A stretch of 64,000 nt of DNA from Lysobacterales bacterium PRO7 (GTDB lineage Bacteria > Pseudomonadota > Gammaproteobacteria > Xanthomonadales > Rhodanobacteraceae): contig QWHH01000010.1 in NCBI GenBank assembly GCA_021404785.1, positions 1-64,000 of the forward strand. Reading direction: 5' to 3'. Shown here piece by piece: positions 1-64,000 of the stretch; the first letter of the stretch is position 1; every line of letters starts with the position of its first letter. The notes below the pieces were generated by a model. The model ran no database searches and had not been told where the DNA came from. It saw nothing but the letters and a program-made list of their open reading frames with translations. Position numbers and translations under genes: made by a program.

Positions 1-97
1 CTCCGGCAAGAACGGCACCGGAAGATGTTGGGGAGGTGGCTCAAAATTGGATGCAAAACCCTATGAAACCTGGCTCAGTTCTGTGTGCAAATCAACA
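1..97. mobile_element. IS21-family-like element, one terminus (rest outside window)
   Basis: The segment ends at position 97 in a terminus that reads TGTTGATTTGCACACAG inward on the minus strand. Two related copies of a repeat (tggctca...gcaaa) lie at 37-58 and 71-97. Repeated, imperfect terminal sequences starting with TG are typical of IS21-family ends. The junction at 97/98 cuts an IS256 transposase reading frame between codons, which marks the exact insertion edge. The element's own transposase genes would lie to the left of the window. An open frame runs from 1 to 63, but I cannot assign it. The family call rests on the end structure only. Confidence 0.55.
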
Positions 98-625
98 GAT
101 GCAGTCCAGATAAACGATCGGATACACCGCATCCAGCGGGCGCCCTTGCCAGATCTTGACCTCGTCGACGATCGCATCGGTCACCGACGAGATCAGGCTC
201 GGCGAAACTTCCGCGCCGTACATCTCTTGCAGGTGCGCCTGGATCTCGCGCACCGTCATGCCGCGCGCGTACAGCGACAGGATGCGCTCGTCGAAACCGG
301 TCCAGCGGGTCTGGTGCTTGGGCACGATCTGTGGCTCGAACGTGCCGTGACGATCACGCGGCACCTCGATCGGCAGTCCGCCAAACTCGCCCTTAAGCGT
401 CTTGCGGCTGCGGCCGTTGCGCGTGTTGCCGGCCAAGTTCGCTACCGGCTCGTGTCGATCGTGGCCCAGGTGCTCGGTCATCTCGGCATCCAGCGCGCGC
501 TCCACCAGCAGCTTGGTCAGCTGCTTGAGCAGGCCGTTCTCGCCGATCAGGTCTTCCGGTTTCTTGTAGTTGGCCAGCAGGCTGGACAACAGCTCTTCGG
601 GTACTTCATGCTTTGACGTAGTCAT
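98..625 (-). pseudogene. IS256-family transposase, 5' fragment disrupted by another IS
   Basis: This codes for about 176 N-terminal residues of a mutator/IS256-type DDE transposase, against a usual length near 400. Family features visible are the N-terminal LLVERALDAEMTEHLGH segment, the GNxRNGxSRKTLK block, the PRDRHGTFEPQIVPKHQ block and the start of the catalytic region DAVYPIVYLDCI, where the first catalytic Asp lies. Translation then runs two codons into the neighbouring IS21-like end (Cys, stop TGA). The distal catalytic residues are missing, so the protein cannot be an active transposase. The start ATG at 625 is the family's usual one. Confidence 0.9.
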
Positions 626-658
626 TGTGTCTCCGGGTCAGATGGCAGTTTCCTGCCT

Positions 659-692
659 GTGGCCCGTTTACACAAAATCTAGGACACCCTCT
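659..692. repeat. IS256-family terminal inverted repeat (upstream end)
   Basis: Read inward on the minus strand this is GGGTGTCCTAGATTTTGTG followed by TAAACGGGCC, the usual form of IS256-type ends (GGGTGTCC...TTTGTGTAAA). It lies about 35-70 bases upstream of the transposase start. The outer boundary is near 691-693. The opposite end is not in the window, so the target duplication cannot be checked. Confidence 0.7.
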
Positions 693-740
693 TTTCCGGA
701 CCCAATGACCGAAGTCAGTCGAGTGCTTAATTTTGGGCAC

Positions 741-768
741 AAAAAACCCCGCGACGAAGGCGGGGTTT
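741..768 (-). terminator. Rho-independent terminator of tRNA-Met
   Basis: On the minus strand a GC-rich stem, AACCCCGC with GCGGGGTT, encloses a short loop (745-767) and is followed by a run of six T (746 down to 741). It lies 22 bases past the tRNA 3' end and points away from it. Confidence 0.88.
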
Positions 769-790
769 CTACTATTGAATCAACAAATTA

Positions 791-867
791 TGGTGGCTAG
801 AGGCGGGATCGAACCGCCGACCTCAGCATTATGAGTGCCGCGCTCTAACCATCTGAGCTACCTAGCC
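791..867 (-). tRNA. tRNA-Met (CAU), elongator type
   Basis: A 77-nt cloverleaf on the minus strand. The 7-bp acceptor stem GGCTAGG pairs with TCTAGCC (with one G-T). The D arm is GCTC-AGATGGTTA-GAGC, the anticodon loop CTCATAA gives anticodon CAT, and the T arm is GGCGG-TTCGATC-CCGCC. The discriminator A and an encoded CCA follow. It closely matches elongator tRNA-Met in other gammaproteobacteria: the GGCTA start and a D-loop of elongator length argue against an initiator. A CAT anticodon can also mark tRNA-Ile2, but the body sequence favours Met. Confidence 0.93.
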
Positions 868-879
868 GTAGGGGCGCGG

Positions 880-885
880 ATTATA
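880..885 (-). promoter_or_regulatory. -10 hexamer (TATAAT) of the tRNA-Met promoter
   Basis: A perfect TATAAT on the minus strand lies 12 bases upstream of the mature tRNA 5' end, which suits a start site near 873. No good -35 hexamer is visible. Confidence 0.6.
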
Positions 886-986
886 CATGACGCGTGGATG
901 GGAAGTGATGCGGCAGCGGGCGGCGGTGGTTGCCGCCGCCGCAGTGGCGTGGAAGAATCCGGACATTGGATTTTGGAGTTCTTCGT

Positions 987-1511
987 GTGTCCGACGTCAT
1001 CGATCCCGACGGCTATCGGCCGAATGTCGGCATCATCCTGATCCGCGACGACGGCTCGGTATTCTGGGCGCGTCGCGCCTGGCGCGACGGCTGGCAGTTT
1101 CCGCAGGGCGGCATGCGCAGCGACGAAACGCCGCTGGAAGCCATGTATCGCGAGTTGGAAGAGGAAACCGGCCTGTTGCCCGAACATGTCCAGGTGCTCG
1201 GCGCGACGCCAGGTTGGCTGCGCTACCGGCTGCCGCGCAAGTACCTGCGCCACAACGAAAGGCCGATGTGCATCGGCCAGAAGCAGGTGTGGTTCCTGCT
1301 GCGTTTCCTTGGCGAGGAATCCCATGTCCGGCTGGACGCCACCGAGGCGCCGGAATTCGACCTGTGGCGCTGGGTGGATTTCTGGTATCCGCTGGCGCAC
1401 GTCGTACCATTCAAGCGCGATGTCTACGAGCGCGCACTGCGGCATCTGGCGCCGCTGGCCGAGACCCTGCGCGGCATGGCATTGGTGCGAATCGACCAGA
1501 CCGTGGCCTGA
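987..1511 (+). CDS. rppH: RNA pyrophosphohydrolase RppH
   Basis: Nudix hydrolase (174 aa) that removes pyrophosphate from the 5' triphosphate of mRNAs and so starts RNase E-dependent decay in the cytoplasm. The Nudix box [20 protein letters not shown] is complete, with the REXXEE core. The protein begins [15 protein letters not shown], as RppH proteins do. I chose the GTG start at 987, preceded by GGAG at 974-977. The frame stays open to 930, but the extra residues are not like the family. A divergent tRNA gene lies upstream and a convergent kinase gene ends 25 bases downstream. Confidence 0.93.
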
Positions 1512-1536
1512 GCGCCGGAATCTGCGACACACTCAG

Positions 1537-3957
1537 TCAGGCTTTTTCGCCGCGCAGCAGGGCATCCAGTTCGTGTTGCACGCGCGCGAATGTGCGCGCC
1601 AGTTCCGCGACCAGCACGGGCACTTCGTTGCCCAGGTCACCACTGCGCGCGCCGTGTTCGAGGCGTTTGGCCAATTCGGACAGGCCCAGCGCGCCAAGGT
1701 TCGCGCTGGTGGATTTGAGCGAATGCGATGGCGCGATCAACCCGCTGTCATCGCCGCTGGCAGCAGCTTTCTCGAGCAGCGCAATCGACTTGGGCGTGTC
1801 TTCCAGATAGACGCGCACCAGATCCGTGAATTCATCGCCCATGACCTCAAGCAGGTCGCGCACGACATCCGCATCGAGTGCGGTGCTCGCCACTGCAACG
1901 GCCGGGACTGGCAGCGACTGCGCGACAAATGCGGGCGTGGGAGACGGACGCATTGGCGCAATCGTTGTGGTGACAGGCGCTGCGCTCGGCGTGCGCGACA
2001 TTGCGCCGGCCGGAATCCAGCGCCGCAGCGTTTGTTCCAGCAAGGCGCGGTTGAGCGGTTTGGACAAGTAGTCGTCCATGCCGGCGCGCAGGCATTTCTC
2101 GCGGTCGCCGGCCATCGCGTTCGCGGTCATCGCCACGACCGGCATGTGCTTGCCGGATTGGCCGGCTTCGTTCTGGCGCAGGATGCGGACAGCCGTATAG
2201 CCATCCATCACTGGCATCTGGCAATCGAGCAGGACGACGTCGAATGCGTCGCGTTCGATCTGCTCCAGCGCTTCCTTGCCGTTCTCGGCGACGGTGAAAC
2301 TCAGGCCGAGCAGGGTGAGCAGGCGCTGCGCGACCTGGCGGTTGACCGGGTTGTCCTCGACCAGTAGCGCATGTCCCCGAAGCGGCTGCGTGACAGCGGG
2401 CGCGGCGTCGATCTGCACCAGTGGCGAGGTTTCCTCGTGCGGTGAGGTAAAACGTTCTGCGGCCTCGCTGGCGCCGAGCAACTTGAGCAAGGCGGCACGC
2501 TGTTCGCCTTCGCCGGCGTCGCGCGCTACGGCCGTGGCACGCGCGTCGTTCGTCCATTCCGCGGACGCGGGTTCGTCGCCGGTCAGCAATGCACAGTGCA
2601 CGCGATTGAGCGCCGGTTCGCGCAAGACATTGCGCAACAAGCCCGATGCGGCGACGGCCGGGATCGCCGTGCCATCGACAATGAGCAAGTCATAGGCCCA
2701 CGATTCGCCCATGGTCGCCGCCGAGCGCAACTTGCCGAGCGCATCCGGCGCGGCCGCGGTCTGCTGGAACGTCACGCCCCAGGCCGCCATCTGGCCCGAC
2801 AGCCGGCGCATCAAGGCGGCATCCGTGCACAACAACAGTGCGCGTGCGCCGTTCAGGTCGTGGCGCACGCCAGCGACATCGCCGAGCGCCTTAGCCAGCG
2901 GCACGCTGAACCAGAACAGCGAGCCCTTGCCGGGTTCGGAGCGCACGCCGATCTTGCCGTGCATGAGGTCGACGATGCGCTTGCAGATGACCAGCCCCAG
3001 GCCGGTGCCGCCGTGGATGCGTGTGGTCGAGGCATCGGCCTGCGAAAACGGCTGGAACAATTTCGCCGCGGCATCCGGTGCGATGCCCACGCCGGTGTCC
3101 TTCACCGCAAACAGGATTTCGTAATGTGTGCGCGTCTCGCCGCGCTTGCTGACGTGGATCTGTACCGATCCGCGTGCCGTGAACTTGATCGCATTGCTGA
3201 CCAGGTTCGTGAGCACCTGGCGCAGGCGCGTGGGATCGCCACGCACCGCAAGGCGCACGCCGGGATCGATCACGACGTTGAGCGCCAGGCCCTTGGCTTC
3301 GGCGGATTTGCCCAGCAGGCGCTGCACCGCGTCGAGAAGCTCGCGCAGGTTCAGGCCGACGTTCTCCAGTTCGAGCTTGTTCGCCTCGATCTTGGAATAA
3401 TCGAGGATGTCGTCGACGATGCGCAGCAGTTCGCGCGCCGACTTGTACGCGGTTTGCACGTAATCGCGCTGATCCGCGCCGAGTTGGGTCGAGAGCACGA
3501 TGTCGAGCAACGGGATGATGCCGTTCAGCGGCGTGCGGATCTCGTGGCTCATGGTGGCGAGGAATTCGCTTTTGGCCATCATCGCGCTTTCGGCGGATTG
3601 CTTGGCCTGCATCAGTTCCGCTTGCACGCTGCGCAGTTTCTCGAGTTCCGCGCGCAGATCTGCGTCGACTGCCGGCGCGACGGGTCGGGCCACGAACGCC
3701 GGCGCGGTCACGGATGGCGCCGGAATTTCTGCATCCGGTTGCTGCGCGTACACGCGCCAGCCGAGCCAGCCGCCGAGTGCAGCGAGCGTCAGCAATGGGG
3801 CGATCCACACGGCTTGCGCCGGCGGCAGCACGAATGGCGCGCCGAGCGCGACGAGGACGACCAACGCAAGGCTGAGGCGCACAATCCATGGCGCTGCCGG
3901 ATGCAGGCGCTGCAGCAGGCTGCGATGTGGGTCAGGCGGTGGCGGCATGGAAATCAA
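1537..3957 (-). CDS. Hybrid sensor histidine kinase with receiver and Hpt domains
   Basis: A BarA/RpfC-style phosphorelay kinase of 806 aa. Two membrane segments lie at about 25-48 and 50-68 with almost no periplasmic loop, then a coiled linker to about 125. HisKA carries the phospho-acceptor His near 138 (MSHEIRTPLNG). HATPase_c has DTGVGI and GGTGLGLVI. A receiver-like segment follows that has lost most signature residues, then a canonical receiver (ALLVEDNPVNR, LLDCQMPVMDG) and a C-terminal Hpt domain with His in SHSLKSTSANLG. There is no obvious sensory domain. The first 26 bases overlap the end of the upstream regulator gene, so the two are almost certainly co-translated partners. The start could also be the ATG at 3948. 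Confidence 0.88.
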   Translation of the reverse strand: MISMPPPPDPHRSLLQRLHPAAPWIVRLSLALVVLVALGAPFVLPPAQAVWIAPLLTLAALGGWLGWRVYAQQPDAEIPAPSVTAPAFVARPVAPAVDADLRAELEKLRSVQAELMQAKQSAESAMMAKSEFLATMSHEIRTPLNGIIPLLDIVLSTQLGADQRDYVQTAYKSARELLRIVDDILDYSKIEANKLELENVGLNLRELLDAVQRLLGKSAEAKGLALNVVIDPGVRLAVRGDPTRLRQVLTNLVSNAIKFTARGSVQIHVSKRGETRTHYEILFAVKDTGVGIAPDAAAKLFQPFSQADASTTRIHGGTGLGLVICKRIVDLMHGKIGVRSEPGKGSLFWFSVPLAKALGDVAGVRHDLNGARALLLCTDAALMRRLSGQMAAWGVTFQQTAAAPDALGKLRSAATMGESWAYDLLIVDGTAIPAVAASGLLRNVLREPALNRVHCALLTGDEPASAEWTNDARATAVARDAGEGEQRAALLKLLGASEAAERFTSPHEETSPLVQIDAAPAVTQPLRGHALLVEDNPVNRQVAQRLLTLLGLSFTVAENGKEALEQIERDAFDVVLLDCQMPVMDGYTAVRILRQNEAGQSGKHMPVVAMTANAMAGDREKCLRAGMDDYLSKPLNRALLEQTLRRWIPAGAMSRTPSAAPVTTTIAPMRPSPTPAFVAQSLPVPAVAVASTALDADVVRDLLEVMGDEFTDLVRVYLEDTPKSIALLEKAAASGDDSGLIAPSHSLKSTSANLGALGLSELAKRLEHGARSGDLGNEVPVLVAELARTFARVQHELDALLRGEKA

Positions 3958-6571
3958 AACTCATGTCCTGGCCGGCCTGCTGGATGAAATCGCCCTGCAG
4001 GTAATCCACGCCCGTGGTCCACAACAGCGAAGCGGTCTGCGCGTCTTCGATCAGCGGTGCGATCACGCGCATGCCGCCCTCGCGCGCACGCGTCACGATC
4101 TGGCGCAATTCCTCGCGCAGCGCCGGATCGCGCAGCGCGCTGCCGCTGTAGCGCTGTGAAAGCTTCAGGTAATTCACCGGCAGGTGTTGCAGCAGTTGCA
4201 GCGAGGACGGGTTGGCGTCGAATGCCGCAAGCGACACGCCAATCTCGTATGTGCGCAAGGCCTGGGCGAACGTGGTCAGATCGCGTACGTTGGCGAATGC
4301 CTCGCTCAGGCGAAACTCGAGCACGAGCTGGGCGCCGGGCAGGCGCCGCGTCTCGAGCATCTGGCCGATCCACGCGGCGCGCTCCGGATCACGCGCGGCC
4401 TCGATCGACTGGCTGGCGAACAGGCGCACCGGCCGATGCTGGCGCGCACGCTCGGCCATCACCAGCAGGCAGCGCGACACCACCCAACGATCGATGTCGG
4501 CGGCAAGCCCCTCGCGTTCGGCGACCGGCAGGATCTCGGCAGCGGTGTGCATCCTGCCGCCGTCGCCGCGCAGACGCAGCAGGGCCTGGAACTGTTCCTC
4601 GTCGCCGCCTTGCAGCGCGACCATGGGCTGGAACAACAGCTGAAAATCCTCGGCCTTGAGCGCGGCGCGGATCAGGCCGGCAAGCGGCTCGGCGCCGGCT
4701 GCGGCAACCTTTGGCGCGGCGCGGTAAATGCCGACGTGACTGCGATCTTGCGCGCGCGCATCGACCAACGCGCGCTCGGCCGCGTTGAGTATGGCGCTGG
4801 CATCACCCAGGCCCGTGTCGAACGCGCATATGCCGAAGCTCAACGACACCGCCAGCGATTTGCCTCCGTGTTCGAACAGTTCGCGCGAGGTGCGGTCGCG
4901 CAGGTCGGCTGCCAGGCGCGCGAGCGCCTGCGCGTCGCCCTTGCACAACAGCACGAAGCTGGTGTCGCCGTAGCGGGCGGCGAGGTCGGTGGCTCCGATG
5001 TGTGCAGCGAGGAACGCGCCGATCTGGTTGAGCAAGGCATCGAAACTGGTCAGGCCCACGCGTTCGCGGATACGCCCGGCGCCGTCGAGCTCGATGTAGA
5101 GCAGGCCGCCATCGGGTGCGTCGGCGGCGAGCGCGGCATTGAGCCGGTCGAGCACGTGTGAGCGCAGGTACAGCCCGGTCACCGCATCGCGCGGATTGCT
5201 CGATTGCGTGCGCCGGCCCAGCGTTCGCGCGCGGCGCACGCGATTGGTCACCGCCGAGATCAGGTGTTTGGGCCGGATCGGCTTGGACAGGAAATCGTCG
5301 CCACCGGCATTGAGCGCCTCGAAGTGCTTTTCTTCGTCGTGTTCGCCGGACAGGAACACGATCGGCGTGTTGATGAACGCTTCGCGCTCGCGGATGATCG
5401 CGGTCAGTTCCATGCCCGAACAGTTGGGCATGTACAGATCCATCAGGATCAATTCCGGATTGAACTCGCCGAGCTGGTCGAGTGCGGCGAGCGGATCGGT
5501 TGCGGCCAGGGTGCGCATGCCGGCCTTGCGCAGGATCGATTCGGCGAAGATCGCCTGCGAGCGGTCGTCCTCGACGATCAGCACGCGGAACGGATCGGTC
5601 GTGTCGGCATCGAGCAATTCGGCGATGCGGCCCATGACCTCGCCCGACTGCGCCGGCAGCGGGATGAAGCTGTCCGCGCCGGCTCGCATCGCGCGCAGGC
5701 GCACGGGCAATTCCGGCGACAGGGAAAACGCGAGCAGGGCCACGCGCCGGCCCAGGCGCGTGCGCGCCGACCGGATCATCTCACCGATCGATTCGAGCGT
5801 GTCCAGGAATGGCGCGTCGACCACGACCAGGTGCGGCGCGAACACCGAAAGCATTTCCTTGAGTTCGTCGACGCGATCGAGCAGGGTCAATTCGTAACCG
5901 GCCGCCTCGATCTTCTGGTCGACCTCGCAGGCCAGGGCATTGCCGTCGCTCAGGTGAAAGACCTTGCGTTGTTCCGCAGGCGCCGGCGCCGCCGTTTTTT
6001 CGACCACGACCGGTGCCGGCGGCGCGGGTGGTTCGGCAGCGCGCTGAACGGGTGCGGCTGGCGGCGGCGACACGATCGGGGCCGAGGATGGCGGTGGGGT
6101 GGCCGCCTTCGGACGCGACGGCGCAAAGCGCTTCCAGTATTCCGGCGGCGGCGTGACCTGCAGCGGATAACTACCGGCGCGCGCGGGCGCCACGGTCAAT
6201 TGCGCGGCCTGGGCCACCGCCGGCTCGACGTGACGCTCTTCGTGCTGCGCGATCAGCACGTTCAGGCCTGCCAGTTGCGTGGTCAGGGCCTCGATCTGCG
6301 CAGCGTCCGGGATCGCGACGTTCTGCGCGAACGGGGCGAGGAAATTTTCCATCGCGAACAGGCGTTCGCCCGCATCGAGCAGGCCGTAACGGCCGCAGGC
6401 CCCAGCCAGCGTCTGCACCTCGCGGAACAGGATCGACAGCGCGTTGATGTCCCAACCTTGCATGCACAGGCGCAGGCCGCGCTTGTGCAAGGTCTCCAGG
6501 CGCTTGGGCAGGTGGCGGACAAAAGCCAGCCGCAGCTCCGCCGCCTGTTGGGTGTCGTCCTGTTTGTGCAT
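3932..6571 (-). CDS. Multi-domain response regulator with degenerate Hpt, GGDEF and EAL domains
   Basis: An 879-residue cytoplasmic signalling protein. In order: an Hpt-like helical domain (about 1-100) in which the phospho-His position reads VQTLAG, so it looks unphosphorylatable; a Pro/Ala-rich linker; a degenerate receiver; a canonical receiver (VLIVEDDRSQA, LILMDLYMPNCSG, LSKPIRP); a GGDEF domain with YGDTS in place of GGDEF; and an EAL domain with QALLR in place of EALLR and AAFDAN in place of DDFGTG. Both cyclic-di-GMP catalytic sites appear lost while QGDF is kept. This suggests a FimX-like c-di-GMP binding or scaffolding role rather than an enzyme. It overlaps the hybrid kinase gene by 26 bases. 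Confidence 0.85.
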   Translation of the reverse strand: MHKQDDTQQAAELRLAFVRHLPKRLETLHKRGLRLCMQGWDINALSILFREVQTLAGACGRYGLLDAGERLFAMENFLAPFAQNVAIPDAAQIEALTTQLAGLNVLIAQHEERHVEPAVAQAAQLTVAPARAGSYPLQVTPPPEYWKRFAPSRPKAATPPPSSAPIVSPPPAAPVQRAAEPPAPPAPVVVEKTAAPAPAEQRKVFHLSDGNALACEVDQKIEAAGYELTLLDRVDELKEMLSVFAPHLVVVDAPFLDTLESIGEMIRSARTRLGRRVALLAFSLSPELPVRLRAMRAGADSFIPLPAQSGEVMGRIAELLDADTTDPFRVLIVEDDRSQAIFAESILRKAGMRTLAATDPLAALDQLGEFNPELILMDLYMPNCSGMELTAIIREREAFINTPIVFLSGEHDEEKHFEALNAGGDDFLSKPIRPKHLISAVTNRVRRARTLGRRTQSSNPRDAVTGLYLRSHVLDRLNAALAADAPDGGLLYIELDGAGRIRERVGLTSFDALLNQIGAFLAAHIGATDLAARYGDTSFVLLCKGDAQALARLAADLRDRTSRELFEHGGKSLAVSLSFGICAFDTGLGDASAILNAAERALVDARAQDRSHVGIYRAAPKVAAAGAEPLAGLIRAALKAEDFQLLFQPMVALQGGDEEQFQALLRLRGDGGRMHTAAEILPVAEREGLAADIDRWVVSRCLLVMAERARQHRPVRLFASQSIEAARDPERAAWIGQMLETRRLPGAQLVLEFRLSEAFANVRDLTTFAQALRTYEIGVSLAAFDANPSSLQLLQHLPVNYLKLSQRYSGSALRDPALREELRQIVTRAREGGMRVIAPLIEDAQTASLLWTTGVDYLQGDFIQQAGQDMSFDFHAATA

Positions 6572-6653
6572 GGGTTTCGCCGTTTGTCCGCACTATACCG
6601 TTTCGACGGCGCGCAATAAATGCGCCAAATGGCGTCCGCACGCCGTGAATCGA

Positions 6654-7076
6654 TCAGCCCGGCTTGACCACTGCGAGCACGACGATGGCGATCAGCAGCA
6701 GCGCCGGAATCTCGTTGAACACGCGCAGCCAGCGCGACGAACGGCGAAAGGCGTCGGCAGCAAACTGGTTCTTCATCCGCACCAGATACAGGTGATAGGC
6801 GATCAGGGTCAGCACTAGGGTCAGTTTCGCGTGCAACCAGGGCTGCTTGAGCAATGCTGGCGCCAGTGCCAGCGTCCAGATGCCGAACGCGATCGCGAGC
6901 GCGCCGCCGATGTGGGTGATGCCAAGCAGACGCCGTTCCATGATCTTCAGCTGCGCGCGCACTGCCGCCTCGGTCGATTCGACGTGATACACGAACAGCC
7001 GCGGCAAGTAGAACAATCCGGCGAACCAGGTCACGACGAAGACCACGTGCAGGGCCTTGATCCACAGGTACGGCAT
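6654..7076 (-). CDS. hemJ: HemJ-type protoporphyrinogen IX oxidase
   Basis: A 140-residue inner-membrane protein with four predicted membrane segments, formerly annotated as CopD-like or UPF0093. It catalyses protoporphyrinogen IX to protoporphyrin IX in haem synthesis. Family signatures are the N-terminal MPYLWIKALHVVFVVTWFAG with its conserved His, then ERRLLGITHIGG and FNEIPALLLI near the C-terminus. I placed the start at the ATG of MPYLW (7076) because the frame upstream encodes residues unlike the family. The ribosome binding site is weak. It is a single gene, divergent from the DUF6776 gene. Confidence 0.87.
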   Translation of the reverse strand: MPYLWIKALHVVFVVTWFAGLFYLPRLFVYHVESTEAAVRAQLKIMERRLLGITHIGGALAIAFGIWTLALAPALLKQPWLHAKLTLVLTLIAYHLYLVRMKNQFAADAFRRSSRWLRVFNEIPALLLIAIVVLAVVKPG

Positions 7077-7197
7077 GGCGAATCCCGGCAGAAGTGAGGC
7101 GTCGATTGTCGCACGTTCGCCGGTTCCGTGACCCATTCGCTTGACGCCTGCGCGCGGCGGCGGCTATAACGCAGGGCTCCCGCCGCTGCGCCCCCGG

Positions 7198-7932
7198 ATG
7201 CCCATGGTCAAGGTCTTGCCGCCGCCGATTCTCGTGGTGCGCACGCAGCGGTCCGCGCGCCGCTGGCGCAAGGCGCTCGGGATCGCGTTGTTGTGGCTGG
7301 CCTCGTTGGCAGCCGCGCTCGCCGTGCAGCACTGGATTGTCGGCGTCGGCGAACACTGGAACGTGGCGCAATCGCAGAAGGACCATGATGCCTTGCTGCA
7401 GAAAATTGCCATCGCCGAACGCTCCGAACAGGTTTCGCGGGCGGCGAACGCCGACTTGCAGCAGAGCCTGCGCGACCGCCAGGAAGAGATCGCCGGCCTG
7501 CGTGCGGATCTCGCGTTCTACAGCAAGCTCACCGACGGTCGCAGCAAGCCCGAAGGACTGGCCGTGCACGGCATCCATTTGTTGCCCGGAGCGGCCGCGC
7601 GCGTCTTCAACTTCAGCGTGACATTGACGCAAACGCTCAAGTCCGGCCAGGTCGCCAGCGGCCGCGTGAAGATTTCCATCGACGGCGTGACCGCCGGCAA
7701 GCTTTCGACATTGGCATGGACGGACCTGGCGCCGAACCAGGACGCTTCCGGCGTGCCTTTTTCGTTCAAGTATTTCCAGCAGGTGGCGGGTGCCGTGATG
7801 CTGCCGGAAGGTTTTACCCCCAACCGCATCCATGTCGAGGCCGACGCCGGCGGCGACATGGGCCGCGCCGACCAGGATTTCGCCTGGGCCGATGCGCTTG
7901 CAGATAAGGATGCCCCCGATGTTCAGCAGTAA
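7198..7932 (+). CDS. DUF6776-type membrane-anchored coiled-coil protein
   Basis: About 244 aa. A basic N-terminus (RSARRWRKALG) leads into one membrane segment (about 29-50), then a periplasmic coiled coil (about 60-110, containing QQSLRDRQEEIAGLRADLAFY) and a beta-rich C-terminal domain. This architecture matches proteins found beside bactofilin genes in Xanthomonadales. The molecular function is unknown to me. I chose the ATG at 7198; 7204 is also possible. The end overlaps the bactofilin start by 14 bases, so the two are translationally coupled and may act together on cell shape or envelope. Confidence 0.7.
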   Translation: MPMVKVLPPPILVVRTQRSARRWRKALGIALLWLASLAAALAVQHWIVGVGEHWNVAQSQKDHDALLQKIAIAERSEQVSRAANADLQQSLRDRQEEIAGLRADLAFYSKLTDGRSKPEGLAVHGIHLLPGAAARVFNFSVTLTQTLKSGQVASGRVKISIDGVTAGKLSTLAWTDLAPNQDASGVPFSFKYFQQVAGAVMLPEGFTPNRIHVEADAGGDMGRADQDFAWADALADKDAPDVQQ

Positions 7933-8329
7933 CCGCAAACCCGCGGCCGCAACGGCCGACTCCACGACCCTGATTGCCTCCGGTACGGCGATCAAGGGCG
8001 ACATCGAATTTTCCGGACACCTGCACGTGGACGGCAGGATTGAAGGCGCGATTCGCGGCATCGACGCGCAGGCCAGGTTGACGCTTTCCGAGCATGCCAA
8101 CGTCACCGGTCAGGTGCAGGCGCCGCATATCGTTGTCAACGGCGCGATCACCGGCGACGTCACCGCGTCCGAGCGCCTGGAACTGGCGAGCAACGCACGC
8201 GTGGAAGGCAATGTGTATTACAAGGTGCTGGAAATGTCCGCCGGTGCGCAGATCAACGGCAAGATGGTGCATCGGGCGGAGCCACCCCGGCAGTTGCCGA
8301 AACCCGAAGACAAGACGATTGCCACTTGA
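7919..8329 (+). CDS. Bactofilin (polymer-forming cytoskeletal protein)
   Basis: A 136-residue protein with the bactofilin core: repeated short beta-strand units rich in G-x-I/V ([39 protein letters not shown]) between disordered ends, the C-terminal one rich in Pro and Lys. Bactofilins polymerise without nucleotide and scaffold envelope enzymes. AAGGA lies eight bases ahead of the ATG at 7919, which decides the start over the in-frame ATG at 7910. It overlaps the DUF6776 gene and precedes erpA by 31 bases. Confidence 0.88.
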
Positions 8330-8360
8330 ATTCCGCGCGCCGCGGCGCGATCTTGCACGC

Positions 8361-8720
8361 ATGAACGAAACCCCGGACTACCAGTCGCTCCAGACGCCGC
8401 TCGTTTTCACCGATGCGGCCGCGCACAAGGTGCGCGAGCTGATCGCGGAAGAGAGCAATCCGAACCTCAACTTGCGCGTGTACATTTCCGGCGGCGGATG
8501 TTCCGGATTCCAGTACGGATTCACGTTCGACGAGCAGCGCGCCGAGGACGATCTGGCCGTGGTCAAGGATGGCGTGACCCTGGTGGTCGATCCGTTGAGC
8601 TTGCAATACCTCATGGGCGCCGAAGTCGACTACACCGAAAACCTGCATGGTGCGCAGTTCGTGATCCGCAATCCGAACGCGAAGACGACATGCGGTTGCG
8701 GGTCATCTTTCACCGTCTGA
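8361..8720 (+). CDS. erpA: Iron-sulfur cluster insertion protein ErpA
   Basis: An A-type Fe-S carrier of 119 aa. The three ligand cysteines lie in [10 protein letters not shown] and in the C-terminal CGCGSSF, and the [12 protein letters not shown] block is typical. It delivers Fe-S clusters to apo-enzymes. The variable N-terminus ends before [16 protein letters not shown], where the conserved fold begins. The ATG at 8361 gives the usual family length. nudC follows 10 bases downstream, so co-transcription is likely. Confidence 0.93.
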
Positions 8721-8730
8721 ACTCACCGCC

Positions 8731-9696
8731 ATGATGTCCAGTGCACGCAGCCGGCATAACACATTTGCGGCGCTGGAACTCGATCGCGCCAGCGACCTGC
8801 GCGAAGACCAGCACTGGCTGGCCGAACATTCACGATCGGCGCAGGCGCGCTTCGTGCTGCTCGATGCCGATGGCCGTGCGTTGCTGTCCGCCGATCGCCG
8901 GCACTTGCTCGGCGTCGATTGCGAAACCTGCCTTGGGATTGCGGCCGCGCCTGCCAATTTTCTTGGTCGCGCCGGGGTGACGGATCACTTCGCGATCGCG
9001 CTGGATGCGGAATCTGCGGCACGCGCTGTCGCGCAGACCAGCGGCGCATTCGTGGATCTGCGCAGCGCCGGTGCGAGCCTGCCGGCATTCGACGCGGGCC
9101 TGTTCGCCTACGCGCGCGGCCTCGCGCATTGGCAGCGCCAGAATCGCTTCTGTTCGGCGTGCGGCGCAGCGCTGGCGTTCGAGGCCGGCGGCCATCGCGC
9201 CAGGTGCACGAATCCGCAGTGCGGCATCGCGCACTTTCCGCGCACCGATCCTGCCGTCATCATGATCGTCAGTGATGGCGCACGCTGCCTGCTCGGGCGC
9301 GGCCCGCAGTGGCCGGAACGGCGCTACTCCACATTGGCCGGATTCGTCGAGCCGGGCGAGACGCTCGAAGACGCCGTACGCCGCGAAGTATTCGAGGAAG
9401 CCGGCGTGCGCGTGGGCGAGTGCGATTACCATTCCTCGCAGCCGTGGCCGTTCCCGGCCTCGATCATGCTCGGCTTCACCGCGCATGCCGAGGATGCGAC
9501 GATCACCCTGGGATCGGAACTGGCCGAAGCGCACTGGTTCGGCGCCGAAGAACTGGTTGATGGAATACGCTCCGGAACGCTCGGCATTTCCTCGCCGTTG
9601 TCGGTGTCGTACAAATTGATCGAGCATTGGCTGCGCGAAACCGCCGGCGTCGAACTTGCGGAAGTGGTCGCCTCATCAGCCAACGTGAAAGGGTAG
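8731..9696 (+). CDS. nudC: NAD+ diphosphatase / NAD-capped RNA hydrolase NudC
   Basis: A 321-residue Nudix enzyme that cleaves NAD(H) to NMN and AMP and removes NAD caps from RNA. A four-Cys zinc ribbon lies at about 143-166 (FCSACG ... CTNPQCG). The Nudix box follows with GFVEPGETLE and REVFEEAGV, then the NudC-specific SQPWPFPASIM motif. The start has two adjacent ATGs (8731, 8734) and no clear ribosome binding site. It lies between erpA and ampE on the same strand. Confidence 0.93.
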   Translation: MMSSARSRHNTFAALELDRASDLREDQHWLAEHSRSAQARFVLLDADGRALLSADRRHLLGVDCETCLGIAAAPANFLGRAGVTDHFAIALDAESAARAVAQTSGAFVDLRSAGASLPAFDAGLFAYARGLAHWQRQNRFCSACGAALAFEAGGHRARCTNPQCGIAHFPRTDPAVIMIVSDGARCLLGRGPQWPERRYSTLAGFVEPGETLEDAVRREVFEEAGVRVGECDYHSSQPWPFPASIMLGFTAHAEDATITLGSELAEAHWFGAEELVDGIRSGTLGISSPLSVSYKLIEHWLRETAGVELAEVVASSANVKG

Positions 9697-9699
9697 AAT
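9694..9699 (+). promoter_or_regulatory. -10 hexamer (TAGAAT) six bases before the ampE start
   Basis: TAGAAT is followed by exactly six bases and then the ampE ATG. If it is used, transcription would begin at or next to the start codon, giving a leaderless mRNA. It overlaps the end of nudC. Confidence 0.4.
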
Positions 9700-9705
9700 C
9701 CGCGC

Positions 9706-10554
9706 ATGGCGATCCGACTCGTAGCGATCCTGCTGGTGCTGTTCGTCAGCCACTTGCTGCCGGACTTGGCCCGGCTGCGCGATTATTCGTGGTGGCGCGC
9801 GTGGTTGCGTTGGCTTGGGCCGCCCGCGCCGGGCGTGGCGGTGGCCGTCGGTATCGGCCTGCCGGTGCTGGCGTGCGCGTTGCTGGAGTACGGATTGCGC
9901 GGCGCATGGTTTGGATTGATCGAATTCGCCTTCGCCGTCGTTGTGCTGTTCTACTGCTGGGGTCCGCGCGACCTGGAACGCGACGTCGAGGCCATCGACA
10001 AGGCGCCCGACAGCGCGTCGCGTCTGGCCGCCGCGCAAGCGCTGCGTCGTGATGGTGACAACACGCAGTTGCCGTTCGCCGCGGAAAATCTCGTTTCGGC
10101 AACATTCGAGGCCGCGCTCGCGCGCTGGTTCGGCGTGTTGTTCTGGTTCGTCGTGCTCGGGCCCGTCGGCGCGCTTGTGTATCGCCTTGCCCGATTGCTC
10201 GCCGCGATGCCATCGTCGGACGATTCCGCACTGGCACGCAAGTTCGCCGCCGTGCTCGACTGGCTGCCCGCGCACCTGATGGCGCTGGCGCTCGCGCTGG
10301 CCTCGAATTTCGACGCCGTGTTCGCGGCATGGCGCGACTGGCATCGCGCGCATCCGCAAGGCTATGCCAGCCTCGATCTCGGCTTTCTCGACGCGATCGC
10401 GCGCGCCAGCGTGGTCGCCGACGTTGCCGCGGATGGAAATGCCGACGCACACAGTCCGCTGATCGCCCTCGATGACGCCATGGTACTGGTGCGCCGCGTG
10501 CTGATCGTCTGGCTGACGCTGATCGCGCTGGTGGTGCTCGGCGGGTTTTTCTAG
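9706..10554 (+). CDS. ampE: AmpE-like inner-membrane protein
   Basis: A 282-residue membrane protein similar to AmpE, which in enterobacteria acts with AmpD in cell-wall recycling and beta-lactamase induction and is thought to sense or relay the signal at the inner membrane. It starts MAIRLVAILLVLFVSHLLP, and the central FVVLGPVGALVYRLARLL fits the CobD/AmpE-type family. Four to five membrane segments are visible. No ampD lies in the window. The TAGAAT box just upstream suggests its own promoter. The stop overlaps the convergent acyltransferase gene by four bases. Confidence 0.75.
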   Translation: MAIRLVAILLVLFVSHLLPDLARLRDYSWWRAWLRWLGPPAPGVAVAVGIGLPVLACALLEYGLRGAWFGLIEFAFAVVVLFYCWGPRDLERDVEAIDKAPDSASRLAAAQALRRDGDNTQLPFAAENLVSATFEAALARWFGVLFWFVVLGPVGALVYRLARLLAAMPSSDDSALARKFAAVLDWLPAHLMALALALASNFDAVFAAWRDWHRAHPQGYASLDLGFLDAIARASVVADVAADGNADAHSPLIALDDAMVLVRRVLIVWLTLIALVVLGGFF

Positions 10555-12440
10555 GCCGCCTCGCCGCGCAACTCCCGCACCTTTGCTTCCAGCACCGCAG
10601 CGTTCGCCTGCGCTGCGGGCACGGGCGGCCCGGCCACGAGTTCGATCTTCGACCAGAACCGGCGCGGCAGGCGCAGACGTCCCAGCGCGGAATCCGCACG
10701 GCTGAAGATGCTGCCCCACAGGCCACGCAGGGCGAGTGGCACCACCGGCACCGGACGCGTGGCAAGGATGCGTTCGACACCGGGCCGAAACGGCTGCATG
10801 GTGCCATCGCGGGTGATGCCGCCTTCGGGAAAGATGCACACGATGTTGCCGGCGGCCAATTCCTTGTCCACTTCGGCGAAGGCGCGTTCCATCAATGCGG
10901 CATCTTCTTTCGCACCGGCGATCGGAATCGCCTTGGCCGATTTGAAAATGAAACGCAGGAACGGGATGTCGAAGATCTTGTAGTACATCACGAAGCGCAC
11001 CGGCCGGCGCACGCAGCCCATGACGATGAGCGGATCCATGAAGCTGACGTGGTTGCATACGAGCAGGACCGGCCCGTGCTCGGGAATGTTTTCCAATCCT
11101 TGCGTGCGGATGCGGTACAGGGTGTGGATCAACACCCAGTCGATGAAGCGCAGCAGGAATTCCGGCACCAAGGTATAGATGTATACAGCGACCGCAGCGT
11201 TCATCAACGCGGTCGCGAGCAGCAGGCCGGGAATGCTCAGGTTCGCCTCGTTGAGCAGCAGTGCCGACACGATCGCGGCAACAACCATGAACAGCGCGTT
11301 CAGGATATTGTTCGCCGCGATCACGCGCGACACGCGTGCGCTGTCGCTGCGCGATTGCACAAGGGCGAACAGCGGCACGATGAAAAATCCGCTGAAGATC
11401 GCCATCAGCACGAGGTCGATGAGAATCCGCCAGACATGCGGCTGCGCCAGCATCGCGGCGACGCCGAGGTTCAGCTCGCCGACGCTGCCCGGATGCGCGA
11501 AATACAGATCCACGCCGAACACGGTCATGCCGATCGAACCGAACGGGACCAGGCCGATCTCGACCTTGTGGCCGGACAGCTTTTCGCACAACACCGAACC
11601 CAGGCCGATGCCGACCGAGAATACGGTCAGGATCAGCGTGTACACGCCAGGCCCGCCGCCGAGCACGACCTTGGTGTAGTTCGGCAACTGGGTGAAATAG
11701 ATCGAACCGTAGAACCAGAACCACGAAATCCCCAGGCACGACAGGAAGATCGAGCGATCCGTACGGATGTAATTGACGTTGCGCCATGTCTCGCTGAACG
11801 GATTCCAGTTGAGCTTCAGGTGCGGATCCGGCGCCGGCGCGCGCGGCATCGCGAGCGCGCAGAACAGGCCGACGATCGCGATGCTGATCGTCGCGCCGCC
11901 GACCAGCCATGCGCCCCAGCCTTCGACACGTATCAAACTCGTTCCCGCGATCGTGCCAAGCAGGATCGCGACGAACGTGGCCATTTCGATCAAGCCATTG
12001 CCGCCGGTCAGCTCGCGCTGATCGAGCACCTGCGGCAGCAAGCCGTACTTGAGCGGGCCGAACAGGGTCGAATGCACGCCCATCATGAACAGCATCGCGA
12101 GGAGCAGCGGAATGTTGTGGGTGAGGAAACCCGCGAAGGCCACGCACATGATGCCGATTTCCAGCACCTTGACCCATTGCGCGAGGCGTGCCTTGTCGTA
12201 CTTGTCCGAAAGCTGGCCGCTGGTCGCCGAAAACAGCAGGAACGGCAGGATGAACAATCCCGCGGCAAGATTGGTGTAGAAATTCACGTCCTTGACCGTG
12301 AGTTGCACGGTCAGGAACGCGACGAGGATGACGAGCGCATTCTTGAATACGTTGTCGTTGAACGCGCCCAGCGCCTGGGTCAGGAAGAACGGCAGGAAAC
12401 GGCGCTCGCGCAGCAGGCGGAACTGGTTGTGTTCGCTCAT
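10551..12440 (-). CDS. MFS transporter fused to a PlsC-type acyltransferase
   Basis: A 629-residue fusion. Residues 1 to about 410 form a 12-helix LplT-like major facilitator. Residues from about 425 form a 1-acylglycerolphosphate acyltransferase with the NHxxxxD motif (CNHVSFMD) and the FPEGG block. The layout resembles LplT joined to the acyltransferase half of Aas, without the AMP-binding (acyl-ACP synthetase) domain. A role in taking up and re-acylating lysophospholipids is therefore inferred. The start is the ATG at 12440, preceded by a strong GGAGGGG; the open frame continues about 95 codons further up without homology. Confidence 0.85.
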   Translation of the reverse strand: MSEHNQFRLLRERRFLPFFLTQALGAFNDNVFKNALVILVAFLTVQLTVKDVNFYTNLAAGLFILPFLLFSATSGQLSDKYDKARLAQWVKVLEIGIMCVAFAGFLTHNIPLLLAMLFMMGVHSTLFGPLKYGLLPQVLDQRELTGGNGLIEMATFVAILLGTIAGTSLIRVEGWGAWLVGGATISIAIVGLFCALAMPRAPAPDPHLKLNWNPFSETWRNVNYIRTDRSIFLSCLGISWFWFYGSIYFTQLPNYTKVVLGGGPGVYTLILTVFSVGIGLGSVLCEKLSGHKVEIGLVPFGSIGMTVFGVDLYFAHPGSVGELNLGVAAMLAQPHVWRILIDLVLMAIFSGFFIVPLFALVQSRSDSARVSRVIAANNILNALFMVVAAIVSALLLNEANLSIPGLLLATALMNAAVAVYIYTLVPEFLLRFIDWVLIHTLYRIRTQGLENIPEHGPVLLVCNHVSFMDPLIVMGCVRRPVRFVMYYKIFDIPFLRFIFKSAKAIPIAGAKEDAALMERAFAEVDKELAAGNIVCIFPEGGITRDGTMQPFRPGVERILATRPVPVVPLALRGLWGSIFSRADSALGRLRLPRRFWSKIELVAGPPVPAAQANAAVLEAKVRELRGEAA

Positions 12441-12549
12441 CGTCCCCTCCAGGATTGCTGAAGCGTAGCAAACCGGAAGGGACGCGCGAACTGGTGAGCG
12501 CCGGGATTGGCCGCTACACTTTGCGCCCTGTTGACTTGTGGCCGACCCG

Positions 12550-14196
12550 ATGAAGCGTTTGCGACTCCTGATTTGTGGCGCCTTGTGCGCAATTCTCATG
12601 GCCGGGATTGCCAACGCTGCCGACGTGGACAGCGACGCCCTGGTGCTGACCTTGCCCACTCCGGACACCAGCAAACTGCCTGCGGACCAGGCCAAGGCAG
12701 TGGCTAGTGCACGCGCGGACTTCGACAAGGCGCGCGTGGGCCTGATCGGCGACGATCTGGCATTTGCCTATGCCGGCATCGGCGCCGTGTATTTCCGCGC
12801 CGGACTCGATGCCGCCGCGGCGATCGCGTTCTACGATGCGAACCAGCTCGCGCCCAAGGATGCGCGCTGGTTGTACCTGCGCGGTGTTGTCGCACTCGCC
12901 ATGCAGCGCACCGCGGACGCGCGCGCGAATTTCGAGGCGGCACTGGCGCTGGACAAGGTCTATCTGCCGATCCGTTATCGCCTGTCCGATGCCCTGATCG
13001 AGGCCGGCGACCTGAACGCCGCGCACAAGGTGCTCGCCGACGCGTTGCCGGCCGGCGAGAAACAGGCCGCACTGTTCGCCATGCTCGGCCGCCTGGAAAT
13101 CCGCCAGAAGGATTACGCCGCAGCGATCGAACACCTGCACAAGGCTTTGACCCTGGAGCCGCAGGCAGACTCGTTGTACTCGGACCTGGCCCGCGCCTAC
13201 ACGGGGCAGGGTGATACCGCACAGGCAAAGGCCGCGCAGGCCAAGGCGGGCAAGACTCCGCCAAGTCTTGCCGATCCGCTGCTGGCGGGAATTTTCCAGA
13301 CTGCGCCGTCGGCCCCGCCGCTGCACGGCACGCCGCTGGAACAGGCGCGGCAACTGATGGCGCGGCGCGATTTCGCCGCGGCACGCGACAAGGCCTTCGA
13401 GGCAACCGAGCACGATTCGAACGACGTCGAAGCGCTCGCCCTGCTCGCGCGGCTGGATGGCCTGCTGGGCAATATCGCCTTCGCCCAGGACGAGGCCGGT
13501 CGCGCGCTCAAGCTCCAGCCCGACAGTGCCAGCGCGAACCTGAGCCAGGGCATGGTCCAGGAATTCGCCGGCGATACCGCGCGTGCGCTGCCGTTCTACC
13601 AGCGCGCGATCCAGGCCGACGCCAACCAGCCGGATGCACGGCTGTTGTTCGGCAACGCGCTGATGCGCAAGGGCGACTACGCGCAGGCCGCACAACAGTA
13701 CGCCCAGCTCGTTCGCATCCTCGACGGCGATGCCGGCGCCGAAGCGCGTTTGGCCGCAGCCCAGGCATTGTCCGGAAAATGTCGCGATGCCTTGAACGAG
13801 GTCAGCAAACGCCAGACCAAGCGCGCCCAGGACGGCGATCTGATGCAGGTGTTCGTGCGCCTGGCCAGCACCTGTCCGGCGGCAACGGCGGATGAGCGCA
13901 GCATGGCGCTCGACTACGCGCAGGCGCTGTACCGGCAACGTCCGGATGCGGAAGACACTACTGCGCTGGCGCTGGCACAGGCGGCGAACGGCAAGTTCGA
14001 CGAAGCGCAGAAATCGCAGGCCCAGGCGATCTACGAGGCCGTGCGCATGAACGACACCGCGCGTGCGGCCATGTACCGCAAGACCATGCAGGATTACGTC
14101 GCGAAGAAGATGCCGGCGCAACCGTGGCCTGCCGAACATCCCAACGTCAAGCCGCCGCCGCTGGAAACACTCGCGCCACCGGTGAAAAAATCCTGA
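12550..14196 (+). CDS. Secreted TPR-repeat protein
   Basis: A 548-residue protein. It has a signal peptide (MKRLRLLICGALCAILMAGIANA, cleavage near 23), then TPR-like helical repeats through most of its length, for example AFAYAGIGAVYFRAGLDAAA and NLSQGMVQEFAGDTARALPF. The C-terminus is Pro-rich. Such proteins often help assemble exopolysaccharide or outer-membrane complexes, but nothing here fixes the partner. The ATG at 12550 begins the signal peptide directly; a GTG at 12538 is in frame but unlikely. A possible -10 (TACACT) lies at 12515-12520. Confidence 0.78.
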   Translation: MKRLRLLICGALCAILMAGIANAADVDSDALVLTLPTPDTSKLPADQAKAVASARADFDKARVGLIGDDLAFAYAGIGAVYFRAGLDAAAAIAFYDANQLAPKDARWLYLRGVVALAMQRTADARANFEAALALDKVYLPIRYRLSDALIEAGDLNAAHKVLADALPAGEKQAALFAMLGRLEIRQKDYAAAIEHLHKALTLEPQADSLYSDLARAYTGQGDTAQAKAAQAKAGKTPPSLADPLLAGIFQTAPSAPPLHGTPLEQARQLMARRDFAAARDKAFEATEHDSNDVEALALLARLDGLLGNIAFAQDEAGRALKLQPDSASANLSQGMVQEFAGDTARALPFYQRAIQADANQPDARLLFGNALMRKGDYAQAAQQYAQLVRILDGDAGAEARLAAAQALSGKCRDALNEVSKRQTKRAQDGDLMQVFVRLASTCPAATADERSMALDYAQALYRQRPDAEDTTALALAQAANGKFDEAQKSQAQAIYEAVRMNDTARAAMYRKTMQDYVAKKMPAQPWPAEHPNVKPPPLETLAPPVKKS

Positions 14197-14233
14197 CGTT
14201 GCCAAGCCGCACCATTTTCGTCAGCATTGGCGC

Positions 14234-14704
14234 ATGGGCGGATGGCGCGAACGCTGGCGGGCATGGTGGCGCAAGCCACAGACGGTAACGCCGGTCAGCA
14301 CGGGCGTGGTGTGGCGGTTGCGCGTGGATCGCGACCGCGCCGCGATCGGCCGCTTCAACGAGCGCCTGGAAACCACGCTGTTGCCGAGCGTGCCCGAAGC
14401 CGCGTTGCGTGCCATTCAGATATCCGTGGACGAACTGCTCACCAACGTGCTTATGCACGCGCAACAGGCGTCCGGCGCAATCGACATCCAGCTCGCGCGC
14501 TCGCCCGGCGCGGTCGACGCGACCATCGAATACCTGGCCGAGCCGTTCGATCCGACGACCTGGAAGCCGTTGCCGATGGGCGACAGTATCCAGAGCGCAC
14601 GCATCGGCGGTCGCGGCATCCCGCTGGTCCGTCAACTCATGGACGAATTCCGCTACCAACACATCGACGGCCGCAATATCGTGGAGCTGCGCAAGAAATG
14701 TTGA
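14234..14704 (+). CDS. RsbW-like serine kinase / anti-sigma ATPase domain protein
   Basis: A 156-residue cytoplasmic protein made almost entirely of a GHKL (HATPase_c_2) domain. The N-box is SVDELLTNVLMHA and the G2-type loop is GGRGIPLVRQLMDEF. This family (RsbW, SpoIIAB) binds and phosphorylates anti-sigma antagonists or holds a sigma factor. No STAS antagonist, PP2C phosphatase or general-stress sigma factor is next to it, so the partner is unknown. It starts 37 bases after the TPR gene, possibly in one transcript. Confidence 0.78.
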   Translation: MGGWRERWRAWWRKPQTVTPVSTGVVWRLRVDRDRAAIGRFNERLETTLLPSVPEAALRAIQISVDELLTNVLMHAQQASGAIDIQLARSPGAVDATIEYLAEPFDPTTWKPLPMGDSIQSARIGGRGIPLVRQLMDEFRYQHIDGRNIVELRKKC

Positions 14705-14769
14705 CGGCGGTTGTGGATCGGCGCAATCATGCGCCGCCCATCCGGGCCCAAAACCAGCAGGGGAAAGCC

Positions 14770-15588
14770 ATGCGTCATGGATTGCCGATCTTTGCGAGTC
14801 TGGTGTTGGCCACCGCCGCCGTGCCGGCGCAGGCGACGATCACGGTGCTCAACCAATGGCATCTGGGCGAGGCCGATTCCGGCGCGAGCGCTGGCGGCGC
14901 AGGCGCGGCGACGACGGTCGACAGCGTCGGCGGTTTCAATCTGAACAAGGTCGGCGCGCCGACGTATGCATCCGACGTTGCGCCGCGCATCGGCAGTACC
15001 TTGTCGGTGGCGTTCAACGGCACGGCGGACGGATACAACAACATGACAGCGGTCGCCTCGACGTTGTCGGATAATTTCGGCATCGAGGCCTGGGTAAAAT
15101 CCAACGGCAGCACGGCCGGCAATGCCACCATCGCCTACAACGGCAACACCAGCAATGCAGGATGGGGCATTTTCCGTTTCGGTGGCAGTTACGGCTTGCT
15201 TTACGGCGGCAACCTGGGCGCGAATGTGAGCCCGATTTCCACGGCGTGGACGGAACTCGCCCTGGTGCGCGACAACGGCACCACCACGTTCTACGTCAAT
15301 GGCGTGGCGAGTTACACCACCCCGACCGGCCCAAATCCACCATCGGGTGGCGTCGGTATCGGCACCAATCCCACGGTGCCAAATGCCGAGATGTTCGACG
15401 GCAAGATCGACGAGGTGCGCCTTTTCAGTTTCGCGCCCGGCGCATTTTCGGCGAGCGACCTGAACATTCCGCCGCCGGTGCCAACGCCGATGTTGAGCCT
15501 GCGCGCCATGGCCTTGCTGGGACTGGGGATGCTCGCGTTGACCTGGCTCGGCTTGCGCCGCCGCAAGGCCAATACGATCAGCGCTTGA
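14770..15588 (+). CDS. LamG-like secreted protein with CTERM-type sorting tail
   Basis: 272 aa. A signal peptide (MRHGLPIFASLVLATAAVPAQA) is followed by one concanavalin/LamG-type jelly-roll domain (about 30-235) with typical FGIEAWVKS and GKIDEVRLFSFA segments. Next come a short PPP linker, VPTPMLSL, a hydrophobic helix and the basic end LRRRK. This tail resembles IPTL-CTERM sorting signals (motif, helix, Arg cluster), although the tryptophan-glycine of the classical motif is absent. A sortase-like XrtH partner would be expected elsewhere. AGGGGAAAG lies just ahead of the ATG. The end overlaps convergent purD by 11 bases. Confidence 0.72.
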   Translation: MRHGLPIFASLVLATAAVPAQATITVLNQWHLGEADSGASAGGAGAATTVDSVGGFNLNKVGAPTYASDVAPRIGSTLSVAFNGTADGYNNMTAVASTLSDNFGIEAWVKSNGSTAGNATIAYNGNTSNAGWGIFRFGGSYGLLYGGNLGANVSPISTAWTELALVRDNGTTTFYVNGVASYTTPTGPNPPSGGVGIGTNPTVPNAEMFDGKIDEVRLFSFAPGAFSASDLNIPPPVPTPMLSLRAMALLGLGMLALTWLGLRRRKANTISA

Positions 15589-16855
15589 CCGCGCGCCAGC
15601 CGATGTCGCGGCGGCAGAACAGTCCGTCGGCCTTGATCTTGCGCACCGCTTCGTAAGCGCGTGTTTGCGCGGCAGCGAAGTCCTCGCCGAGCGCACATAT
15701 GGTCAGCACGCGCCCGCCGGCGGTGACGGTCTTGCCACCTTCCACTTTTGTACCGGCGTGAAACACTTTCACGTCGGCGCCGAAATCCGCATCGAGTCCG
15801 GCGATAACGTCGCCCAACCGCACCTTGCCTGGGTAGCCGTGCGCGGCCAGCACGACGCCCAGGGCGGGACGCGCGTCCCAGCTCGCGCTGACTTTGTCCA
15901 GCCGCCCGTCCAGCGCGGCGTCGATCAGGTCCACGAGATCGGATTTGAGCCGCAGCAGGATCGGCTGCGTTTCCGGATCGCCCAGGCGCACGTTGAACTC
16001 GATCACGCGCGGCGCGCCGTGTTTGTCGATCATCAGGCCCGCGTACAGGAATCCGATGAACGGCGCGCCTTCGGCGGCCATGCCGGCGAGCGTGGGTTCG
16101 ATGATTTCGCGCAGGATGCGGCGTTCGATTTCCGGCGTGACCACCGGCGCCGGCGAATACGCGCCCATGCCACCGGTGTTGGGGCCGAGGTCGCGGTCGT
16201 CGCGGCGCTTGTGGTCCTGGCTGGTCGCCAGCGGCAGCGCGCGGCGGCCATCGCACAGCACGATGTAGCTGGCTTCCTCGCCGTCGAGGAATTCCTCGAT
16301 CACCACGCGCGCCGAAGCGTCGCCGAAAGCATGCGCGCCGAGCATGTCGTGCAGCGCCTGCTCGGCATCGGGCAGGGTCAGCGCCACGACCACGCCCTTG
16401 CCGGCGGCCAGGCCATCGGCCTTGATCACGATCGGTGCACCGTGCGCGCGCACGTGGGCAAGCGCGGGCTCGATTCGGTCGAACGCGGCGTGGCGTGCGG
16501 TCGGGATGTTGTGGCGAACCAGGAATTCCTTGGCGAAGGTTTTGGAGCCTTCCAGTTGCGCGGCGAGCCGGCGTGGACCAAAGCAGCGCAGTCCTTCGCC
16601 GCGGAAGCGATCGACGATGCCGGCGACCAGCGGCACTTCAGGCCCGACCACGGTCAATGCGACATTTTCCACTTTTGCCAATTGCAACAAGCCATCGAGG
16701 TCGTGCATGGCGACGGTGGCGTTGCGCACACCGTATTCGGCCGCCGTGCCGGCATTGCCGGGCGCGACTATCACTTCGCTCACGCGCGGGGATTGGCGGA
16801 TCTTCCAGGCCAGCGCGTGCTCGCGACCGCCGGAACCGATGACTAGGACTTTCAT
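15578..16855 (-). CDS. purD: Phosphoribosylamine-glycine ligase PurD (GAR synthetase)
   Basis: A 425-residue ATP-grasp enzyme of purine synthesis: 5-phosphoribosylamine + glycine + ATP gives GAR. It begins MKVLVIGSGGREHALAWK, the PurD hallmark. The ATP-grasp segments VIKADGLAAGKGVVVA and GPNTGGMGAYSPAP and the C-terminal half are complete. It lies two bases after purH in the same direction, so the two genes form an operon. Full length, nothing unusual. Confidence 0.96.
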   Translation of the reverse strand: MKVLVIGSGGREHALAWKIRQSPRVSEVIVAPGNAGTAAEYGVRNATVAMHDLDGLLQLAKVENVALTVVGPEVPLVAGIVDRFRGEGLRCFGPRRLAAQLEGSKTFAKEFLVRHNIPTARHAAFDRIEPALAHVRAHGAPIVIKADGLAAGKGVVVALTLPDAEQALHDMLGAHAFGDASARVVIEEFLDGEEASYIVLCDGRRALPLATSQDHKRRDDRDLGPNTGGMGAYSPAPVVTPEIERRILREIIEPTLAGMAAEGAPFIGFLYAGLMIDKHGAPRVIEFNVRLGDPETQPILLRLKSDLVDLIDAALDGRLDKVSASWDARPALGVVLAAHGYPGKVRLGDVIAGLDADFGADVKVFHAGTKVEGGKTVTAGGRVLTICALGEDFAAAQTRAYEAVRKIKADGLFCRRDIGWRAVKR

Positions 16856-16857
16856 GT

Positions 16858-18438
16858 TCAGTGCCGGAAATGCCGGACGCCTGTAAACACCATCGCCATG
16901 CCGTGCTCATCCGCCGCGCTGATGGATTCGTCGTCGCGCATCGACCCGCCGGGCTGGATCACGGCGCGGATGCCGGCTGCAGCGGCGGCGTCGATGCCGT
17001 CGCGGAACGGGAAGAACGCATCCGACGCCATCACGCTGCCAGCGACTTCAAGCTTCGCTTCTTCGGCTTTCATCGCGGCGATTCTGGCGCTGATCACGCG
17101 GCTCATCTGGCCAGCGCCGATGCCGATCGTACGGCTGCCGTGCGCGTACACGATCGCATTGGACTTGACGTACATCGCCACGTGCCAGGCGAACAGCAGG
17201 TCGCGCAGTTCCTCGGCATCCGGCACGCGCCTGGAGACGACTTTCAGGTCGGACAACAGCAACGTATCGCGATCGGTATCCTGTACCAGCAAGCCGCCGT
17301 TGATACGCTTGAAATCGAATGCCGCGGCCGCCTGCTCCGGCCACTCGCCGCTGGCCAGCACGCGCACGTTCGGTTTTTTCGCAAACGCAGCGAGCGCGTC
17401 GGCATCGACTTGCGGCGCAATCACCACTTCAACGAACTGGCGTTCGAGAATCGCCTGCGCAGTCGCCACGTCGAGCGGCTGGTTGAATGCGATGATGCCG
17501 CCGAATGCCGACACCGGATCGGTCGCATACGCCTTGTCGTAGGCCTCGCGCGCAGTCGCACCGATCGCGACGCCACACGGATTGGAGTGCTTGACGATGA
17601 CACAGGCTGGCGCCTTGCGAAATGCCTTGACGCATTCCAGGGCCGCATCCGCATCGGCGATGTTGTTGTACGACAAATCCTTGCCGGCGAGGATGTGCGC
17701 GGTGGCGACACTGCCCGCCACGGCGCCGCGATCGACGTACAGCGCCGCGTTCTGGTGCGGGTTCTCGCCGTAGCGCAACGTCGCATGGCGCGCGTAGGCC
17801 AGATGCAGCTCGGGCGGAAACGGTTCCACATGGTCGGATTGCAGGCGCGCGCCGAGCCAGTTCGCGATCGCGCCGTCATATCGGGCGGTATGCGCGAAGA
17901 CCTTGGCGGCGAGGCGACGGCGCAAATCCAGCGAAGTGCCTTTGTTCGCGTGCAGGGCCTGGATCAGGTCGGCGTAATCGGCCGGGTCGATCAGGGTGGC
18001 CACATGCTCGTGGTTCTTGGCAGCCGCGCGCAACATCGCCGGACCGCCGATGTCGATGTTCTCGATCGCATCGTGCATCGTGCAATCCGGTGCTGCAGTG
18101 GCGCGCTCGAACGGATACAGGTTCACCACCAGCAGGTCGATCGACTCGATGCCGTGCGCGGACATTACCGAATCGTCGACGCCGCGCCGTCCGAGCAAGC
18201 CGCCGTGGATTTTCGGGTGCAGGGTCTTGACCCGTCCGTCCATGATTTCCGGAAAACCGGTGAGATCGGCGACTTCGCGCACGCTCAATCCCGCCTCGCG
18301 CAGCACGCGCGCGGTGCCGCCGGTGGATATCAGCGCGACGCCAAGCGCGTCGAGCCCGCGCGCGAGGTCGATGAGGCCGGTTTTGTCGGACACGCTCAAC
18401 AGGGCGCGCCGGACCGGTACCAGGATGGAATCGAACAT
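16858..18438 (-). CDS. purH: Bifunctional AICAR transformylase / IMP cyclohydrolase PurH
   Basis: A 526-residue enzyme for the last two steps to IMP. The N-terminal MGS-like cyclohydrolase domain has [18 protein letters not shown] and STGGTARVL. The transformylase domain has KHSNPCGVA and [10 protein letters not shown] with its catalytic Lys-His pair. I chose the ATG at 18438 (MFDSIL); a TTG two codons upstream is possible. An inverted repeat, CCGGG-TATAATTG-CCCGG, lies at about 18460-18477 and contains a -10-like hexamer, so purH may have its own promoter after fis. Confidence 0.95.
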
Positions 18439-18481
18439 GGCCAAGGCCGCAACGGAGTCCGGGCAATTATACCCGGTGGCT

Positions 18482-18769
18482 TCAGCTCAGCCCGCGCAAC
18501 GCCAGCTTCTTGCGCAACGTGGCGCGATCGATGCCCAGCGCGGCCGCGGCACGACTCTGGTTGCCCTCGCTCCAGCGCAGCACTTCGCGCAGCAGCGGCT
18601 TTTCGACCTCATGCAGCACGAGTTCGTACAGGCCTTCGGGTTCCTTGCTGTCGAGGTCGGACAGGTAACGGCGCACTGCGCGCGCAACATGGTCGCACAG
18701 GGCCGGTTGCAGCGCGATGTCGACCGCCATGTCGGCGTGCGCGGCTGGGGCGGATTCGGTGGCCTGCAT
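18482..18769 (-). CDS. fis: Fis-family DNA-binding protein
   Basis: A 95-residue nucleoid-associated protein. The C-terminal helix-turn-helix, [20 protein letters not shown], and the preceding [16 protein letters not shown] are the Fis signature. The N-terminal part has the flexible beta-hairpin arm region. Fis bends DNA and modulates rRNA, supercoiling and recombination. The ATG at 18769 has GGAAG seven bases ahead. It lies between the DUF3426 gene and purH, its usual neighbours in Pseudomonas-type genomes, but without dusB. Confidence 0.92.
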
Positions 18770-18857
18770 CGGGGGAACTTCCTTGACGTTCCCGCCGCGC
18801 GCAACGCGACGGGGCAGGGAGTCTAGCGCCAAGCGTTGCGCTTGATAAGTGCCGTCG

Positions 18858-19658
18858 TCAAAAGAACTTGAATTCGAAGGCGACCGCGTTTTTGCCCGGA
18901 TCGGCGACCTCGAACACAAGCGCCGCGGTGGCGCCGGGGGCGAGCCCGGATGCGAGGTTGCGGCTGTCGGCGATGTATTCCTGCGGACGGAAGCGGCGCA
19001 TCGCGATGCGGTTTTCGTCGAGGTCGGACAAGGTGATTTCCACATCCGGAAATGCTTGCGCGAAATCCGCATCGTTGCGCAGCGTGGCCGAGACGATCAG
19101 TGCATTCGGCACCGACGGATGCGGGCGGATGTCGCGCGAAAGCAATTCGAGTTTCGCCGGATCGTGGCGCAGCGGCAGGCGGCAGCCGAGCGAGGCGCAC
19201 ACGCCATCGAGCGCGGGCCGCAGGCGCGCATCGTCGAGCAATATCGCGCGTTCGGCATAGCCGATCTGGGCAAGCAGGGTCAATGCCAGGCCGAGCGCGC
19301 CCAGCGCCCACGGCCAGTTGCGCGCCGCCGGCTGCGCGCGGCGCGCACGTGCGAAAGCCGGTGTATGCGGGCGCCGCGCAGATTGCGAGCGCGCCGGGCG
19401 CTCGTCCGGATCGAACAACAACGTCTGCTGCTGTCCGGTCGTCGGACGCATGGCCGGTACCGCCAGTTGCGGCGGGGTGCCGTCGCCCGGATGCGCGAGC
19501 AGGTGCCGCACCGATTCGTCGGGCAACTGCTCGGTCAGCGTGCGCAGCGCGTCGAACACGGCATTGCAATGCCCGCAGCGCACGCTGCCGTGCGACTCGG
19601 CGAGTATGGCAGCGCCGATCTTGTAGATCGTCAGGCATTCCGGGCATTGGCTGTACAT
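18858..19658 (-). CDS. MJ0042-type zinc-ribbon / DUF3426 membrane protein
   Basis: 266 aa. The N-terminal zinc ribbon has CPEC and CGHC pairs (about 6-30). A low-complexity Arg/Ala/Pro linker follows, then one membrane segment near 140-160 ([19 protein letters not shown]) and a periplasmic DUF3426 domain ([36 protein letters not shown]). The function is unknown; it is a standard member of the prmA-fis-purHD neighbourhood. A TAGAAT box lies seven bases ahead of the ATG, suggesting a leaderless transcript that restarts this operon downstream of the inserted cassette. Confidence 0.85.
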
Positions 19659-19665
19659 GCCCGGA

Positions 19666-19671
19666 ATTCTA
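19666..19671 (-). promoter_or_regulatory. -10 hexamer (TAGAAT) ahead of the DUF3426 gene
   Basis: On the minus strand TAGAAT is followed by seven bases and the ATG at 19658. It would give a leaderless message. It matters because the native upstream operon is cut off here by an inserted cassette. Confidence 0.4.
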
Positions 19672-19685
19672 TCCGAACACCGCGA

Positions 19686-21293
19686 TCAGGGCGTCTCGAA
19701 GCCGTTGCGGAAAATCACGTCGCTGCAAACTGTCGCCGGAATGGCAAGCCACGGGGTGGCGGCAATGCTGCCATCGGCAGAACTTGCGCCGGTGCTGTTC
19801 GGCCCCGTCGATGCGCCCCACCAGTTGTTCGTGAACGTGTTGGGATTCGGCACATTCGCGCCTTGCGCATAGACCAGTACGCCGGTGCCGCCGAGTATGC
19901 AGTTGTCGCGCGAGTCCAGTGCTGGCAGGCCCGCAATACCATTGCCCGAATTATTGATGAAAGCGGCCGTGGCGCCACCGCCGAGGCTGCCGGATCCGAA
20001 GAAGCGGATCGCAGTGCCTTGTCCGGCGATCCAATTGCCGTTCACCAATGAATTCGCAACCGAATAATCCATCGAGATTCCGTACTGGCCGTTGCCGAGC
20101 GGCGCTCCGACGGCATTTACGCCGATGTAATTGCCGATCACGGCATTGTCGTGGGTGCCGTTGGCAGAGTTGATATCGATGCCGACAAAATTGTTGCCGG
20201 AAATCACATTGCGCGCCGAGGCTGCATCTTGCGTGCCGTTGTTGCCGATCAGATTGTGGAAGACACTGGAATTGGTACCCAGTTCAACACCCGCCCAGTT
20301 CGGGATGGCATGCGTGCCGGTCGCATCGGTGCCGATGTAGTTGCCGGCGACAATATTGCCCTGCGCGCCGACGGTCATGCCGATGCCGCCCAAGCCCACA
20401 CCGGTGAACCCGGAAATGACATTGCGCATCAAGGCCGGATCGCCGACGCCGTCCCAGCCGACGTAGTTGCCTGTCGCCGGACCCGGATTGGCGTTGATGT
20501 CCACGCCATCGGCACCGCCTTGATTGCCCATCGCCACGCTGCCGGTCGCGTCGGTACCGATGTAGTTGCCGGAAATGCGATTGCCACTGAGGGCATTGCC
20601 GCGGGTGTCGACCTGGCCATAGCTGTTGCCCGAGATCAGGTTGCGCGCGAAGTACGCCTTCACCGTGCCATCCGACCCGATGAAATTGTTCGAGCTGCCG
20701 TTGATATCCACGCCGCGCAGGTTCGGCGCCGCCGTCGTACCGTCGGGGAGGGTACCCAGGAAATTGCACTCGACGTGATTGCTTCCGCTCACGTAGATGT
20801 TGATCGCGGCATTGAAGTTGTAGGCATAGCCCTGGTTGTTGTTGAAGCCATTGATGACCAGGCCGCGGATCGTGCTGCCGTCGGAGCCGGGATTGAGCGT
20901 AAGGCCGTTGTACTGTCCATTCGTCGGGCTGCTGACCTGGATGGCCAGCGTTGGCGGCCACGCAGTGCAATTCGCGCCCGGCTGGGTCAGGCCGTCGATG
21001 ACGACCGGAACGACGATCGGCGGCAGCTGGCTGCCGACATTGATCGTCTGCAAACCGCTGCCGATGGCGAAGGAAATCGTGGTCGGGCTGCCGCTGCCGC
21101 TGAACAGGCAACCATCGAAGGATTGCTGGTTGTTCGCTGCGATGATCGCCTCGCGTAACGTGCACAAGCTGTCACTGATCGTGCCGTCACCGGCATCGGT
21201 GACGGTTACGTTGCTGGCTGCACGCGCATGGCCGGTGAAAGCGAGTGCAATCACGGCCATGCTGGCCGCGACAAGACGCAGGAAAGGTTGCAT
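19686..21293 (-). CDS. Secreted right-handed beta-helix protein (CSLREA type) with GFE tail
   Basis: 535 aa. The signal peptide is MQPFLRLVAASMAVIALAFTG. A CSLREA-like region follows (DSLCTLREAIIAAN), then many parallel beta-helix rungs with NVISG, NYIGTDATG and GNYIG repeats. It ends VCSDVIFRNGFETP, a C-terminal motif shared with three other secreted proteins in this window. There is no C-terminal membrane helix. The function is unknown; a surface or extracellular role is inferred. GGAG precedes the ATG at 21293, which I prefer over the longer frame. It is divergent from the sigma-factor gene, sharing a 99-base intergenic region. Confidence 0.82.
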   Translation of the reverse strand: MQPFLRLVAASMAVIALAFTGHARAASNVTVTDAGDGTISDSLCTLREAIIAANNQQSFDGCLFSGSGSPTTISFAIGSGLQTINVGSQLPPIVVPVVIDGLTQPGANCTAWPPTLAIQVSSPTNGQYNGLTLNPGSDGSTIRGLVINGFNNNQGYAYNFNAAINIYVSGSNHVECNFLGTLPDGTTAAPNLRGVDINGSSNNFIGSDGTVKAYFARNLISGNSYGQVDTRGNALSGNRISGNYIGTDATGSVAMGNQGGADGVDINANPGPATGNYVGWDGVGDPALMRNVISGFTGVGLGGIGMTVGAQGNIVAGNYIGTDATGTHAIPNWAGVELGTNSSVFHNLIGNNGTQDAASARNVISGNNFVGIDINSANGTHDNAVIGNYIGVNAVGAPLGNGQYGISMDYSVANSLVNGNWIAGQGTAIRFFGSGSLGGGATAAFINNSGNGIAGLPALDSRDNCILGGTGVLVYAQGANVPNPNTFTNNWWGASTGPNSTGASSADGSIAATPWLAIPATVCSDVIFRNGFETP

Positions 21294-21380
21294 GACGGTC
21301 TCCGTGGGTTGCGATCGGAATAAACGTGAATTCGCGCCCATTCCTATCAATGGCCGCTGCAATCGGCGTGGTCAGACCGG

Positions 21381-21386
21381 TACACT
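21381..21386 (+). promoter_or_regulatory. -10 hexamer (TACACT) six bases before the first sigma-factor gene
   Basis: TACACT, six bases, then the ATG at 21393. No strong -35 is visible. No copy of the TGTCGCA-N16-CGTT element found elsewhere in the window lies in this 99-base intergenic region. Confidence 0.35.
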
Positions 21387-21392
21387 GCGCAC

Positions 21393-21947
21393 ATGCTTAC
21401 GCCGCAGACGCCGATCACCGCGTTGTTGCACGCCTGGCGCGACGGCGATGCCGGCGCGCTGCCGCAATTGACCGAGCTGGTCTACGCGCACCTGCGCACG
21501 CTTGCGCGCCAGCGCATGCGCGGCGCAGAGCCGTCCACGCTGGATCCGACGGCGCTGGTGCACGAGAGCTTCCTGCGCCTGTGCAACGCGGACGTGGATT
21601 GGCGCGATCGCGCGCATTTCTTCGCGCTCGCCGCACTGCACATGCGCAACGTGCTGATCGACCACGCGCGCGCACGCGACGCGGACAAGCGTGGCGGCGG
21701 CGCGGTCCACATCACCTTGACCGCAGATGCGGCGTCGGCGTCCGCAACGCCGGAATTGCTGGCACTGGACGCGGCCTTGCGCCGGCTCGAGGACGAGGAC
21801 GCGCGCACCGGCAAGATCATCGAGCTGACCTATTTCGGCGGATTGAACCGCGACGAGATCGCGCACGTGCTCGCGGTATCCGTGCCGACGGTCGATCGCG
21901 GCCTGCGCTTTGGACGGGCGTGGCTGAAGCGCGAACTGGCCGCTTAG
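21393..21947 (+). CDS. ECF RNA polymerase sigma factor (TIGR02999 type)
   Basis: 184 aa. Region 2 contains ELVYAHLRTLARQRM and DPTALVHESFLRL, with RNVLIDHARAR as region 2.4. Region 4 contains ELTYFGGLNRDEIAHVLAVSVPTVDRGLRFGRAWLKREL. This fits the TIGR02999 group of ECF-like sigma factors, which are usually paired with receptor-type Ser/Thr kinases rather than a classical anti-sigma factor. In Xanthomonas citri and Vibrio, as I recall, such sigma factors are activated by kinase phosphorylation. The kinase gene begins eight bases after the stop, which supports the pairing. Confidence 0.88.
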   Translation: MLTPQTPITALLHAWRDGDAGALPQLTELVYAHLRTLARQRMRGAEPSTLDPTALVHESFLRLCNADVDWRDRAHFFALAALHMRNVLIDHARARDADKRGGGAVHITLTADAASASATPELLALDAALRRLEDEDARTGKIIELTYFGGLNRDEIAHVLAVSVPTVDRGLRFGRAWLKRELAA

Positions 21948-21954
21948 GCTTGCC

Positions 21955-24747
21955 GTGAGCCGATTCCAGCGACTACAGGAACTGTTCGATGCCGCCGTAT
22001 TGCTGGCGCCGGAGGCGCGCGCGCGATTCCTCGACGACGCATGCGCGGCAGACGCGGAGTTGCGCGCCGAACTCGAAGGCCTGCTGGCCGCCGATGCGCG
22101 GGCGCATGATCCGCTCGCAGCGAGCGTCGCCCACGGCACGGCGGAACACTTCGATGACACGGCGCCATGGCTCGGGCGACGCATCGGCAATTACCGCATC
22201 CTGCGCGAACTCGGCCGCGGCGGCATGGGTAGCGTGTTCCTCGCCGAGCGCGCCGATGCCGAATACGAAAGTCGCGTAGCGATCAAGCTGATCCGCGGCT
22301 TCCCGACCTCGGCCGCGCTGGAACGCCTGCGTCGAGAACGCCAACTGCTCGCCGGCCTCGTGCATCCGCACATCGCGCGCCTGCTCGACGGCGGCACCAC
22401 CGACGAAGGTCAGCCGTACCTGGTGATGGAATATGTCAACGGCGTATTGCTTGCGCAATGGCTGGACGCGAACCGGCCGCCGCTGGCGCAACGCCTGCGC
22501 CTGTTCCAGCAGTTGTGCGCGGCCGTGCATCACGCCCACCAGAACCTGATCGTGCACAGCGACCTCAAGCCCGCCAACGTGATGGTGCGACGCGACGGCA
22601 CACCGGCGCTGCTCGACTTCGGCATCGCGCGACTGAACGCACCGGATGCGAACGGCGAACGCGCGACTGAACTGCGCGCGTTCACGCCCGACTACGCCAG
22701 TCCCGAACAACTCGGCGGCGCGGCGGTAACCACCGCGAGTGACGTGTACGCGCTGGGGCTGATCCTGTATGAATTGCTTTGTGGAAAAGTGTACAAATCC
22801 GGACGCAACGCCGAAAGCTGGCGCCAGGCGCGGCCGGGCCGTGTCGCGCGCACGGCGGAACAGGATTGGCTGCGCGCCGACGCCCCGCGCATCGACGGCG
22901 ATCTTGAGCATGTTGTGCGCCGCGCGCTGGACGAGGATCCGGCGCGGCGTTATCCATCGGCAGCAGCTCTGGCGGATGACATCGAACGCTACTTCGACGG
23001 CCGTGCGCTGGCCGCTGGTCCCGATCGCATCGGTTACCGCGTGGCCAAATTCGTGCGCCGGCATCGACTTGGCGTCGGCATCGCGGCACTCGCCCTCGCG
23101 GCCATCATCGGCGTGGCAGCGTGGCTGGCGGTCGAGCGCACACGCGCGTTGCGCGCGCAGGCGCAGGCGCGCAGCGAGGCGCATACCGCGAACGCGGTCA
23201 CCGATTTTCTGGTCGGCCTGTTCCAGGACGCCGATCCGCAGCAAACGCGCGGCCACGATGTCAGCGCGCGCGAACTTCTGGATCAGGCCAGCGCGCGGCT
23301 CGATGCCGCGCCGATAGCGCAGACCCGGGTGCAGGCGCGCCTGCTGACCGCGCTCGGCGAAATCTACATCAGCATCGGCCAGCCGCGGCGCAGCACCGAT
23401 CTGCTCGGCCGTGCGATCGTCCTGCTGCGCGCGCCGGGCAGCGATCCGCTGCGCCTGGCGCGCGCGCTGAATGAGGATTGTCGCGCCTGGTCCAGTGCGT
23501 CCGATCATGCCAAGGCACTGCCCGCGTGCCGCGAGGCGATCGCGCTGCGCGCTACGCGCCTGCCGAACAACGATGCGGATGTGGGTCACAGCCATAATGC
23601 GCTGGGCGTGGCCGAGCAGGGTGTCGGCGATTTCGATGCGGCTGAACGCGACTACCGTGCGGCACTGTCGATCTTTTCCGCCGCCGGCACGGCGTACCGT
23701 GGCGAGGTCGCCTCGACCCTGCACAATCTCGGTTTCCTCGCGTTTCATCGTGGCGATTACGCCAGGGCCCGGGATCTGTACACGCAGGCCTTGGCGGGCA
23801 AACGCGCCGTCTACGGCAACGATGATCCGCGCACGCTCACCACGCTCGACAACCTGGCCCAGGCCGAGGAGGAACTCGGCGATCTTGCTGCCGCCGAGCG
23901 TAATCTTTCCGAAGCGTTGACCCTGCAAATCAAGGTACTCGGCGCCGACAGCATCGCGGTCGCGCGCGCGCACAACGATCTGGCCAGCGTGCAGCAGGAT
24001 CGCGGCGAATATGCTGCCGCTGAAACGAACTACCGCGCCGCGCTGGACCTTGACACGCGCCTGGAGCCGCCCGGCTCGATGAGCTGGGCCGTCACCGCGA
24101 ACAATCTCGCCACGCTCGAAGAAGATCGCGGCGATTACGCTGCAGCCTTGCCATTATTCCGCGAGTCGCTGCGCATCCGCGAAGTGCACAACAAATCACC
24201 GAGCGCTTCGGTCGCGCGCGTGCAGAACAACCTGGCGCGCTGCGAACTGGAACTGGGCAACCTTGCCGCGGCGCGTCCGTTTATCGATGCGACGCTGGCG
24301 ACGCGGCGTGCGCTCAAGCTCGATCCGGCGCAGTTGCTCGATTCGCAACTGCTTGACGCGCAGTGGTTGGTGCGGTCGGGACGTTTGCACGAAGCCGCAG
24401 CAGCGCTGCACGCGCTGACACCACCGGATGGACGTGGCAACTATGGACGTCGTGCGCGTTATGCGATCGTGCAAGCCGAATTGGCCGCATCACATCACGA
24501 CTGGACGGCGGCATTGGCCGCGCAACGGCGCGCGCTGGATGCGTTGCATGGCGAACTCGGCGAACAGCATCCGGCGTATGCACGACTCGCGGCGCAGGCC
24601 GCGGCGTATGCGCACGCGGGCGGTGACGATGCGGCGGCGCGTTCGTTGCTGCAGCCGGCCTTGCCGATCATCAAGGCGTCGCTGGTCGAACACTCGCCGC
24701 AGCGGCGCGAGGCGGAAAAGCTCGCCGCAGTGTTGAAGATGCGCTAG
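21955..24747 (+). CDS. Transmembrane Ser/Thr protein kinase with C-terminal TPRs
   Basis: 930 aa, GTG start. An N-terminal helical segment (about 1-70) precedes a Hanks-type kinase domain (about 80-345): glycine loop GRGGMGSVF, Lys in VAIKLI, catalytic loop HSDLKPANV, DFG in LLDFGIARL and APE-like SPEQLG. The catalytic loop has Ser in place of the usual Arg of HRD, making it a non-RD kinase. One membrane helix lies near 365-390, then about 500 periplasmic residues of TPRs. The likely role is to sense outside conditions and phosphorylate the adjacent sigma factor (inference from family pairs). The stop lies one base from the prmA stop. Confidence 0.88.
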   Translation: MSRFQRLQELFDAAVLLAPEARARFLDDACAADAELRAELEGLLAADARAHDPLAASVAHGTAEHFDDTAPWLGRRIGNYRILRELGRGGMGSVFLAERADAEYESRVAIKLIRGFPTSAALERLRRERQLLAGLVHPHIARLLDGGTTDEGQPYLVMEYVNGVLLAQWLDANRPPLAQRLRLFQQLCAAVHHAHQNLIVHSDLKPANVMVRRDGTPALLDFGIARLNAPDANGERATELRAFTPDYASPEQLGGAAVTTASDVYALGLILYELLCGKVYKSGRNAESWRQARPGRVARTAEQDWLRADAPRIDGDLEHVVRRALDEDPARRYPSAAALADDIERYFDGRALAAGPDRIGYRVAKFVRRHRLGVGIAALALAAIIGVAAWLAVERTRALRAQAQARSEAHTANAVTDFLVGLFQDADPQQTRGHDVSARELLDQASARLDAAPIAQTRVQARLLTALGEIYISIGQPRRSTDLLGRAIVLLRAPGSDPLRLARALNEDCRAWSSASDHAKALPACREAIALRATRLPNNDADVGHSHNALGVAEQGVGDFDAAERDYRAALSIFSAAGTAYRGEVASTLHNLGFLAFHRGDYARARDLYTQALAGKRAVYGNDDPRTLTTLDNLAQAEEELGDLAAAERNLSEALTLQIKVLGADSIAVARAHNDLASVQQDRGEYAAAETNYRAALDLDTRLEPPGSMSWAVTANNLATLEEDRGDYAAALPLFRESLRIREVHNKSPSASVARVQNNLARCELELGNLAAARPFIDATLATRRALKLDPAQLLDSQLLDAQWLVRSGRLHEAAAALHALTPPDGRGNYGRRARYAIVQAELAASHHDWTAALAAQRRALDALHGELGEQHPAYARLAAQAAAYAHAGGDDAAARSLLQPALPIIKASLVEHSPQRREAEKLAAVLKMR

Positions 24748-24748
24748 A

Positions 24749-25645
24749 TCAGCGCCGGGTGCCGTCGATGCGGATCCAGCCGTCGCGTTCCGTCGCGCGC
24801 AAATCCACAAACCATTCGGAGTAACGCGCCAGCAGCTCGTCCTGCTGGCCGTCGAGGATGCCCGACAACGCCAGCGCACCGCCGGATTTCAGGCTTTGTG
24901 CGAACACCGGTGCGAGCTCGCCCAGCGGGCCGGCAAGGATATTCGCGACGAGAACATCGGATTGGATTTGTGGAAATTGTTGCGGAAGATACAAATCCAG
25001 TTGTTCGGATACGCCATTGCGCTGTGCGTTGTCGCGGCTGGCGGCGATCGCCTGTTCGTCGTTGTCCACGCCGATCGCGCGCGCAGCGCCGAGTTTGAGC
25101 GCAGCGATGGCAAGGATTCCCGAGCCGCAGCCGTAGTCGATCAGCGTCTTGCCGGCAAGGTCGCATCCATCGAGCCATTCCAGACACAGCGCCGTGGTCG
25201 GGTGCGTGCCGCTGCCAAATGCAAGGCCGGGATCGAGGCGCACGATCACCGCGTCGGGATCGTCCGGCGCGTCCACGTTCCACGGATAAATCCACAGGCG
25301 CTTGCCGAAGCGCATCGGCTTGAATGCATCCAGCCATGCCCGTGTCCAGTCCTGGTCGGCAACGTCGCGGAATGCGATCTGCGCCGGTTCAATCCCGGGC
25401 ACGAGTTCGGCAAGTGCGTGCACGAGCCCCGCGCGGTCGGCATTGGCATCGAACAATGCCTGCAGCAGCATGGCGTTCCATACCGGCGTTTCGCCAACGC
25501 CCGGCTCGAAGATCGCGCGCTCATCGGGCGTGTTGACATCGGCGTCGGCGAGCGTGATCGACAACGCGCCGAGGTCTTCCAGCGCCGCTTCGACGCTGGC
25601 TTGCTGCGTGGCGTGCAGGGTCAGGGAGAGTTCGAGAAAGGGCAT
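24749..25645 (-). CDS. prmA: Ribosomal protein L11 methyltransferase PrmA
   Basis: A 298-residue SAM-dependent enzyme that trimethylates ribosomal protein L11. The N-terminal substrate-binding domain carries PRmA-type WTRAWLDAFKPMRFG. Rossmann motifs are DPGLAFGSGTHPTTALCLE, IDYGCGSGILAIAAL and LVANILAGPLGELA. Full length. It lies downstream of accC in the same direction, separated by a 126-base gap that holds an inverted repeat. It is normally followed by the DUF3426 gene, but a 5 kb cassette intervenes here. Confidence 0.94.
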   Translation of the reverse strand: MPFLELSLTLHATQQASVEAALEDLGALSITLADADVNTPDERAIFEPGVGETPVWNAMLLQALFDANADRAGLVHALAELVPGIEPAQIAFRDVADQDWTRAWLDAFKPMRFGKRLWIYPWNVDAPDDPDAVIVRLDPGLAFGSGTHPTTALCLEWLDGCDLAGKTLIDYGCGSGILAIAALKLGAARAIGVDNDEQAIAASRDNAQRNGVSEQLDLYLPQQFPQIQSDVLVANILAGPLGELAPVFAQSLKSGGALALSGILDGQQDELLARYSEWFVDLRATERDGWIRIDGTRR

Positions 25646-25661
25646 GCGCGTCTCTTTTGCT

Positions 25662-25748
25662 CGTCATTCCGGCAAGGATTGCCGGAATCCAGGGGCCACG
25701 GAAGGCATCCATGCAGTCTGGATGCCGGCAATCCCTGCCGGAATGACG
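25662..25748. repeat. Inverted repeat with 31-base arms between accC and prmA
   Basis: The arms at 25662-25692 and 25718-25748 match as reverse complements at 29 of 31 positions, around a 25-base loop. Each arm starts or ends with CGTCATTCCGGCA and has its own internal pairing (CCGGCA...TGCCGG). This resembles the CGTCATTCC...GGAATGACG repeats scattered through many proteobacterial genomes. In the transcript it would form a long stem between two operon genes and could tune expression of prmA relative to accC. Confidence 0.8.
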
Positions 25749-25771
25749 ACTTTAGTTTTACGAACCTCGCA

Positions 25772-27139
25772 TCAGCTTAACTTGATTGCCTTTTCCTTGG
25801 CCTCGGCGATGCGCTTTTCCAGATAATGGATGTTCTGGCCGCCGGCGTTGAAGCCACCATCGGCCATGATGCGCTGCTGCAGCGGCAGGTTGGTCTTGAC
25901 GCCTTCAAACACCATTTCCGCGAGCGCGATGCGCATGCGCGCGATCGCGGTCGCGCGGTCGCGCCCATGCACGATGAGCTTGCCGATCATCGAATCGTAG
26001 TTCGGCGGAATGCGGTAGCCGTCGTAGACATGCGTGTCGATGCGCACGCCCGGGCCGCCTGCGCTTTCGAAGCGCTTGACCGTGCCGGGCGATGGCATGA
26101 ACGTGTCCGGGTCCTCGGCATTGATGCGGCATTCGATGGCGTGGCCGGTGATCTTGATGTCGGACTGCCTGATCGACAGCTTCTCGCCGCCGGCGATCAA
26201 TAGTTGCTCACGCACCAGATCCACGCCGGTGATGAATTCGGTCACCGGATGCTCGACCTGGATGCGCGTGTTCATCTCGATGAAATAAAAGCGGCCGTTT
26301 TCGTACAGGAATTCGAACGTGCCGGCGCCGCGATAACCGATACGCACGCAGGCGTCGACGCAGACCTTGCCGATTTCCGCGCGTTGCTCCGGCGTGATCC
26401 CGGGCGCGGGCGCTTCTTCGACCACTTTCTGGTGGCGACGCTGCATCGAGCAGTCGCGTTCGCCCAGATGAATCGCGTTGCCCTGGCCGTCGGCCAGCAC
26501 CTGGATTTCCACGTGACGTGGATTCTCCAGGAATTTTTCCATGTAGACCTCGGCATTGCCGAACGCGGCCTTGGCCTCGGACTTGGTCAGGGTAATGGCG
26601 TTGGCCAGATGCGCTTCGGTGCGCACCTCGCGCATGCCGCGTCCGCCGCCGCCGCCGGCCGCCTTGATGATGACCGGATAGCCGATCTCGCGTGCGATCT
26701 TCGCATTCTCCGCGGAATCCTCGCCAAGCGGACCGCCCGAGCCCGGCACGCATGGCACGCCGGCTGCCTTCATCGCGCGGATCGCCTCGACCTTGTCACC
26801 CATCATGCGGATCACGTTCGCAGTCGGGCCGATGAAGATGAAGCCGGATTGTTCGACACGCTCGGCGAAGTCGGCGTTTTCCGAGAGAAAACCATAGCCG
26901 GGATGGATCGCCTGCGCGTCGGTGACTTCCGCCGCGGCGATGATCGCGGGGATGTTGAGGTAGCTTTCCGCCGCCGGCGCCGGGCCGATGCACACGGATT
27001 CGTCGGCCATGCCGACGTGCTTGAGGTTGCGATCGGCGGTGGAATGCACGGCCACGGTGCGGATGCCCAGCGTCTGGCAGGCGCGCAGCACGCGCAGGGC
27101 GATTTCGCCGCGGTTGGCGATGACGACTTTGTCGAGCAT
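25772..27139 (-). CDS. accC: Acetyl-CoA carboxylase biotin carboxylase subunit AccC
   Basis: 455 aa. It carboxylates the biotin on AccB with ATP and bicarbonate, the first step of fatty acid synthesis. It starts [20 protein letters not shown]. The ATP-grasp glycine loop [13 protein letters not shown], the [18 protein letters not shown] block and the biotin-site [14 protein letters not shown] are all present. accB lies seven bases upstream. Full length and typical. Confidence 0.97.
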
Positions 27140-27146
27140 CGCCGGA

Positions 27147-27614
27147 TCAGCCGATCACGAACAGCGGTTGATCGAATTCCACCGGCTGACCGGCGCTGGC
27201 CAGGACCGCAACCACCGTGCCGGCGTGGTCGGCTTCGACCTGGTTGAACATCTTCATCGCCTCGATGATGCCGAGTGTGTCGCCGACCTTCACTTGCTGG
27301 CCAACCTTCACGAAAGGCGGAGTTTCCGGATTCGCGGAAGCGTAGAAAGTGCCGACCATCGGTGAGCGCACGACATGACCGGCCGGCAAACCCTTGTCCG
27401 CGGATGCGGCGGCAGGCGCGGTAGCCGCTGCAGGTGCGGCGGCGCGCGGGGTTTCATGCGCCTGCGCGTGCACGGGAATCGTGACCGGCGCCGCAATGCC
27501 GCCCTTCGGCATCCGGCTCAGGCGCACGGATTCCTCGCCTTCCTTGATCTCGATCTCGGCCAGGTTGGACTGTTCGAGAATATCGATGAGTGTCTTGATC
27601 TTGCGCAGATCCAT
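27147..27614 (-). CDS. accB: Acetyl-CoA carboxylase biotin carboxyl carrier protein AccB
   Basis: 155 aa. The N-terminal [22 protein letters not shown] leads to an Ala/Pro linker and the C-terminal biotinyl domain, with the biotinylated Lys in [10 protein letters not shown] and the thumb segment before it. It carries carboxybiotin between AccC and the carboxyltransferase. It precedes accC by seven bases and follows aroQ by 34, so these genes probably form one operon. Confidence 0.97.
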
Positions 27615-27648
27615 GGTGAAACCCCTTGATTCGTTGAATGCGAGGCGC

Positions 27649-28098
27649 TCAGCGCGCCGTTTTCTGAAGATGATCCAGCGCTGCCTGCAAGGCGAGCTGG
27701 TAACTCAAGGCGCCGAATCCGGCGATCACGCCGACGGCGATGTCCGAAAAATACGAAAGCCGGCGGAACGGCTCGCGCGCGTGCACGTTGGACAGATGTA
27801 CCTCGATGAACGGGATCTTCACTGCGGCCAGGGCGTCGCGCAGGGCGACGCTGGTATGTGTGAACGCGCCGGGATTGATCAGGATAAAGGCGGTGCCGTC
27901 GTCGCGGGCCGCCTGCACGCGCTCGATCAATTCATGTTCGGCATTGGATTGGACAGTCGCCAGTTCTGCGCCCGATGCGCGCGCGTTCGCCGCAAGATCC
28001 GCGTCGATGTCCGCAAGCGTGGCATGGCCGTAAACGTCCGGCTCGCGCGTGCCGAGCAGGTTCAGGTTGGGGCCGTGCAGGACGAGAATCTTGGACAC
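27649..28098 (-). CDS. aroQ: 3-dehydroquinate dehydratase, type II
   Basis: 149 aa. It converts 3-dehydroquinate to 3-dehydroshikimate in the shikimate pathway. Signatures are the N-terminal [20 protein letters not shown], the active-site [18 protein letters not shown] and [15 protein letters not shown]. It is upstream of accB, the arrangement seen in Pseudomonas and many relatives. The 111-base gap before it carries no convincing promoter. Confidence 0.95.
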
Positions 28099-28209
28099 AC
28101 GTATTGCCGTCGAACGCCAGCCTAAGGCCGGTCAAGGCGCGAAAGTGTGCAAGACTTGGAAGGCAATGTCCAGTGCGTTGTCGGCAAGATAGCCGAAAAT
28201 ACACGGTGT

Positions 28210-28764
28210 TTAACCAGGATTGCGCAGATGCGGCTCGATCCAGGCCGCGAGGCTATCGGCCGAGGTGAAACTGCCGGCGCGCAGGGTGATCATCTTGCCA
28301 TCCGGGCCGATCAACAAGGAATAGGGCAACACGCCGGCGTCGTCGCCCGCGGCTTTGAGTGTGTCGTCGCCGCCGATCAGGATCGGGTAACCGACCGGCT
28401 GCGCCTTGAGGAAATCCGAAATCGCGGCCGGGTCGTCGATCGCCACGCCGACGACATCGAAACCATGGCTGGCGTACTGCTTCGACGCCGCATCGAGCAG
28501 GGGCATTTCCTCGCGGCAGGGGCCGCACCAGGTCGCCCAGAAATTGACCAGCACCAGCTTGCCGTGCCAGTCGCCGAGCCGATGCGTGGCGCCGTCGGTG
28601 CCGCGCAATTGCAGATCGGCCAGCGCATCGCCGGGCGCGAGCACACCAGCGCCGGCCGGCATGCCGGCGACATGCGGCTGGTTGAAATAGCTGCCGGCCC
28701 AAAGTCCAAGCAACGCTCCGGCAATGGCGATGGCGATGATGAGAAGATTGGAGCGGCTGAACAT
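28210..28764 (-). CDS. TlpA-family membrane-anchored thiol-disulfide oxidoreductase
   Basis: 184 aa. One N-terminal membrane anchor (about 7-26) is followed by a periplasmic thioredoxin fold with the WCGPC redox motif in NFWATWCGPCREEMPLLD and the cis-Pro region LPYSLLIGPDGKM. TlpA/ResA proteins reduce disulfides in the periplasm, for example in cytochrome c maturation or copper delivery. Its start codon overlaps the dsbD stop by one base (TGATG), so DsbD probably supplies its electrons. Confidence 0.87.
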   Translation of the reverse strand: MFSRSNLLIIAIAIAGALLGLWAGSYFNQPHVAGMPAGAGVLAPGDALADLQLRGTDGATHRLGDWHGKLVLVNFWATWCGPCREEMPLLDAASKQYASHGFDVVGVAIDDPAAISDFLKAQPVGYPILIGGDDTLKAAGDDAGVLPYSLLIGPDGKMITLRAGSFTSADSLAAWIEPHLRNPG

Positions 28765-30902
28765 CAGGGGCTGGCCTGTGCGGGAACCAGCGCGGCGCGC
28801 ACCACGGACTGGGTGAGCACGGTCGGCAGCACACGACCGTCATCGCCATTGCGGAACACGACGTACAAGGGCACGCCGACGGCGTGGAAACGCGCCAGAA
28901 ATGCCTCGATGTCGCGGTCGGGATTGGTCCAATCGCCGGTCATCAAGGTTGCGTGCGTTTCATCGAGCAGCGCGCGGAACGCGGCCGTATCCAGCACGGC
29001 ATGCTCGTTCACCTTGCAGGTCGTGCACCAGTCCGCACCGATATCGACGAATACGGTCTGGCCGGCCTTGCGCAGCTCTTCGAGTTTTGCCGGATTGAAC
29101 GCCACCTGGCCATTGACTTGTGCTGCCGCCACCTGTTTCGCGGGAAGGTACGCCAACCAGTACAACGGCGGCAGCGACAGCAGCAGCGCGACCAGCGACA
29201 GTGCGCGCCAGCCGGGCGTCTTGTAGCGACTGCGTTCGAACCACCACAGGCCCAGGCTCAGCAGCACCGCGCCGGCCAGGACCAGTCCGATCGCATCCAC
29301 GCCACGCTGGCTGCCCAGCACCCAGACTAGCCAGACCGCGGTGAGATACATCGGAAACGCCAGCACCTGCTTGAGCGTTTCCATCCATGCGCCGGGCTTC
29401 GGCAGCCAGCGCGCGAATCCCGGCACGAAACCGATCAGCAGGAAGGGCAGGGCGAGGCCGAGCCCGAGTGCGATGAATACGCAGAACGCCGCCAAAGCCG
29501 AGTTCGCGAAGGCGAATGCCAGCGCCGTGCCCATGAATGGCGCCGTGCAGGGGCTCGCCACCACGACCGCGAGCACGCCGGTGAAGAAGTCGCCGGAAGC
29601 GCCGGAGCGCGCGCTCAGGCTTTGGCCGGTGTTGCCCAGGCCGGCGCCGAATTGCACCACCCCGGAAAGGCTCAGTCCGATGGCGACGATCACGTAGATC
29701 AGCACGGCCACGAACAACGGCTGCTGCAGCTGGAATCCCCAGCCGTAGATGAGTCCCGCCTTGCGCAGCGCGATCACCGCCAGACCGACGACGGCGAACG
29801 AGATCAGCACGCCGGCGGTGTAGAACAGCACATGCCGCCGCGCTGCGACGGGCGACTCGCCGCTTTCGAGTATCGAGATCGCCTTGAGCGACAGCACAGG
29901 CAACACGCAGGGCATCAGGTTCAGTACAAGTCCGCCGAGCAGGGCGGCGAACAATGCCGCGAGCAGCGAACCGGTCGCCGTGATAGGAGTCACGGATACA
30001 GCCGCGCCGCTTCCCGTTGGCAGGGACACCGTCAGCGTACGTTCCAGCATCGGATAACAGACGCTGTTTTCCTTGCAGCCCTGGAAGTTCGCGGTCAGCG
30101 CGAGCGTGTGCGCGGCGTTGTTCGTCCGCGACAATGGGACTGGAATGTCGACCTGGTCGAAATACACCGTGGTCGCGCCGAAGTTGGCGTCGCTATGTTG
30201 CGTTCCGGCAGGAAATGCCGGAGTGCCGAGCGAATCGCCGCTATCGGCAGCGGTATGGAAACTCGTCTTGTCGCGATACAGGTAATAGCCTTTCGGCATG
30301 GTGAAGCGGGCAAGCACTTGATCCGGCCCGGTCGCGATCGCCTCGAAACGAAACGCCTGTTCCGCCGGCAGCGGCTGGTTGCCGCCAATCAGCGACGAAG
30401 CGGAAGCGTTGCCCGTGGCCGTGCCGAGCGCCGCGGTCAGCGATGCCGGCGCCGTCGCCGCGGGCGCAGCCGGCAAGGCAATCGTCAGGATTTTCTTCTG
30501 CGGCGGGAAGCAGATTTTCGGATCGACCTCGTGACAACCCTGATAGCGCAGCTCGATCACTGCATTCGTCGCATCAGGCGCGGCGGTCAAATGCTGGGTC
30601 GCGGTGAAGCCGTGGTGGTAAACCTCGACATCGCCGAGGAACTCATCGTGCTTCTTCTTGCCGTCCGGCAGATCCAGCGCGCCGAGCGTGGTCGCCGCAT
30701 CGGCGGCTTTGGTCGAAATCCGACCGCGATACAAATAATAGTCGTCGGCGATCGCGAACTTGAATTGGACCGTCTGCCGGTCCGGCGCCGTGGCTTCGAC
30801 GCGGAAAGCCTGATCCACGGGCAGCAGGTTGTCCTGATCGTCGGCATGGGCGACGCTGGCGATGCCGAGCAGGGCGAAAAACAGTGTGGCAAATCGTTTC
30901 AT
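28764..30902 (-). CDS. dsbD: Thiol:disulfide interchange protein DsbD with two tandem N-terminal domains
   Basis: 712 aa, against about 565 in E. coli. The signal peptide is MKRFATLFFALLGIASVAHA. Two successive nDsbD domains follow: the first has YLYRGR and YQGCHEVDPKICFPP, the second YLYRDKT and FQGCKENSVCYP, each with its own Cys pair. Eight membrane helices come next, including CVLPVLSLK and VVASPCTAPFMG with the transmembrane Cys pair, then a C-terminal thioredoxin domain (ADWCTTCK). It moves electrons from cytoplasmic thioredoxin to periplasmic proteins. The doubled N-terminal domain is the oddity. It lies between cutA and the TlpA-like gene. Confidence 0.92.
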   Translation of the reverse strand: MKRFATLFFALLGIASVAHADDQDNLLPVDQAFRVEATAPDRQTVQFKFAIADDYYLYRGRISTKAADAATTLGALDLPDGKKKHDEFLGDVEVYHHGFTATQHLTAAPDATNAVIELRYQGCHEVDPKICFPPQKKILTIALPAAPAATAPASLTAALGTATGNASASSLIGGNQPLPAEQAFRFEAIATGPDQVLARFTMPKGYYLYRDKTSFHTAADSGDSLGTPAFPAGTQHSDANFGATTVYFDQVDIPVPLSRTNNAAHTLALTANFQGCKENSVCYPMLERTLTVSLPTGSGAAVSVTPITATGSLLAALFAALLGGLVLNLMPCVLPVLSLKAISILESGESPVAARRHVLFYTAGVLISFAVVGLAVIALRKAGLIYGWGFQLQQPLFVAVLIYVIVAIGLSLSGVVQFGAGLGNTGQSLSARSGASGDFFTGVLAVVVASPCTAPFMGTALAFAFANSALAAFCVFIALGLGLALPFLLIGFVPGFARWLPKPGAWMETLKQVLAFPMYLTAVWLVWVLGSQRGVDAIGLVLAGAVLLSLGLWWFERSRYKTPGWRALSLVALLLSLPPLYWLAYLPAKQVAAAQVNGQVAFNPAKLEELRKAGQTVFVDIGADWCTTCKVNEHAVLDTAAFRALLDETHATLMTGDWTNPDRDIEAFLARFHAVGVPLYVVFRNGDDGRVLPTVLTQSVVRAALVPAQASP

Positions 30903-30947
30903 GCGGCGATTGTCGCAGGTAATGTGTGCGGGAGACGACCGGTATAT

Positions 30948-31286
30948 TCAGCGCGGACTTGCATCCGGTTCAGTTTCCGCCGCGATCCAGTCCAGATACG
31001 GCGCATGCCCGGAGGCGATATCGACCGCGATTACCTCCGGCAGTTCATAAGGATGCAGCGCGAGGATGCGCGCGCACAACGCGTCGAACCGTTCGCGTGT
31101 GGATTTAATCAGCAACAGCACCTCACCATCGCTGTGGATTTCACCTTGCCAGCGATAAGTCGAGGTGATGCCGGGGATGCGGTTTACGCACGCGGCCAGC
31201 CGTTCGCCGACCAGTGTCTGCGCGATGCGGGTGGCACACGCGTCATCGGGACATGTGCAGAAAGCGAGGATCGCGTTTGTGTTCAC
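30948..31286 (-). CDS. cutA: Divalent-cation tolerance protein CutA
   Basis: 112 aa. CutA is a trimeric small protein linked to copper tolerance. Family motifs are CPDDACATRIAQTLVGERLAACVN, ITSTYRWQGEI and LHPYELPEVIAVDI. The start is GTG within a GTGA overlap with the stop of the upstream beta-helix gene, so translation is probably coupled. dsbD begins 45 bases downstream. Confidence 0.92.
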   Translation of the reverse strand: MNTNAILAFCTCPDDACATRIAQTLVGERLAACVNRIPGITSTYRWQGEIHSDGEVLLLIKSTRERFDALCARILALHPYELPEVIAVDIASGHAPYLDWIAAETEPDASPR

Positions 31287-32611
31287 TCGAATCCGTTCGC
31301 GAACAACTCGTCGCTTTCCACCGCGCCCAGATCACACGCGGCGACGCCATCGGCATTGCCATCCAGCGGGCGGATTTCCCCACGTACATCGGTAGTGATC
31401 GCCGTGCCGAACGCGTCTTTGCAATTGGCGGCCGCGTCGATCAGCGGACTGCCCCACAAAGGATACGCAAACGTCTGCCCGCCGCTGGTGAGAACCTGCA
31501 ATTTGGCGTCGCCGTGCAAGGTGAAATTGCCGCAGGAGCCATCCGCATCCAGGTTAGCGCCCTGCGTCGAACTGGTGGCGATGGAACACGCGCTGGCGCC
31601 GCTGGTGCTTGTCAGCGCCACGTAGCGGCTGAGCATGGTGGCGGTGGAATACACGTCCGCGCCGGTCGCTTGTCCGCTGATTCCGTTTGGACTGCCCGAT
31701 CCATAAAGACCCGGCGCTACGCTGCCGCCGAGCGAAGTGACGAACGACAGTACAGAAAACCCCGAAAACGCCAGCGTGCCGCCCTGCGCCGAGCCACCGC
31801 TACCGCCTGGGTTGGCGTTGAATGAATTGCCGCCGGGAGCGCCTCGCGCCAGATTGTTGAGAAACAGGCTGTTCGTGATTTCGGTCAACCCGGTAGCCTC
31901 GATGGCGCCGCCCGTCGCGCTGCCGCCATTGCCCGGAATTGTGCTGGGGTCAATGAAGAAGCCGGCGAGGCTGCCGTTGGCGATATTGTTCGCCACGCTG
32001 CAGTCTCTGATTAATAGCGTGCCTGCGCTGTAGATCGCAGCGCCATGCGCCGATCCGCCATCGCCCTGCCGGCTGCCGAACATGAAACTTGACCCGCCAG
32101 TCCCGCCCACTGCCTGGTTGCCGGCGAGTTGGCACGCGATCAGTTGCAACGTGGAACCTGCGTTGACGAGCACGCCGCCGCCATAGGCATCGCCGCCATC
32201 CGGTGCGCGCGATGCGGTCGAGAAGCCGCCATTGGCACCGGCCACCATACCGTTGTTCATTGCGACGCCGCTCACGCTGACGGTGGCGTTCGCGGCCACT
32301 TCAAGGATGCGACTTTGCTGGTTGCCGTCGATGGCGAGCAAGCCCGCGCCCGGTCCGAGGATCTGCAGGCTTTTGTACACCAGCAGTTCCTGCCCGTTGA
32401 GCGTGATCGTTGCCGGGTAGGTCAGTGTGCCGGCGAAAACGATGGTGTCGTTCGGCGCGGCGCTGGTGATGGCATCGCGCAAGGTACACGTCGTGCCGCA
32501 CACGCCGCTGCCGGCATCGCCCAGATCGGTGACGGTCAAGGTCGCAGCGTTCACAGTCGTAGAGAACGCGGCCAACGCGAAGCCGCCGCAAATCAAGACC
32601 TGGATGCGCAC
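31283..32611 (-). CDS. Secreted beta-helix protein (CSLREA type) with GFE tail
   Basis: 442 aa. The signal peptide MRIQVLICGGFALAAFSTTVNA is followed by ATLTVTDLGDAGSGVCGTTCTLRDAI, a CSLREA-like start, then glycine-rich beta-helix rungs. It ends CDLGAVESDELFANGFE. No membrane helix or basic tail is present. The function is unknown. It shares its last bases with the GTG start of cutA, so the two are co-transcribed even though CutA is cytoplasmic. The upstream 219-base gap is shared with divergent groES. Confidence 0.8.
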   Translation of the reverse strand: MRIQVLICGGFALAAFSTTVNAATLTVTDLGDAGSGVCGTTCTLRDAITSAAPNDTIVFAGTLTYPATITLNGQELLVYKSLQILGPGAGLLAIDGNQQSRILEVAANATVSVSGVAMNNGMVAGANGGFSTASRAPDGGDAYGGGVLVNAGSTLQLIACQLAGNQAVGGTGGSSFMFGSRQGDGGSAHGAAIYSAGTLLIRDCSVANNIANGSLAGFFIDPSTIPGNGGSATGGAIEATGLTEITNSLFLNNLARGAPGGNSFNANPGGSGGSAQGGTLAFSGFSVLSFVTSLGGSVAPGLYGSGSPNGISGQATGADVYSTATMLSRYVALTSTSGASACSIATSSTQGANLDADGSCGNFTLHGDAKLQVLTSGGQTFAYPLWGSPLIDAAANCKDAFGTAITTDVRGEIRPLDGNADGVAACDLGAVESDELFANGFE

Positions 32612-32731
32612 GGAAAACCCCTGTTGTCAGTCCATGAAGTTGCTGATTGTGCCGCAACCGACCCCATGCTGGCGGCCAACCCTTGAAACCGATTGGCTGG
32701 AACCCATGTTTGCAGTCCCGGTTGCCGCCTC

Positions 32732-32759
32732 TTTTCACGGGATGCGTACGCCGCTAAAA
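32732..32759 (+). promoter_or_regulatory. Candidate sigma-70-type promoter of groES-groEL
   Basis: TTTTCA at 32732-32737 and TAAAAT at 32754-32759 are spaced by 16 bases. The start site would fall inside the CIRCE element directly downstream, as is usual for HrcA-repressed groE operons. The -35 match is poor. Confidence 0.5.
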
Positions 32760-32786
32760 TTGGCACTCATTGCGATAGAGTGCTAG
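32760..32786 (+). promoter_or_regulatory. CIRCE operator (HrcA binding site)
   Basis: TTGGCACTC, nine bases, GAGTGCTAG. The consensus is TTAGCACTC-N9-GAGTGCTAA, so each half has one change from the consensus. It lies 45 bases ahead of groES and indicates heat-shock control by HrcA, whose gene is not in the window. Confidence 0.93.
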
Positions 32787-32830
32787 CAATCGCAATCGAA
32801 TCGTTACAAATCAACCAGTTGAGGGATACC

Positions 32831-33118
32831 ATGAAACTGCGTCCGTTGCACGACCGCGTCATCATCAAGCGCCTGGAAGCCGAAACCAAGTCGGCCGGCG
32901 GCATCGTCATTCCCGACACCGCGACCGAAAAGCCGATCAAGGGCGAAGTCGTCGCCGTGGGCTCCGGCAAGATCCTCGAAGACGGCAAGGTGCGCCCGGT
33001 GGGCGTCAAGGCCGGCGAGAAGGTGCTGTTCGGCAAGTACTCCGGCACCGAGGTCAAGGTCGATGGCCAGGAACTCCTCGTGATGCGCGAGGAAGATCTC
33101 ATGGCGGTTATTGAATAA
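32831..33118 (+). CDS. groES: Co-chaperonin GroES
   Basis: 95 aa. It forms the heptameric lid of the GroEL chamber. It starts [16 protein letters not shown]; the mobile-loop region is [18 protein letters not shown] and the roof/core includes [14 protein letters not shown]. Full length. The ATG at 32831 follows a GAGGG run. It is first in the CIRCE-controlled groES-groEL operon. Confidence 0.98.
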
Positions 33119-33145
33119 CTGCACTTTTATAAAAGTATATTTTGA

Positions 33146-34804
<1,659 letters not shown>

Positions 34805-34829
34805 TCGAAGCCCAATGACGCGTTACAAC

Positions 34830-34859
34830 GAAGCCCCGCCAAATGCGGGGCTTCTTTTT
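34830..34859 (+). terminator. Rho-independent terminator of groES-groEL
   Basis: A 10-bp stem, GAAGCCCCGC with GCGGGGCTTC, encloses a five-base loop and runs into CTTTTT. It lies 25 bases past the groEL stop and just ahead of the convergent beta-helix gene end. Confidence 0.93.
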
Positions 34860-34868
34860 GTGCGCCGG

Positions 34869-36800
34869 CTACGGCTCGAAACCGTCGCAATAAATCGTGT
34901 CGCTGGCGCCGCAGGCGAAGACGCGCTGCACTTCGTACGCACCCAGGTCCATCGGCCCGTAACCGTTGAAAACGTTGGGCAAATCGACGATGCGCGGGTT
35001 GCGATCCAGGTCCGCCGTAGTCACGTAAAAGCTGGAATCCACGGGTGCGGCATCGACGCCGAGCGAAGTCGGCAACAGGTGATAGTTGCCGCTCGCCGCG
35101 TCGACGAAGCTCGGCTCGCCCTGTTCGATACTGTAGGCATTGGGCAGCGTGCGGCGGTCGTTGGTGAGCAGATACGCCGCGTTGTAGGAATCCGTGATCG
35201 CCGGATCGGCCGTGGCATGGCCGGGCTGGTCGATGATGCTGTTGCGAAGGAACAAATAGCCGGGCGCGAGGAAGACATATGGCGCGCCGATGGTATTGCC
35301 GGCGATGGTGCACGAATCCAGCTTTGCGGCTGCGTTCGTGCCGTCCGTCTGCGCAATCAGTTCCCGGGTCAGCACATCGTCGGCGAGCAGGCAATTGGTC
35401 AGGATAGCGTCGCTAAAGAAAGTATCGCCAATCTCACGCAGGACATGTGCGCCCGTGTTCGCGCGCATGCTGAAACGGTCGCCCCACAACTTGCCATCGG
35501 ACTGCAACAGGATGGTCGCGCCGGCAGTGGGATTGCCGCTGCCGTCCTCAGCCTTGTTTGCCGTGAGCGTGTTGCACGTAACGTCGGCCGCGCAGGCAAC
35601 GGCGCCAAGAGCGGTGGTCGGTTCCGGGGTTATGCATGGATGGTTGGCCGAGCCTGCGACGAAGTCAGGATCGGTATTCAATGAGACGTATCCACCAAGC
35701 GGATTGCCGAGTCCGTCGTAGTCGGCATCGGCGTAGATCGCCGCGCCTTCCTGCGCGACGTTGTCTTCGATGCGGAAGTCGTTGGCGCACAGGACGGCGG
35801 CGCCTCCGGCGCTGCCGATCGCCTCGTAAGGGCGCAGGTAGAACGCGCCGCCGGTGTGCGAGGCGAAGTTGTCCGACACCTGCACTGGATTGGCGGGGTC
35901 TGTCGTGAACAGGCGCGCGATCACAGGCGCCGAATCGCCGAAATTGAGGATGTCCATGCCACCACCGTAGGCCGCGTCGTTGCCGTAGATCACGCCGAGC
36001 CCGCCGTAGCCGGGCGAACCGATATCCGCGCGCGCCGGACCGAGCACTTCGATACCGCCGCCGTAGCCGTTCGGCGCGTGGTTGTAGCCGATCAAGGTGC
36101 CGGGTTTGAGCGCGTACAGCCGCGTATTGCCGCGCACGCGGATGCCGCCGCCGGAGGTATCGGCCGTATTGGAGATCACCAGCGTGTTTGCATCCAGAGT
36201 CAGCGCGACCGGCCCGCTGCTGCCGTTGACGTCGATGCCGCCGCCGAAACCGGCTTCGTTGGTGCTGATCGTGCTGCGGGTCAGGTACAGCGAGCCCTGG
36301 CCGTCGAAGTGGATGCCGCCGCCGACGGAGTTGTTGTCGTCGCTGCCGAGGTTCGCGCCACGCAGCACGGTCAGGTTGTGCAGGCCGACATTGCTGTTGC
36401 CGGTCACGTACAGCACGCTGCCGCCGCCGTCGCTGCTGCCATCGATACTCAGCAGCGGCTGGGTCGATGCCGGCGGTGAATACGGCGGAAAGTCGAGGTT
36501 GCCGGGAATCATCGCGCAGGTCACGCCATCCCCCCATCCTTGCAGGGTCAGGTTCGGTTTGTTGTCGATGTGCAGATGCTGGTGCATGTAGGTGTGTTCG
36601 TGCGTGATGTCGATGACGGTCGGGCATTCGCCGACGGCATTGATCGCGGACTGGATGTCGTTGTATTGGCAATGCGTCGTGTCCGCGCCGACACGATAGT
36701 GAAATGGCAACAGAACGGGCAGGGTGGTACAGGCGGCAAAGGCCGAACCCGCGGCGAGCAGAATCAGCGCGGCAAGCGCAAGACGAAACCGAAAACGCAT
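34869..36800 (-). CDS. Secreted right-handed beta-helix protein with GFE-like tail
   Basis: 643 aa. The signal peptide MRFRFRLALAALILLAAGSAFA ends near 22. A region with paired Cys (TTHCQYNDIQSAINAVGECP) follows, then beta-helix rungs such as VGGGIHFDGQGSLYLTRSTI and SGGGIRVRGN, ending ACGASDTIYCDGFEP. No anchor is seen. The function is unknown; it resembles proteins with polymorphic outer-membrane-like repeats. GGAG precedes the ATG at 36800. A TGTCGCA-N16-CGTT element lies about 40-65 bases upstream, shared with genes 9-13 kb away, so it is probably under ECF sigma control. Confidence 0.8.
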   Translation of the reverse strand: MRFRFRLALAALILLAAGSAFAACTTLPVLLPFHYRVGADTTHCQYNDIQSAINAVGECPTVIDITHEHTYMHQHLHIDNKPNLTLQGWGDGVTCAMIPGNLDFPPYSPPASTQPLLSIDGSSDGGGSVLYVTGNSNVGLHNLTVLRGANLGSDDNNSVGGGIHFDGQGSLYLTRSTISTNEAGFGGGIDVNGSSGPVALTLDANTLVISNTADTSGGGIRVRGNTRLYALKPGTLIGYNHAPNGYGGGIEVLGPARADIGSPGYGGLGVIYGNDAAYGGGMDILNFGDSAPVIARLFTTDPANPVQVSDNFASHTGGAFYLRPYEAIGSAGGAAVLCANDFRIEDNVAQEGAAIYADADYDGLGNPLGGYVSLNTDPDFVAGSANHPCITPEPTTALGAVACAADVTCNTLTANKAEDGSGNPTAGATILLQSDGKLWGDRFSMRANTGAHVLREIGDTFFSDAILTNCLLADDVLTRELIAQTDGTNAAAKLDSCTIAGNTIGAPYVFLAPGYLFLRNSIIDQPGHATADPAITDSYNAAYLLTNDRRTLPNAYSIEQGEPSFVDAASGNYHLLPTSLGVDAAPVDSSFYVTTADLDRNPRIVDLPNVFNGYGPMDLGAYEVQRVFACGASDTIYCDGFEP

Positions 36801-36838
36801 GGAATTCTCCGGCAAAGATATTGCCCTGTACGCCGGAT

Positions 36839-36865
36839 AACGCCGGTTGCCGTCGAATTGCGACA
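36839..36865 (-). promoter_or_regulatory. ECF-type promoter element ahead of the 643-aa beta-helix gene
   Basis: On the minus strand TGTCGCAA (36865-36858), 13 bases, GGCGTT (36844-36839). Identical spacing and near-identical halves occur at 45084-45110, 46233-46259 and 49391-49417. The element sits 39 bases from the start codon. Confidence 0.65.
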
Positions 36866-36892
36866 TTCGACGGTCGCGGGACAGGCAAGATC

Positions 36893-36918
36893 AAAACCCA
36901 CTCAGCGATGCGGGTTTT
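36893..36918 (-). terminator. Weak hairpin terminator, probably of the GFA-family gene
   Basis: AAAACCC and GGGTTTT pair around a 12-base loop, flanked by A/T runs on both strands. It lies 48 bases beyond the stop of the minus-strand GFA gene and may act in both directions. The stem is only seven base pairs. Confidence 0.5.
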
Positions 36919-36965
36919 TTAGCCGGCGTTTCGACAGCGGCTTGAAAAATTCGTGCAGAGGCTTT

Positions 36966-37397
36966 TCAGCATGCCGCTTTGAACTCGACACTGGGAATCC
37001 ATTTGCGCGCGCGTCGTGCAAGGCGCGTGGCTTCGTCCTCGTCGTCCAGCGTTACCGATGTGCGCTGCAGCAGCGACGGGTCCACATCTTCGAAGGTATT
37101 GACGTTGACCACGGCGTAGACGCTGCCGTCAATTTCGCTGGTGACGACCGGCACGCCGCCGCATGTCGCGCAGACATGAAACGCGGCCGTCTTTGTTCCG
37201 AATCGGTAGGCAGACACGGCGGATGGATTTCGTACCCTCACGACGAGCGAGCCGGTGGGACAGGCGGTCCACACGCCGCCGTGCTTGACGCAGAACGAAC
37301 ACGTGCAGGCACGCGCGGGAATCTGCGCCGGCTCCGGCGTCCAGTCCAGCTCGAATCCGATGTTGCCGCAGTGGCAGCGTCCGCAAATCAGCATCAC
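36966..37397 (-). CDS. GFA (CENP-V) family protein
   Basis: 143 aa. It belongs to the family named after a glutathione-dependent formaldehyde-activating enzyme. Zinc-ligand cysteines are visible in CGRCHCGNI, CTCSFCVKHGG and CATCGG. The substrate of most members is unknown, and formaldehyde chemistry should not be assumed. It stands alone, with no clear operon partner. Start is the ATG at 37397, with a second in-frame ATG next to it. Confidence 0.82.
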   Translation of the reverse strand: MMLICGRCHCGNIGFELDWTPEPAQIPARACTCSFCVKHGGVWTACPTGSLVVRVRNPSAVSAYRFGTKTAAFHVCATCGGVPVVTSEIDGSVYAVVNVNTFEDVDPSLLQRTSVTLDDEDEATRLARRARKWIPSVEFKAAC

Positions 37398-37484
37398 TCA
37401 TCCCGGGCAACTGCACTTGAGTCGCTTCACACCGCAATCAGTGTGCGCTGATGGCGTGTGTGGTGGACGCAGCATCCCCGCCAT

Positions 37485-39707
37485 TCACGGCGAGCCGCCG
37501 AAGCCGTCCTTGAAGATGATGTCATTGCCGAGCTGGCAAACCGCCGGTTCGCTGGACTGGAACAGTGCGCTTGTAGCCCATTCCGGATGATCGACGAACG
37601 GGTTGCGGTTGCCCTGGAAACTCTGGATCACGTCGTTGCGTGCGACTTCGTCGGCATCCGGCGGATCCTGCGTGTTCCAGGCGAGCAGATCGGTGAGCAG
37701 GCCCATGTAGGCCTTGGACGCGGTGTTGGGAGTGATCACGATCAGGCTGCGGTTGTCGGTCAATTCAAGGTCGGGGATCACGCCGTCGTGGGCGGCTTCG
37801 CTGGCGATGCCTTCGTAGCGGATCGCCATGTAGAACATCGCACGCGCCATCTCGCCCTTGCGATGGTTCCAGACTTCGAACGAACCAGCGTTGCCGTCGG
37901 GCGTCTTGTACCAGTTGGAATTGCCCGCATACACGCCGCTGCCGCCGCCGAAGCCGTTGTTGAAGTCGGTGGTCAGTTCGCTGCAACCGCTGGCGCAGTT
38001 CGCATACGGCTTGTTGCCGCGGCTCGCGTTCTGGCTGGTGTCCGACAGCCATAGCATGTGCGTGTCGGTGTAGGCGGCAAGGCTCGAATTGGCGAAACCG
38101 AGCGAATTCGGCCAGGCGTGTTCGCGATTGTAGGTCAGGCCGCTGCCGGTTCCCGCGCGATCGCTGACCGCCGTGTAGGAATGGTTGCGATACACGTCGA
38201 TGATCTTGGCCGGATTGTTCGGATCCTGTTGCGCGATTTCGAGGATCGTCCAGACGTTTTGTGCGCCGCCGCTGTACAGATAAATCGTGTGACCCTTGAT
38301 GGTCTGATGCAGCGAGCAGCGCAACTGTTCCGGGCTGCTGGTATTGACGTTGCCATAGTAGCCGCCGAGCGTGCCCGAGGCGACGGTGAAGCTCGCCGAG
38401 TAATCTGCTTGCAGCGCGATGTTGTCCGTGTCGTGTACGCTGGTCGCGGTGATCGTGAACACGCAAACCTTGCCGGCGGGCAGCACCGTGTACGGGGTCA
38501 GCGTGCGCAGCGCGCCGCTGCCGGTTTCGGCAAGCTGGATTGGCGTCGAGTCGCAGGACAGCGCGAACGCGTTCGAGGTCGTCACCGCCTCGCTGAACGT
38601 CACGCGAATGTCGCTCGCGATCGGTACGTTGGTGGCGCCGTTGGCCGGCTGCGTGGAGACGACGGTTGGCGGCTGCGCGGACGGATCGAGCGTAGTAAAC
38701 GATACGGTGTAGTCGCTGGCCGGATGATCGGGCGTGCCGTCCTGATCGACAACGCCAGCGGCGAGAATCGTCCAGCTGCAGCTTTCATTCGCGGCGAACG
38801 CAGGCGATGGCGTGAGCGTGTAGGCGCTCGTGCCGCTGGTCACCGTGGCAGTGTGTGCGCCCGACACCGTGCATTGGATCGTGTACCACGGATCGGACAC
38901 CGTGACCGGCTCGCTGAAGCTCACCGCCAGCGTTGCCGACGGCGAAAAATTGCCCGTGCCCGACGTCGGCACGGTCGCAACAACGAACGGCGCCACGTCT
39001 GCCGGCGGCGTGCCGTCGACGCCGAAGCTGATGTCATCGATGGCGAGGCCGTCGTCGTTGCCGGATACGTCAAGATCGACCCAACGCACCCAGATGGTAC
39101 CGGATGGCGCGAGACTCAATCCCGTGATCGACGCCGAAATCGCGGTGCGGTTCGCGGCGGCGTTGCCATCGAGCGCAGCGGCGGTCGCCGAAGTGTTGGG
39201 CGAGCTGAAATCCAACGCATCGACGTCGACCCATGTTGCGGACGCGTCGGTCAGCGAAGTCGCATTGGTGCTGTACTGGAAATCGAGCCGGTCCGCGATG
39301 CCGCTTCCGCCGACGCGCCACTGCTCGCCCGTGTAGGCAACGGCAATCGTGGTCAGCGTGTTGCTCGTGTCGTTGCGCAAGCGCGCGCCAATGGTCGAGG
39401 CCAGCTTGCCCGATTGCAGTGTGCCGAGCGCGCGGTCGCTGCTGCCGGTCGACCCGAAACTGTAGGTGTCGCCGGTATTGGAGGTGCCGTCGCCAGCGGC
39501 ATACGTGGCGTTAGCGTTCTGCTTGGATTCGGCGAAATACCAGCCGCTCGGCAGCGTGCTGCCAGTGCCGGCAGCGGGCAGGCTGTCGAAGGTCTGCACC
39601 GGCGGCGCGCCGCCGACCAGCGAAACATCCTGCGCAAACGCCGCCGGCGCGATGAAAGCAAAAAAGGATACGAGCGCGGCACGCGCCGCGATGGATTGGA
39701 TATGCAT
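37485..39707 (-). CDS. Secreted endonuclease I-family protein with Ig-like domains and GF tail
   Basis: 740 aa. The signal peptide is MHIQSIAARAALVSFFAFIAPAAFA. A jelly-roll-like N-terminal domain (about 30-250) has choice-of-anchor character. Two Big_5-type Ig-like domains follow (ATVPTSGTGNFSPSATLAVSF, STQPANGATNVPIASDIRV). An endonuclease I domain (about 475-720) carries the catalytic NREHAWPNS motif and NWYKTPDGNAG, and the protein ends CQLGNDIIFKDGFGGSP. It is likely an extracellular nuclease for DNA or RNA. The ATG at 39707 starts the signal peptide; an in-frame ATG nine codons upstream follows a run of eight C. Confidence 0.82.
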   Translation of the reverse strand: MHIQSIAARAALVSFFAFIAPAAFAQDVSLVGGAPPVQTFDSLPAAGTGSTLPSGWYFAESKQNANATYAAGDGTSNTGDTYSFGSTGSSDRALGTLQSGKLASTIGARLRNDTSNTLTTIAVAYTGEQWRVGGSGIADRLDFQYSTNATSLTDASATWVDVDALDFSSPNTSATAAALDGNAAANRTAISASITGLSLAPSGTIWVRWVDLDVSGNDDGLAIDDISFGVDGTPPADVAPFVVATVPTSGTGNFSPSATLAVSFSEPVTVSDPWYTIQCTVSGAHTATVTSGTSAYTLTPSPAFAANESCSWTILAAGVVDQDGTPDHPASDYTVSFTTLDPSAQPPTVVSTQPANGATNVPIASDIRVTFSEAVTTSNAFALSCDSTPIQLAETGSGALRTLTPYTVLPAGKVCVFTITATSVHDTDNIALQADYSASFTVASGTLGGYYGNVNTSSPEQLRCSLHQTIKGHTIYLYSGGAQNVWTILEIAQQDPNNPAKIIDVYRNHSYTAVSDRAGTGSGLTYNREHAWPNSLGFANSSLAAYTDTHMLWLSDTSQNASRGNKPYANCASGCSELTTDFNNGFGGGSGVYAGNSNWYKTPDGNAGSFEVWNHRKGEMARAMFYMAIRYEGIASEAAHDGVIPDLELTDNRSLIVITPNTASKAYMGLLTDLLAWNTQDPPDADEVARNDVIQSFQGNRNPFVDHPEWATSALFQSSEPAVCQLGNDIIFKDGFGGSP

Positions 39708-39789
39708 GGGCTCCCCAGCCTGAACATCCGCCATGGGGGGGGCGGATATGTTGGGCCGAGGATAGCGCATTTTGTGGATGGGCAGCCTG

Positions 39790-39795
39790 TATAAT
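39790..39795 (+). promoter_or_regulatory. -10 hexamer (TATAAT) of the gcvP leader
   Basis: A perfect TATAAT lies directly ahead of the glycine riboswitch. A start site near 39802 would include the whole first aptamer. The -35 is unclear. Confidence 0.6.
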
Positions 39796-39803
39796 CCGCC
39801 TTC

Positions 39804-40003
39804 CCACGCGGTGGAAGAAGCGGCGCAGCCGCTGCCGAAGGCGCAACGCCCGTAATCGCTCAGGCCCGATACCGCCGCGCGGAAAACTCTGGAGAGACCG
39901 GCCCGCAATGCATCGCGGCATCCGGCGCCGAAGGGGCAAGGAGTCCGGTGCTCGATCAAGAGCCGGCTTCGAAACTCTCAGGCAGAAGGACAGAGGGGCG
40001 CCC
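39804..40003 (+). promoter_or_regulatory. Tandem glycine riboswitch
   Basis: Two glycine-aptamer cores lie in the gcvP leader. Aptamer I holds GCCGAAGGCGCAA (39833-39845), then CGCTCAGGC and GATACCG. Aptamer II opens with GGAGAGACC (39891), then GCCGAAGGGGCAA and ACTCTCAGGCA followed by AGGACAGAGGGG. The short linker between them is typical of cooperative pairs. After aptamer II a GCGTGC/GCACGC hairpin (about 40005-40022) precedes the gcvP start. No U-run follows it, so control is more likely at translation than by termination. Glycine would switch on its own degradation. Confidence 0.93.
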
Positions 40004-40041
40004 CGCGTGCAGCTTCGCACGCGCTTATCGGTGCCCTTGCC

Positions 40042-42972
40042 ATGTCTTCCAAGAATCTTTCCCTGCACGACCTCGAGCAGCACGACGCCTTCATCGCCCG
40101 CCACATCGGTCCGGACGACGCCGAAATTGCTTCGATGCTGAAGACGGTCGGTTACGACTCGCTCGATGCACTGGTCGACGCCATCGTTCCCGCCGGCATC
40201 CGCCAGAAGAATCCGCTCGCGCTGGCGCCGGCGCTGACCGAAACCGATGCGCTGGCGAAAATCCGCGCGATCGCGGACAAGAACCAGGTGTTCCGTTCGT
40301 TCATCGGCCAGGGCTATTCCGGCACGCACACGCCGCTGGTCATCCTGCGCAACATCCTCGAAAACCCGGCGTGGTACACCGCGTACACGCCGTATCAGGC
40401 CGAGATTTCACAAGGCCGCATGGAAGCGCTGATCAATTTCCAGACAATGTGCGCGGATCTGACCGGCATGGAAATCGCCAACGCCTCGCTGCTGGATGAA
40501 GCCACCGCCGCGGCCGAGGCGATGACGCTGGCCAAGCGTTCCGCCAAAGCCAAGGGCAATGCCATCGTGGTGTTCGGCGACGCGCATCCGCAGACGATCG
40601 AGGTCATGCGCACGCGCGCCGAGCCGCTGGGCCTGACGATCAAGCAGGCCAATTCCGCCACCGAGTGGGATGCCGCGATCGCTGGGGACGATTATTTCGC
40701 CGCGCTGATCCAATATCCGGCGAGCAGCGGCTGGCTTATGGAATGGAGCGAGGAAGTCGCCAAGATCCATGCGAAACACGCGCTCGCGATCTTCGCGACC
40801 GACCTGCTCGCGCTGACCCTGCTCAAGCCGCCGGGCGAGATGGGCGCGGACATCGTCGTCGGCAATTCGCAGCGTTTCGGCGTGCCGTTCGGCTTCGGCG
40901 GCCCGCATGCCGCGTTCATGGCCTGCCGCGACGCGTTCAAGCGCTCGATGCCGGGGCGCCTGATCGGCGTGTCGGTCGATGCGCACGGCGACAAGGCCTA
41001 TCGCCTGACCTTGCAAACGCGCGAGCAACACATCCGCCGCGAAAAGGCGACCAGCAACATTTGCACCGCACAGGTGCTGCTTGCGGTCATGGCGTCGATG
41101 TACGCCGTCTACCACGGCCCCGAAGGCCTGACCCGCATCGCCGCGCGCGTCGCGCGCCTGACCGCGATCCTCGCGGCCGGCTTGCGCCAGCTCGGTTTTG
41201 ACCAGTCGCATCATCCCAGCGGTTTCGACACGATCAGCCTGAAAACCGACGCGCGCACCGACGCGCTCATGGCGCGTGCGGTGGCAATGGGTGCGAACCT
41301 GCGCAAGGCGTGGGACGGATACCTCTGCATCTCGCTGGATGAAACCACGACGCGCGCCGACATCGAATTGCTGTGGCGTATTTTCGGTGGCGATGATGCC
41401 AATTTGCCGGACATCGAGGCGCTCGACAAAACCGCGCCGTCGTTGATTCCGCAGGAATTGCGGCGCACCTCGAAGTTCCTGACGCATCCGGTGTTCAACA
41501 CGCACCACAGCGAGCACGAAATGTTGCGCTACCTGCGCCAGCTCGCCGACAAGGATCTGGCGATGGATCGCACCATGATCCCGCTCGGTTCGTGCACGAT
41601 GAAGTTGAACGCGACCGCCGAGATGATTCCGATCACTTGGCCGGAGTTCGCGAACATCCATCCGTTCGCGCCCGCCGAACAGTGGCGCGGCTACAAGGAA
41701 CTCATCGACGGCCTCGAAGCGATGCTGGTGGCGATCACCGGCTACGACGCGGTCAGCCTGCAACCCAATGCCGGCGCGCAGGGCGAATACGCAGGATTGC
41801 TCGCGATCCGCGCCTATCATCGCGCCAACGGTCAGGCGCAACGCGATGTGTGCCTGATCCCGGAATCCGCGCACGGCACGAATCCAGCGTCCGCGCAGAT
41901 GTGCGGCATGACGGTCGTGGTCACGAAGTGCGATGCGAACGGCAATGTCGATGTCGCCGACATCCGCGCCAAGGCCGAGAAACATGCCGACCGCCTCGCC
42001 GCGATCATGCTGACGTATCCGTCCACGCACGGCGTGTTCGAGGAAGACGTGGTCGAGATTTGCAATATCGTGCACCAGCACGGTGGGCAGGTGTACACCG
42101 ACGGCGCCAACCTCAATGCCTTGTGCGGCGTTGCGCGGCCCGGACGCTGGGGCTCGGACGTCTCGCACCTGAACCTGCACAAGACCTTTTGCATCCCGCA
42201 CGGCGGCGGCGGACCCGGCGTCGGCCCGTGCGCGGTGAAATCGCACCTCGCGCCGTACCTGCCGAAAGCATTCGGCGGCGAAGTCGGCGAACGCCACGGC
42301 GGTCTGGTCAGCGCAGCCACCTTCGGCTCGGCATCGATCCTGCCGATCTCGTGGATGTACATCACCCTGATGGGCCGCGAGGGAATCCTTAAAGCCACGC
42401 AGGCCGCGTTGCTGAATGCGAACTATTTGTCCAAACGCCTCGCGCCGCACTATCCGACGCTGTATACCGGCCGCAACGGACTTGTCGCGCACGAGTGCAT
42501 CCTCGACTTGCGCCCGCTCGAGAAAACCAGTGGCGTCAGCGCCGAGGATGTGGCCAAGCGCCTTGTCGATTTCGGCTTCCATGCGCCGACGCTCAGCTTC
42601 CCGGTCGCCGGCACGTTGATGGTCGAACCGACCGAATCCGAGTCCAAGCATGAACTGGATCGTTTCATCGATGCGATGATCCAGATTCGCGACGAAGTCC
42701 GCGCGATCGAAGATGGCCGCCTGGATCGCGACGACAATCCGCTGAAAAACGCGCCACACACAGCCGCGGCGGTGTCGGCGAGTGAATGGAAGCACGCCTA
42801 TCCGCGCGAACTCGCCGCGTTTCCGCTCGCGACGTTGCGCCAGCAGAAATACTGGCCGCCGGTCGCGCGCGTGGACAACGTCTACGGCGACAAGAACGTG
42901 TTCTGCTCGTGCGTGCCGATCGAGGAATTCGCCGGCGAGCCGGAAGCATTCAGCGAGCCGAATGTGATGTGA
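40042..42972 (+). CDS. gcvP: Glycine dehydrogenase (decarboxylating), P-protein of the glycine cleavage system
   Basis: 976 aa, the single-chain (homodimeric) form. It decarboxylates glycine and passes the aminomethyl group to the lipoyl H-protein. The N-terminal [21 protein letters not shown] and [11 protein letters not shown] blocks belong to the first half. The second half has the pyridoxal-phosphate Lys in [18 protein letters not shown]. The other components (gcvT, gcvH) are not in the window. It is governed by the upstream glycine riboswitch. Confidence 0.97.
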
Positions 42973-43009
42973 TGCGGTACGTGGCCCGGCCTTGAAAAAG
43001 GAAAATTCC

Positions 43010-43564
43010 GTGTTGAAAGTTAATCTCGGCAGCGGCGATCACAAGCTGAACGGCTGGCTGAACGTGGATATCGCAACCAAGGATGGTCCCGATCTGGTCG
43101 CGGATTTGTCGCAGCCGCTGCCCTTCGCCGACGCCGCGGTCGATTACATCCATACCGAGGATTTTTTCGCCGCACTCACACTCGATCAGGCCCATGATTT
43201 TTTGCGCGAATGCCGGCGCGTGCTGAAACCGCATGGCGTGATGCGTCTGCTTACGCCGGATCTGGAAAAGCTCGCGCACAAATACCTGGAGGATCCCGAT
43301 TGGTTGCTGAAGGTCTGGGATCACTTCGTCGGATTGCCGCTGAAGACCCGCTCGGCTTGTGAAATCTTCAATCTCGGCATGCGCCTGGGCGGCAAGTTTC
43401 ATTACGACCGGCCCACGCTGATCGGGATCGCCGCCGAATGCGGATTGCGCGCCTACGAAGTCGCCTTTGCGCAAAGCGAACACGAAGCATTGCGCGGTAT
43501 CGATTTACGCCGTCCCGAGGATGGTGTGAGCATGTACATGGAGTGCGTCCGCGCCAGGACTTGA
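43010..43564 (+). CDS. SAM-dependent methyltransferase-like protein
   Basis: 184 aa. It has a class I Rossmann start, KVNLGSGDHKLNGWLNVDI, then PFADAAVDYIHTEDFF and RRVLKPHGVMRLLTPDL, as in Methyltransf_11-type proteins that often act on sugars or lipids. The substrate is unknown. I chose the GTG at 43010, with AAGGA seven bases ahead, over a TTG at 42992. It is 37 bases after gcvP and may be read through from it. Confidence 0.75.
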   Translation: MLKVNLGSGDHKLNGWLNVDIATKDGPDLVADLSQPLPFADAAVDYIHTEDFFAALTLDQAHDFLRECRRVLKPHGVMRLLTPDLEKLAHKYLEDPDWLLKVWDHFVGLPLKTRSACEIFNLGMRLGGKFHYDRPTLIGIAAECGLRAYEVAFAQSEHEALRGIDLRRPEDGVSMYMECVRART

Positions 43565-43590
43565 GAACCCAGTGCGGGCACAGCCTGCAC

Positions 43591-45012
43591 TCACAGTGCC
43601 GCCAGGAACGCGGCCAGATCCTGTTTTTGTTGCGCATCTAGTCCGATGTTGAAGCGTGTGTCGTAGAAATTCACGACGTCCATCAGCGTCGCCGCCGAAC
43701 CGTTGTGGAAATACGGTGCGCGCGCGGCGAGGCCACGCAGGATCGCGCCCTTGAACTTGCCGATGTCGGCCCACTTGCCGGTGAGCAGCGCGCGCCCGGG
43801 ATCGGTGGTCTGCACGCTGGCGCCGGTCTGGTTGTTGGTCAGCGTGTAGAGCGGCATGTCCGGCGTGCGCCGCGCGGCGACGGTCAGGCCGATGTCAAGC
43901 GGCGCGCCGACCGAGTGATTGCCGACGTTTGGCGTGTCATGACAGGTGCTGCAGTGGCCCTGGATTGACGGCTGCCCGGTTACATCGTTTAAACCGGCGA
44001 CGCCGGTAATCGTGATCGGAAATGTGTTGAAAAGCACTTCACCGCGCTGGATTGCAGCGCGGGCGCGTTCGCTGCGGCCATTGCCGTGCTGCGTCGCCCA
44101 GGCGTCGAACAGGTGCATCGCGGACGGATCGAAGGCGGCGCCAGTCGGATCGGCGCCGAGCGCATCGTTGATGCCGACGTGGAAGCGCAGGTTGGCAAGC
44201 ACACGCGGCCCGCCGAGCGCGTCGTCGTTGTTGAGCAAGCCGGCATAGTCGTCGCGGATCTGCGCCGTGCTTAGCGAGGATTCGAAACCGACGATCTGCG
44301 CCAGTACAGCGGCGCTCGGCGCGGCTGCGCCCTGCGCATGGCCAAGTACCGCATCCTTCGCTTGCGAGGTCAGACTGGCGTCGAGATCGGCACTATCCAC
44401 CCCGGCATCCATCGGCGGGAGGAATGGCGCCGCGGTTTCGCGCCCGTCCCACATCACGGTGGTGAGAAAGCCGAGGTTGGTCGCAGGCAGCGGGCGCCGG
44501 AATAGCGACAGTTCCGCGGCACTCGCATAGTGGTACGGATCGTCCACGGCGGTCAGGCTGAACTGCGCATTGGCTGGAATCGGCAGGCCGACGCGTATCA
44601 GGCCGCGATTGAGCAGCATCGCGTAAGCGTTGCGGCGCGCCGCAACGGTGGATACATCGGCAAACGGCGAAACCGAACCATCGTTGGTACGGAAAATCGG
44701 ATCCGTGCCCTGGGTGGCACTAAAGCGTTGCTGCAATTCGGCTGGCGTAACCGTCCAGCCCTGCGCCTGGCGATGACAGCTGTTGCAACTGCGGCCGTTT
44801 GTGCCGAGGCTCTGGAAGAAAGGATTGCCGGTGTCGATCGTGCCCGCCGGCGTGAACGTGCGCAGCCAACCGCTGGCGTCGGGCGTCGTTAGCGGGTCGG
44901 GCGAGTTTCCATCCGGCGCTGCCGTGGCGCAGACGCTGGCGATCGCCAGCGCGAGCATGGTGAGGCGACGAAGCGGAGCGTTGCCCGGGGCGAAACATTC
45001 GCAAAGTGACAT
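43591..45012 (-). CDS. Di-haem cytochrome c peroxidase / MauG-family protein
   Basis: 473 aa. The signal peptide lies at about 1-32. Haem c sites are CNSCH at 76-80 and CSTCH in the C-terminal half, with the GKWADIGKFKGAILRGLAARAPYFHNG segment typical of the family. These periplasmic enzymes reduce peroxide or oxidise protein side chains using c-type cytochromes. GGAGG precedes the ATG at 45012. A TGTCGCA-N16-CGTT element (AGCGTT variant) lies 72-98 bases upstream. It is the last gene of the minus-strand island headed by an ECF sigma factor. Confidence 0.85.
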   Translation of the reverse strand: MSLCECFAPGNAPLRRLTMLALAIASVCATAAPDGNSPDPLTTPDASGWLRTFTPAGTIDTGNPFFQSLGTNGRSCNSCHRQAQGWTVTPAELQQRFSATQGTDPIFRTNDGSVSPFADVSTVAARRNAYAMLLNRGLIRVGLPIPANAQFSLTAVDDPYHYASAAELSLFRRPLPATNLGFLTTVMWDGRETAAPFLPPMDAGVDSADLDASLTSQAKDAVLGHAQGAAAPSAAVLAQIVGFESSLSTAQIRDDYAGLLNNDDALGGPRVLANLRFHVGINDALGADPTGAAFDPSAMHLFDAWATQHGNGRSERARAAIQRGEVLFNTFPITITGVAGLNDVTGQPSIQGHCSTCHDTPNVGNHSVGAPLDIGLTVAARRTPDMPLYTLTNNQTGASVQTTDPGRALLTGKWADIGKFKGAILRGLAARAPYFHNGSAATLMDVVNFYDTRFNIGLDAQQKQDLAAFLAAL

Positions 45013-45083
45013 GCTGATCCTCCGAATTGGTAGGCGGTGATCGTCGGCATGACGATTCGACAGATGCCCCTGCACGAACGATC

Positions 45084-45110
45084 AACGCTGCACGGCACGC
45101 ATTTGCGACA
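45084..45110 (-). promoter_or_regulatory. ECF-type promoter element ahead of the di-haem peroxidase gene
   Basis: On the minus strand TGTCGCAA (45110-45103), 13 bases, AGCGTT (45089-45084). It matches the other three copies in spacing; only the first base of the downstream half differs. Confidence 0.6.
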
Positions 45111-45132
45111 TGTGCGCGCGCCGCGCGCCGCG

Positions 45133-45405
45133 TCATTCCGCCGTGGTCGGATCGATGACGGTTTTCACTTCGGATACGCGATTGGCGGGAAACCCGCCCT
45201 GGCGCGCGTGCTCGCGAACCATCGACTCGTTCGGCGCGATGTAGACGCAGTAGATCTTGTCGCCGGTGACGTAGCTTTGCAGCCACTGGATCTGCGGCCC
45301 CATACCACTGAGCACACCGCAGGATTTCTGCGAGATTGCGTGCAGTTCTTGCGCCGAAAGTTTGCCGGCGCCGGGAATTTCGCGTTCGATGATGTACCTG
45401 GGCAT
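45133..45405 (-). CDS. DUF4242 small protein
   Basis: 90 aa. It starts MPRYIIEREIPGAGKLSAQELHAISQ and has IQWLQSYVTGDKIYCVYIAPNE, the pattern of the DUF4242 family of small ferredoxin-like-fold proteins. The biochemical role is unknown to me. AAGGAG precedes the ATG at 45405. It lies 43 bases after the MddA-like gene on the same strand and probably shares its ECF-type promoter. Confidence 0.78.
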   Translation of the reverse strand: MPRYIIEREIPGAGKLSAQELHAISQKSCGVLSGMGPQIQWLQSYVTGDKIYCVYIAPNESMVREHARQGGFPANRVSEVKTVIDPTTAE

Positions 45406-45448
45406 GATGGTCTCCTTGTTTCGGATCGAAAAGACGCTTGGCCAAATG

Positions 45449-46180
45449 TCAGGCCTTGCGTGGCAGCGGCACGAGCATGCGCACGCGGCGCTGATAGTCG
45501 CGGTAAGGTTCGCCGAGACTGGCGGCAAGATCGTGTTCTTCGAACTGCAGCGCGACCAGGATGTACGCCGTCGTTGCGATTGCGAAGACCAGGTGCGCGA
45601 GCGTCATTCTCGGTGTGGCCCAGAACGCGATGATGAAACCGAGCATGATCGGGTGCCGCACCACGCGGTAGAAGAACGGCGTGACGAATCCGGGCGGCGT
45701 GTAGGGAGTCCGGTGCCAATTCAGCCAGACCTGGCGCAGGCCAAACAAATCGAAGTGGCTGATCAGGAACGTGCCGATCAGCACCGTGGCCCAGCCGAGC
45801 ACGAACAGCGCCCTGAGAACGTCGCGGGCAACTGGGCTCTCGACCTGCCAGACCATCCCGCCGAGCGGACGCCATTGCCAGAACAGCAGGATCAGGGCAA
45901 GGCTTGAGAACAGCACATAGGTGCTGCGCTCGACCACAGCAGGCACGATACGCGTCCACCAGCGCTTGAACGCCGGCCGCGCCATCACGCTGTGCTGCAC
46001 GGCGAACACGCCGAGCAGGATCGCATCGACCAGCAACGCCTCGCCGAACGCAACGGATGGATCCGAATCCAGCGATACCGGCACGCCAAGACCGCCGACA
46101 AAGGCAATGGCGTACAAAAACGTGGCAAAGAAAATCAGATAGCAGAGTATCCCGTACAACAAAGCAAGCAGACGGCTCAT
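45449..46180 (-). CDS. mddA: MddA-like methanethiol S-methyltransferase (NnrU/isoprenylcysteine methyltransferase superfamily)
   Basis: A 243-residue membrane protein with five to six helices. It matches the MddA family in QHSVMARPAFKRWWTRIVP, ERSTYVLFSSLALILLFWQW and the C-terminal RHPIMLGF and EEHDLAASLGEPYRDYQ motifs of ICMT-like methyltransferases. MddA methylates methanethiol to dimethyl sulfide with SAM; the exact substrate here is inferred. GGAGG precedes the ATG at 46180. An ECF-type promoter element lies about 55-80 bases upstream, directly after the kinase stop. Confidence 0.78.
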   Translation of the reverse strand: MSRLLALLYGILCYLIFFATFLYAIAFVGGLGVPVSLDSDPSVAFGEALLVDAILLGVFAVQHSVMARPAFKRWWTRIVPAVVERSTYVLFSSLALILLFWQWRPLGGMVWQVESPVARDVLRALFVLGWATVLIGTFLISHFDLFGLRQVWLNWHRTPYTPPGFVTPFFYRVVRHPIMLGFIIAFWATPRMTLAHLVFAIATTAYILVALQFEEHDLAASLGEPYRDYQRRVRMLVPLPRKA

Positions 46181-46232
46181 GACGCACCTCCTCGAATGCC
46201 GGCCGGCGCCCAGTAACGCGGCGACTACGAGC

Positions 46233-46259
46233 AACGCCGGTTGACAGCGATTTGCGACA
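46233..46259 (-). promoter_or_regulatory. ECF-type promoter element ahead of the MddA-like gene
   Basis: On the minus strand TGTCGCAA (46259-46252), 13 bases, GGCGTT (46238-46233). It begins two bases after the kinase stop codon, so this gene has a promoter separate from the kinase transcript. Confidence 0.65.
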
Positions 46260-46260
46260 T

Positions 46261-49080
46261 TCAGTGCGACGGCGAATCCGGATACACGTCGGATCTGCCG
46301 GACAACTCACGCAGCAATTGCCTGGTCTGCGGCGCCAGTTCGCTGGCAGGCGCGCCGATGGCGATCGCATCGAGAGCGGCACGGCGGGCCTCATCCGTGC
46401 GCTTGAGGTCGTTCAGGATTTGCGCCTTCTGCACCAGCATCGCCACACGGCGTGCCTTTGCGTCCGGTTCCAGACGCTGCCAGTCGGCAAGCGTGCGCTC
46501 GATTTCATGCAGTGCGTCGGCGTTGCGGTTCGTCATCCACAATGCCTGCGCATAGCCGAAACGGATCAATGCGTCCTCGCGCGATGCGCTGCCACCGTCG
46601 CGGTCGAGCACGGCCAGGGCTTGCGCCGAGTCGTCCACGGCGGTCTTGTAATCGTGCTGTTTCACCGCGACGTTGGCCAGGGTCGAGAGCGAATAGGCCA
46701 CGGTCGGATGATCGCTGCCAAACAGCGCACGGCGTTCGGCCAGTGCCAGCGTCATTTGCTGTTTGGCCTCGTCCAGCCGGTCCTGCCGGTACAGCGACAT
46801 GCCCAGATTGTTGCGTGCGCGCGTACACACTTCGTTCTTGATTTGCGCGGTCGTGCAGATATCGATTGCCTTCTGGTAGTCGGCGTCGGCTTCGCTGAAG
46901 CGGCGTTGCGCGACGAAGATGCCGCCGCGGGCATCGAAGTCCTCGGCAACTTCCAGATGATCGTCGCCGCCGAAAACCTGACGGTCCATCGCGAGCGCCT
47001 GACCGATCAGGTTTTCGGCTTCGGGGAATCGCTCGGCACGTGCGACGATCTGCGCCAGATCGCGCAATGTGGCGGCGATGGCATCGTGCGGCGCCGTGTA
47101 GATGCGCTGCTTGAGCGCGAGCAATTCGCGGAAACGCGCCTCGGCTGCCGGCAGGTCGCCGACACCGTCTTGCGCCGTGGCGAGACTGCCGAGCGCGGCG
47201 ACATAGCGGTCGTCTTGCTGCGCATGCTGCGCGCGCCAGCGCGTCAGCATCGGAGTCAGCGTGGCGATCGCTTCCGGGTAGCGTTGCAGTTCGGCCAAGG
47301 TGTTGCCGATTTCGAACACCGCAGCAATCGCATCGGACGAGTCCTTGCCGAACACGCGCGTGGCTGTCGTGGCAGCTTCGCGCTGGTGCGCCAGCGCGGA
47401 GTCTGTCGCGCCGGTGGCGGCTTCCGCGGCGGCCAACGTGTCCAGTGCACGCACCAGCATGGGCGCAGGTTGCGCGCGCAACGACGTCAACTCCGCGTTG
47501 ATCGCGGCGATCGCTGCCGCGTTGTCGCCGGCGCGTTGCAGCGCCTGCGCGTGCAGGATGCGATCCGAGCGCGCCTGCGCTGGATCGGCGGCGAGCTTTT
47601 CCGCGCTGGCGAACAGCGTTTGCGCGCGCGTGAAATTGGCCAGAGACAGCTCCACCTTGCCGAGCGTGCGCGAAAAGTCCGCGCGCGTGCTCGCATCCAG
47701 ATCGTCTGCGGTGCTGAGCCGTTGCTGCGCGGCGGCAACGAGCGCGTCGGGAGTCGGGCGCTGGTTGCGCGGCAGGTGCGCGCTCGCCGCATCGAACACG
47801 CTGAGCAGAAAATCTCGCGTCGTATTCGCTCGCTGCGCTTGTTGCCGCGCCACGTTCGCTTGCCACAACGCCACGCCAAGCGCGGTGAGGATGCCGAGTA
47901 GGAACAATGCCGTCACCGCCACGCCGCCGCGATGACGTTGCACGAACTTGCGAGCCCGATAGGCACGCGAAGGCGGATGCGCAGCGACGGCGCGGCCGGA
48001 AAGGAAATTGTCGATGTCGTCGGCGAGCGCGCCAGCCGAGGCGTAGCGCCGCTGCGGTTCTTCGGCCAGCGCCTTGAGCAGGATGTTGTCAAGGTCGCCG
48101 CGCAACAGCTTGCGCAGGCGCGCACGCTCGATGCTCGGGACATTGCCGGAGACCGTTTCGTTGACGCGCGACGAAGGCCGGCGCGTCGGCGTGCCGCCGG
48201 GCCGCAGGCCCAGCAGCAGTTCGTGCAGCAGCACGCCGAGGCCGTACACGTCGGTCGCGGTGGTGATCGCGCCGCCGCGCAGTTGTTCCGGCGCGGCGTA
48301 GTCGGGCGTGAACACGCCGACGGTACCCGTCGAGTCCGTATTGTCTTCCTCGATCAGCTTGGCGATGCCGAAGTCGAGCAGTTTCACCGTACCGTCGGCC
48401 GCGACCAGGATGTTCGATGGCTTGATGTCGCGATGCACGATCAGATTCCGGTGCGCCTCGGCGACGGCGCGGCAGACGTCGACGAACAGGCGCACGCGTG
48501 CGCGCACGTCGAGGCCGCGCGTGTCCGCGTAGCGCGTGATCGGCACGCCGTCGACGTATTCCATGACCAGGTACGGAATGCCGGCCGCAGTAACGCCACC
48601 GTCGATCAGGCGCGCGATGTGCGGATGCTCCAGCGCCGCCAACACGCGCCGCTCGCGCTGGAACAGGCGCTGTTCCAGCTCCGAATACAGGCCGCGGCGC
48701 AGCAGCTTGATCGCGGCCTGCTGGCGGAAATCCGCATCCTCGCGCTCGCCGAGGAAAACCGCCGACATGCCGCCCTGGCCGAGCGCACGCACCAGGCGAA
48801 ACGCGCCGATGCGGCTGCCGATCAGCCCTTCGGGCGCCAGATCGCGCGCCGCCAGGCGCGCGGCGTGCTCGCCTGCGGCGGTGTCGAGAAATCCGTGGCT
48901 GTCGTGCGCGGCGAGCAGATCGCGCAGGCGCTCGCGCAGGCTCGCGTCGGCGATATGCGTTTCAAGCCAGTCCGCGCGCGTCTCGGGCGGCAGCTCGAGC
49001 AGCGCATCGAAAGCCTCGCGCAGGGCGTTTTGGGTAGTGGAATCGGTGGGCGGATCGGGCGCGGTCATGGCTTGAGCCAA
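46261..49080 (-). CDS. Transmembrane Ser/Thr protein kinase with C-terminal TPRs (second copy type)
   Basis: 939 aa. An N-terminal helical segment like that of the kinase at 21955 precedes the Hanks kinase domain (about 80-360): GQGGMSAVF, Lys in AAIKLL, the canonical catalytic loop IVHRDIKPSNILV, LLDFGIAKL and YAAPEQLRG. A membrane helix lies near 380-405, then a long periplasmic part with TPRs (for example ARNNLGMSLYRQDRLDEAKQ). It pairs with the ECF sigma factor at 49424-49954, separated by a small membrane-protein gene. The start could be at the first codon or at the ATG of MTAPDPP four codons in. Confidence 0.88.
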   Translation of the reverse strand: MAQAMTAPDPPTDSTTQNALREAFDALLELPPETRADWLETHIADASLRERLRDLLAAHDSHGFLDTAAGEHAARLAARDLAPEGLIGSRIGAFRLVRALGQGGMSAVFLGEREDADFRQQAAIKLLRRGLYSELEQRLFQRERRVLAALEHPHIARLIDGGVTAAGIPYLVMEYVDGVPITRYADTRGLDVRARVRLFVDVCRAVAEAHRNLIVHRDIKPSNILVAADGTVKLLDFGIAKLIEEDNTDSTGTVGVFTPDYAAPEQLRGGAITTATDVYGLGVLLHELLLGLRPGGTPTRRPSSRVNETVSGNVPSIERARLRKLLRGDLDNILLKALAEEPQRRYASAGALADDIDNFLSGRAVAAHPPSRAYRARKFVQRHRGGVAVTALFLLGILTALGVALWQANVARQQAQRANTTRDFLLSVFDAASAHLPRNQRPTPDALVAAAQQRLSTADDLDASTRADFSRTLGKVELSLANFTRAQTLFASAEKLAADPAQARSDRILHAQALQRAGDNAAAIAAINAELTSLRAQPAPMLVRALDTLAAAEAATGATDSALAHQREAATTATRVFGKDSSDAIAAVFEIGNTLAELQRYPEAIATLTPMLTRWRAQHAQQDDRYVAALGSLATAQDGVGDLPAAEARFRELLALKQRIYTAPHDAIAATLRDLAQIVARAERFPEAENLIGQALAMDRQVFGGDDHLEVAEDFDARGGIFVAQRRFSEADADYQKAIDICTTAQIKNEVCTRARNNLGMSLYRQDRLDEAKQQMTLALAERRALFGSDHPTVAYSLSTLANVAVKQHDYKTAVDDSAQALAVLDRDGGSASREDALIRFGYAQALWMTNRNADALHEIERTLADWQRLEPDAKARRVAMLVQKAQILNDLKRTDEARRAALDAIAIGAPASELAPQTRQLLRELSGRSDVYPDSPSH

Positions 49081-49134
49081 GCGGCTGCTGCCGCAATGCC
49101 TGACCGTCCAAAGCGTGCCACGCGATGCCTCCGA

Positions 49135-49323
49135 CTACTTCGAACGTGCCCAAACAAGCGCCACGATGGCGGCGCCAAGACACATACCTGTGCCGATGAG
49201 ATGCAGGAAATCCACTGGTCGAATGGTGGCGAGGGTCGGGCGATCGAGCAAGCTGAATAGGCCCAGGAGACCAAAGGCGGCGAGAACGAAGACGACTCGA
49301 AGTGGTTCGCGGCGTGAATTCAT
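49135..49323 (-). CDS. Small two-helix membrane protein between sigma factor and kinase genes
   Basis: 62 aa. It has two hydrophobic segments (VVFVLAAFGLLGLFSLL, about 10-26, and FLHLIGTGMCLGAAIVALVWA, about 39-58) separated by a short polar stretch, with Arg-rich ends. No family is recognised. AAGAGG lies about nine bases before the ATG at 49323. Its position between an ECF sigma factor and its kinase, directly behind an ECF-type promoter element, suggests a role in the same signalling unit, but that is inference from context. Confidence 0.55.
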   Translation of the reverse strand: MNSRREPLRVVFVLAAFGLLGLFSLLDRPTLATIRPVDFLHLIGTGMCLGAAIVALVWARSK

Positions 49324-49390
49324 GGATCAGTACCTCTTGAGTGTGGTGGACGAAGGGTCGCAACGCCATGTGGAGGCTAACGTTGCGATA

Positions 49391-49417
49391 AACGCCATTT
49401 CGCGACAGATTGCGACA
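49391..49417 (-). promoter_or_regulatory. ECF-type promoter element ahead of the small membrane protein and kinase genes
   Basis: On the minus strand TGTCGCAA (49417-49410), 13 bases, GGCGTT (49396-49391). It lies between the sigma-factor stop and the 62-aa gene, 68 bases from the latter's start, so the kinase can be transcribed separately from the sigma factor. Confidence 0.65.
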
Positions 49418-49423
49418 CGCGCG

Positions 49424-49954
49424 TCATGTCAGTGCGTCGTGCAGAAAGGCACGTGCGAACGCCCAGTCGCGATCCGCGGTGCGCCGGGTCACGCCGAGCT
49501 GTTCGGCCACCTGTTCCAGGGGCAGGCCGGCGAAGTAGCGCAACTCGACCACGCGTGCGGCGCGTGTGTCGGCGACTTCCAATCGCGTCAGCGCGGCATC
49601 CAGGGCCAGTGCGCTTTGCGCGTCGTCGATGGCGAGGCGGCCGTCGCTGCCGGTCAGGGTGACCGCGATCCAGCCGCCGCCGGCGCATTGGCGCAAGTGG
49701 TCGCGCGCGCGGTCGGCGAGCAGATGGCGCATGGCGCGCGCGGCGTAGGCGAAGAATTGCGCCGGGTGGGAAAACTTCAGTTCATCCTGCGCGCCAATAC
49801 GCAGATACAGTTCGTGCACCAGCGCAGTGGTGTCCAGCGTGCCGCGCTCCCGCGCGCCGAGCTGGCGCGCCGCCATCGCTTTCAGGCGCGCATAGACCGC
49901 ATCGAACAAGGCGTCCGCCGTTTCCGGTGCATTGCGCGAAGTGGACTCGGGCAT
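49424..49954 (-). CDS. ECF RNA polymerase sigma factor (TIGR02999 type)
   Basis: 176 aa. Region 2 includes YARLKAMAARQLGA and DTTALVHELYLRI with RHLLADRARDHLR; region 4 is ELRYFAGLPLEQVAEQLGVTRRTADRDWAFARAFLHDAL. It is the same type as the factor at 21393 and, like it, lies beside a TPR receptor kinase. No SnoaL-like C-terminal domain is present, so it is not an ECF41 factor. It is the best local candidate to read the TGTCGCA-N16-CGTT elements. A TAGAAT box lies six bases ahead of its ATG. Confidence 0.87.
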   Translation of the reverse strand: MPESTSRNAPETADALFDAVYARLKAMAARQLGARERGTLDTTALVHELYLRIGAQDELKFSHPAQFFAYAARAMRHLLADRARDHLRQCAGGGWIAVTLTGSDGRLAIDDAQSALALDAALTRLEVADTRAARVVELRYFAGLPLEQVAEQLGVTRRTADRDWAFARAFLHDALT

Positions 49955-49960
49955 GCGTCC

Positions 49961-49966
49961 ATTCTA
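49961..49966 (-). promoter_or_regulatory. -10 hexamer (TAGAAT) ahead of the second sigma-factor gene
   Basis: TAGAAT on the minus strand, six bases, then the ATG at 49954. It would yield a leaderless mRNA. There is no TGTCGCA element here, so the sigma gene itself is apparently not autoregulated through that motif. Confidence 0.4.
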
Positions 49967-50043
49967 GGGCGATTGCTGCGCCGCGGCGTGGCAAACCGTC
50001 ACGCTTCGCGTATTAAGGCCCGATCCGATGAGGGGGAGGGTGG

Positions 50044-50072
50044 CCCGCCGCGAGCAATCGCGGCGGGTTTTT
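50044..50072 (+). terminator. Strong intrinsic terminator upstream of glnE, without an obvious gene before it
   Basis: A perfect 10-bp stem, CCCGCCGCGA with TCGCGGCGGG, has a GCAA tetraloop and is followed by TTTTT. It points rightward, 35 bases ahead of glnE, but the gene to its left runs the other way. It could end a short leader or small RNA, or attenuate transcription into glnE. Confidence 0.8.
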
Positions 50073-50094
50073 ACGTTCTGGCGGCTTGATCGTG

Positions 50095-50100
50095 CACAAT
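50095..50100 (+). promoter_or_regulatory. -10-like hexamer (CACAAT) six bases before glnE
   Basis: CACAAT, six bases, then the glnE ATG. This is the same geometry as the boxes before ampE, lpxL and both sigma-factor genes. It lies downstream of the terminator at 50044-50072, so glnE would not need read-through. Confidence 0.3.
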
Positions 50101-50106
50101 CGCGCC

Positions 50107-52932
50107 ATGTCCGCGCGCGCAAATCTTGACGACTTCGTGCAGGCGCGCTACGCGCAGGTGCTGGCGCGTTGCCGCGCGGCCGGCGTGGTGCTGCACGATG
50201 ACGCGGGCGTGGCCGAGCATGTGCAACGCGTGCTGTTGGCAAGCGATTTCGCGTTCGATGCCTGCGTGCGCGATCCGCACCTGCTCGATGCCGCGGGACT
50301 GGCGCGCATGGCCGATCCGCGCCATGCCGATACGCGAACGTTACGCTTGACCGAGGCGCTGGACGAGGCTGTTGCGATGGCGGTTTTGCGCCGCTATCGC
50401 CGCGCTGAATCGCTGCGCCTGATCTGGCGCGACGTCAACGCTCTGGACGGCGTCGAGCAGACCCTGGCCGGGGCCAGCGCGCTCGCCGAAACCTGCTTAG
50501 GCGTCGCGCTTGCCTTCGCCGAATCCGTATTGGCGCGACGCCACGGCACGCCGCGCAACGCCGAAGGCGTGGCGCAGCGGCTCGTCGTGATCGCGATGGG
50601 CAAGCTTGGCGGCGGCGAGCTGAATTTTTCCTCCGACATCGATCTCATCCTCGCCTTCGCGGAAAACGGCGCGAGCGACGGCGAGCGTCCACTGGCCAAC
50701 GAAGCGTACTTCGCGCGCCTCGGCCAGCTGCTGGTCAAGCTGCTCGCCGAGATCACCGCCGATGGTTACGTCTTTCGCGTCGACTTGCGCCTGCGCCCGT
50801 TCGGCAATGCCGGCCGCGTCGCCTTGCCGTTTGCCGCCATGGAGCAGTACTACCAGCGCGAGGGCCGCGACTGGGAGCGCTATGCCTGGATCAAGGCACG
50901 GCCGGTCGCTGGCGACATCGCCGCGGGCAAGCGCCTGCTCGAGGCGCTGCGCCCCTTCGTCTACCGCAAATACCTGGATTACACCGCGTTCGCCGGCTTG
51001 CGCGAGATGAAATCGCTGATCGACGCCGAAGTCGTGCGCAAGGACCTGGCCGCGAACCTGAAACTCGGCCCCGGGGGAATCCGCGAAATCGAATTCGTCG
51101 TGCAGCTGCTGCAACTGATCCGCGGTGGGCGCGAGCCGGGCTTGCGCGAAACCGGCCTGCTGCCGGCGCTCGCCGCCTGCGAGCGCATCGGTGCGCTCGC
51201 CACCGTGAGCGCAAACCGCCTGCGCGACGCTTACCGCTTCCTGCGCCGCATCGAAAACCGCTTGCAGATGCTGCGCGACGAACAGACCCACGAATTGCCG
51301 GACGACGATTTCCTGCGCACGCGCATTGCCGTCGCAGCAGGGTTCGCCGGCTGGAACGCGCTCGAGGACGAACTTGCGCGCGTGCGCGCCGCGGTCGCAG
51401 CGGAATTCGCGGACCGTCTCGGCACCGAAAAACCCGCGCCAGCCGTGGATGTGGACGCAGCCGTCGCCTTTTGGCAGGCGGCACTTCGCGGCGAAGCGCA
51501 GCCGGCGCAGCTTCGCGCGCTCGGTTTTGGCGATGCGGAAAACCTGCACGCGGCGCTGCAGGCGCTCGCCACCGGCGCCGGCGCGCGCGCATTGTCGGCG
51601 CGCGGACGCGGACGCCTGGATCGACTCGTGCCGCACCTGCTGCAGGCGGCGGCAGCGAGCGTTGCGCCCGATGCCTGCTTGAATCGCCTCATGCAATTGC
51701 TGCATTCCGTGTTACGCCGTTCCGCGTATCTTGCCTTGCTCGAAGAACGTCCCGCCGCGCGGACACGACTGGTGGACGTCTTCGCCGGCAGCGCGTTGCT
51801 TGCCGAGCGCGTGATCGCGCATCCGCTGCTGCTGGACGACCTGCTGGCTCCCGCGGGTGAGGACGGCATGCCGGATCGCGCTGCGCTCGACGCGCAGATC
51901 GCGCGGCGACTGGCCCAGCACGACCCCGGCGATGCGGAAGGCGCGATCGAAATTTTGCAGGAGGAAAAACAAAGCGCGGCGTTTCGCATCGGCTTGGCCT
52001 GTCGCGGCGGCGCAGACGCCGTCGCCAGCGCGCGCGCCTTGGGCGAGACGGCGCAGTCGATCGTCGCGTATGCCTTGCAGCTGGCGCAGGACGACCTCGC
52101 CCGCGCACACGGACGCCTGCCCGGCGGCATCGCCGTGATCGGCTACGGCAGCCTCGGCGGCGCGGAGCTTGGATTTGCATCCGACCTGGACCTGGTTTTC
52201 GTCTACGCCAGCGCGCTGGCGCAGGCCGAAAGCGACGGCGCGCGGCCGCTGGAAGGCGCGCGCTATTTCGCGCGCATCGCCCAGCGCGTGGTGCACTGGC
52301 TGACGACGCAGACGCGCGCGGGAAAACTCTACGACGTCGATGTGCGCCTGCGTCCGGACGGCGGCAAGGGCTTGCTCGTCGTCGGCATCGCCGCGTTTGC
52401 CGAATACCTGCGCGAACGCGCCTGGATCTGGGAATCGCAGGCGCTGGTACGCGCGCGGCCGATCGCCGGCGACGCGGATGCTTGCGCGAAATTTTCAGCG
52501 TTGCGCGCGGATTGGCTGGCGCAGCCACGCGAACCTGCGCAGGTGCGCGCCGAAGTCGGCGCCATGCGCGTGCGCTGGCGCGCCGAGCGCGATCGTTCGA
52601 CGAGCACGATGCTGGATTTGAAGCAGGGCGCCGGAGCGTTGCTCGACATCGAATTCATCCTGCAAACACTGGTGCTGCTACATGCGCACGAACATGCCAC
52701 ATTGTTGAGCAGCGGCAATAGCGCGGAATTGATCGCAGTGTGCGGACGCGTTGGCGTCCTTGCCGATGACGATGCGCGCGATCTCGCGCAAGCGCACGCC
52801 ACGCTGCTCAAACGTGCGCTGGATTGCACGCTGGATGCGCGCCCGCGACTGGCCCCGCGCGATGCCGAACTGGAGCTACACGCGCAAGCCGTGTTGCGGA
52901 TTGCGACGGTGATTGGCTTGCGATTCGGCTAA
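50107..52932 (+). CDS. glnE: Bifunctional glutamine synthetase adenylyltransferase/deadenylyltransferase GlnE
   Basis: 941 aa. It adds AMP to and removes AMP from glutamine synthetase in response to PII and glutamine. Two nucleotidyltransferase domains are visible: the N-terminal deadenylylase with KLGGGELNFSSDIDLILAF and the C-terminal adenylylase with GSLGGAELGFASDLDLVF, each followed by helical regions. I chose the ATG at 50107 (MSARANLDDFVQARY) over an in-frame codon at 50086. Its end overlaps the convergent ELM1-family gene by four bases. Confidence 0.95.
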   Translation: MSARANLDDFVQARYAQVLARCRAAGVVLHDDAGVAEHVQRVLLASDFAFDACVRDPHLLDAAGLARMADPRHADTRTLRLTEALDEAVAMAVLRRYRRAESLRLIWRDVNALDGVEQTLAGASALAETCLGVALAFAESVLARRHGTPRNAEGVAQRLVVIAMGKLGGGELNFSSDIDLILAFAENGASDGERPLANEAYFARLGQLLVKLLAEITADGYVFRVDLRLRPFGNAGRVALPFAAMEQYYQREGRDWERYAWIKARPVAGDIAAGKRLLEALRPFVYRKYLDYTAFAGLREMKSLIDAEVVRKDLAANLKLGPGGIREIEFVVQLLQLIRGGREPGLRETGLLPALAACERIGALATVSANRLRDAYRFLRRIENRLQMLRDEQTHELPDDDFLRTRIAVAAGFAGWNALEDELARVRAAVAAEFADRLGTEKPAPAVDVDAAVAFWQAALRGEAQPAQLRALGFGDAENLHAALQALATGAGARALSARGRGRLDRLVPHLLQAAAASVAPDACLNRLMQLLHSVLRRSAYLALLEERPAARTRLVDVFAGSALLAERVIAHPLLLDDLLAPAGEDGMPDRAALDAQIARRLAQHDPGDAEGAIEILQEEKQSAAFRIGLACRGGADAVASARALGETAQSIVAYALQLAQDDLARAHGRLPGGIAVIGYGSLGGAELGFASDLDLVFVYASALAQAESDGARPLEGARYFARIAQRVVHWLTTQTRAGKLYDVDVRLRPDGGKGLLVVGIAAFAEYLRERAWIWESQALVRARPIAGDADACAKFSALRADWLAQPREPAQVRAEVGAMRVRWRAERDRSTSTMLDLKQGAGALLDIEFILQTLVLLHAHEHATLLSSGNSAELIAVCGRVGVLADDDARDLAQAHATLLKRALDCTLDARPRLAPRDAELELHAQAVLRIATVIGLRFG

Positions 52933-53999
52933 TCGGCAGTCAGCGCAGCGACCACGTCGGATCGCGTGGATTCCAGCACGTGCCAGACCTTGCTCGCCAC
53001 CGCGGCGAGTTCGCGCAATGGCGGTGGTTGTCGCAAAGTGGAAAAATCCACATTGGCATCGAGCGCGTGCAGCCAGCCTTGCGCGCGCAACTCGGCGTGC
53101 AGGCCGGTCAATTTGCCGCGCGCGGATTCCGGCAGCAAGGTGAAAACCGGTTTGCCGGTCGCGCAGGCTTCCGACAGCATGTTGACCGAATCGGGCGTGA
53201 CCGCGATGCGGTCGGCGGCGGACAGATAGCCTTGATACGGATTCTCGCCGTCCGCGGTGCCGTTCCAGAAATGCACGCAGGTTGCGCTCAGGCGTTCGCG
53301 CGACATCCGCCGCCATGATTCCGGCGTGCGCCGCGACGTGGAAACAAGCAGGCTGCCGCCGTTGCGTTCGACGAGTGCATTGATGCGCGACAGAAATGTA
53401 TCGAACCACGCGTTGCTCATGTCCAGGCCGCGGCGCGGGCCGCCGATCAGCACCGTCATTCGCGGCTGCGGCAGTTGCGCCAACATCGGAAAACGCGCGC
53501 TGCCATCGACCAGCCAGTCCGCGTCCACCGGATTGAGCGCGCCGAGGGTCTGGATCACGTTCGCGCCTGCCAGCGCATCATGGCGCGGCGCGACGACGAG
53601 GTCGAAATGCTTCGGGTCGATGCGCGGATCGAGAATCTGTACGGTGAAGGTTTTGCCGGCGCTCGCCTGGCGCAGCCAGCGCGTCAGCGTGGCGGCGTCG
53701 CGGCCACATCCGATGACCAGGGCGGGCCAGGGCGCGTGCAGGCGCTGGCGCAATTCCGGCGCGACGCCAAAGCGCAGTCCGGCGGTGAGGCGCGGCGCGA
53801 ACCAGCGCCATGGCATGCGCAATCGCGCACATCGGGTTTCCGCCTCGATTTGCATTGCTCGCGCCAACGCCTGCGCCTGGCGCACATTGCCGGCGGCGCC
53901 GTCGGTCACGATCCAGCACGCAGGGGGTTGCAAAACGGATTCCGGCACCGCAGATGTCCTGACACGGATTCGGCCATGATGCCGAGTTCGCGCTGCCAT
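52929..53999 (-). CDS. ELM1-family (mitochondrial fission ELM1-like) GT-B-type protein
   Basis: 356 aa. It contains CWIVTDGAAGNVRQAQALA, ALVIGCGRDAATLTRWLR, VLIGGPRRGLDMSNAW and DRIAVTPDSVNMLSEACATGKPVF, which match the ELM1 family (PF06258). The fold resembles GT-B glycosyltransferases. The bacterial role is not established; an envelope sugar-transfer role is possible. The ATG at 53999 is the first good start, but the N-terminal 25 residues are poorly conserved, so the true start may be later. Confidence 0.8.
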   Translation of the reverse strand: MAARTRHHGRIRVRTSAVPESVLQPPACWIVTDGAAGNVRQAQALARAMQIEAETRCARLRMPWRWFAPRLTAGLRFGVAPELRQRLHAPWPALVIGCGRDAATLTRWLRQASAGKTFTVQILDPRIDPKHFDLVVAPRHDALAGANVIQTLGALNPVDADWLVDGSARFPMLAQLPQPRMTVLIGGPRRGLDMSNAWFDTFLSRINALVERNGGSLLVSTSRRTPESWRRMSRERLSATCVHFWNGTADGENPYQGYLSAADRIAVTPDSVNMLSEACATGKPVFTLLPESARGKLTGLHAELRAQGWLHALDANVDFSTLRQPPPLRELAAVASKVWHVLESTRSDVVAALTAD

Positions 54000-54080
54000 C
54001 GGCAAGTTGAATATTTCTTAATGCCTGTTGGGCTACACTCGGCCCGCTCGTTTCGCCCCAGTCCGCACAGGAGTATGCCC

Positions 54081-54659
54081 ATGTTCGCCCGCCGTTTGTT
54101 GCTCGCATCCCTGCTCGTCGCGAGCGCCTCTGTCTTCGCCGCGCCGCAGACTTTCACCATCGACCCGAACCATACCCAGGTGTCGTTCACCTACAATCAT
54201 TTCGGATTTTCCAACCCGACCGGCCGCATGGAAGACATCAAGGGAACCGTGGTCGTCGATCAGGCCGACTGGGACAAGTCGTCAGTCACGGTGACCATGC
54301 CGTTGTCGGGCCTGCACACCGGCGTGGCGAAACTCGACGAACACCTGAAGACGCCGGATTTCTTCGACGCCGCCAAGTATCCGGATATCACCTTCAAGAG
54401 CACGCATGTGACCAAGACCGGCACCGAAACGCTCGACATCGCCGGCGATCTGACCGTGCACGGCGTGACCAAGCCGGTGACCTTGCACGCACGCGTGAAC
54501 AAGATCGGCGAGAACAAGATGATCGGTTCGCAGACCGCGGGTTTCGACGCCGACACGACACTGAAGCGTTCGGAGTTCGGGCTGAAGATGTACGTACCCG
54601 CGGTCAGCGACGAGGTGAAGATTCACATCACGCTGTCGGCGGATCTTGCAAAGAACTGA
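54081..54659 (+). CDS. YceI-family periplasmic lipid-binding protein
   Basis: 192 aa. The signal peptide MFARRLLLASLLVASASVFA is followed by a lipocalin-like YceI domain: FTIDPNHTQVSFTYNHFGFS, TPDFFDAAKYPDITFKST and GDLTVHGVTKPVTL. YceI proteins bind polyisoprenoid-type lipids in an antiparallel beta-barrel. AGGAG lies seven bases ahead of the ATG at 54081, which decides it over the ATG at 54075. Two hairpins follow the stop. Confidence 0.92.
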   Translation: MFARRLLLASLLVASASVFAAPQTFTIDPNHTQVSFTYNHFGFSNPTGRMEDIKGTVVVDQADWDKSSVTVTMPLSGLHTGVAKLDEHLKTPDFFDAAKYPDITFKSTHVTKTGTETLDIAGDLTVHGVTKPVTLHARVNKIGENKMIGSQTAGFDADTTLKRSEFGLKMYVPAVSDEVKIHITLSADLAKN

Positions 54660-54676
54660 TGCGCCGATTGCCTTCG

Positions 54677-54719
54677 CCTCTCCCGCGCGCGGGAGAGGCC
54701 GCCGCGCCATGCGCGGCGG
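54677..54719. terminator. Two tandem GC-rich hairpins between convergent genes
   Basis: A perfect 22-base palindrome at 54677-54698 (CCTCTCCCGCG and its complement) is followed directly by a nine-bp stem CCGCCGCGC/GCGCGGCGG at 54699-54719. No T-run follows on either strand, so they probably act as a barrier or as RNA 3'-end protection for both yceI and the Yip1 gene. Confidence 0.5.
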
Positions 54720-54729
54720 GTTGAGCGGG

Positions 54730-55992
54730 CTACTGGTTCTTCACGCCCTGGTTCTTCAGTGCTTCGAGGCCGGCGAGGTTGATGCTGCCGACTGCGGCCT
54801 TGAGCTGGTCGATGCTGTCGGCGTTGCCGTTGACTTTCACGCTGAAGCGGTCGCCGAGGACGATGCTGAACTCGCCGTCCTTGTTCTGGCTGTCCCACTG
54901 CTCGTGGACGAGGCGGCCGTCCTGCTTGTAGGTCTTGTCGTAGCCGTGGTCGGTTTCCTGCGAGGATTCCACGCCGACCGCGCCGGCCAGCGCCATGATG
55001 CCCTTGGCACTGCCGGTATCGGCGATTTCCAGGTGCAGGCTGCGCTGGCCATCCGAATAGGTGGCAGTCGCGTTGGACACCTGCATGCCCATCGCGCCAT
55101 TGCGCTCGACCGACATGGACGTGCGTTTCATGCCGTCCAGGGTTTCCGGCACGAACGGCTTGAGTGCGTCCGGCGCGAGCGCCTCGACCTGCGAGCCGCC
55201 GCCAAGCACGGCGCCGAGCATCTGGCCGGTCGCCTGCGCCTGCGCGTTGGCGTCGCCGGATTTCTGCGCGGCTTCCATGTTCTTGCTCGCCTTCTCAGCC
55301 GCCGCGCCCATTGCCGCGAGCTTGCCGAGCGCACTGTTGGAATCGATGCTGACGCTGCCGTTGTCGCTGCTGCCGATGTGGATGCCGCTACTGGCCGCGC
55401 CGAACATCGCCGCACCGGTGAAACTGGCGACGATGAGCATGAGGATCCAGCCCAGCACGATCGCGCAGATGATGCTGACCGCGGTATAGCCGCCGGCCTT
55501 TTCAGGCGGACACTTCATCGTGTTCGGCAGGGCCAGGTACAGCAGGTAGATCGAATAGATGCCGCCGGCGAGCGCGATCAGTGCGCCGAGCCCCATGCCG
55601 AGGATGACGCCGACGCCAGCGATCCAGCTCGCAGTGTAGGCGTAGGCGACGGTCTTGAGCGCCTGCACCTGGTTCTTCTGCGCGCCGAAGGTTCCGGCCA
55701 GCGCGTCGATGATCAGCGCCATCACGAAGACCATCAGCAGCGACAGCACGTAATACACGATCATGCCGGTAATGCCGGCACCGATGCCGGTGTGCACGGT
55801 GACGCCGAACCAGGTGCTGCCGATGAGGCTGTTCTTGATGAAGCCGAACACGGCCGGAATCGCTGCCAGCACCACGATGTAGTTGAGGTACAGGCTCTGT
55901 ACCGTTTCCGTTTCGCCCGCGATCACGGGCCATTCGGTCTTCGGCGTCAACAAGATGTTCTTTGCGCGCGCGATGAGCTTGTTGAAATCCAC
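54730..55992 (-). CDS. Yip1-domain membrane protein
   Basis: 420 aa. The N-terminal part (about 1-200) is a Yip1-type domain with five membrane helices: TPKTEWPVIAGE at the start, then LYLNYIVVLAAIPAVFGFI and AYAYTASWIAGVGVILG. A soluble Gly/Ser/Ala-rich and helical C-terminal part faces the periplasm. The function is unknown. The start is a GTG at 55992, preceded by GGGGAG eight bases away, giving VDFNKLIARAKNIL as in relatives. Confidence 0.78.
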   Translation of the reverse strand: MDFNKLIARAKNILLTPKTEWPVIAGETETVQSLYLNYIVVLAAIPAVFGFIKNSLIGSTWFGVTVHTGIGAGITGMIVYYVLSLLMVFVMALIIDALAGTFGAQKNQVQALKTVAYAYTASWIAGVGVILGMGLGALIALAGGIYSIYLLYLALPNTMKCPPEKAGGYTAVSIICAIVLGWILMLIVASFTGAAMFGAASSGIHIGSSDNGSVSIDSNSALGKLAAMGAAAEKASKNMEAAQKSGDANAQAQATGQMLGAVLGGGSQVEALAPDALKPFVPETLDGMKRTSMSVERNGAMGMQVSNATATYSDGQRSLHLEIADTGSAKGIMALAGAVGVESSQETDHGYDKTYKQDGRLVHEQWDSQNKDGEFSIVLGDRFSVKVNGNADSIDQLKAAVGSINLAGLEALKNQGVKNQ

Positions 55993-56160
55993 GATCAGTC
56001 TCCCCGTTGAAGCCCCTGTGTCCGCGCATCTTACTAGGTTCAGCGCCAAAAATAATCGCACCGGTTCGTGACATGGGCGTGATCCGGCTCACGCCTGCCA
56101 CGCCGATTGGTGCGCATCTTGCTAGACTTGTTGCATCGCATTGCCGCCGCAGGATTGACC

Positions 56161-56376
56161 ATGTCCGCCACCGCAGCTTCCGTTTCCGGCGCCGTCCGGC
56201 TCATTCCGGCCAACGCCGAGCATCGCTATAACGTCACCCACGCCGACCTGCCGCTGTCGTGCCCGATGCCGGGCATGAGCCTGTGGAATTCGCATCCCAA
56301 GGTCTATCTCCCGGTCGAAGCCACCGGCACCGCGCAGTGCCCCTACTGCAGCGCGGTGTACACCCTGACCGATTGA
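56161..56376 (+). CDS. zf-CHCC zinc-finger domain protein
   Basis: 71 aa. It matches the zf-CHCC pattern (NDUFS6-like): LSCPMPGMSLWNSHPKVYL, then CPYCSAVYTL, with Cys and His ligands in place. Small proteins of this type are common in proteobacteria and of unknown function. The ATG at 56161 gives the expected length. The GT4 gene starts eight bases later, so it heads the LPS gene cluster. Confidence 0.87.
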   Translation: MSATAASVSGAVRLIPANAEHRYNVTHADLPLSCPMPGMSLWNSHPKVYLPVEATGTAQCPYCSAVYTLTD

Positions 56377-56384
56377 GGCCGCGC

Positions 56385-57497
56385 ATGTCGCAGCGGCGCT
56401 TGACTGTCGTGCAACTGCTACCGGCGCTGAACGCCGGCGGTGTGGAGCGATCGACCCTGGAAATCGGCGCCGCGCTGGTCACGGCCGGGCATCGTTCCAT
56501 CGTGATCAGCGCCGGTGGCCGCCTGGTCGAACGCCTCACTGCGCAAGGCAGCGAGCATGTCGCGCTGGATATCGGCCGCAAGTCGCTGTTGACCCTGCGC
56601 CACAGCGGCACATTGCGCCATCTGTTTGCGCAAATCGCGCCCGACATCGTGCATGCGCGCTCGCGCCTGCCGGCGTGGCTGGCCTGGCGTGCGCTGCGAA
56701 AAATGCCCGCGCCAAAGCCGCACTTTCTCACGACCGTGCACGGTCTGAATTCGCCGGGCTGGTACAGCTCGATCCTCACCCGCGGCGAGCGCGTGATTTG
56801 CGTATCGAACACGGTCCGCGACCATGTGTTGCGCCACTACCCGCAGACCGAACCTGCGCGCCTGACGGTGATTCCGCGTGGTGTGGATCCGGTGGATTTC
56901 CCGTTCGGCTACGCACCGGACGAAGAATGGCGCAAGGCGTTTTTCGCGCAATTTCCGCAACTGGCGACCGGACAGCTGTTGACCTTGCCTGGCCGCGGCA
57001 CGCGCCTGAAGGGCCATGCCGATGCGATCGAACTTCTGGCCGGACTAGTCGCGCGCGGGCTGGACTGCAAACTGCTCTTGCTCGGCGCCGACGAACACGG
57101 ACGTACGGTCTACTTGCGCGAATTGCGTGCGTTGGCGCAGCAGCGTGGAGTCGCGCAGCGCCTGGTGATCACGCCGCCACGTGATGACGTGCGCGAAATC
57201 TATGCCGTGTCGAACCTGGTGCTGCAACTGTCGACCAAACCCGAGGCGTTCGGCCGCACCGTGGTCGAAGCCATCGCCCTGTGCCGGCCCGTGCTGGGTT
57301 ATGCGCATGGCGGCGCCGGTGAATTGCTGGCCGAGTTGTATCCGGAAGGCCGTGTGCCGCCGGGCGACATCACGCGCCTGGTCGAGCGCGCCGCCGAACT
57401 GCTGCGCCTGGCGCCGCCGATAGCGCCGCTCAAGCGCTTTCGACTTGCCGACATGCAGGCAGCGACACTGGATCTGTACGCGCAAGTTTCCGGATGA
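56385..57497 (+). CDS. GT4-family glycosyltransferase (LPS core type)
   Basis: 370 aa, GT-B fold. The N-terminal VVQLLPALNAGGVERSTLEIG and TTVHGLNSPGWYS precede the C-terminal nucleotide-sugar site LTLPGRGTRLKGHADAIELL and KPEAFGRTVVEAIAL, with the GT4 EX7E motif. It probably adds a sugar to the lipopolysaccharide core at the cytoplasmic face. The donor sugar cannot be told. It shares ATGA with the next gene, an O-antigen ligase-like protein. Confidence 0.87.
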   Translation: MSQRRLTVVQLLPALNAGGVERSTLEIGAALVTAGHRSIVISAGGRLVERLTAQGSEHVALDIGRKSLLTLRHSGTLRHLFAQIAPDIVHARSRLPAWLAWRALRKMPAPKPHFLTTVHGLNSPGWYSSILTRGERVICVSNTVRDHVLRHYPQTEPARLTVIPRGVDPVDFPFGYAPDEEWRKAFFAQFPQLATGQLLTLPGRGTRLKGHADAIELLAGLVARGLDCKLLLLGADEHGRTVYLRELRALAQQRGVAQRLVITPPRDDVREIYAVSNLVLQLSTKPEAFGRTVVEAIALCRPVLGYAHGGAGELLAELYPEGRVPPGDITRLVERAAELLRLAPPIAPLKRFRLADMQAATLDLYAQVSG

Positions 57498-58717
57498 AGG
57501 CGATGTGGCCGGCGTGGATCGTGCTCGGTGTGCTGGTCCTGCTGCCGGTCGGCCGCGCATCGGAAGCATTCATCGCGATCGGCGCGATCACCGGATTGAT
57601 CCTCGCCTGGCGCGAACGCGCGCAACTGCGCTCACACGCTGGCGTGCGTCTGGCGATTGTCCTGTTTGGCTGCTACTGGCTGGCCGCGCTCATCTCCGCA
57701 CCGGGCGCGGTCATGCCGGAAAAATCCTGGAGCACGGTCGCCGCGCTGCTGCGCTTTTTGCCGTTCGCAGTGTTCGCGTGTCTTGCCTTGCGCAAAACCG
57801 GTTGGTGGTCGCGTCTGAGCGATGCCTGCGCCGCAGTCGTGTTGCTCTGGCTGCTCGATGCCTGGGTGCAGATTCTGACTGGCTGGAGCATCGCCGGCGC
57901 GGAAACCGCTGACCGCTTGTCCGGCATATTCGGCGCGGGCAACCTCAAGCTTGGGCCGGTGCTGGCGGTGCTGTCGCCGTTCGTGTTCGTCGCTGCGCGC
58001 CGGCGCTGGGGCTGGCGCGGACTGGCCGTTGCGTTCGTGTTCCAGTTGATGCCGATCCTGTTCGCCGGCTCGCGTTCGGGCTGGATCATGTACGCGCTGG
58101 TGGCGCTTGCGTTCGCATGGATGCAAACGCGCGCGCCGCTGCGCTTCGCGGCATGGGCGTTCGCCGCCGCCTGCGCGGCCGTGCTCGGCATTGCCGTCGC
58201 CTGGCAGCACTCGGGGCGCTTCGACGCGCGCTTCGATCGTACCCTGCTTGCGCTGCAAGGTTCCGAGCATGCGCTGGATACGGCGTCCGCGGGGCGCCTG
58301 CGCATCTGGACCACGGCTGCGCGCATGTTCGCCGCGCATCCAGTCACGGGCGTTGGCGTGCGCGGGTTCCGCTATGCCTATCCGCAATACGCGCAAGCAG
58401 GCGATGCTTTCGTCGACGCGCAAACCGACGAAGGCGCCTATCACGCGCACCAGATCGTGCTCGAAGTGCTGAGCGAAACCGGCATCATCGGACTCGCGCT
58501 GTGGCTGATCGGCGCATTCTGCGCGATTCGCGCATGGTCGCGCGCGAGCGCGCATGCGCGTGAACGCGCGCTGGCGCCGGTGCTGGCGCTTGCCGTCATG
58601 ACGTTTCCGCTCAACACGCATCTCGCGTTTTACTCGGCGTGGTGGGGGCTGTTGTTCTGGTGGTTGATCGCGCTGTATTGCGCGGCGCTGGCCGCGGACG
58701 ATGACGCGCGTGCGTGA
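57494..58717 (+). CDS. O-antigen ligase-like membrane protein (WaaL/Wzy type)
   Basis: 407 aa with about 10-12 membrane helices and a large periplasmic loop between about 255 and 325 that contains GRLRIWTTAARMFAAHPVTGVGVRGFRYAY, the Wzy_C/O-antigen ligase signature (R..W..a...f..hP..G.G). It would join O-antigen to the lipid A core or polymerise glycan. Its start overlaps the GT4 gene and its end overlaps the GT2 gene, so the three are tightly coupled. Confidence 0.85.
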   Translation: MKAMWPAWIVLGVLVLLPVGRASEAFIAIGAITGLILAWRERAQLRSHAGVRLAIVLFGCYWLAALISAPGAVMPEKSWSTVAALLRFLPFAVFACLALRKTGWWSRLSDACAAVVLLWLLDAWVQILTGWSIAGAETADRLSGIFGAGNLKLGPVLAVLSPFVFVAARRRWGWRGLAVAFVFQLMPILFAGSRSGWIMYALVALAFAWMQTRAPLRFAAWAFAAACAAVLGIAVAWQHSGRFDARFDRTLLALQGSEHALDTASAGRLRIWTTAARMFAAHPVTGVGVRGFRYAYPQYAQAGDAFVDAQTDEGAYHAHQIVLEVLSETGIIGLALWLIGAFCAIRAWSRASAHARERALAPVLALAVMTFPLNTHLAFYSAWWGLLFWWLIALYCAALAADDDARA

Positions 58718-59462
58718 AAAATTCTCACTCGTCGTCACCACGTTCAACAACGCGGCGACACTGGATCGCTGCCTGTCCAGCGCCGCATTTGTCGACGATA
58801 TCGTCGTGCTCGATTCGGGCAGCATGGACGCCACGCTGGAGATTGCGCGAACGTACCGTGCGCGCATTTTCGCCCAACCGTTCCGCGATTATTCGACGCA
58901 GAAACAATCCGCCATCGACAAGGCCGCGCACGACTGGGTGCTGCTGCTCGATGCCGACGAGGCGCTGACGGATGCGGCGCGTGTCGAAATCGAGCGCGTG
59001 CTGGAATCCCCCGAAGCTGCGGGTTTCCGCCTGCCGCGCCGCGAGCAGATGTTCTGGACCTTCCAGCATCGCTGGAGCTGGACGAATACGCATTTGCGCC
59101 TGTTCGATCGCCGCCGGACGCGCATGAATGCGGCGCCCGTGCATGCCGCGCCGCAAACCGATGGCCCGGTACGCACGTTGCGCCGCGCCGTGTTCCAGCA
59201 TTACGGCGAACCGGACATCGCCACCAAGGTTGCCAAGATCAACGCCTATTCGACCGGTCTGGTCGCGGACAAATTGCGCCGGCGCCAGCGTTTCCTCGGT
59301 GTGCGCATGGTCGCGTATCCACCGGTGTTCTTCATCCGCCAGTATGTCTTCAAGCGCTATTTTCTCAGCGGCTGGGCAGGATTCATCAGCGCCGCGACCG
59401 GTGCGTACTACGTGTTCCTGAAATACGCGAAGGTGTATGAAGCAAGGCGCCGGATTCAATAA
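58701..59462 (+). CDS. GT2-family glycosyltransferase (WaaE/KdtX-like)
   Basis: 253 aa, GT-A fold. It has FSLVVTTFNNAATLDRCLSS, DDIVVLDSGSMDATLEIA, DWVLLLDADEALTDAAR with the metal-binding DAD, and HRWSWTNTHLRLFDRRR. This layout resembles WaaE/KdtX enzymes of LPS inner-core synthesis. It starts inside the end of the ligase-like gene and overlaps the convergent acyltransferase gene by seven bases. Confidence 0.87.
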   Translation: MTRVREKFSLVVTTFNNAATLDRCLSSAAFVDDIVVLDSGSMDATLEIARTYRARIFAQPFRDYSTQKQSAIDKAAHDWVLLLDADEALTDAARVEIERVLESPEAAGFRLPRREQMFWTFQHRWSWTNTHLRLFDRRRTRMNAAPVHAAPQTDGPVRTLRRAVFQHYGEPDIATKVAKINAYSTGLVADKLRRRQRFLGVRMVAYPPVFFIRQYVFKRYFLSGWAGFISAATGAYYVFLKYAKVYEARRRIQ

Positions 59463-60352
59463 ACCGGCGGCGCGCCCTCCGGCCGTGTCTTGAAGCGCTT
59501 GTGCACCCACAGGTATTGCGCGGGCGCTTCACGCACCATGCGTTCAATGCAGGCGTTGACGCGCGTGGTGTCGGCGACGATATCGTCGGAGGGAAAGTTT
59601 TCCAGCGGCGCTTCAAGGCGGATCGCGTAGCCGCCGCGCGGCTCGCGCTTGTGGAAGAATGGAATCACTGCCGCGCCGGACAGCCGCGCCAGATGATGCG
59701 TGGCGGTGAGCGTGGAAGCGCTAACGCCGAAAAACGGTGCGAATACGGTGTCCTTGCCGCGCATGTCCTGATCCGGCGCGTACCACAGCGTGCCGCCGCG
59801 CTTTAGGTATTTCACGCTGGCGCGCAGCTCGTCTTTGGCAAACATCGCATCGGCATAGCGCAGGCGTGCACGCAGCACGACGCGCTCGAACACCGGATCG
59901 TCCATCACCCGGTACATGCCGGCTAGCGGTAAGCGTTGCGAAACCAGCCGCGCGCACAATTCCAGGTGCGAGAAATGTGCGCCTACGAGCAGTACGCCAC
60001 GGCCCTGCGCGCGACAGCGTTCGAGGTGTTCGAGACCTTCGATCGCGCACGGCGTGCGCGCGATTGCGCGATCCGATCCGAACCAGGCGAACGCGAATTC
60101 CACGAGCATGCAGCCCAGGTCCGCAAGATTGCGGCGCAATAGCTGTGCGCGTTCGGCATCGGACAGTCCCGGAAAGCACAAATCGAGATTGCGTTTTGCC
60201 ACTTGCCGCCGTGATCCTGGCAGGCGAGCCGTCAACGTGCCGAGTGCTCGCCCGAGCGCGATCAACGCGCGATACGGCAATCTTGCGATCAGGCGGACGA
60301 CGCCGAGGCCGATCCAGGATGGCCAGTGGCGCGGCGATGAAAGTTTCGGCAT
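59456..60352 (-). CDS. lpxL: Lipid A biosynthesis acyltransferase (LpxL/HtrB family)
   Basis: 298 aa. One N-terminal membrane segment is followed by the acyltransferase domain with the HX4(D/E) motif in GAHFSHLELCARL, the YRVMDDP block and PDQDMRGKDTVFAPFFG. It adds a secondary acyl chain to Kdo2-lipid IVA. Whether it is the LpxL or LpxM type cannot be told from sequence alone. The ATG at 60352 (MPKLSSPRHW) is preceded at six bases by TACAAT. It is divergent from waaA, the Kdo transferase that makes its substrate. Confidence 0.88.
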   Translation of the reverse strand: MPKLSSPRHWPSWIGLGVVRLIARLPYRALIALGRALGTLTARLPGSRRQVAKRNLDLCFPGLSDAERAQLLRRNLADLGCMLVEFAFAWFGSDRAIARTPCAIEGLEHLERCRAQGRGVLLVGAHFSHLELCARLVSQRLPLAGMYRVMDDPVFERVVLRARLRYADAMFAKDELRASVKYLKRGGTLWYAPDQDMRGKDTVFAPFFGVSASTLTATHHLARLSGAAVIPFFHKREPRGGYAIRLEAPLENFPSDDIVADTTRVNACIERMVREAPAQYLWVHKRFKTRPEGAPPVY

Positions 60353-60358
60353 GCCGCG

Positions 60359-60364
60359 ATTGTA
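60359..60364 (-). promoter_or_regulatory. -10 hexamer (TACAAT) ahead of lpxL
   Basis: TACAAT on the minus strand, six bases, then the ATG at 60352, implying a leaderless message. A TATACT on the plus strand at about 60379-60384 is a candidate -10 for divergent waaA. Confidence 0.4.
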
Positions 60365-60419
60365 GCGGGAGCGACCGTTATACTTGCGAACCTTTGCGCT
60401 TGGTCTTGCCCCTGCCTTG

Positions 60420-61718
60420 ATGCGCCTGCGCCGCTTCATCTACACCGCCACCATGTACCTGCTTACGCCGGTGATCCTGTACCGGCTGGCGATACGCGGC
60501 CTGCGCTATCCGGAATATTTCCAGCGCTGGCAGGAGCGTTTCGGATTTTTCGCCGATCCGAAGATCCACGACAGCATCTGGGTTCACGCCGTGTCGATGG
60601 GCGAGGTCAACGCCGCGATGCCGCTGATCGATGCGTTGATGCAAAGCTATCCGCGCACGCCGTTCGTGATCACCACGGTTACGCCGACCGGCTCCGAGCG
60701 CGTGCGCCGCGTGTATCGCGAGCGCGTGTTCAATGTGTACCTGCCCTACGACCTGCCGGCTTCGATCCGGCGCTTTCTCGACCGCGTGCGGCCGCGCCTG
60801 GCGGTGGTCATGGAAACCGAGATCTGGCCGAACCTGTTTTTCGAATGCCAGGCGCGCAACATCCCGCTGATCGTCGCCAATGCGCGCCTGTCGGAAAAGA
60901 GCTTTCGTGGTTACGGCCCGGTGCGGCCGCTGGCGCAGAGCGCCCTGGCCAGCGCGCGATACGTCGCCGCGCAATCGGCCACCGATGCCGGACGCCTGCG
61001 CGACCTGGGCGCCGAGCCCGAACGCCTCGGGATTTTCGGCAATCTCAAATACGACATGAGCGTACCGCCCGAACTTGGCGAACAGGCGCGCACGATGCGC
61101 GACGGATGGGGTGCGCGGCGTCCGGTGTGGATTGCGGCAAGCACGCACGAAGGCGAGGAAGAGGCCGTGCTCAAGGCGCACGCGATCGTGTTGCGCCAGG
61201 TTCCTGACGCGCTGTTGTTGCTGGTGCCGCGCCATCCGGAGCGCTTCAAGCCGGTTGTCGAGGAGTGCCGCAAGAGCGGTTTCGCCACCCGCACGCGCAG
61301 CGAAGAGCGCGCCGCCACGTCGGATACCCAATGTTTCGTGGTCGATACGCTCGGCGAACTGCTGCGCTTTTACGCTGCCGCAGACGTCGCCTTCGTGGGC
61401 GGGTCGCTGGTGCCGATCGGCGGCCACAACGTGCTCGAACCCGCGGCCTTGTCGGTGCCGGTCGTGGTCGGGCCGCAGACGTTCAATTTCGTGGAAATCA
61501 CGGCGAGCCTGATCGACGCCGGTGCCGCGCTGCGCGTGGACGATGAAGCCGAACTTGCCGCCACCGTGATCCGCTTGTTTGCGGATCCGGCATTGCGCAA
61601 GCGCCTGGGAACTGCAGGGCAGGCGGCTTTCGCACGCGAGCAGGGCGGCGTGTTGCGCACCCTGGAGATCGTGGAGCGCGTGCTGGAGGGCCCAAGCGGG
61701 CGCGCGCCGCTGGCGTGA
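60420..61718 (+). CDS. waaA: 3-deoxy-D-manno-octulosonic acid transferase WaaA (KdtA)
   Basis: 432 aa. It transfers Kdo from CMP-Kdo to lipid IVA. The N-terminal membrane anchor (about 5-22) is followed by ERFGFF, then HAVSMGEVNAAMPLIDAL with the catalytic Glu, METEIWPNLFFEC, ASTHEGEEEAVLKAH and FVGGSLVPIGGHNVLEPAA. Start at the ATG at 60420 (MRLRRFIYT); the frame extends to 60384 without family similarity. Full length. Confidence 0.95.
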   Translation: MRLRRFIYTATMYLLTPVILYRLAIRGLRYPEYFQRWQERFGFFADPKIHDSIWVHAVSMGEVNAAMPLIDALMQSYPRTPFVITTVTPTGSERVRRVYRERVFNVYLPYDLPASIRRFLDRVRPRLAVVMETEIWPNLFFECQARNIPLIVANARLSEKSFRGYGPVRPLAQSALASARYVAAQSATDAGRLRDLGAEPERLGIFGNLKYDMSVPPELGEQARTMRDGWGARRPVWIAASTHEGEEEAVLKAHAIVLRQVPDALLLLVPRHPERFKPVVEECRKSGFATRTRSEERAATSDTQCFVVDTLGELLRFYAAADVAFVGGSLVPIGGHNVLEPAALSVPVVVGPQTFNFVEITASLIDAGAALRVDDEAELAATVIRLFADPALRKRLGTAGQAAFAREQGGVLRTLEIVERVLEGPSGRAPLA

Positions 61719-61734
61719 CGGGCGGCGCCGCCCG
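61719..61734. terminator. Perfect 16-base GC palindrome between convergent waaA and tolC
   Basis: CGGGCGGCGCCGCCCG lies directly after the waaA stop and three bases from the tolC stop. It can fold on both strands but has no T-run, so a terminator role is only a suggestion. Confidence 0.35.
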
Positions 61735-61736
61735 AA

Positions 61737-63131
61737 TTACTGCAGCAATGCGTTGACCGACTCGATGTCCTTGATTGAGGCTTCGCCCGCCGCCTGCTTG
61801 AGCTGCAGGCCGCTGATCACGAACTGGTGGCGGGCCTGCGAATAGGCGCTTTGTGCCTGGAAAAGTTGCTGCTGGCTGAGCAACACGTCGACGATCGTGC
61901 GGGTGCCGACCTCGAACCCGGCCTGGGTGGCATCCAGCGCGCTTTGCGCCGACACCACGGCCTGCTTGGTCGCCTCGACTTCACTGATGCCGGCGAGCAC
62001 GGCGCGATAGGCATTGCGCGTGCCCGCAATCACGGTGCGTCGGGTCAGCTCGAGCTGATCCTGCGCGGCATCGCGCTGGAAGATCGCCTGGCGCACCTGT
62101 GAGTGCACCGCGCCGCCGCTGAACAGCGGCACGTTCAAGGTAACGCCGATGGTGGTGTCACCCGACCAACCATTGCCGGGGATGTTGCCGAGCGCGGTGT
62201 TGCCGAACGAGCGGTCGCTCGATCCCCACGATGGCGAATCGGTGCGCACCAGTGACGCGGTCAGTGTCGGCAAGTGGCCGGAACGCTGCGCCGTGATGTT
62301 GTCCTGCGCGGCACTGAGCGCGTATTGCGACGACGCCAGCACGGGACTGTTCTTGATCGCGGTGTCCACCCACGCCTGCAGGTTGTCGGGGGTTGGTTTG
62401 TCCAGCGGCAGGTCTTCGCGCAGTTTCTTCAACTCGCCGAAATCGCGGCCGGTGATCTGCGCCACCGCTTCGCGCGCCGTGTCCACGCCGTTCTGGGCCT
62501 GGATCACCTGGGCCACCGCGGAGTCGTGGTTCGCACGGGCTTCGTGCACGTCGGTGATCGCGGACAGGCCGACCTTGTAACGCTGCTCGGCCTGATCGAG
62601 CTGTTTGGCCAGTGCCTTCTCGTTGGATTGCGCGAACGCGAGCTGGTCGTCGGCGGTGAGCACGTTGAAGTAGGCGGTCGCGGTGCGCACGATCAGGTCC
62701 TGCACGGCGGCATCGTAGCCGGCGCCGGCGCTGCGCGCGTTTTCGCGCGCGCCACGCAGGCGCGAAATGTCGCCCCAGTTGAACAGGGTTTGCGTCAGCG
62801 TTCCCTGCGCGGTGCGCGAGCGGCCCTGGCTGTTGCCGATCGACGGTACCAGTGCGTAGTCGCCGTTGCCGGTGGGCTGGGCGGAAATGCTGGAACTGCG
62901 GCTGTCGCTGTGCTGGTAGCCAAGGCTTGCGCCGAGTTGTGGCAGCAACGGTGCGCGCGCGATGCCGACGCCGGCTTCGGAAGCGCCCTTGTTGGCATCG
63001 GCGGTCGCGAGCGTGGGATCGGCCTGGTGCGCTTGCTGATAGATCTGCATCAGGTCTTCGGCGCTGGCGGTGGTCGCGGCGGCGCCAATGGCAACGGCCA
63101 GCAGCGTCAGTGGGATACGTTTGTGCATCAT
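61737..63131 (-). CDS. tolC: TolC-family outer-membrane channel protein
   Basis: 464 aa. The signal peptide MMHKRIPLTLLAVAIGAAATTASA precedes two outer-membrane-factor repeats, starting EDLMQIYQQAHQADPTLATA; LKKLREDLPLDKPTP and VNVPLFSGGAVHSQVRQA are typical. It forms the trimeric exit duct for tripartite efflux pumps and type I secretion. AAGGA precedes the first of two ATGs (63131). It follows pcm by 31 bases on the same strand and probably shares its promoter. Confidence 0.92.
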   Translation of the reverse strand: MMHKRIPLTLLAVAIGAAATTASAEDLMQIYQQAHQADPTLATADANKGASEAGVGIARAPLLPQLGASLGYQHSDSRSSSISAQPTGNGDYALVPSIGNSQGRSRTAQGTLTQTLFNWGDISRLRGARENARSAGAGYDAAVQDLIVRTATAYFNVLTADDQLAFAQSNEKALAKQLDQAEQRYKVGLSAITDVHEARANHDSAVAQVIQAQNGVDTAREAVAQITGRDFGELKKLREDLPLDKPTPDNLQAWVDTAIKNSPVLASSQYALSAAQDNITAQRSGHLPTLTASLVRTDSPSWGSSDRSFGNTALGNIPGNGWSGDTTIGVTLNVPLFSGGAVHSQVRQAIFQRDAAQDQLELTRRTVIAGTRNAYRAVLAGISEVEATKQAVVSAQSALDATQAGFEVGTRTIVDVLLSQQQLFQAQSAYSQARHQFVISGLQLKQAAGEASIKDIESVNALLQ

Positions 63132-63162
63132 TGCAATTCCTTGAAGTTTGAAGCGCTTTCGC

Positions 63163-63822
63163 CTAGAGCGCGAAGCGTTGTGGTGGCTCGGCATGGCGCA
63201 GGTAGGGCAGGTCGGTCTCGAACAGCGCCAAGGCGTTCCAGGTGCCAGTGTCCGCCCGCGTGTACACACTCGCGCGCTGCGCGGGTGATTGCCCCGCGAC
63301 GGCGAAAATCCGGCCGCCGGGCTTGATCCATGCGCGCCAGTGTTGCGGCAATTCGAAGACCGCGCCAGTGACAACCATCACGTCGAACTGGCGTTTCGGA
63401 TCAAAGCCGCGCACGGCTTCGGCAGTTTCGACTTGCGCATTGGCGATGCCGGCAGCGGACAGGCGCGAGCGCGCGGTTTGCGCAAAATCGGCGTGCTGCT
63501 CGACACTGACGACTTCGCCGGCCATGCGCGCCAGGCAGGCGGTGAGAAAACCCGAGCCGGTACCGATCTCGAGCACGGATTCGCCGGGCTGCGGATCGAC
63601 GGCCTGCAAGACGCGGCCTTCCACGACAGGCTTCATCATGACTTCGTCGTGGCCGAGCGGCAGGCACAAATCGGCGAAAGCCAGATTGCGTTGCGCCGCG
63701 GTCACGAAATCCTCACGGCGCAGCGCGCTCAGCGTGCCGAGCACGCGCTCGTCGAGCACGTCCCAGGGACGTACCTGCTGCGCGATCATGTTGTGGCGGG
63801 CGATTTCGACGTTCAGGGTCAT
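63163..63822 (-). CDS. pcm: Protein-L-isoaspartate O-methyltransferase family protein
   Basis: 219 aa, SAM-dependent. It has MIAQQVRPWDVLDERVL at the N-terminus and the Rossmann motif VLEIGTGSGFLTACLARMAGEV, as in PCMT proteins that repair isoaspartyl residues. It is of the tolC-linked xanthomonad type, in which the substrate-binding Thr-Ser region is altered to LPLGHDEVMMKP, so isoaspartate repair activity is not certain. A well-spaced promoter lies just upstream. Confidence 0.83.
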   Translation of the reverse strand: MTLNVEIARHNMIAQQVRPWDVLDERVLGTLSALRREDFVTAAQRNLAFADLCLPLGHDEVMMKPVVEGRVLQAVDPQPGESVLEIGTGSGFLTACLARMAGEVVSVEQHADFAQTARSRLSAAGIANAQVETAEAVRGFDPKRQFDVMVVTGAVFELPQHWRAWIKPGGRIFAVAGQSPAQRASVYTRADTGTWNALALFETDLPYLRHAEPPQRFAL

Positions 63823-63854
63823 GGCGCTCGATTCCGGTGCCGAAAAGACTTGAA

Positions 63855-63883
63855 AGCATAGGGCTTTGCGGCGCTAGCGGCAA
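63855..63883 (-). promoter_or_regulatory. Sigma-70-type promoter of pcm-tolC
   Basis: On the minus strand TTGCCG (63883-63878), exactly 17 bases, TATGCT (63860-63855). The predicted start near 63848 leaves a 26-base leader before pcm. The remaining bases to the window end show nothing I can support. Confidence 0.6.
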
Positions 63884-64000
63884 TTGCAAGATCGCCCGGA
63901 ACGCCGCGCTTCCGAAGTGCCGGAAGTCATTCAAACCATTTTTTACACGCGCGCATCGCGCTGGGCGGTTTGGCTGTAAATCGCGGCTCGGCGGGGCATA

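Follow-up and report, generated by a model that had tools for sequence, protein, structure and literature searches.

A conserved bipartite promoter motif and a small gene set very probably read by an ECF43-type sigma factor in Lysobacterales bacterium PRO7

Four copies of the motif TGTCGCA-N16-CGTT occur in a 64,000-nt stretch of Lysobacterales bacterium PRO7 DNA (the window, i.e., the whole stretch that was analysed), which raises the question of whether they are promoters and, if so, which sigma factor would read them. Sigma factors that are activated by a kinase have only recently been added to the picture of bacterial signalling, and to our knowledge not many of their promoters and targets have been described. 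The sequence-only reading had proposed an ECF-type promoter, a regulon, and a connection with the local sigma factor of the TIGR02999 type, and this proposal is supported by comparative tests that were able to fail. Very probably, the four copies serve as promoters for a single small group of genes under the nearby sigma factor, and this group seems to include the kinase gene. Judged from sequence comparison, the probability that the copies are ECF43-sigma promoters of one gene set that includes its activating kinase, with the resulting positive feedback, is about 0.86.

All four copies were re-found on the minus strand (Table 1) with an identical N16 spacing, in intergenic DNA and ahead of minus-strand genes, the end of the CGTT box being separated from the next start codon by 38, 71, 52, and 67 nt for promoters 1 to 4, respectively. 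The mean expectation for the window is 0.07 copies, and none of 100 shuffled windows contained four or more. The claim that there is no other copy holds within the window and fails in the 2.81-Mb genome, where the full form, TGTCGCAA-N14-GCGTT, has five exact copies (reversed control, 0), the fifth being on another contig (G000:C4:151196-151222), 33 nt ahead of the ATG of a gene for a further secreted repeat protein. The genome-wide scan that had been suggested gave a divided answer, given that the bare TGTCGCA-CGTT with a spacer of 15-17 shows no excess (10 matches, six of them with spacer 16, vs. 9 in the reversed control), and neither do the matches with up to two mismatches (117 vs. 118), while the exact full motif with a spacer one base shorter has no copy in the genome. 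The excess over background in the home genome (5 vs. 0) is limited to the full motif with spacer 16.

Table 1. Coordinates of the predicted promoters and of the genes of the PRO7 locus, with the evidence attached to each.
Feature	Position	Strand	Remarks
Promoter 4 (predicted), TGTCGCAA-N14-GCGTT	49391..49417	-	6 nt 3' of sigma stop; ahead of 62-aa ORF and kinase; matrix score 20.2; same place in orthologous loci
Promoter 3 (predicted)	46233..46259	-	1 nt past kinase stop; precedes MddA-like and DUF4242 genes; matrix score 25.1; post-kinase sites in 18/43 orthologous loci
Promoter 2 (predicted)	45084..45110	-	precedes di-haem peroxidase-like gene; matrix score 24.2; peroxidase family behind motif at 6 other sites
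Promoter 1 (predicted)	36839..36865	-	precedes beta-helix protein gene; matrix score 28.3; homologues behind motif at 16 other sites
ECF sigma factor, 176 aa, ECF43-type	49424..49954	-	TIGR02999; sigma2.2 motif LDTTALVHELY
Hanks-type Ser/Thr kinase, C-terminal TPR repeats	46261..49068	-	Met at 49068; one membrane segment by eye
62-aa hydrophobic ORF	49135..49323	-	between promoter 4 and kinase; no family match
MddA-like membrane protein, 243 aa	45449..46180	-	Pfam NnrU 24.0 bits, below the 24.7 cut-off; PEMT weak; MddA name from the sequence-only reading
DUF4242 / SCO4226-like protein, 90 aa	45133..45405	-	family match
Di-haem cytochrome c peroxidase-like protein, 473 aa	43591..45012	-	two CxxCH
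Beta-helix protein, 643 aa	34869..36800	-	N-terminal helix resembling a signal peptide; tail DTIYCDGFEP

The sigma factor matches TIGR02999, which we take to be ECF43, with 163.2 bits (cut-off 126.15) in a match that extends to residue 175, and PF07638 with 127.9 bits, in agreement with the earlier assignment to the TIGR02999 type and not to ECF41. Its region 2.2 carries DTTA, in which T42 and T43 are invariant across 13 aligned sequences and one acidic residue (D) is left, and the next large gene encodes the linked kinase (Pkinase, 2.5e-39, with HRDIKPSN and DFG present). The sigma factor is of the ECF43 type as judged by the TIGR02999 match, the TTA signature, and the linked Hanks kinase. 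No anti-sigma family was found among the seven proteins scanned; the 62-aa hydrophobic ORF matches no family. The ECF41 promoter had been named correctly as TGTCACA-n16-CGTC, as given in the available text of PMC3426412, and is similar in form to the PRO7 motif, which differs from it in all four copies by G instead of A at the fifth -35 base and by CGTT instead of CGTC at -10. An ECF41 identity is ruled out by this different promoter and by the length of 176 aa, which leaves no room for the large C-terminal extension beyond region 4 that marks ECF41; no COE-type gene was found among the seven proteins scanned.

In the published ECF43 signature, an xTTA-type motif with a phospho-threonine replaces the acidic DAED of region 2.2 (PMC8999054, PMC13147305), and the sigma factors have a linked Hanks kinase, as in EcfP/PknT of Vibrio parahaemolyticus and EcfK/PknS of Xanthomonas citri (PMC8999054, PMC8103513, PMC13147305). 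The PRO7 locus shares with these pairs, as far as the available text of these papers describes them, the sigma type, the TTA-like phospho-site in region 2.2, and the linked Ser/Thr kinase, and phosphorylation has been proposed there to permit polymerase binding. The gene sets described in the same sources are type VI secretion and polymyxin resistance, from which the PRO7 set differs, and no EcfP or EcfK promoter was found in the available portions of the three papers, unlike in PRO7, where a conserved promoter can be recognised ahead of the kinase gene.

The comparison in related genomes, which had been put forward as a check, bears out both the site and its spacing. In 43 orthologous loci of other genomes (sigma identity of at least 57%, a cut chosen after the loci were seen), the sigma-kinase gap past the sigma stop contains the motif with spacer 16 in 14, 24, and 34 loci at up to one, two, and three mismatches, respectively, whereas the best other spacer reaches 1, 6, and 17, the reverse complement 0, 0, and 2, and the shuffles a mean of 0.02, 0.3, and 2.9. 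Thinning to 80% mutual identity leaves 12, 18, and 24 of 31 loci with the motif at these mismatch limits, and bases outside the pattern by which the sites were picked are also kept (C20 in 28/34, GG at positions 21-22 in 30/34 and 29/34). In a matrix built from the 34 foreign gap sites, the four copies take ranks 1-4 in the window (scores in Table 1), with the fifth rank at 13.7, while the best score of 30 permuted matrices is 19.8. Among 63 home-genome loci fetched around pattern matches, pooled from the bare, short-spacer, and loose sets (the last being the first 100 of 117), only the five copies score at least 20, the next best being 18.7. The gap counts obtained with the matrix are not independent, because gap sites served to train it; the post-kinase sites lie outside this training. 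At score 16, six of the 43 loci lack both a gap site and a post-kinase site, and in the orthologous loci examined no motif was found upstream of the sigma gene on its strand. Cultured relatives that have this layout include Rhodanobacter spathiphylli, Dokdonella immobilis, Chiayiivirga flava, and Aquimonas voraii.

The genes behind the motif recur as well. Of the 78 unique sites with a score of at least 16, a set of matrix matches that includes mutually overlapping loci, 66 precede a homologue of a regulon family, i.e., kinase (36), beta-helix protein (18, including L003), peroxidase (7), DUF4242 (3), and MddA-like (2; L139 with 76.5% and L243 with 56% identity). The parsed kinase sites number 29 of the 36, and among the 35 target ORFs are some false frames that overlap. 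In G031, the 16 kb around the sigma gene hold no kinase homologue and the 12 kb around the kinase hold no sigma gene, and the motif stands 10 nt ahead of the ATG of this kinase. The structure matches of the beta-helix protein model are mostly right-handed beta-helix proteins (PL6 alginate lyase, lacto-N-biosidase, rhombotarget A, pectin methylesterase), and they support the fold class only, because the query TM-scores are ~0.2-0.33 in the top rows.

A survey of 299 genomes, carried out in part by scoring the best 11 first-look candidates per genome, found the strict motif among these candidates in 14 of the 22 sigma-bearing genomes (31 sites; missing from the other 8) and in 29 of the 277 genomes without the sigma factor (34 sites), vs. 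40 sites for the reversed motif over all 299, so the excess is confined to genomes with the sigma factor. Three of the 11 strict-motif loci fetched from sigma-bearing genomes precede a regulon homologue (L212, L219, and L236), against none of the 17 fetched from genomes without it; a further candidate, L217, was rejected, as its match falls in a false frame. The motif also follows the sigma tree, in which 37 of the 42 rows of the sigma clade (support 94) carry it.

Four -35 variants were found, i.e., TGTCGC, TGTCCC, TGACAC, and TGGCGG, and they are concordant within a locus (104.5/112; shuffled maximum 103.5, 0/5000). Sigma helix residue 161 is associated with the fifth -35 base (Fisher p 2.6e-4, on only 1 to 5 independent pairs); another region-4 column ranks higher, the L181 site is mis-assigned in the data, and the link is not upheld in a tree-aware test because the independent pairs are too few.

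These results also bear on other explanations of the four copies. The recurrence of a GC-rich pattern by chance in one window would agree with the background level of the loose forms and is refuted, because the motif is conserved in orthologous loci and found by the foreign-trained matrix, in addition to the four copies vs. 0.07 expected. Relics of duplicated DNA, such as an operon or a mobile element with a shared upstream sequence, would explain why three of the four copies fall inside 4.4 kb of a single gene cluster, but only the boxes and their neighbouring bases are common (mean pairwise identity among the 34 gap sites of 0.76 in the boxes vs. 0.34 in the inner spacer), spacers resemble each other no more within a locus than between loci, and unrelated families stand behind the window's sites, so that this origin is largely refuted by the spacer comparison and very improbable.

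The motif might also belong to another regulator or sigma factor, its position next to this sigma gene being explained solely by the kinase operon as a target, which we consider unlikely, though less so than duplication. At E 1e-15, the sigma factor has four matches in the genome, a second TIGR02999 sigma factor with its own kinase lies in the window at 21468, and recognition by the local sigma factor is something that we infer. Against this, the module at 21468 has no site (best matrix score 8.6), the presence of the motif tracks the clade of this particular sigma factor and its occurrence across genomes, and the -35 variant shifts jointly in the kinase and target promoters and tends to accompany region-4 residues.

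With the local sigma factor as the preferred reader, the motif, its conservation, the gene set, and the co-occurrence with the sigma clade, all computed, suggest how recognition, transcription start, phosphorylation, feedback, and signal may fit together. The sigma factor would read the four window copies and the fifth on the other contig through a -35 element, TGTCGCA(A), and a -10 element, (GG)CGTT, the short forms being 16 bases apart, and its own gene would have no such promoter. Through its C-terminal TPR part, the kinase would sense a signal, and its target in the sigma factor would be the TTA threonine of region 2.2, whose phosphorylation may allow the sigma factor to bind RNA polymerase and transcribe the kinase gene, i.e., a positive feedback on its own activator, together with a mostly envelope-directed set (beta-helix proteins, di-haem peroxidase, MddA-like membrane protein, and DUF4242 protein). 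With even odds, an ECF43 clade of Lysobacterales may form a self-amplifying switch, in which the sigma factor is not autoregulated and the first phosphorylation raises the kinase and locks the regulon on, with a promoter specificity that drifted together with the sigma factor through the four -35 variants into orthogonal pairs, and with a kinase mRNA that is often nearly leaderless while the targets have ordinary leaders.

A phospho-controlled sigma factor with this promoter had been regarded as new. Kinase control as such is already known, given the ECF43 type, the TTA signature, and the linked Hanks kinase (in the available text of PMC13147305 and PMC8999054), while an ECF43 promoter was not found in the open-licence literature searched; the 2021 ECF re-classification lies outside that scope and may hold a predicted motif. 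As far as this literature goes, what is new is the promoter, together with a conserved regulon in which the kinase has a place. What the locus offers for direct testing with reporters is a promoter along with its conserved genes and the predicted feedback, and the natural series of -35 variants lends itself to the study of joint change in sigma region 4 and promoter. In some loci (L167 and L178), the sigma stop codon is itself the TGA of the TGACAC gap site.

The sequence-only reading had described four minus-strand copies of TGTCGCA-N16-CGTT, and these were recovered exactly, with 0.07 copies expected; each is intergenic and aimed at a start codon, as had been claimed, and two of them lie 6 and 1 nt past the stops of the sigma factor and kinase genes, respectively. 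Across the whole genome, five exact matches to the full form TGTCGCAA-N14-GCGTT were counted, vs none in the reversed control, the fifth being located 33 nt upstream of the gene for another secreted repeat protein and 13 nt past the stop of a gene which we take, by eye, to be relA/spoT-like. The genome-wide scan proposed as a check revealed no enrichment of the bare pattern with spacers of 15-17 (10 matches vs 9 in the reversed control), nor of the pattern with up to two mismatches (117 vs 118).

Coordinates of the predicted promoters and other features in the window
Feature	Position	Strand	Remarks
Promoter 1	36839-36865	-	Beta-helix protein
Promoter 2	45084-45110	-	Di-haem peroxidase
Promoter 3	46233-46259	-	MddA-like protein, DUF4242
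Promoter 4	49391-49417	-	62-aa ORF, kinase
Sigma factor gene	49424-49954	-	176 aa, TIGR02999 (profile search)
Kinase gene	46261-49068	-	N-terminal kinase domain, TPR repeats; one membrane segment (by eye)
Hydrophobic 62-aa ORF	49135-49323		Between promoter 4 and kinase
Second sigma-kinase module	21462-24747	+	TIGR02999 sigma (169 bits), then kinase homologue
Hairpin, then T residues	36888-36919	-	Terminator-like (by eye), upstream of promoter 1
Regulon protein	34869-36800		Beta-helix protein; bears the tail DTIYCDGFEP

The scan of named genomes located relatives of the window sigma at 69 loci, mostly from the Lysobacterales (Rudaea, Dokdonella, Rhodanobacter, Aquimonas, Pseudofulvimonas, Chiayiivirga and Pseudoxanthomonas), and 43 of these, with a sigma of at least 57% identity and enough sequence, were analyzed from -15 to +75 nt around the sigma stop. 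This stretch holds TGTCGCA-N16-CGTT in 14, 24 and 34 of the 43 loci at up to one, two and three mismatches, vs 1, 6 and 17 for the best rival spacer between 10 and 22, 0, 0 and 2 for the reverse complement, and means of 0.02, 0.3 and 2.9 for shuffled controls. Thinning the set to at most 80% mutual identity left 12, 18 and 24 of 31 loci, and the 22 more distant loci gave 2, 3 and 5. Across the 34 gap sites, positions left out of the site picking are also conserved, which extends the motif to TGTCGCAA-N8-C-N3-CGGCGTT. In Pseudoxanthomonas and Luteimonas, sigma relatives of 49-51% identity (L184, L186, L187, L188, L190) have TGTC-N19-CGCT at the same place, possibly a -10 variant.

When a scoring matrix was trained on the 34 foreign gap sites, the four putative promoters of the window ranked first to fourth in the 64 kb on both strands (fourth site 20.2, fifth 13.7), the best site among 30 permuted matrices scoring 19.8. 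In 1.20 Mb from 89 fetched loci, some overlapping, 78 sites scored at least 17, vs 2 for the reversed matrix and a mean of 1.55 (maximum 4) for permuted ones. Within the 69 sigma loci, 52 sites share the strand of the sigma and one is opposite, upstream of a divergent beta-helix gene (L181). At score 16, a site lies just past the sigma stop in 33 of the 43 loci, partly by construction, as these are the training sites, behind the kinase in 18, and in either place in 37. No site at this score was found upstream of the sigma on its own strand in any of the 43 loci, so that the sigma would not be generally autoregulated; a weak site does lie 44 nt before the sigma in L186, which belongs to the more distant loci.

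Homologues of a window regulon family follow 66 of the 78 unique sites with a score of at least 16, namely the kinase (36), beta-helix protein (18, including L003), peroxidase (7), DUF4242 (3) and MddA-like protein (2). Among the remaining 12 are the site of the window's own kinase operon, one at a kinase truncated by the end of its contig, and those of a kelch protein (L134) and a weakly heparinase-like protein (L132). The pattern is repeated at unlinked sites: genome G031 has them before the genes of the kinase, of beta-helix, DUF4242 and kelch proteins, and of two more proteins of secreted appearance, and G137 has them before genes for an MddA-like protein and for a beta-helix protein resembling that of L003. 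The window beta-helix protein gave a good structure model (mean pLDDT 83.2), with weak matches to polysaccharide-acting and rhombotarget beta-helix proteins, and the peroxidase profile matched solved di-haem enzymes (best 3.3e-11).

TGTCGCA-N14-GGCGTT was counted in 299 genomes of the order. Of the 22 in which the sigma is present (E 1e-48 or better), 14 have the motif, at 31 sites, vs 29 of the 277 that lack the sigma, at 34 sites (Fisher p 2.9e-8); excluding the window's own genome leaves 13 of 21, with 27 sites. The reversed control has 40 sites, which places the motif at background where the sigma is absent. This strict motif alone is no proof of a site, and it lies upstream of a regulon homologue in 3 of 11 fetched loci from sigma-bearing genomes and 0 of 17 from others. 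Mapped onto a tree built from 67 sigma proteins, the presence of the motif takes 8 changes, vs 21.8 when labels are shuffled, and the sigma's clade (support 94) bears the motif in 37 of 42 rows. In 16 multi-site loci, agreement between the -35 box of the kinase promoter and those of the other promoters of its locus reaches 104.5 of 112, where shuffling gives 92.4 on average and 103.5 at most. A single recognizing protein of drifting specificity would be expected to leave such a pattern; spacers in these loci show no such agreement. The fifth -35 base is G in 19 of 21 loci with D at recognition-helix residue 161 vs 4 of 14 with other residues, a tentative association given the few independent pairs on the tree. 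Given the gap conservation, the foreign-trained matrix, the repeated gene families and this co-occurrence, the regulon reading is well supported.

Region 2.2 of the window sigma reads LDTTALVHELY, with both threonines invariant in 13 aligned sequences, and the next large gene encodes a Hanks-type kinase. Two reviews and a 2026 paper assign such a signature, together with a linked Hanks kinase, to group ECF43, in which threonine phosphorylation is held to permit polymerase binding (PMC8999054, PMC8103513, PMC13147305). The window shares the TTA-type signature and linked kinase, and phosphorylation control would thus follow a known principle. A signal would act on the kinase, which would phosphorylate the sigma threonine and so allow polymerase binding; transcription of the kinase and a mostly envelope-directed gene set would follow, the kinase promoter closing a positive loop. 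Sequence comparison establishes the conservation, placement, gene set and co-occurrence of the motif; its recognition by the sigma, the phosphorylation, the feedback and what the targets do are inferred. As to the novelty suggested for a phospho-controlled sigma with this promoter specificity, the kinase-linked sigma is a member of a known group; what appears to be new within the literature searched is the promoter, with its conserved regulon and the kinase feedback.

The second TIGR02999 sigma of the window is 42% identical and has a DPTA motif; its module contains no motif copy (best matrix score 8.6). The 62-aa hydrophobic ORF stands between promoter 4 and the kinase in the window; in G012 (L077), where the sigma part is 88% identical, a kinase-like start was seen by eye directly after the sigma. 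In the sigma-kinase gap of loci that include L143, L145, L163, L164, L174, L176, L178, L181 and L197, kinase starts lie a median of 13 nt past CGTT, with 20 of the 29 parsed starts no more than 14 nt away and RBS-like sequence in 8. Target genes start a median of 42 nt past it, and 29 of the 35 ORFs have RBS-like sequence, so that translation of the kinase from a leaderless mRNA may be frequent. Regulon proteins, among them those of the window (34869-36800), L003 (1561-2940), L132, L240 and L242, often carry endings such as DTIYCDGFEP, DEIFGNGFE, DTIFANGFD, DRIFSNGWQ and SLFADGFEAP, which may represent a sorting tail in common.
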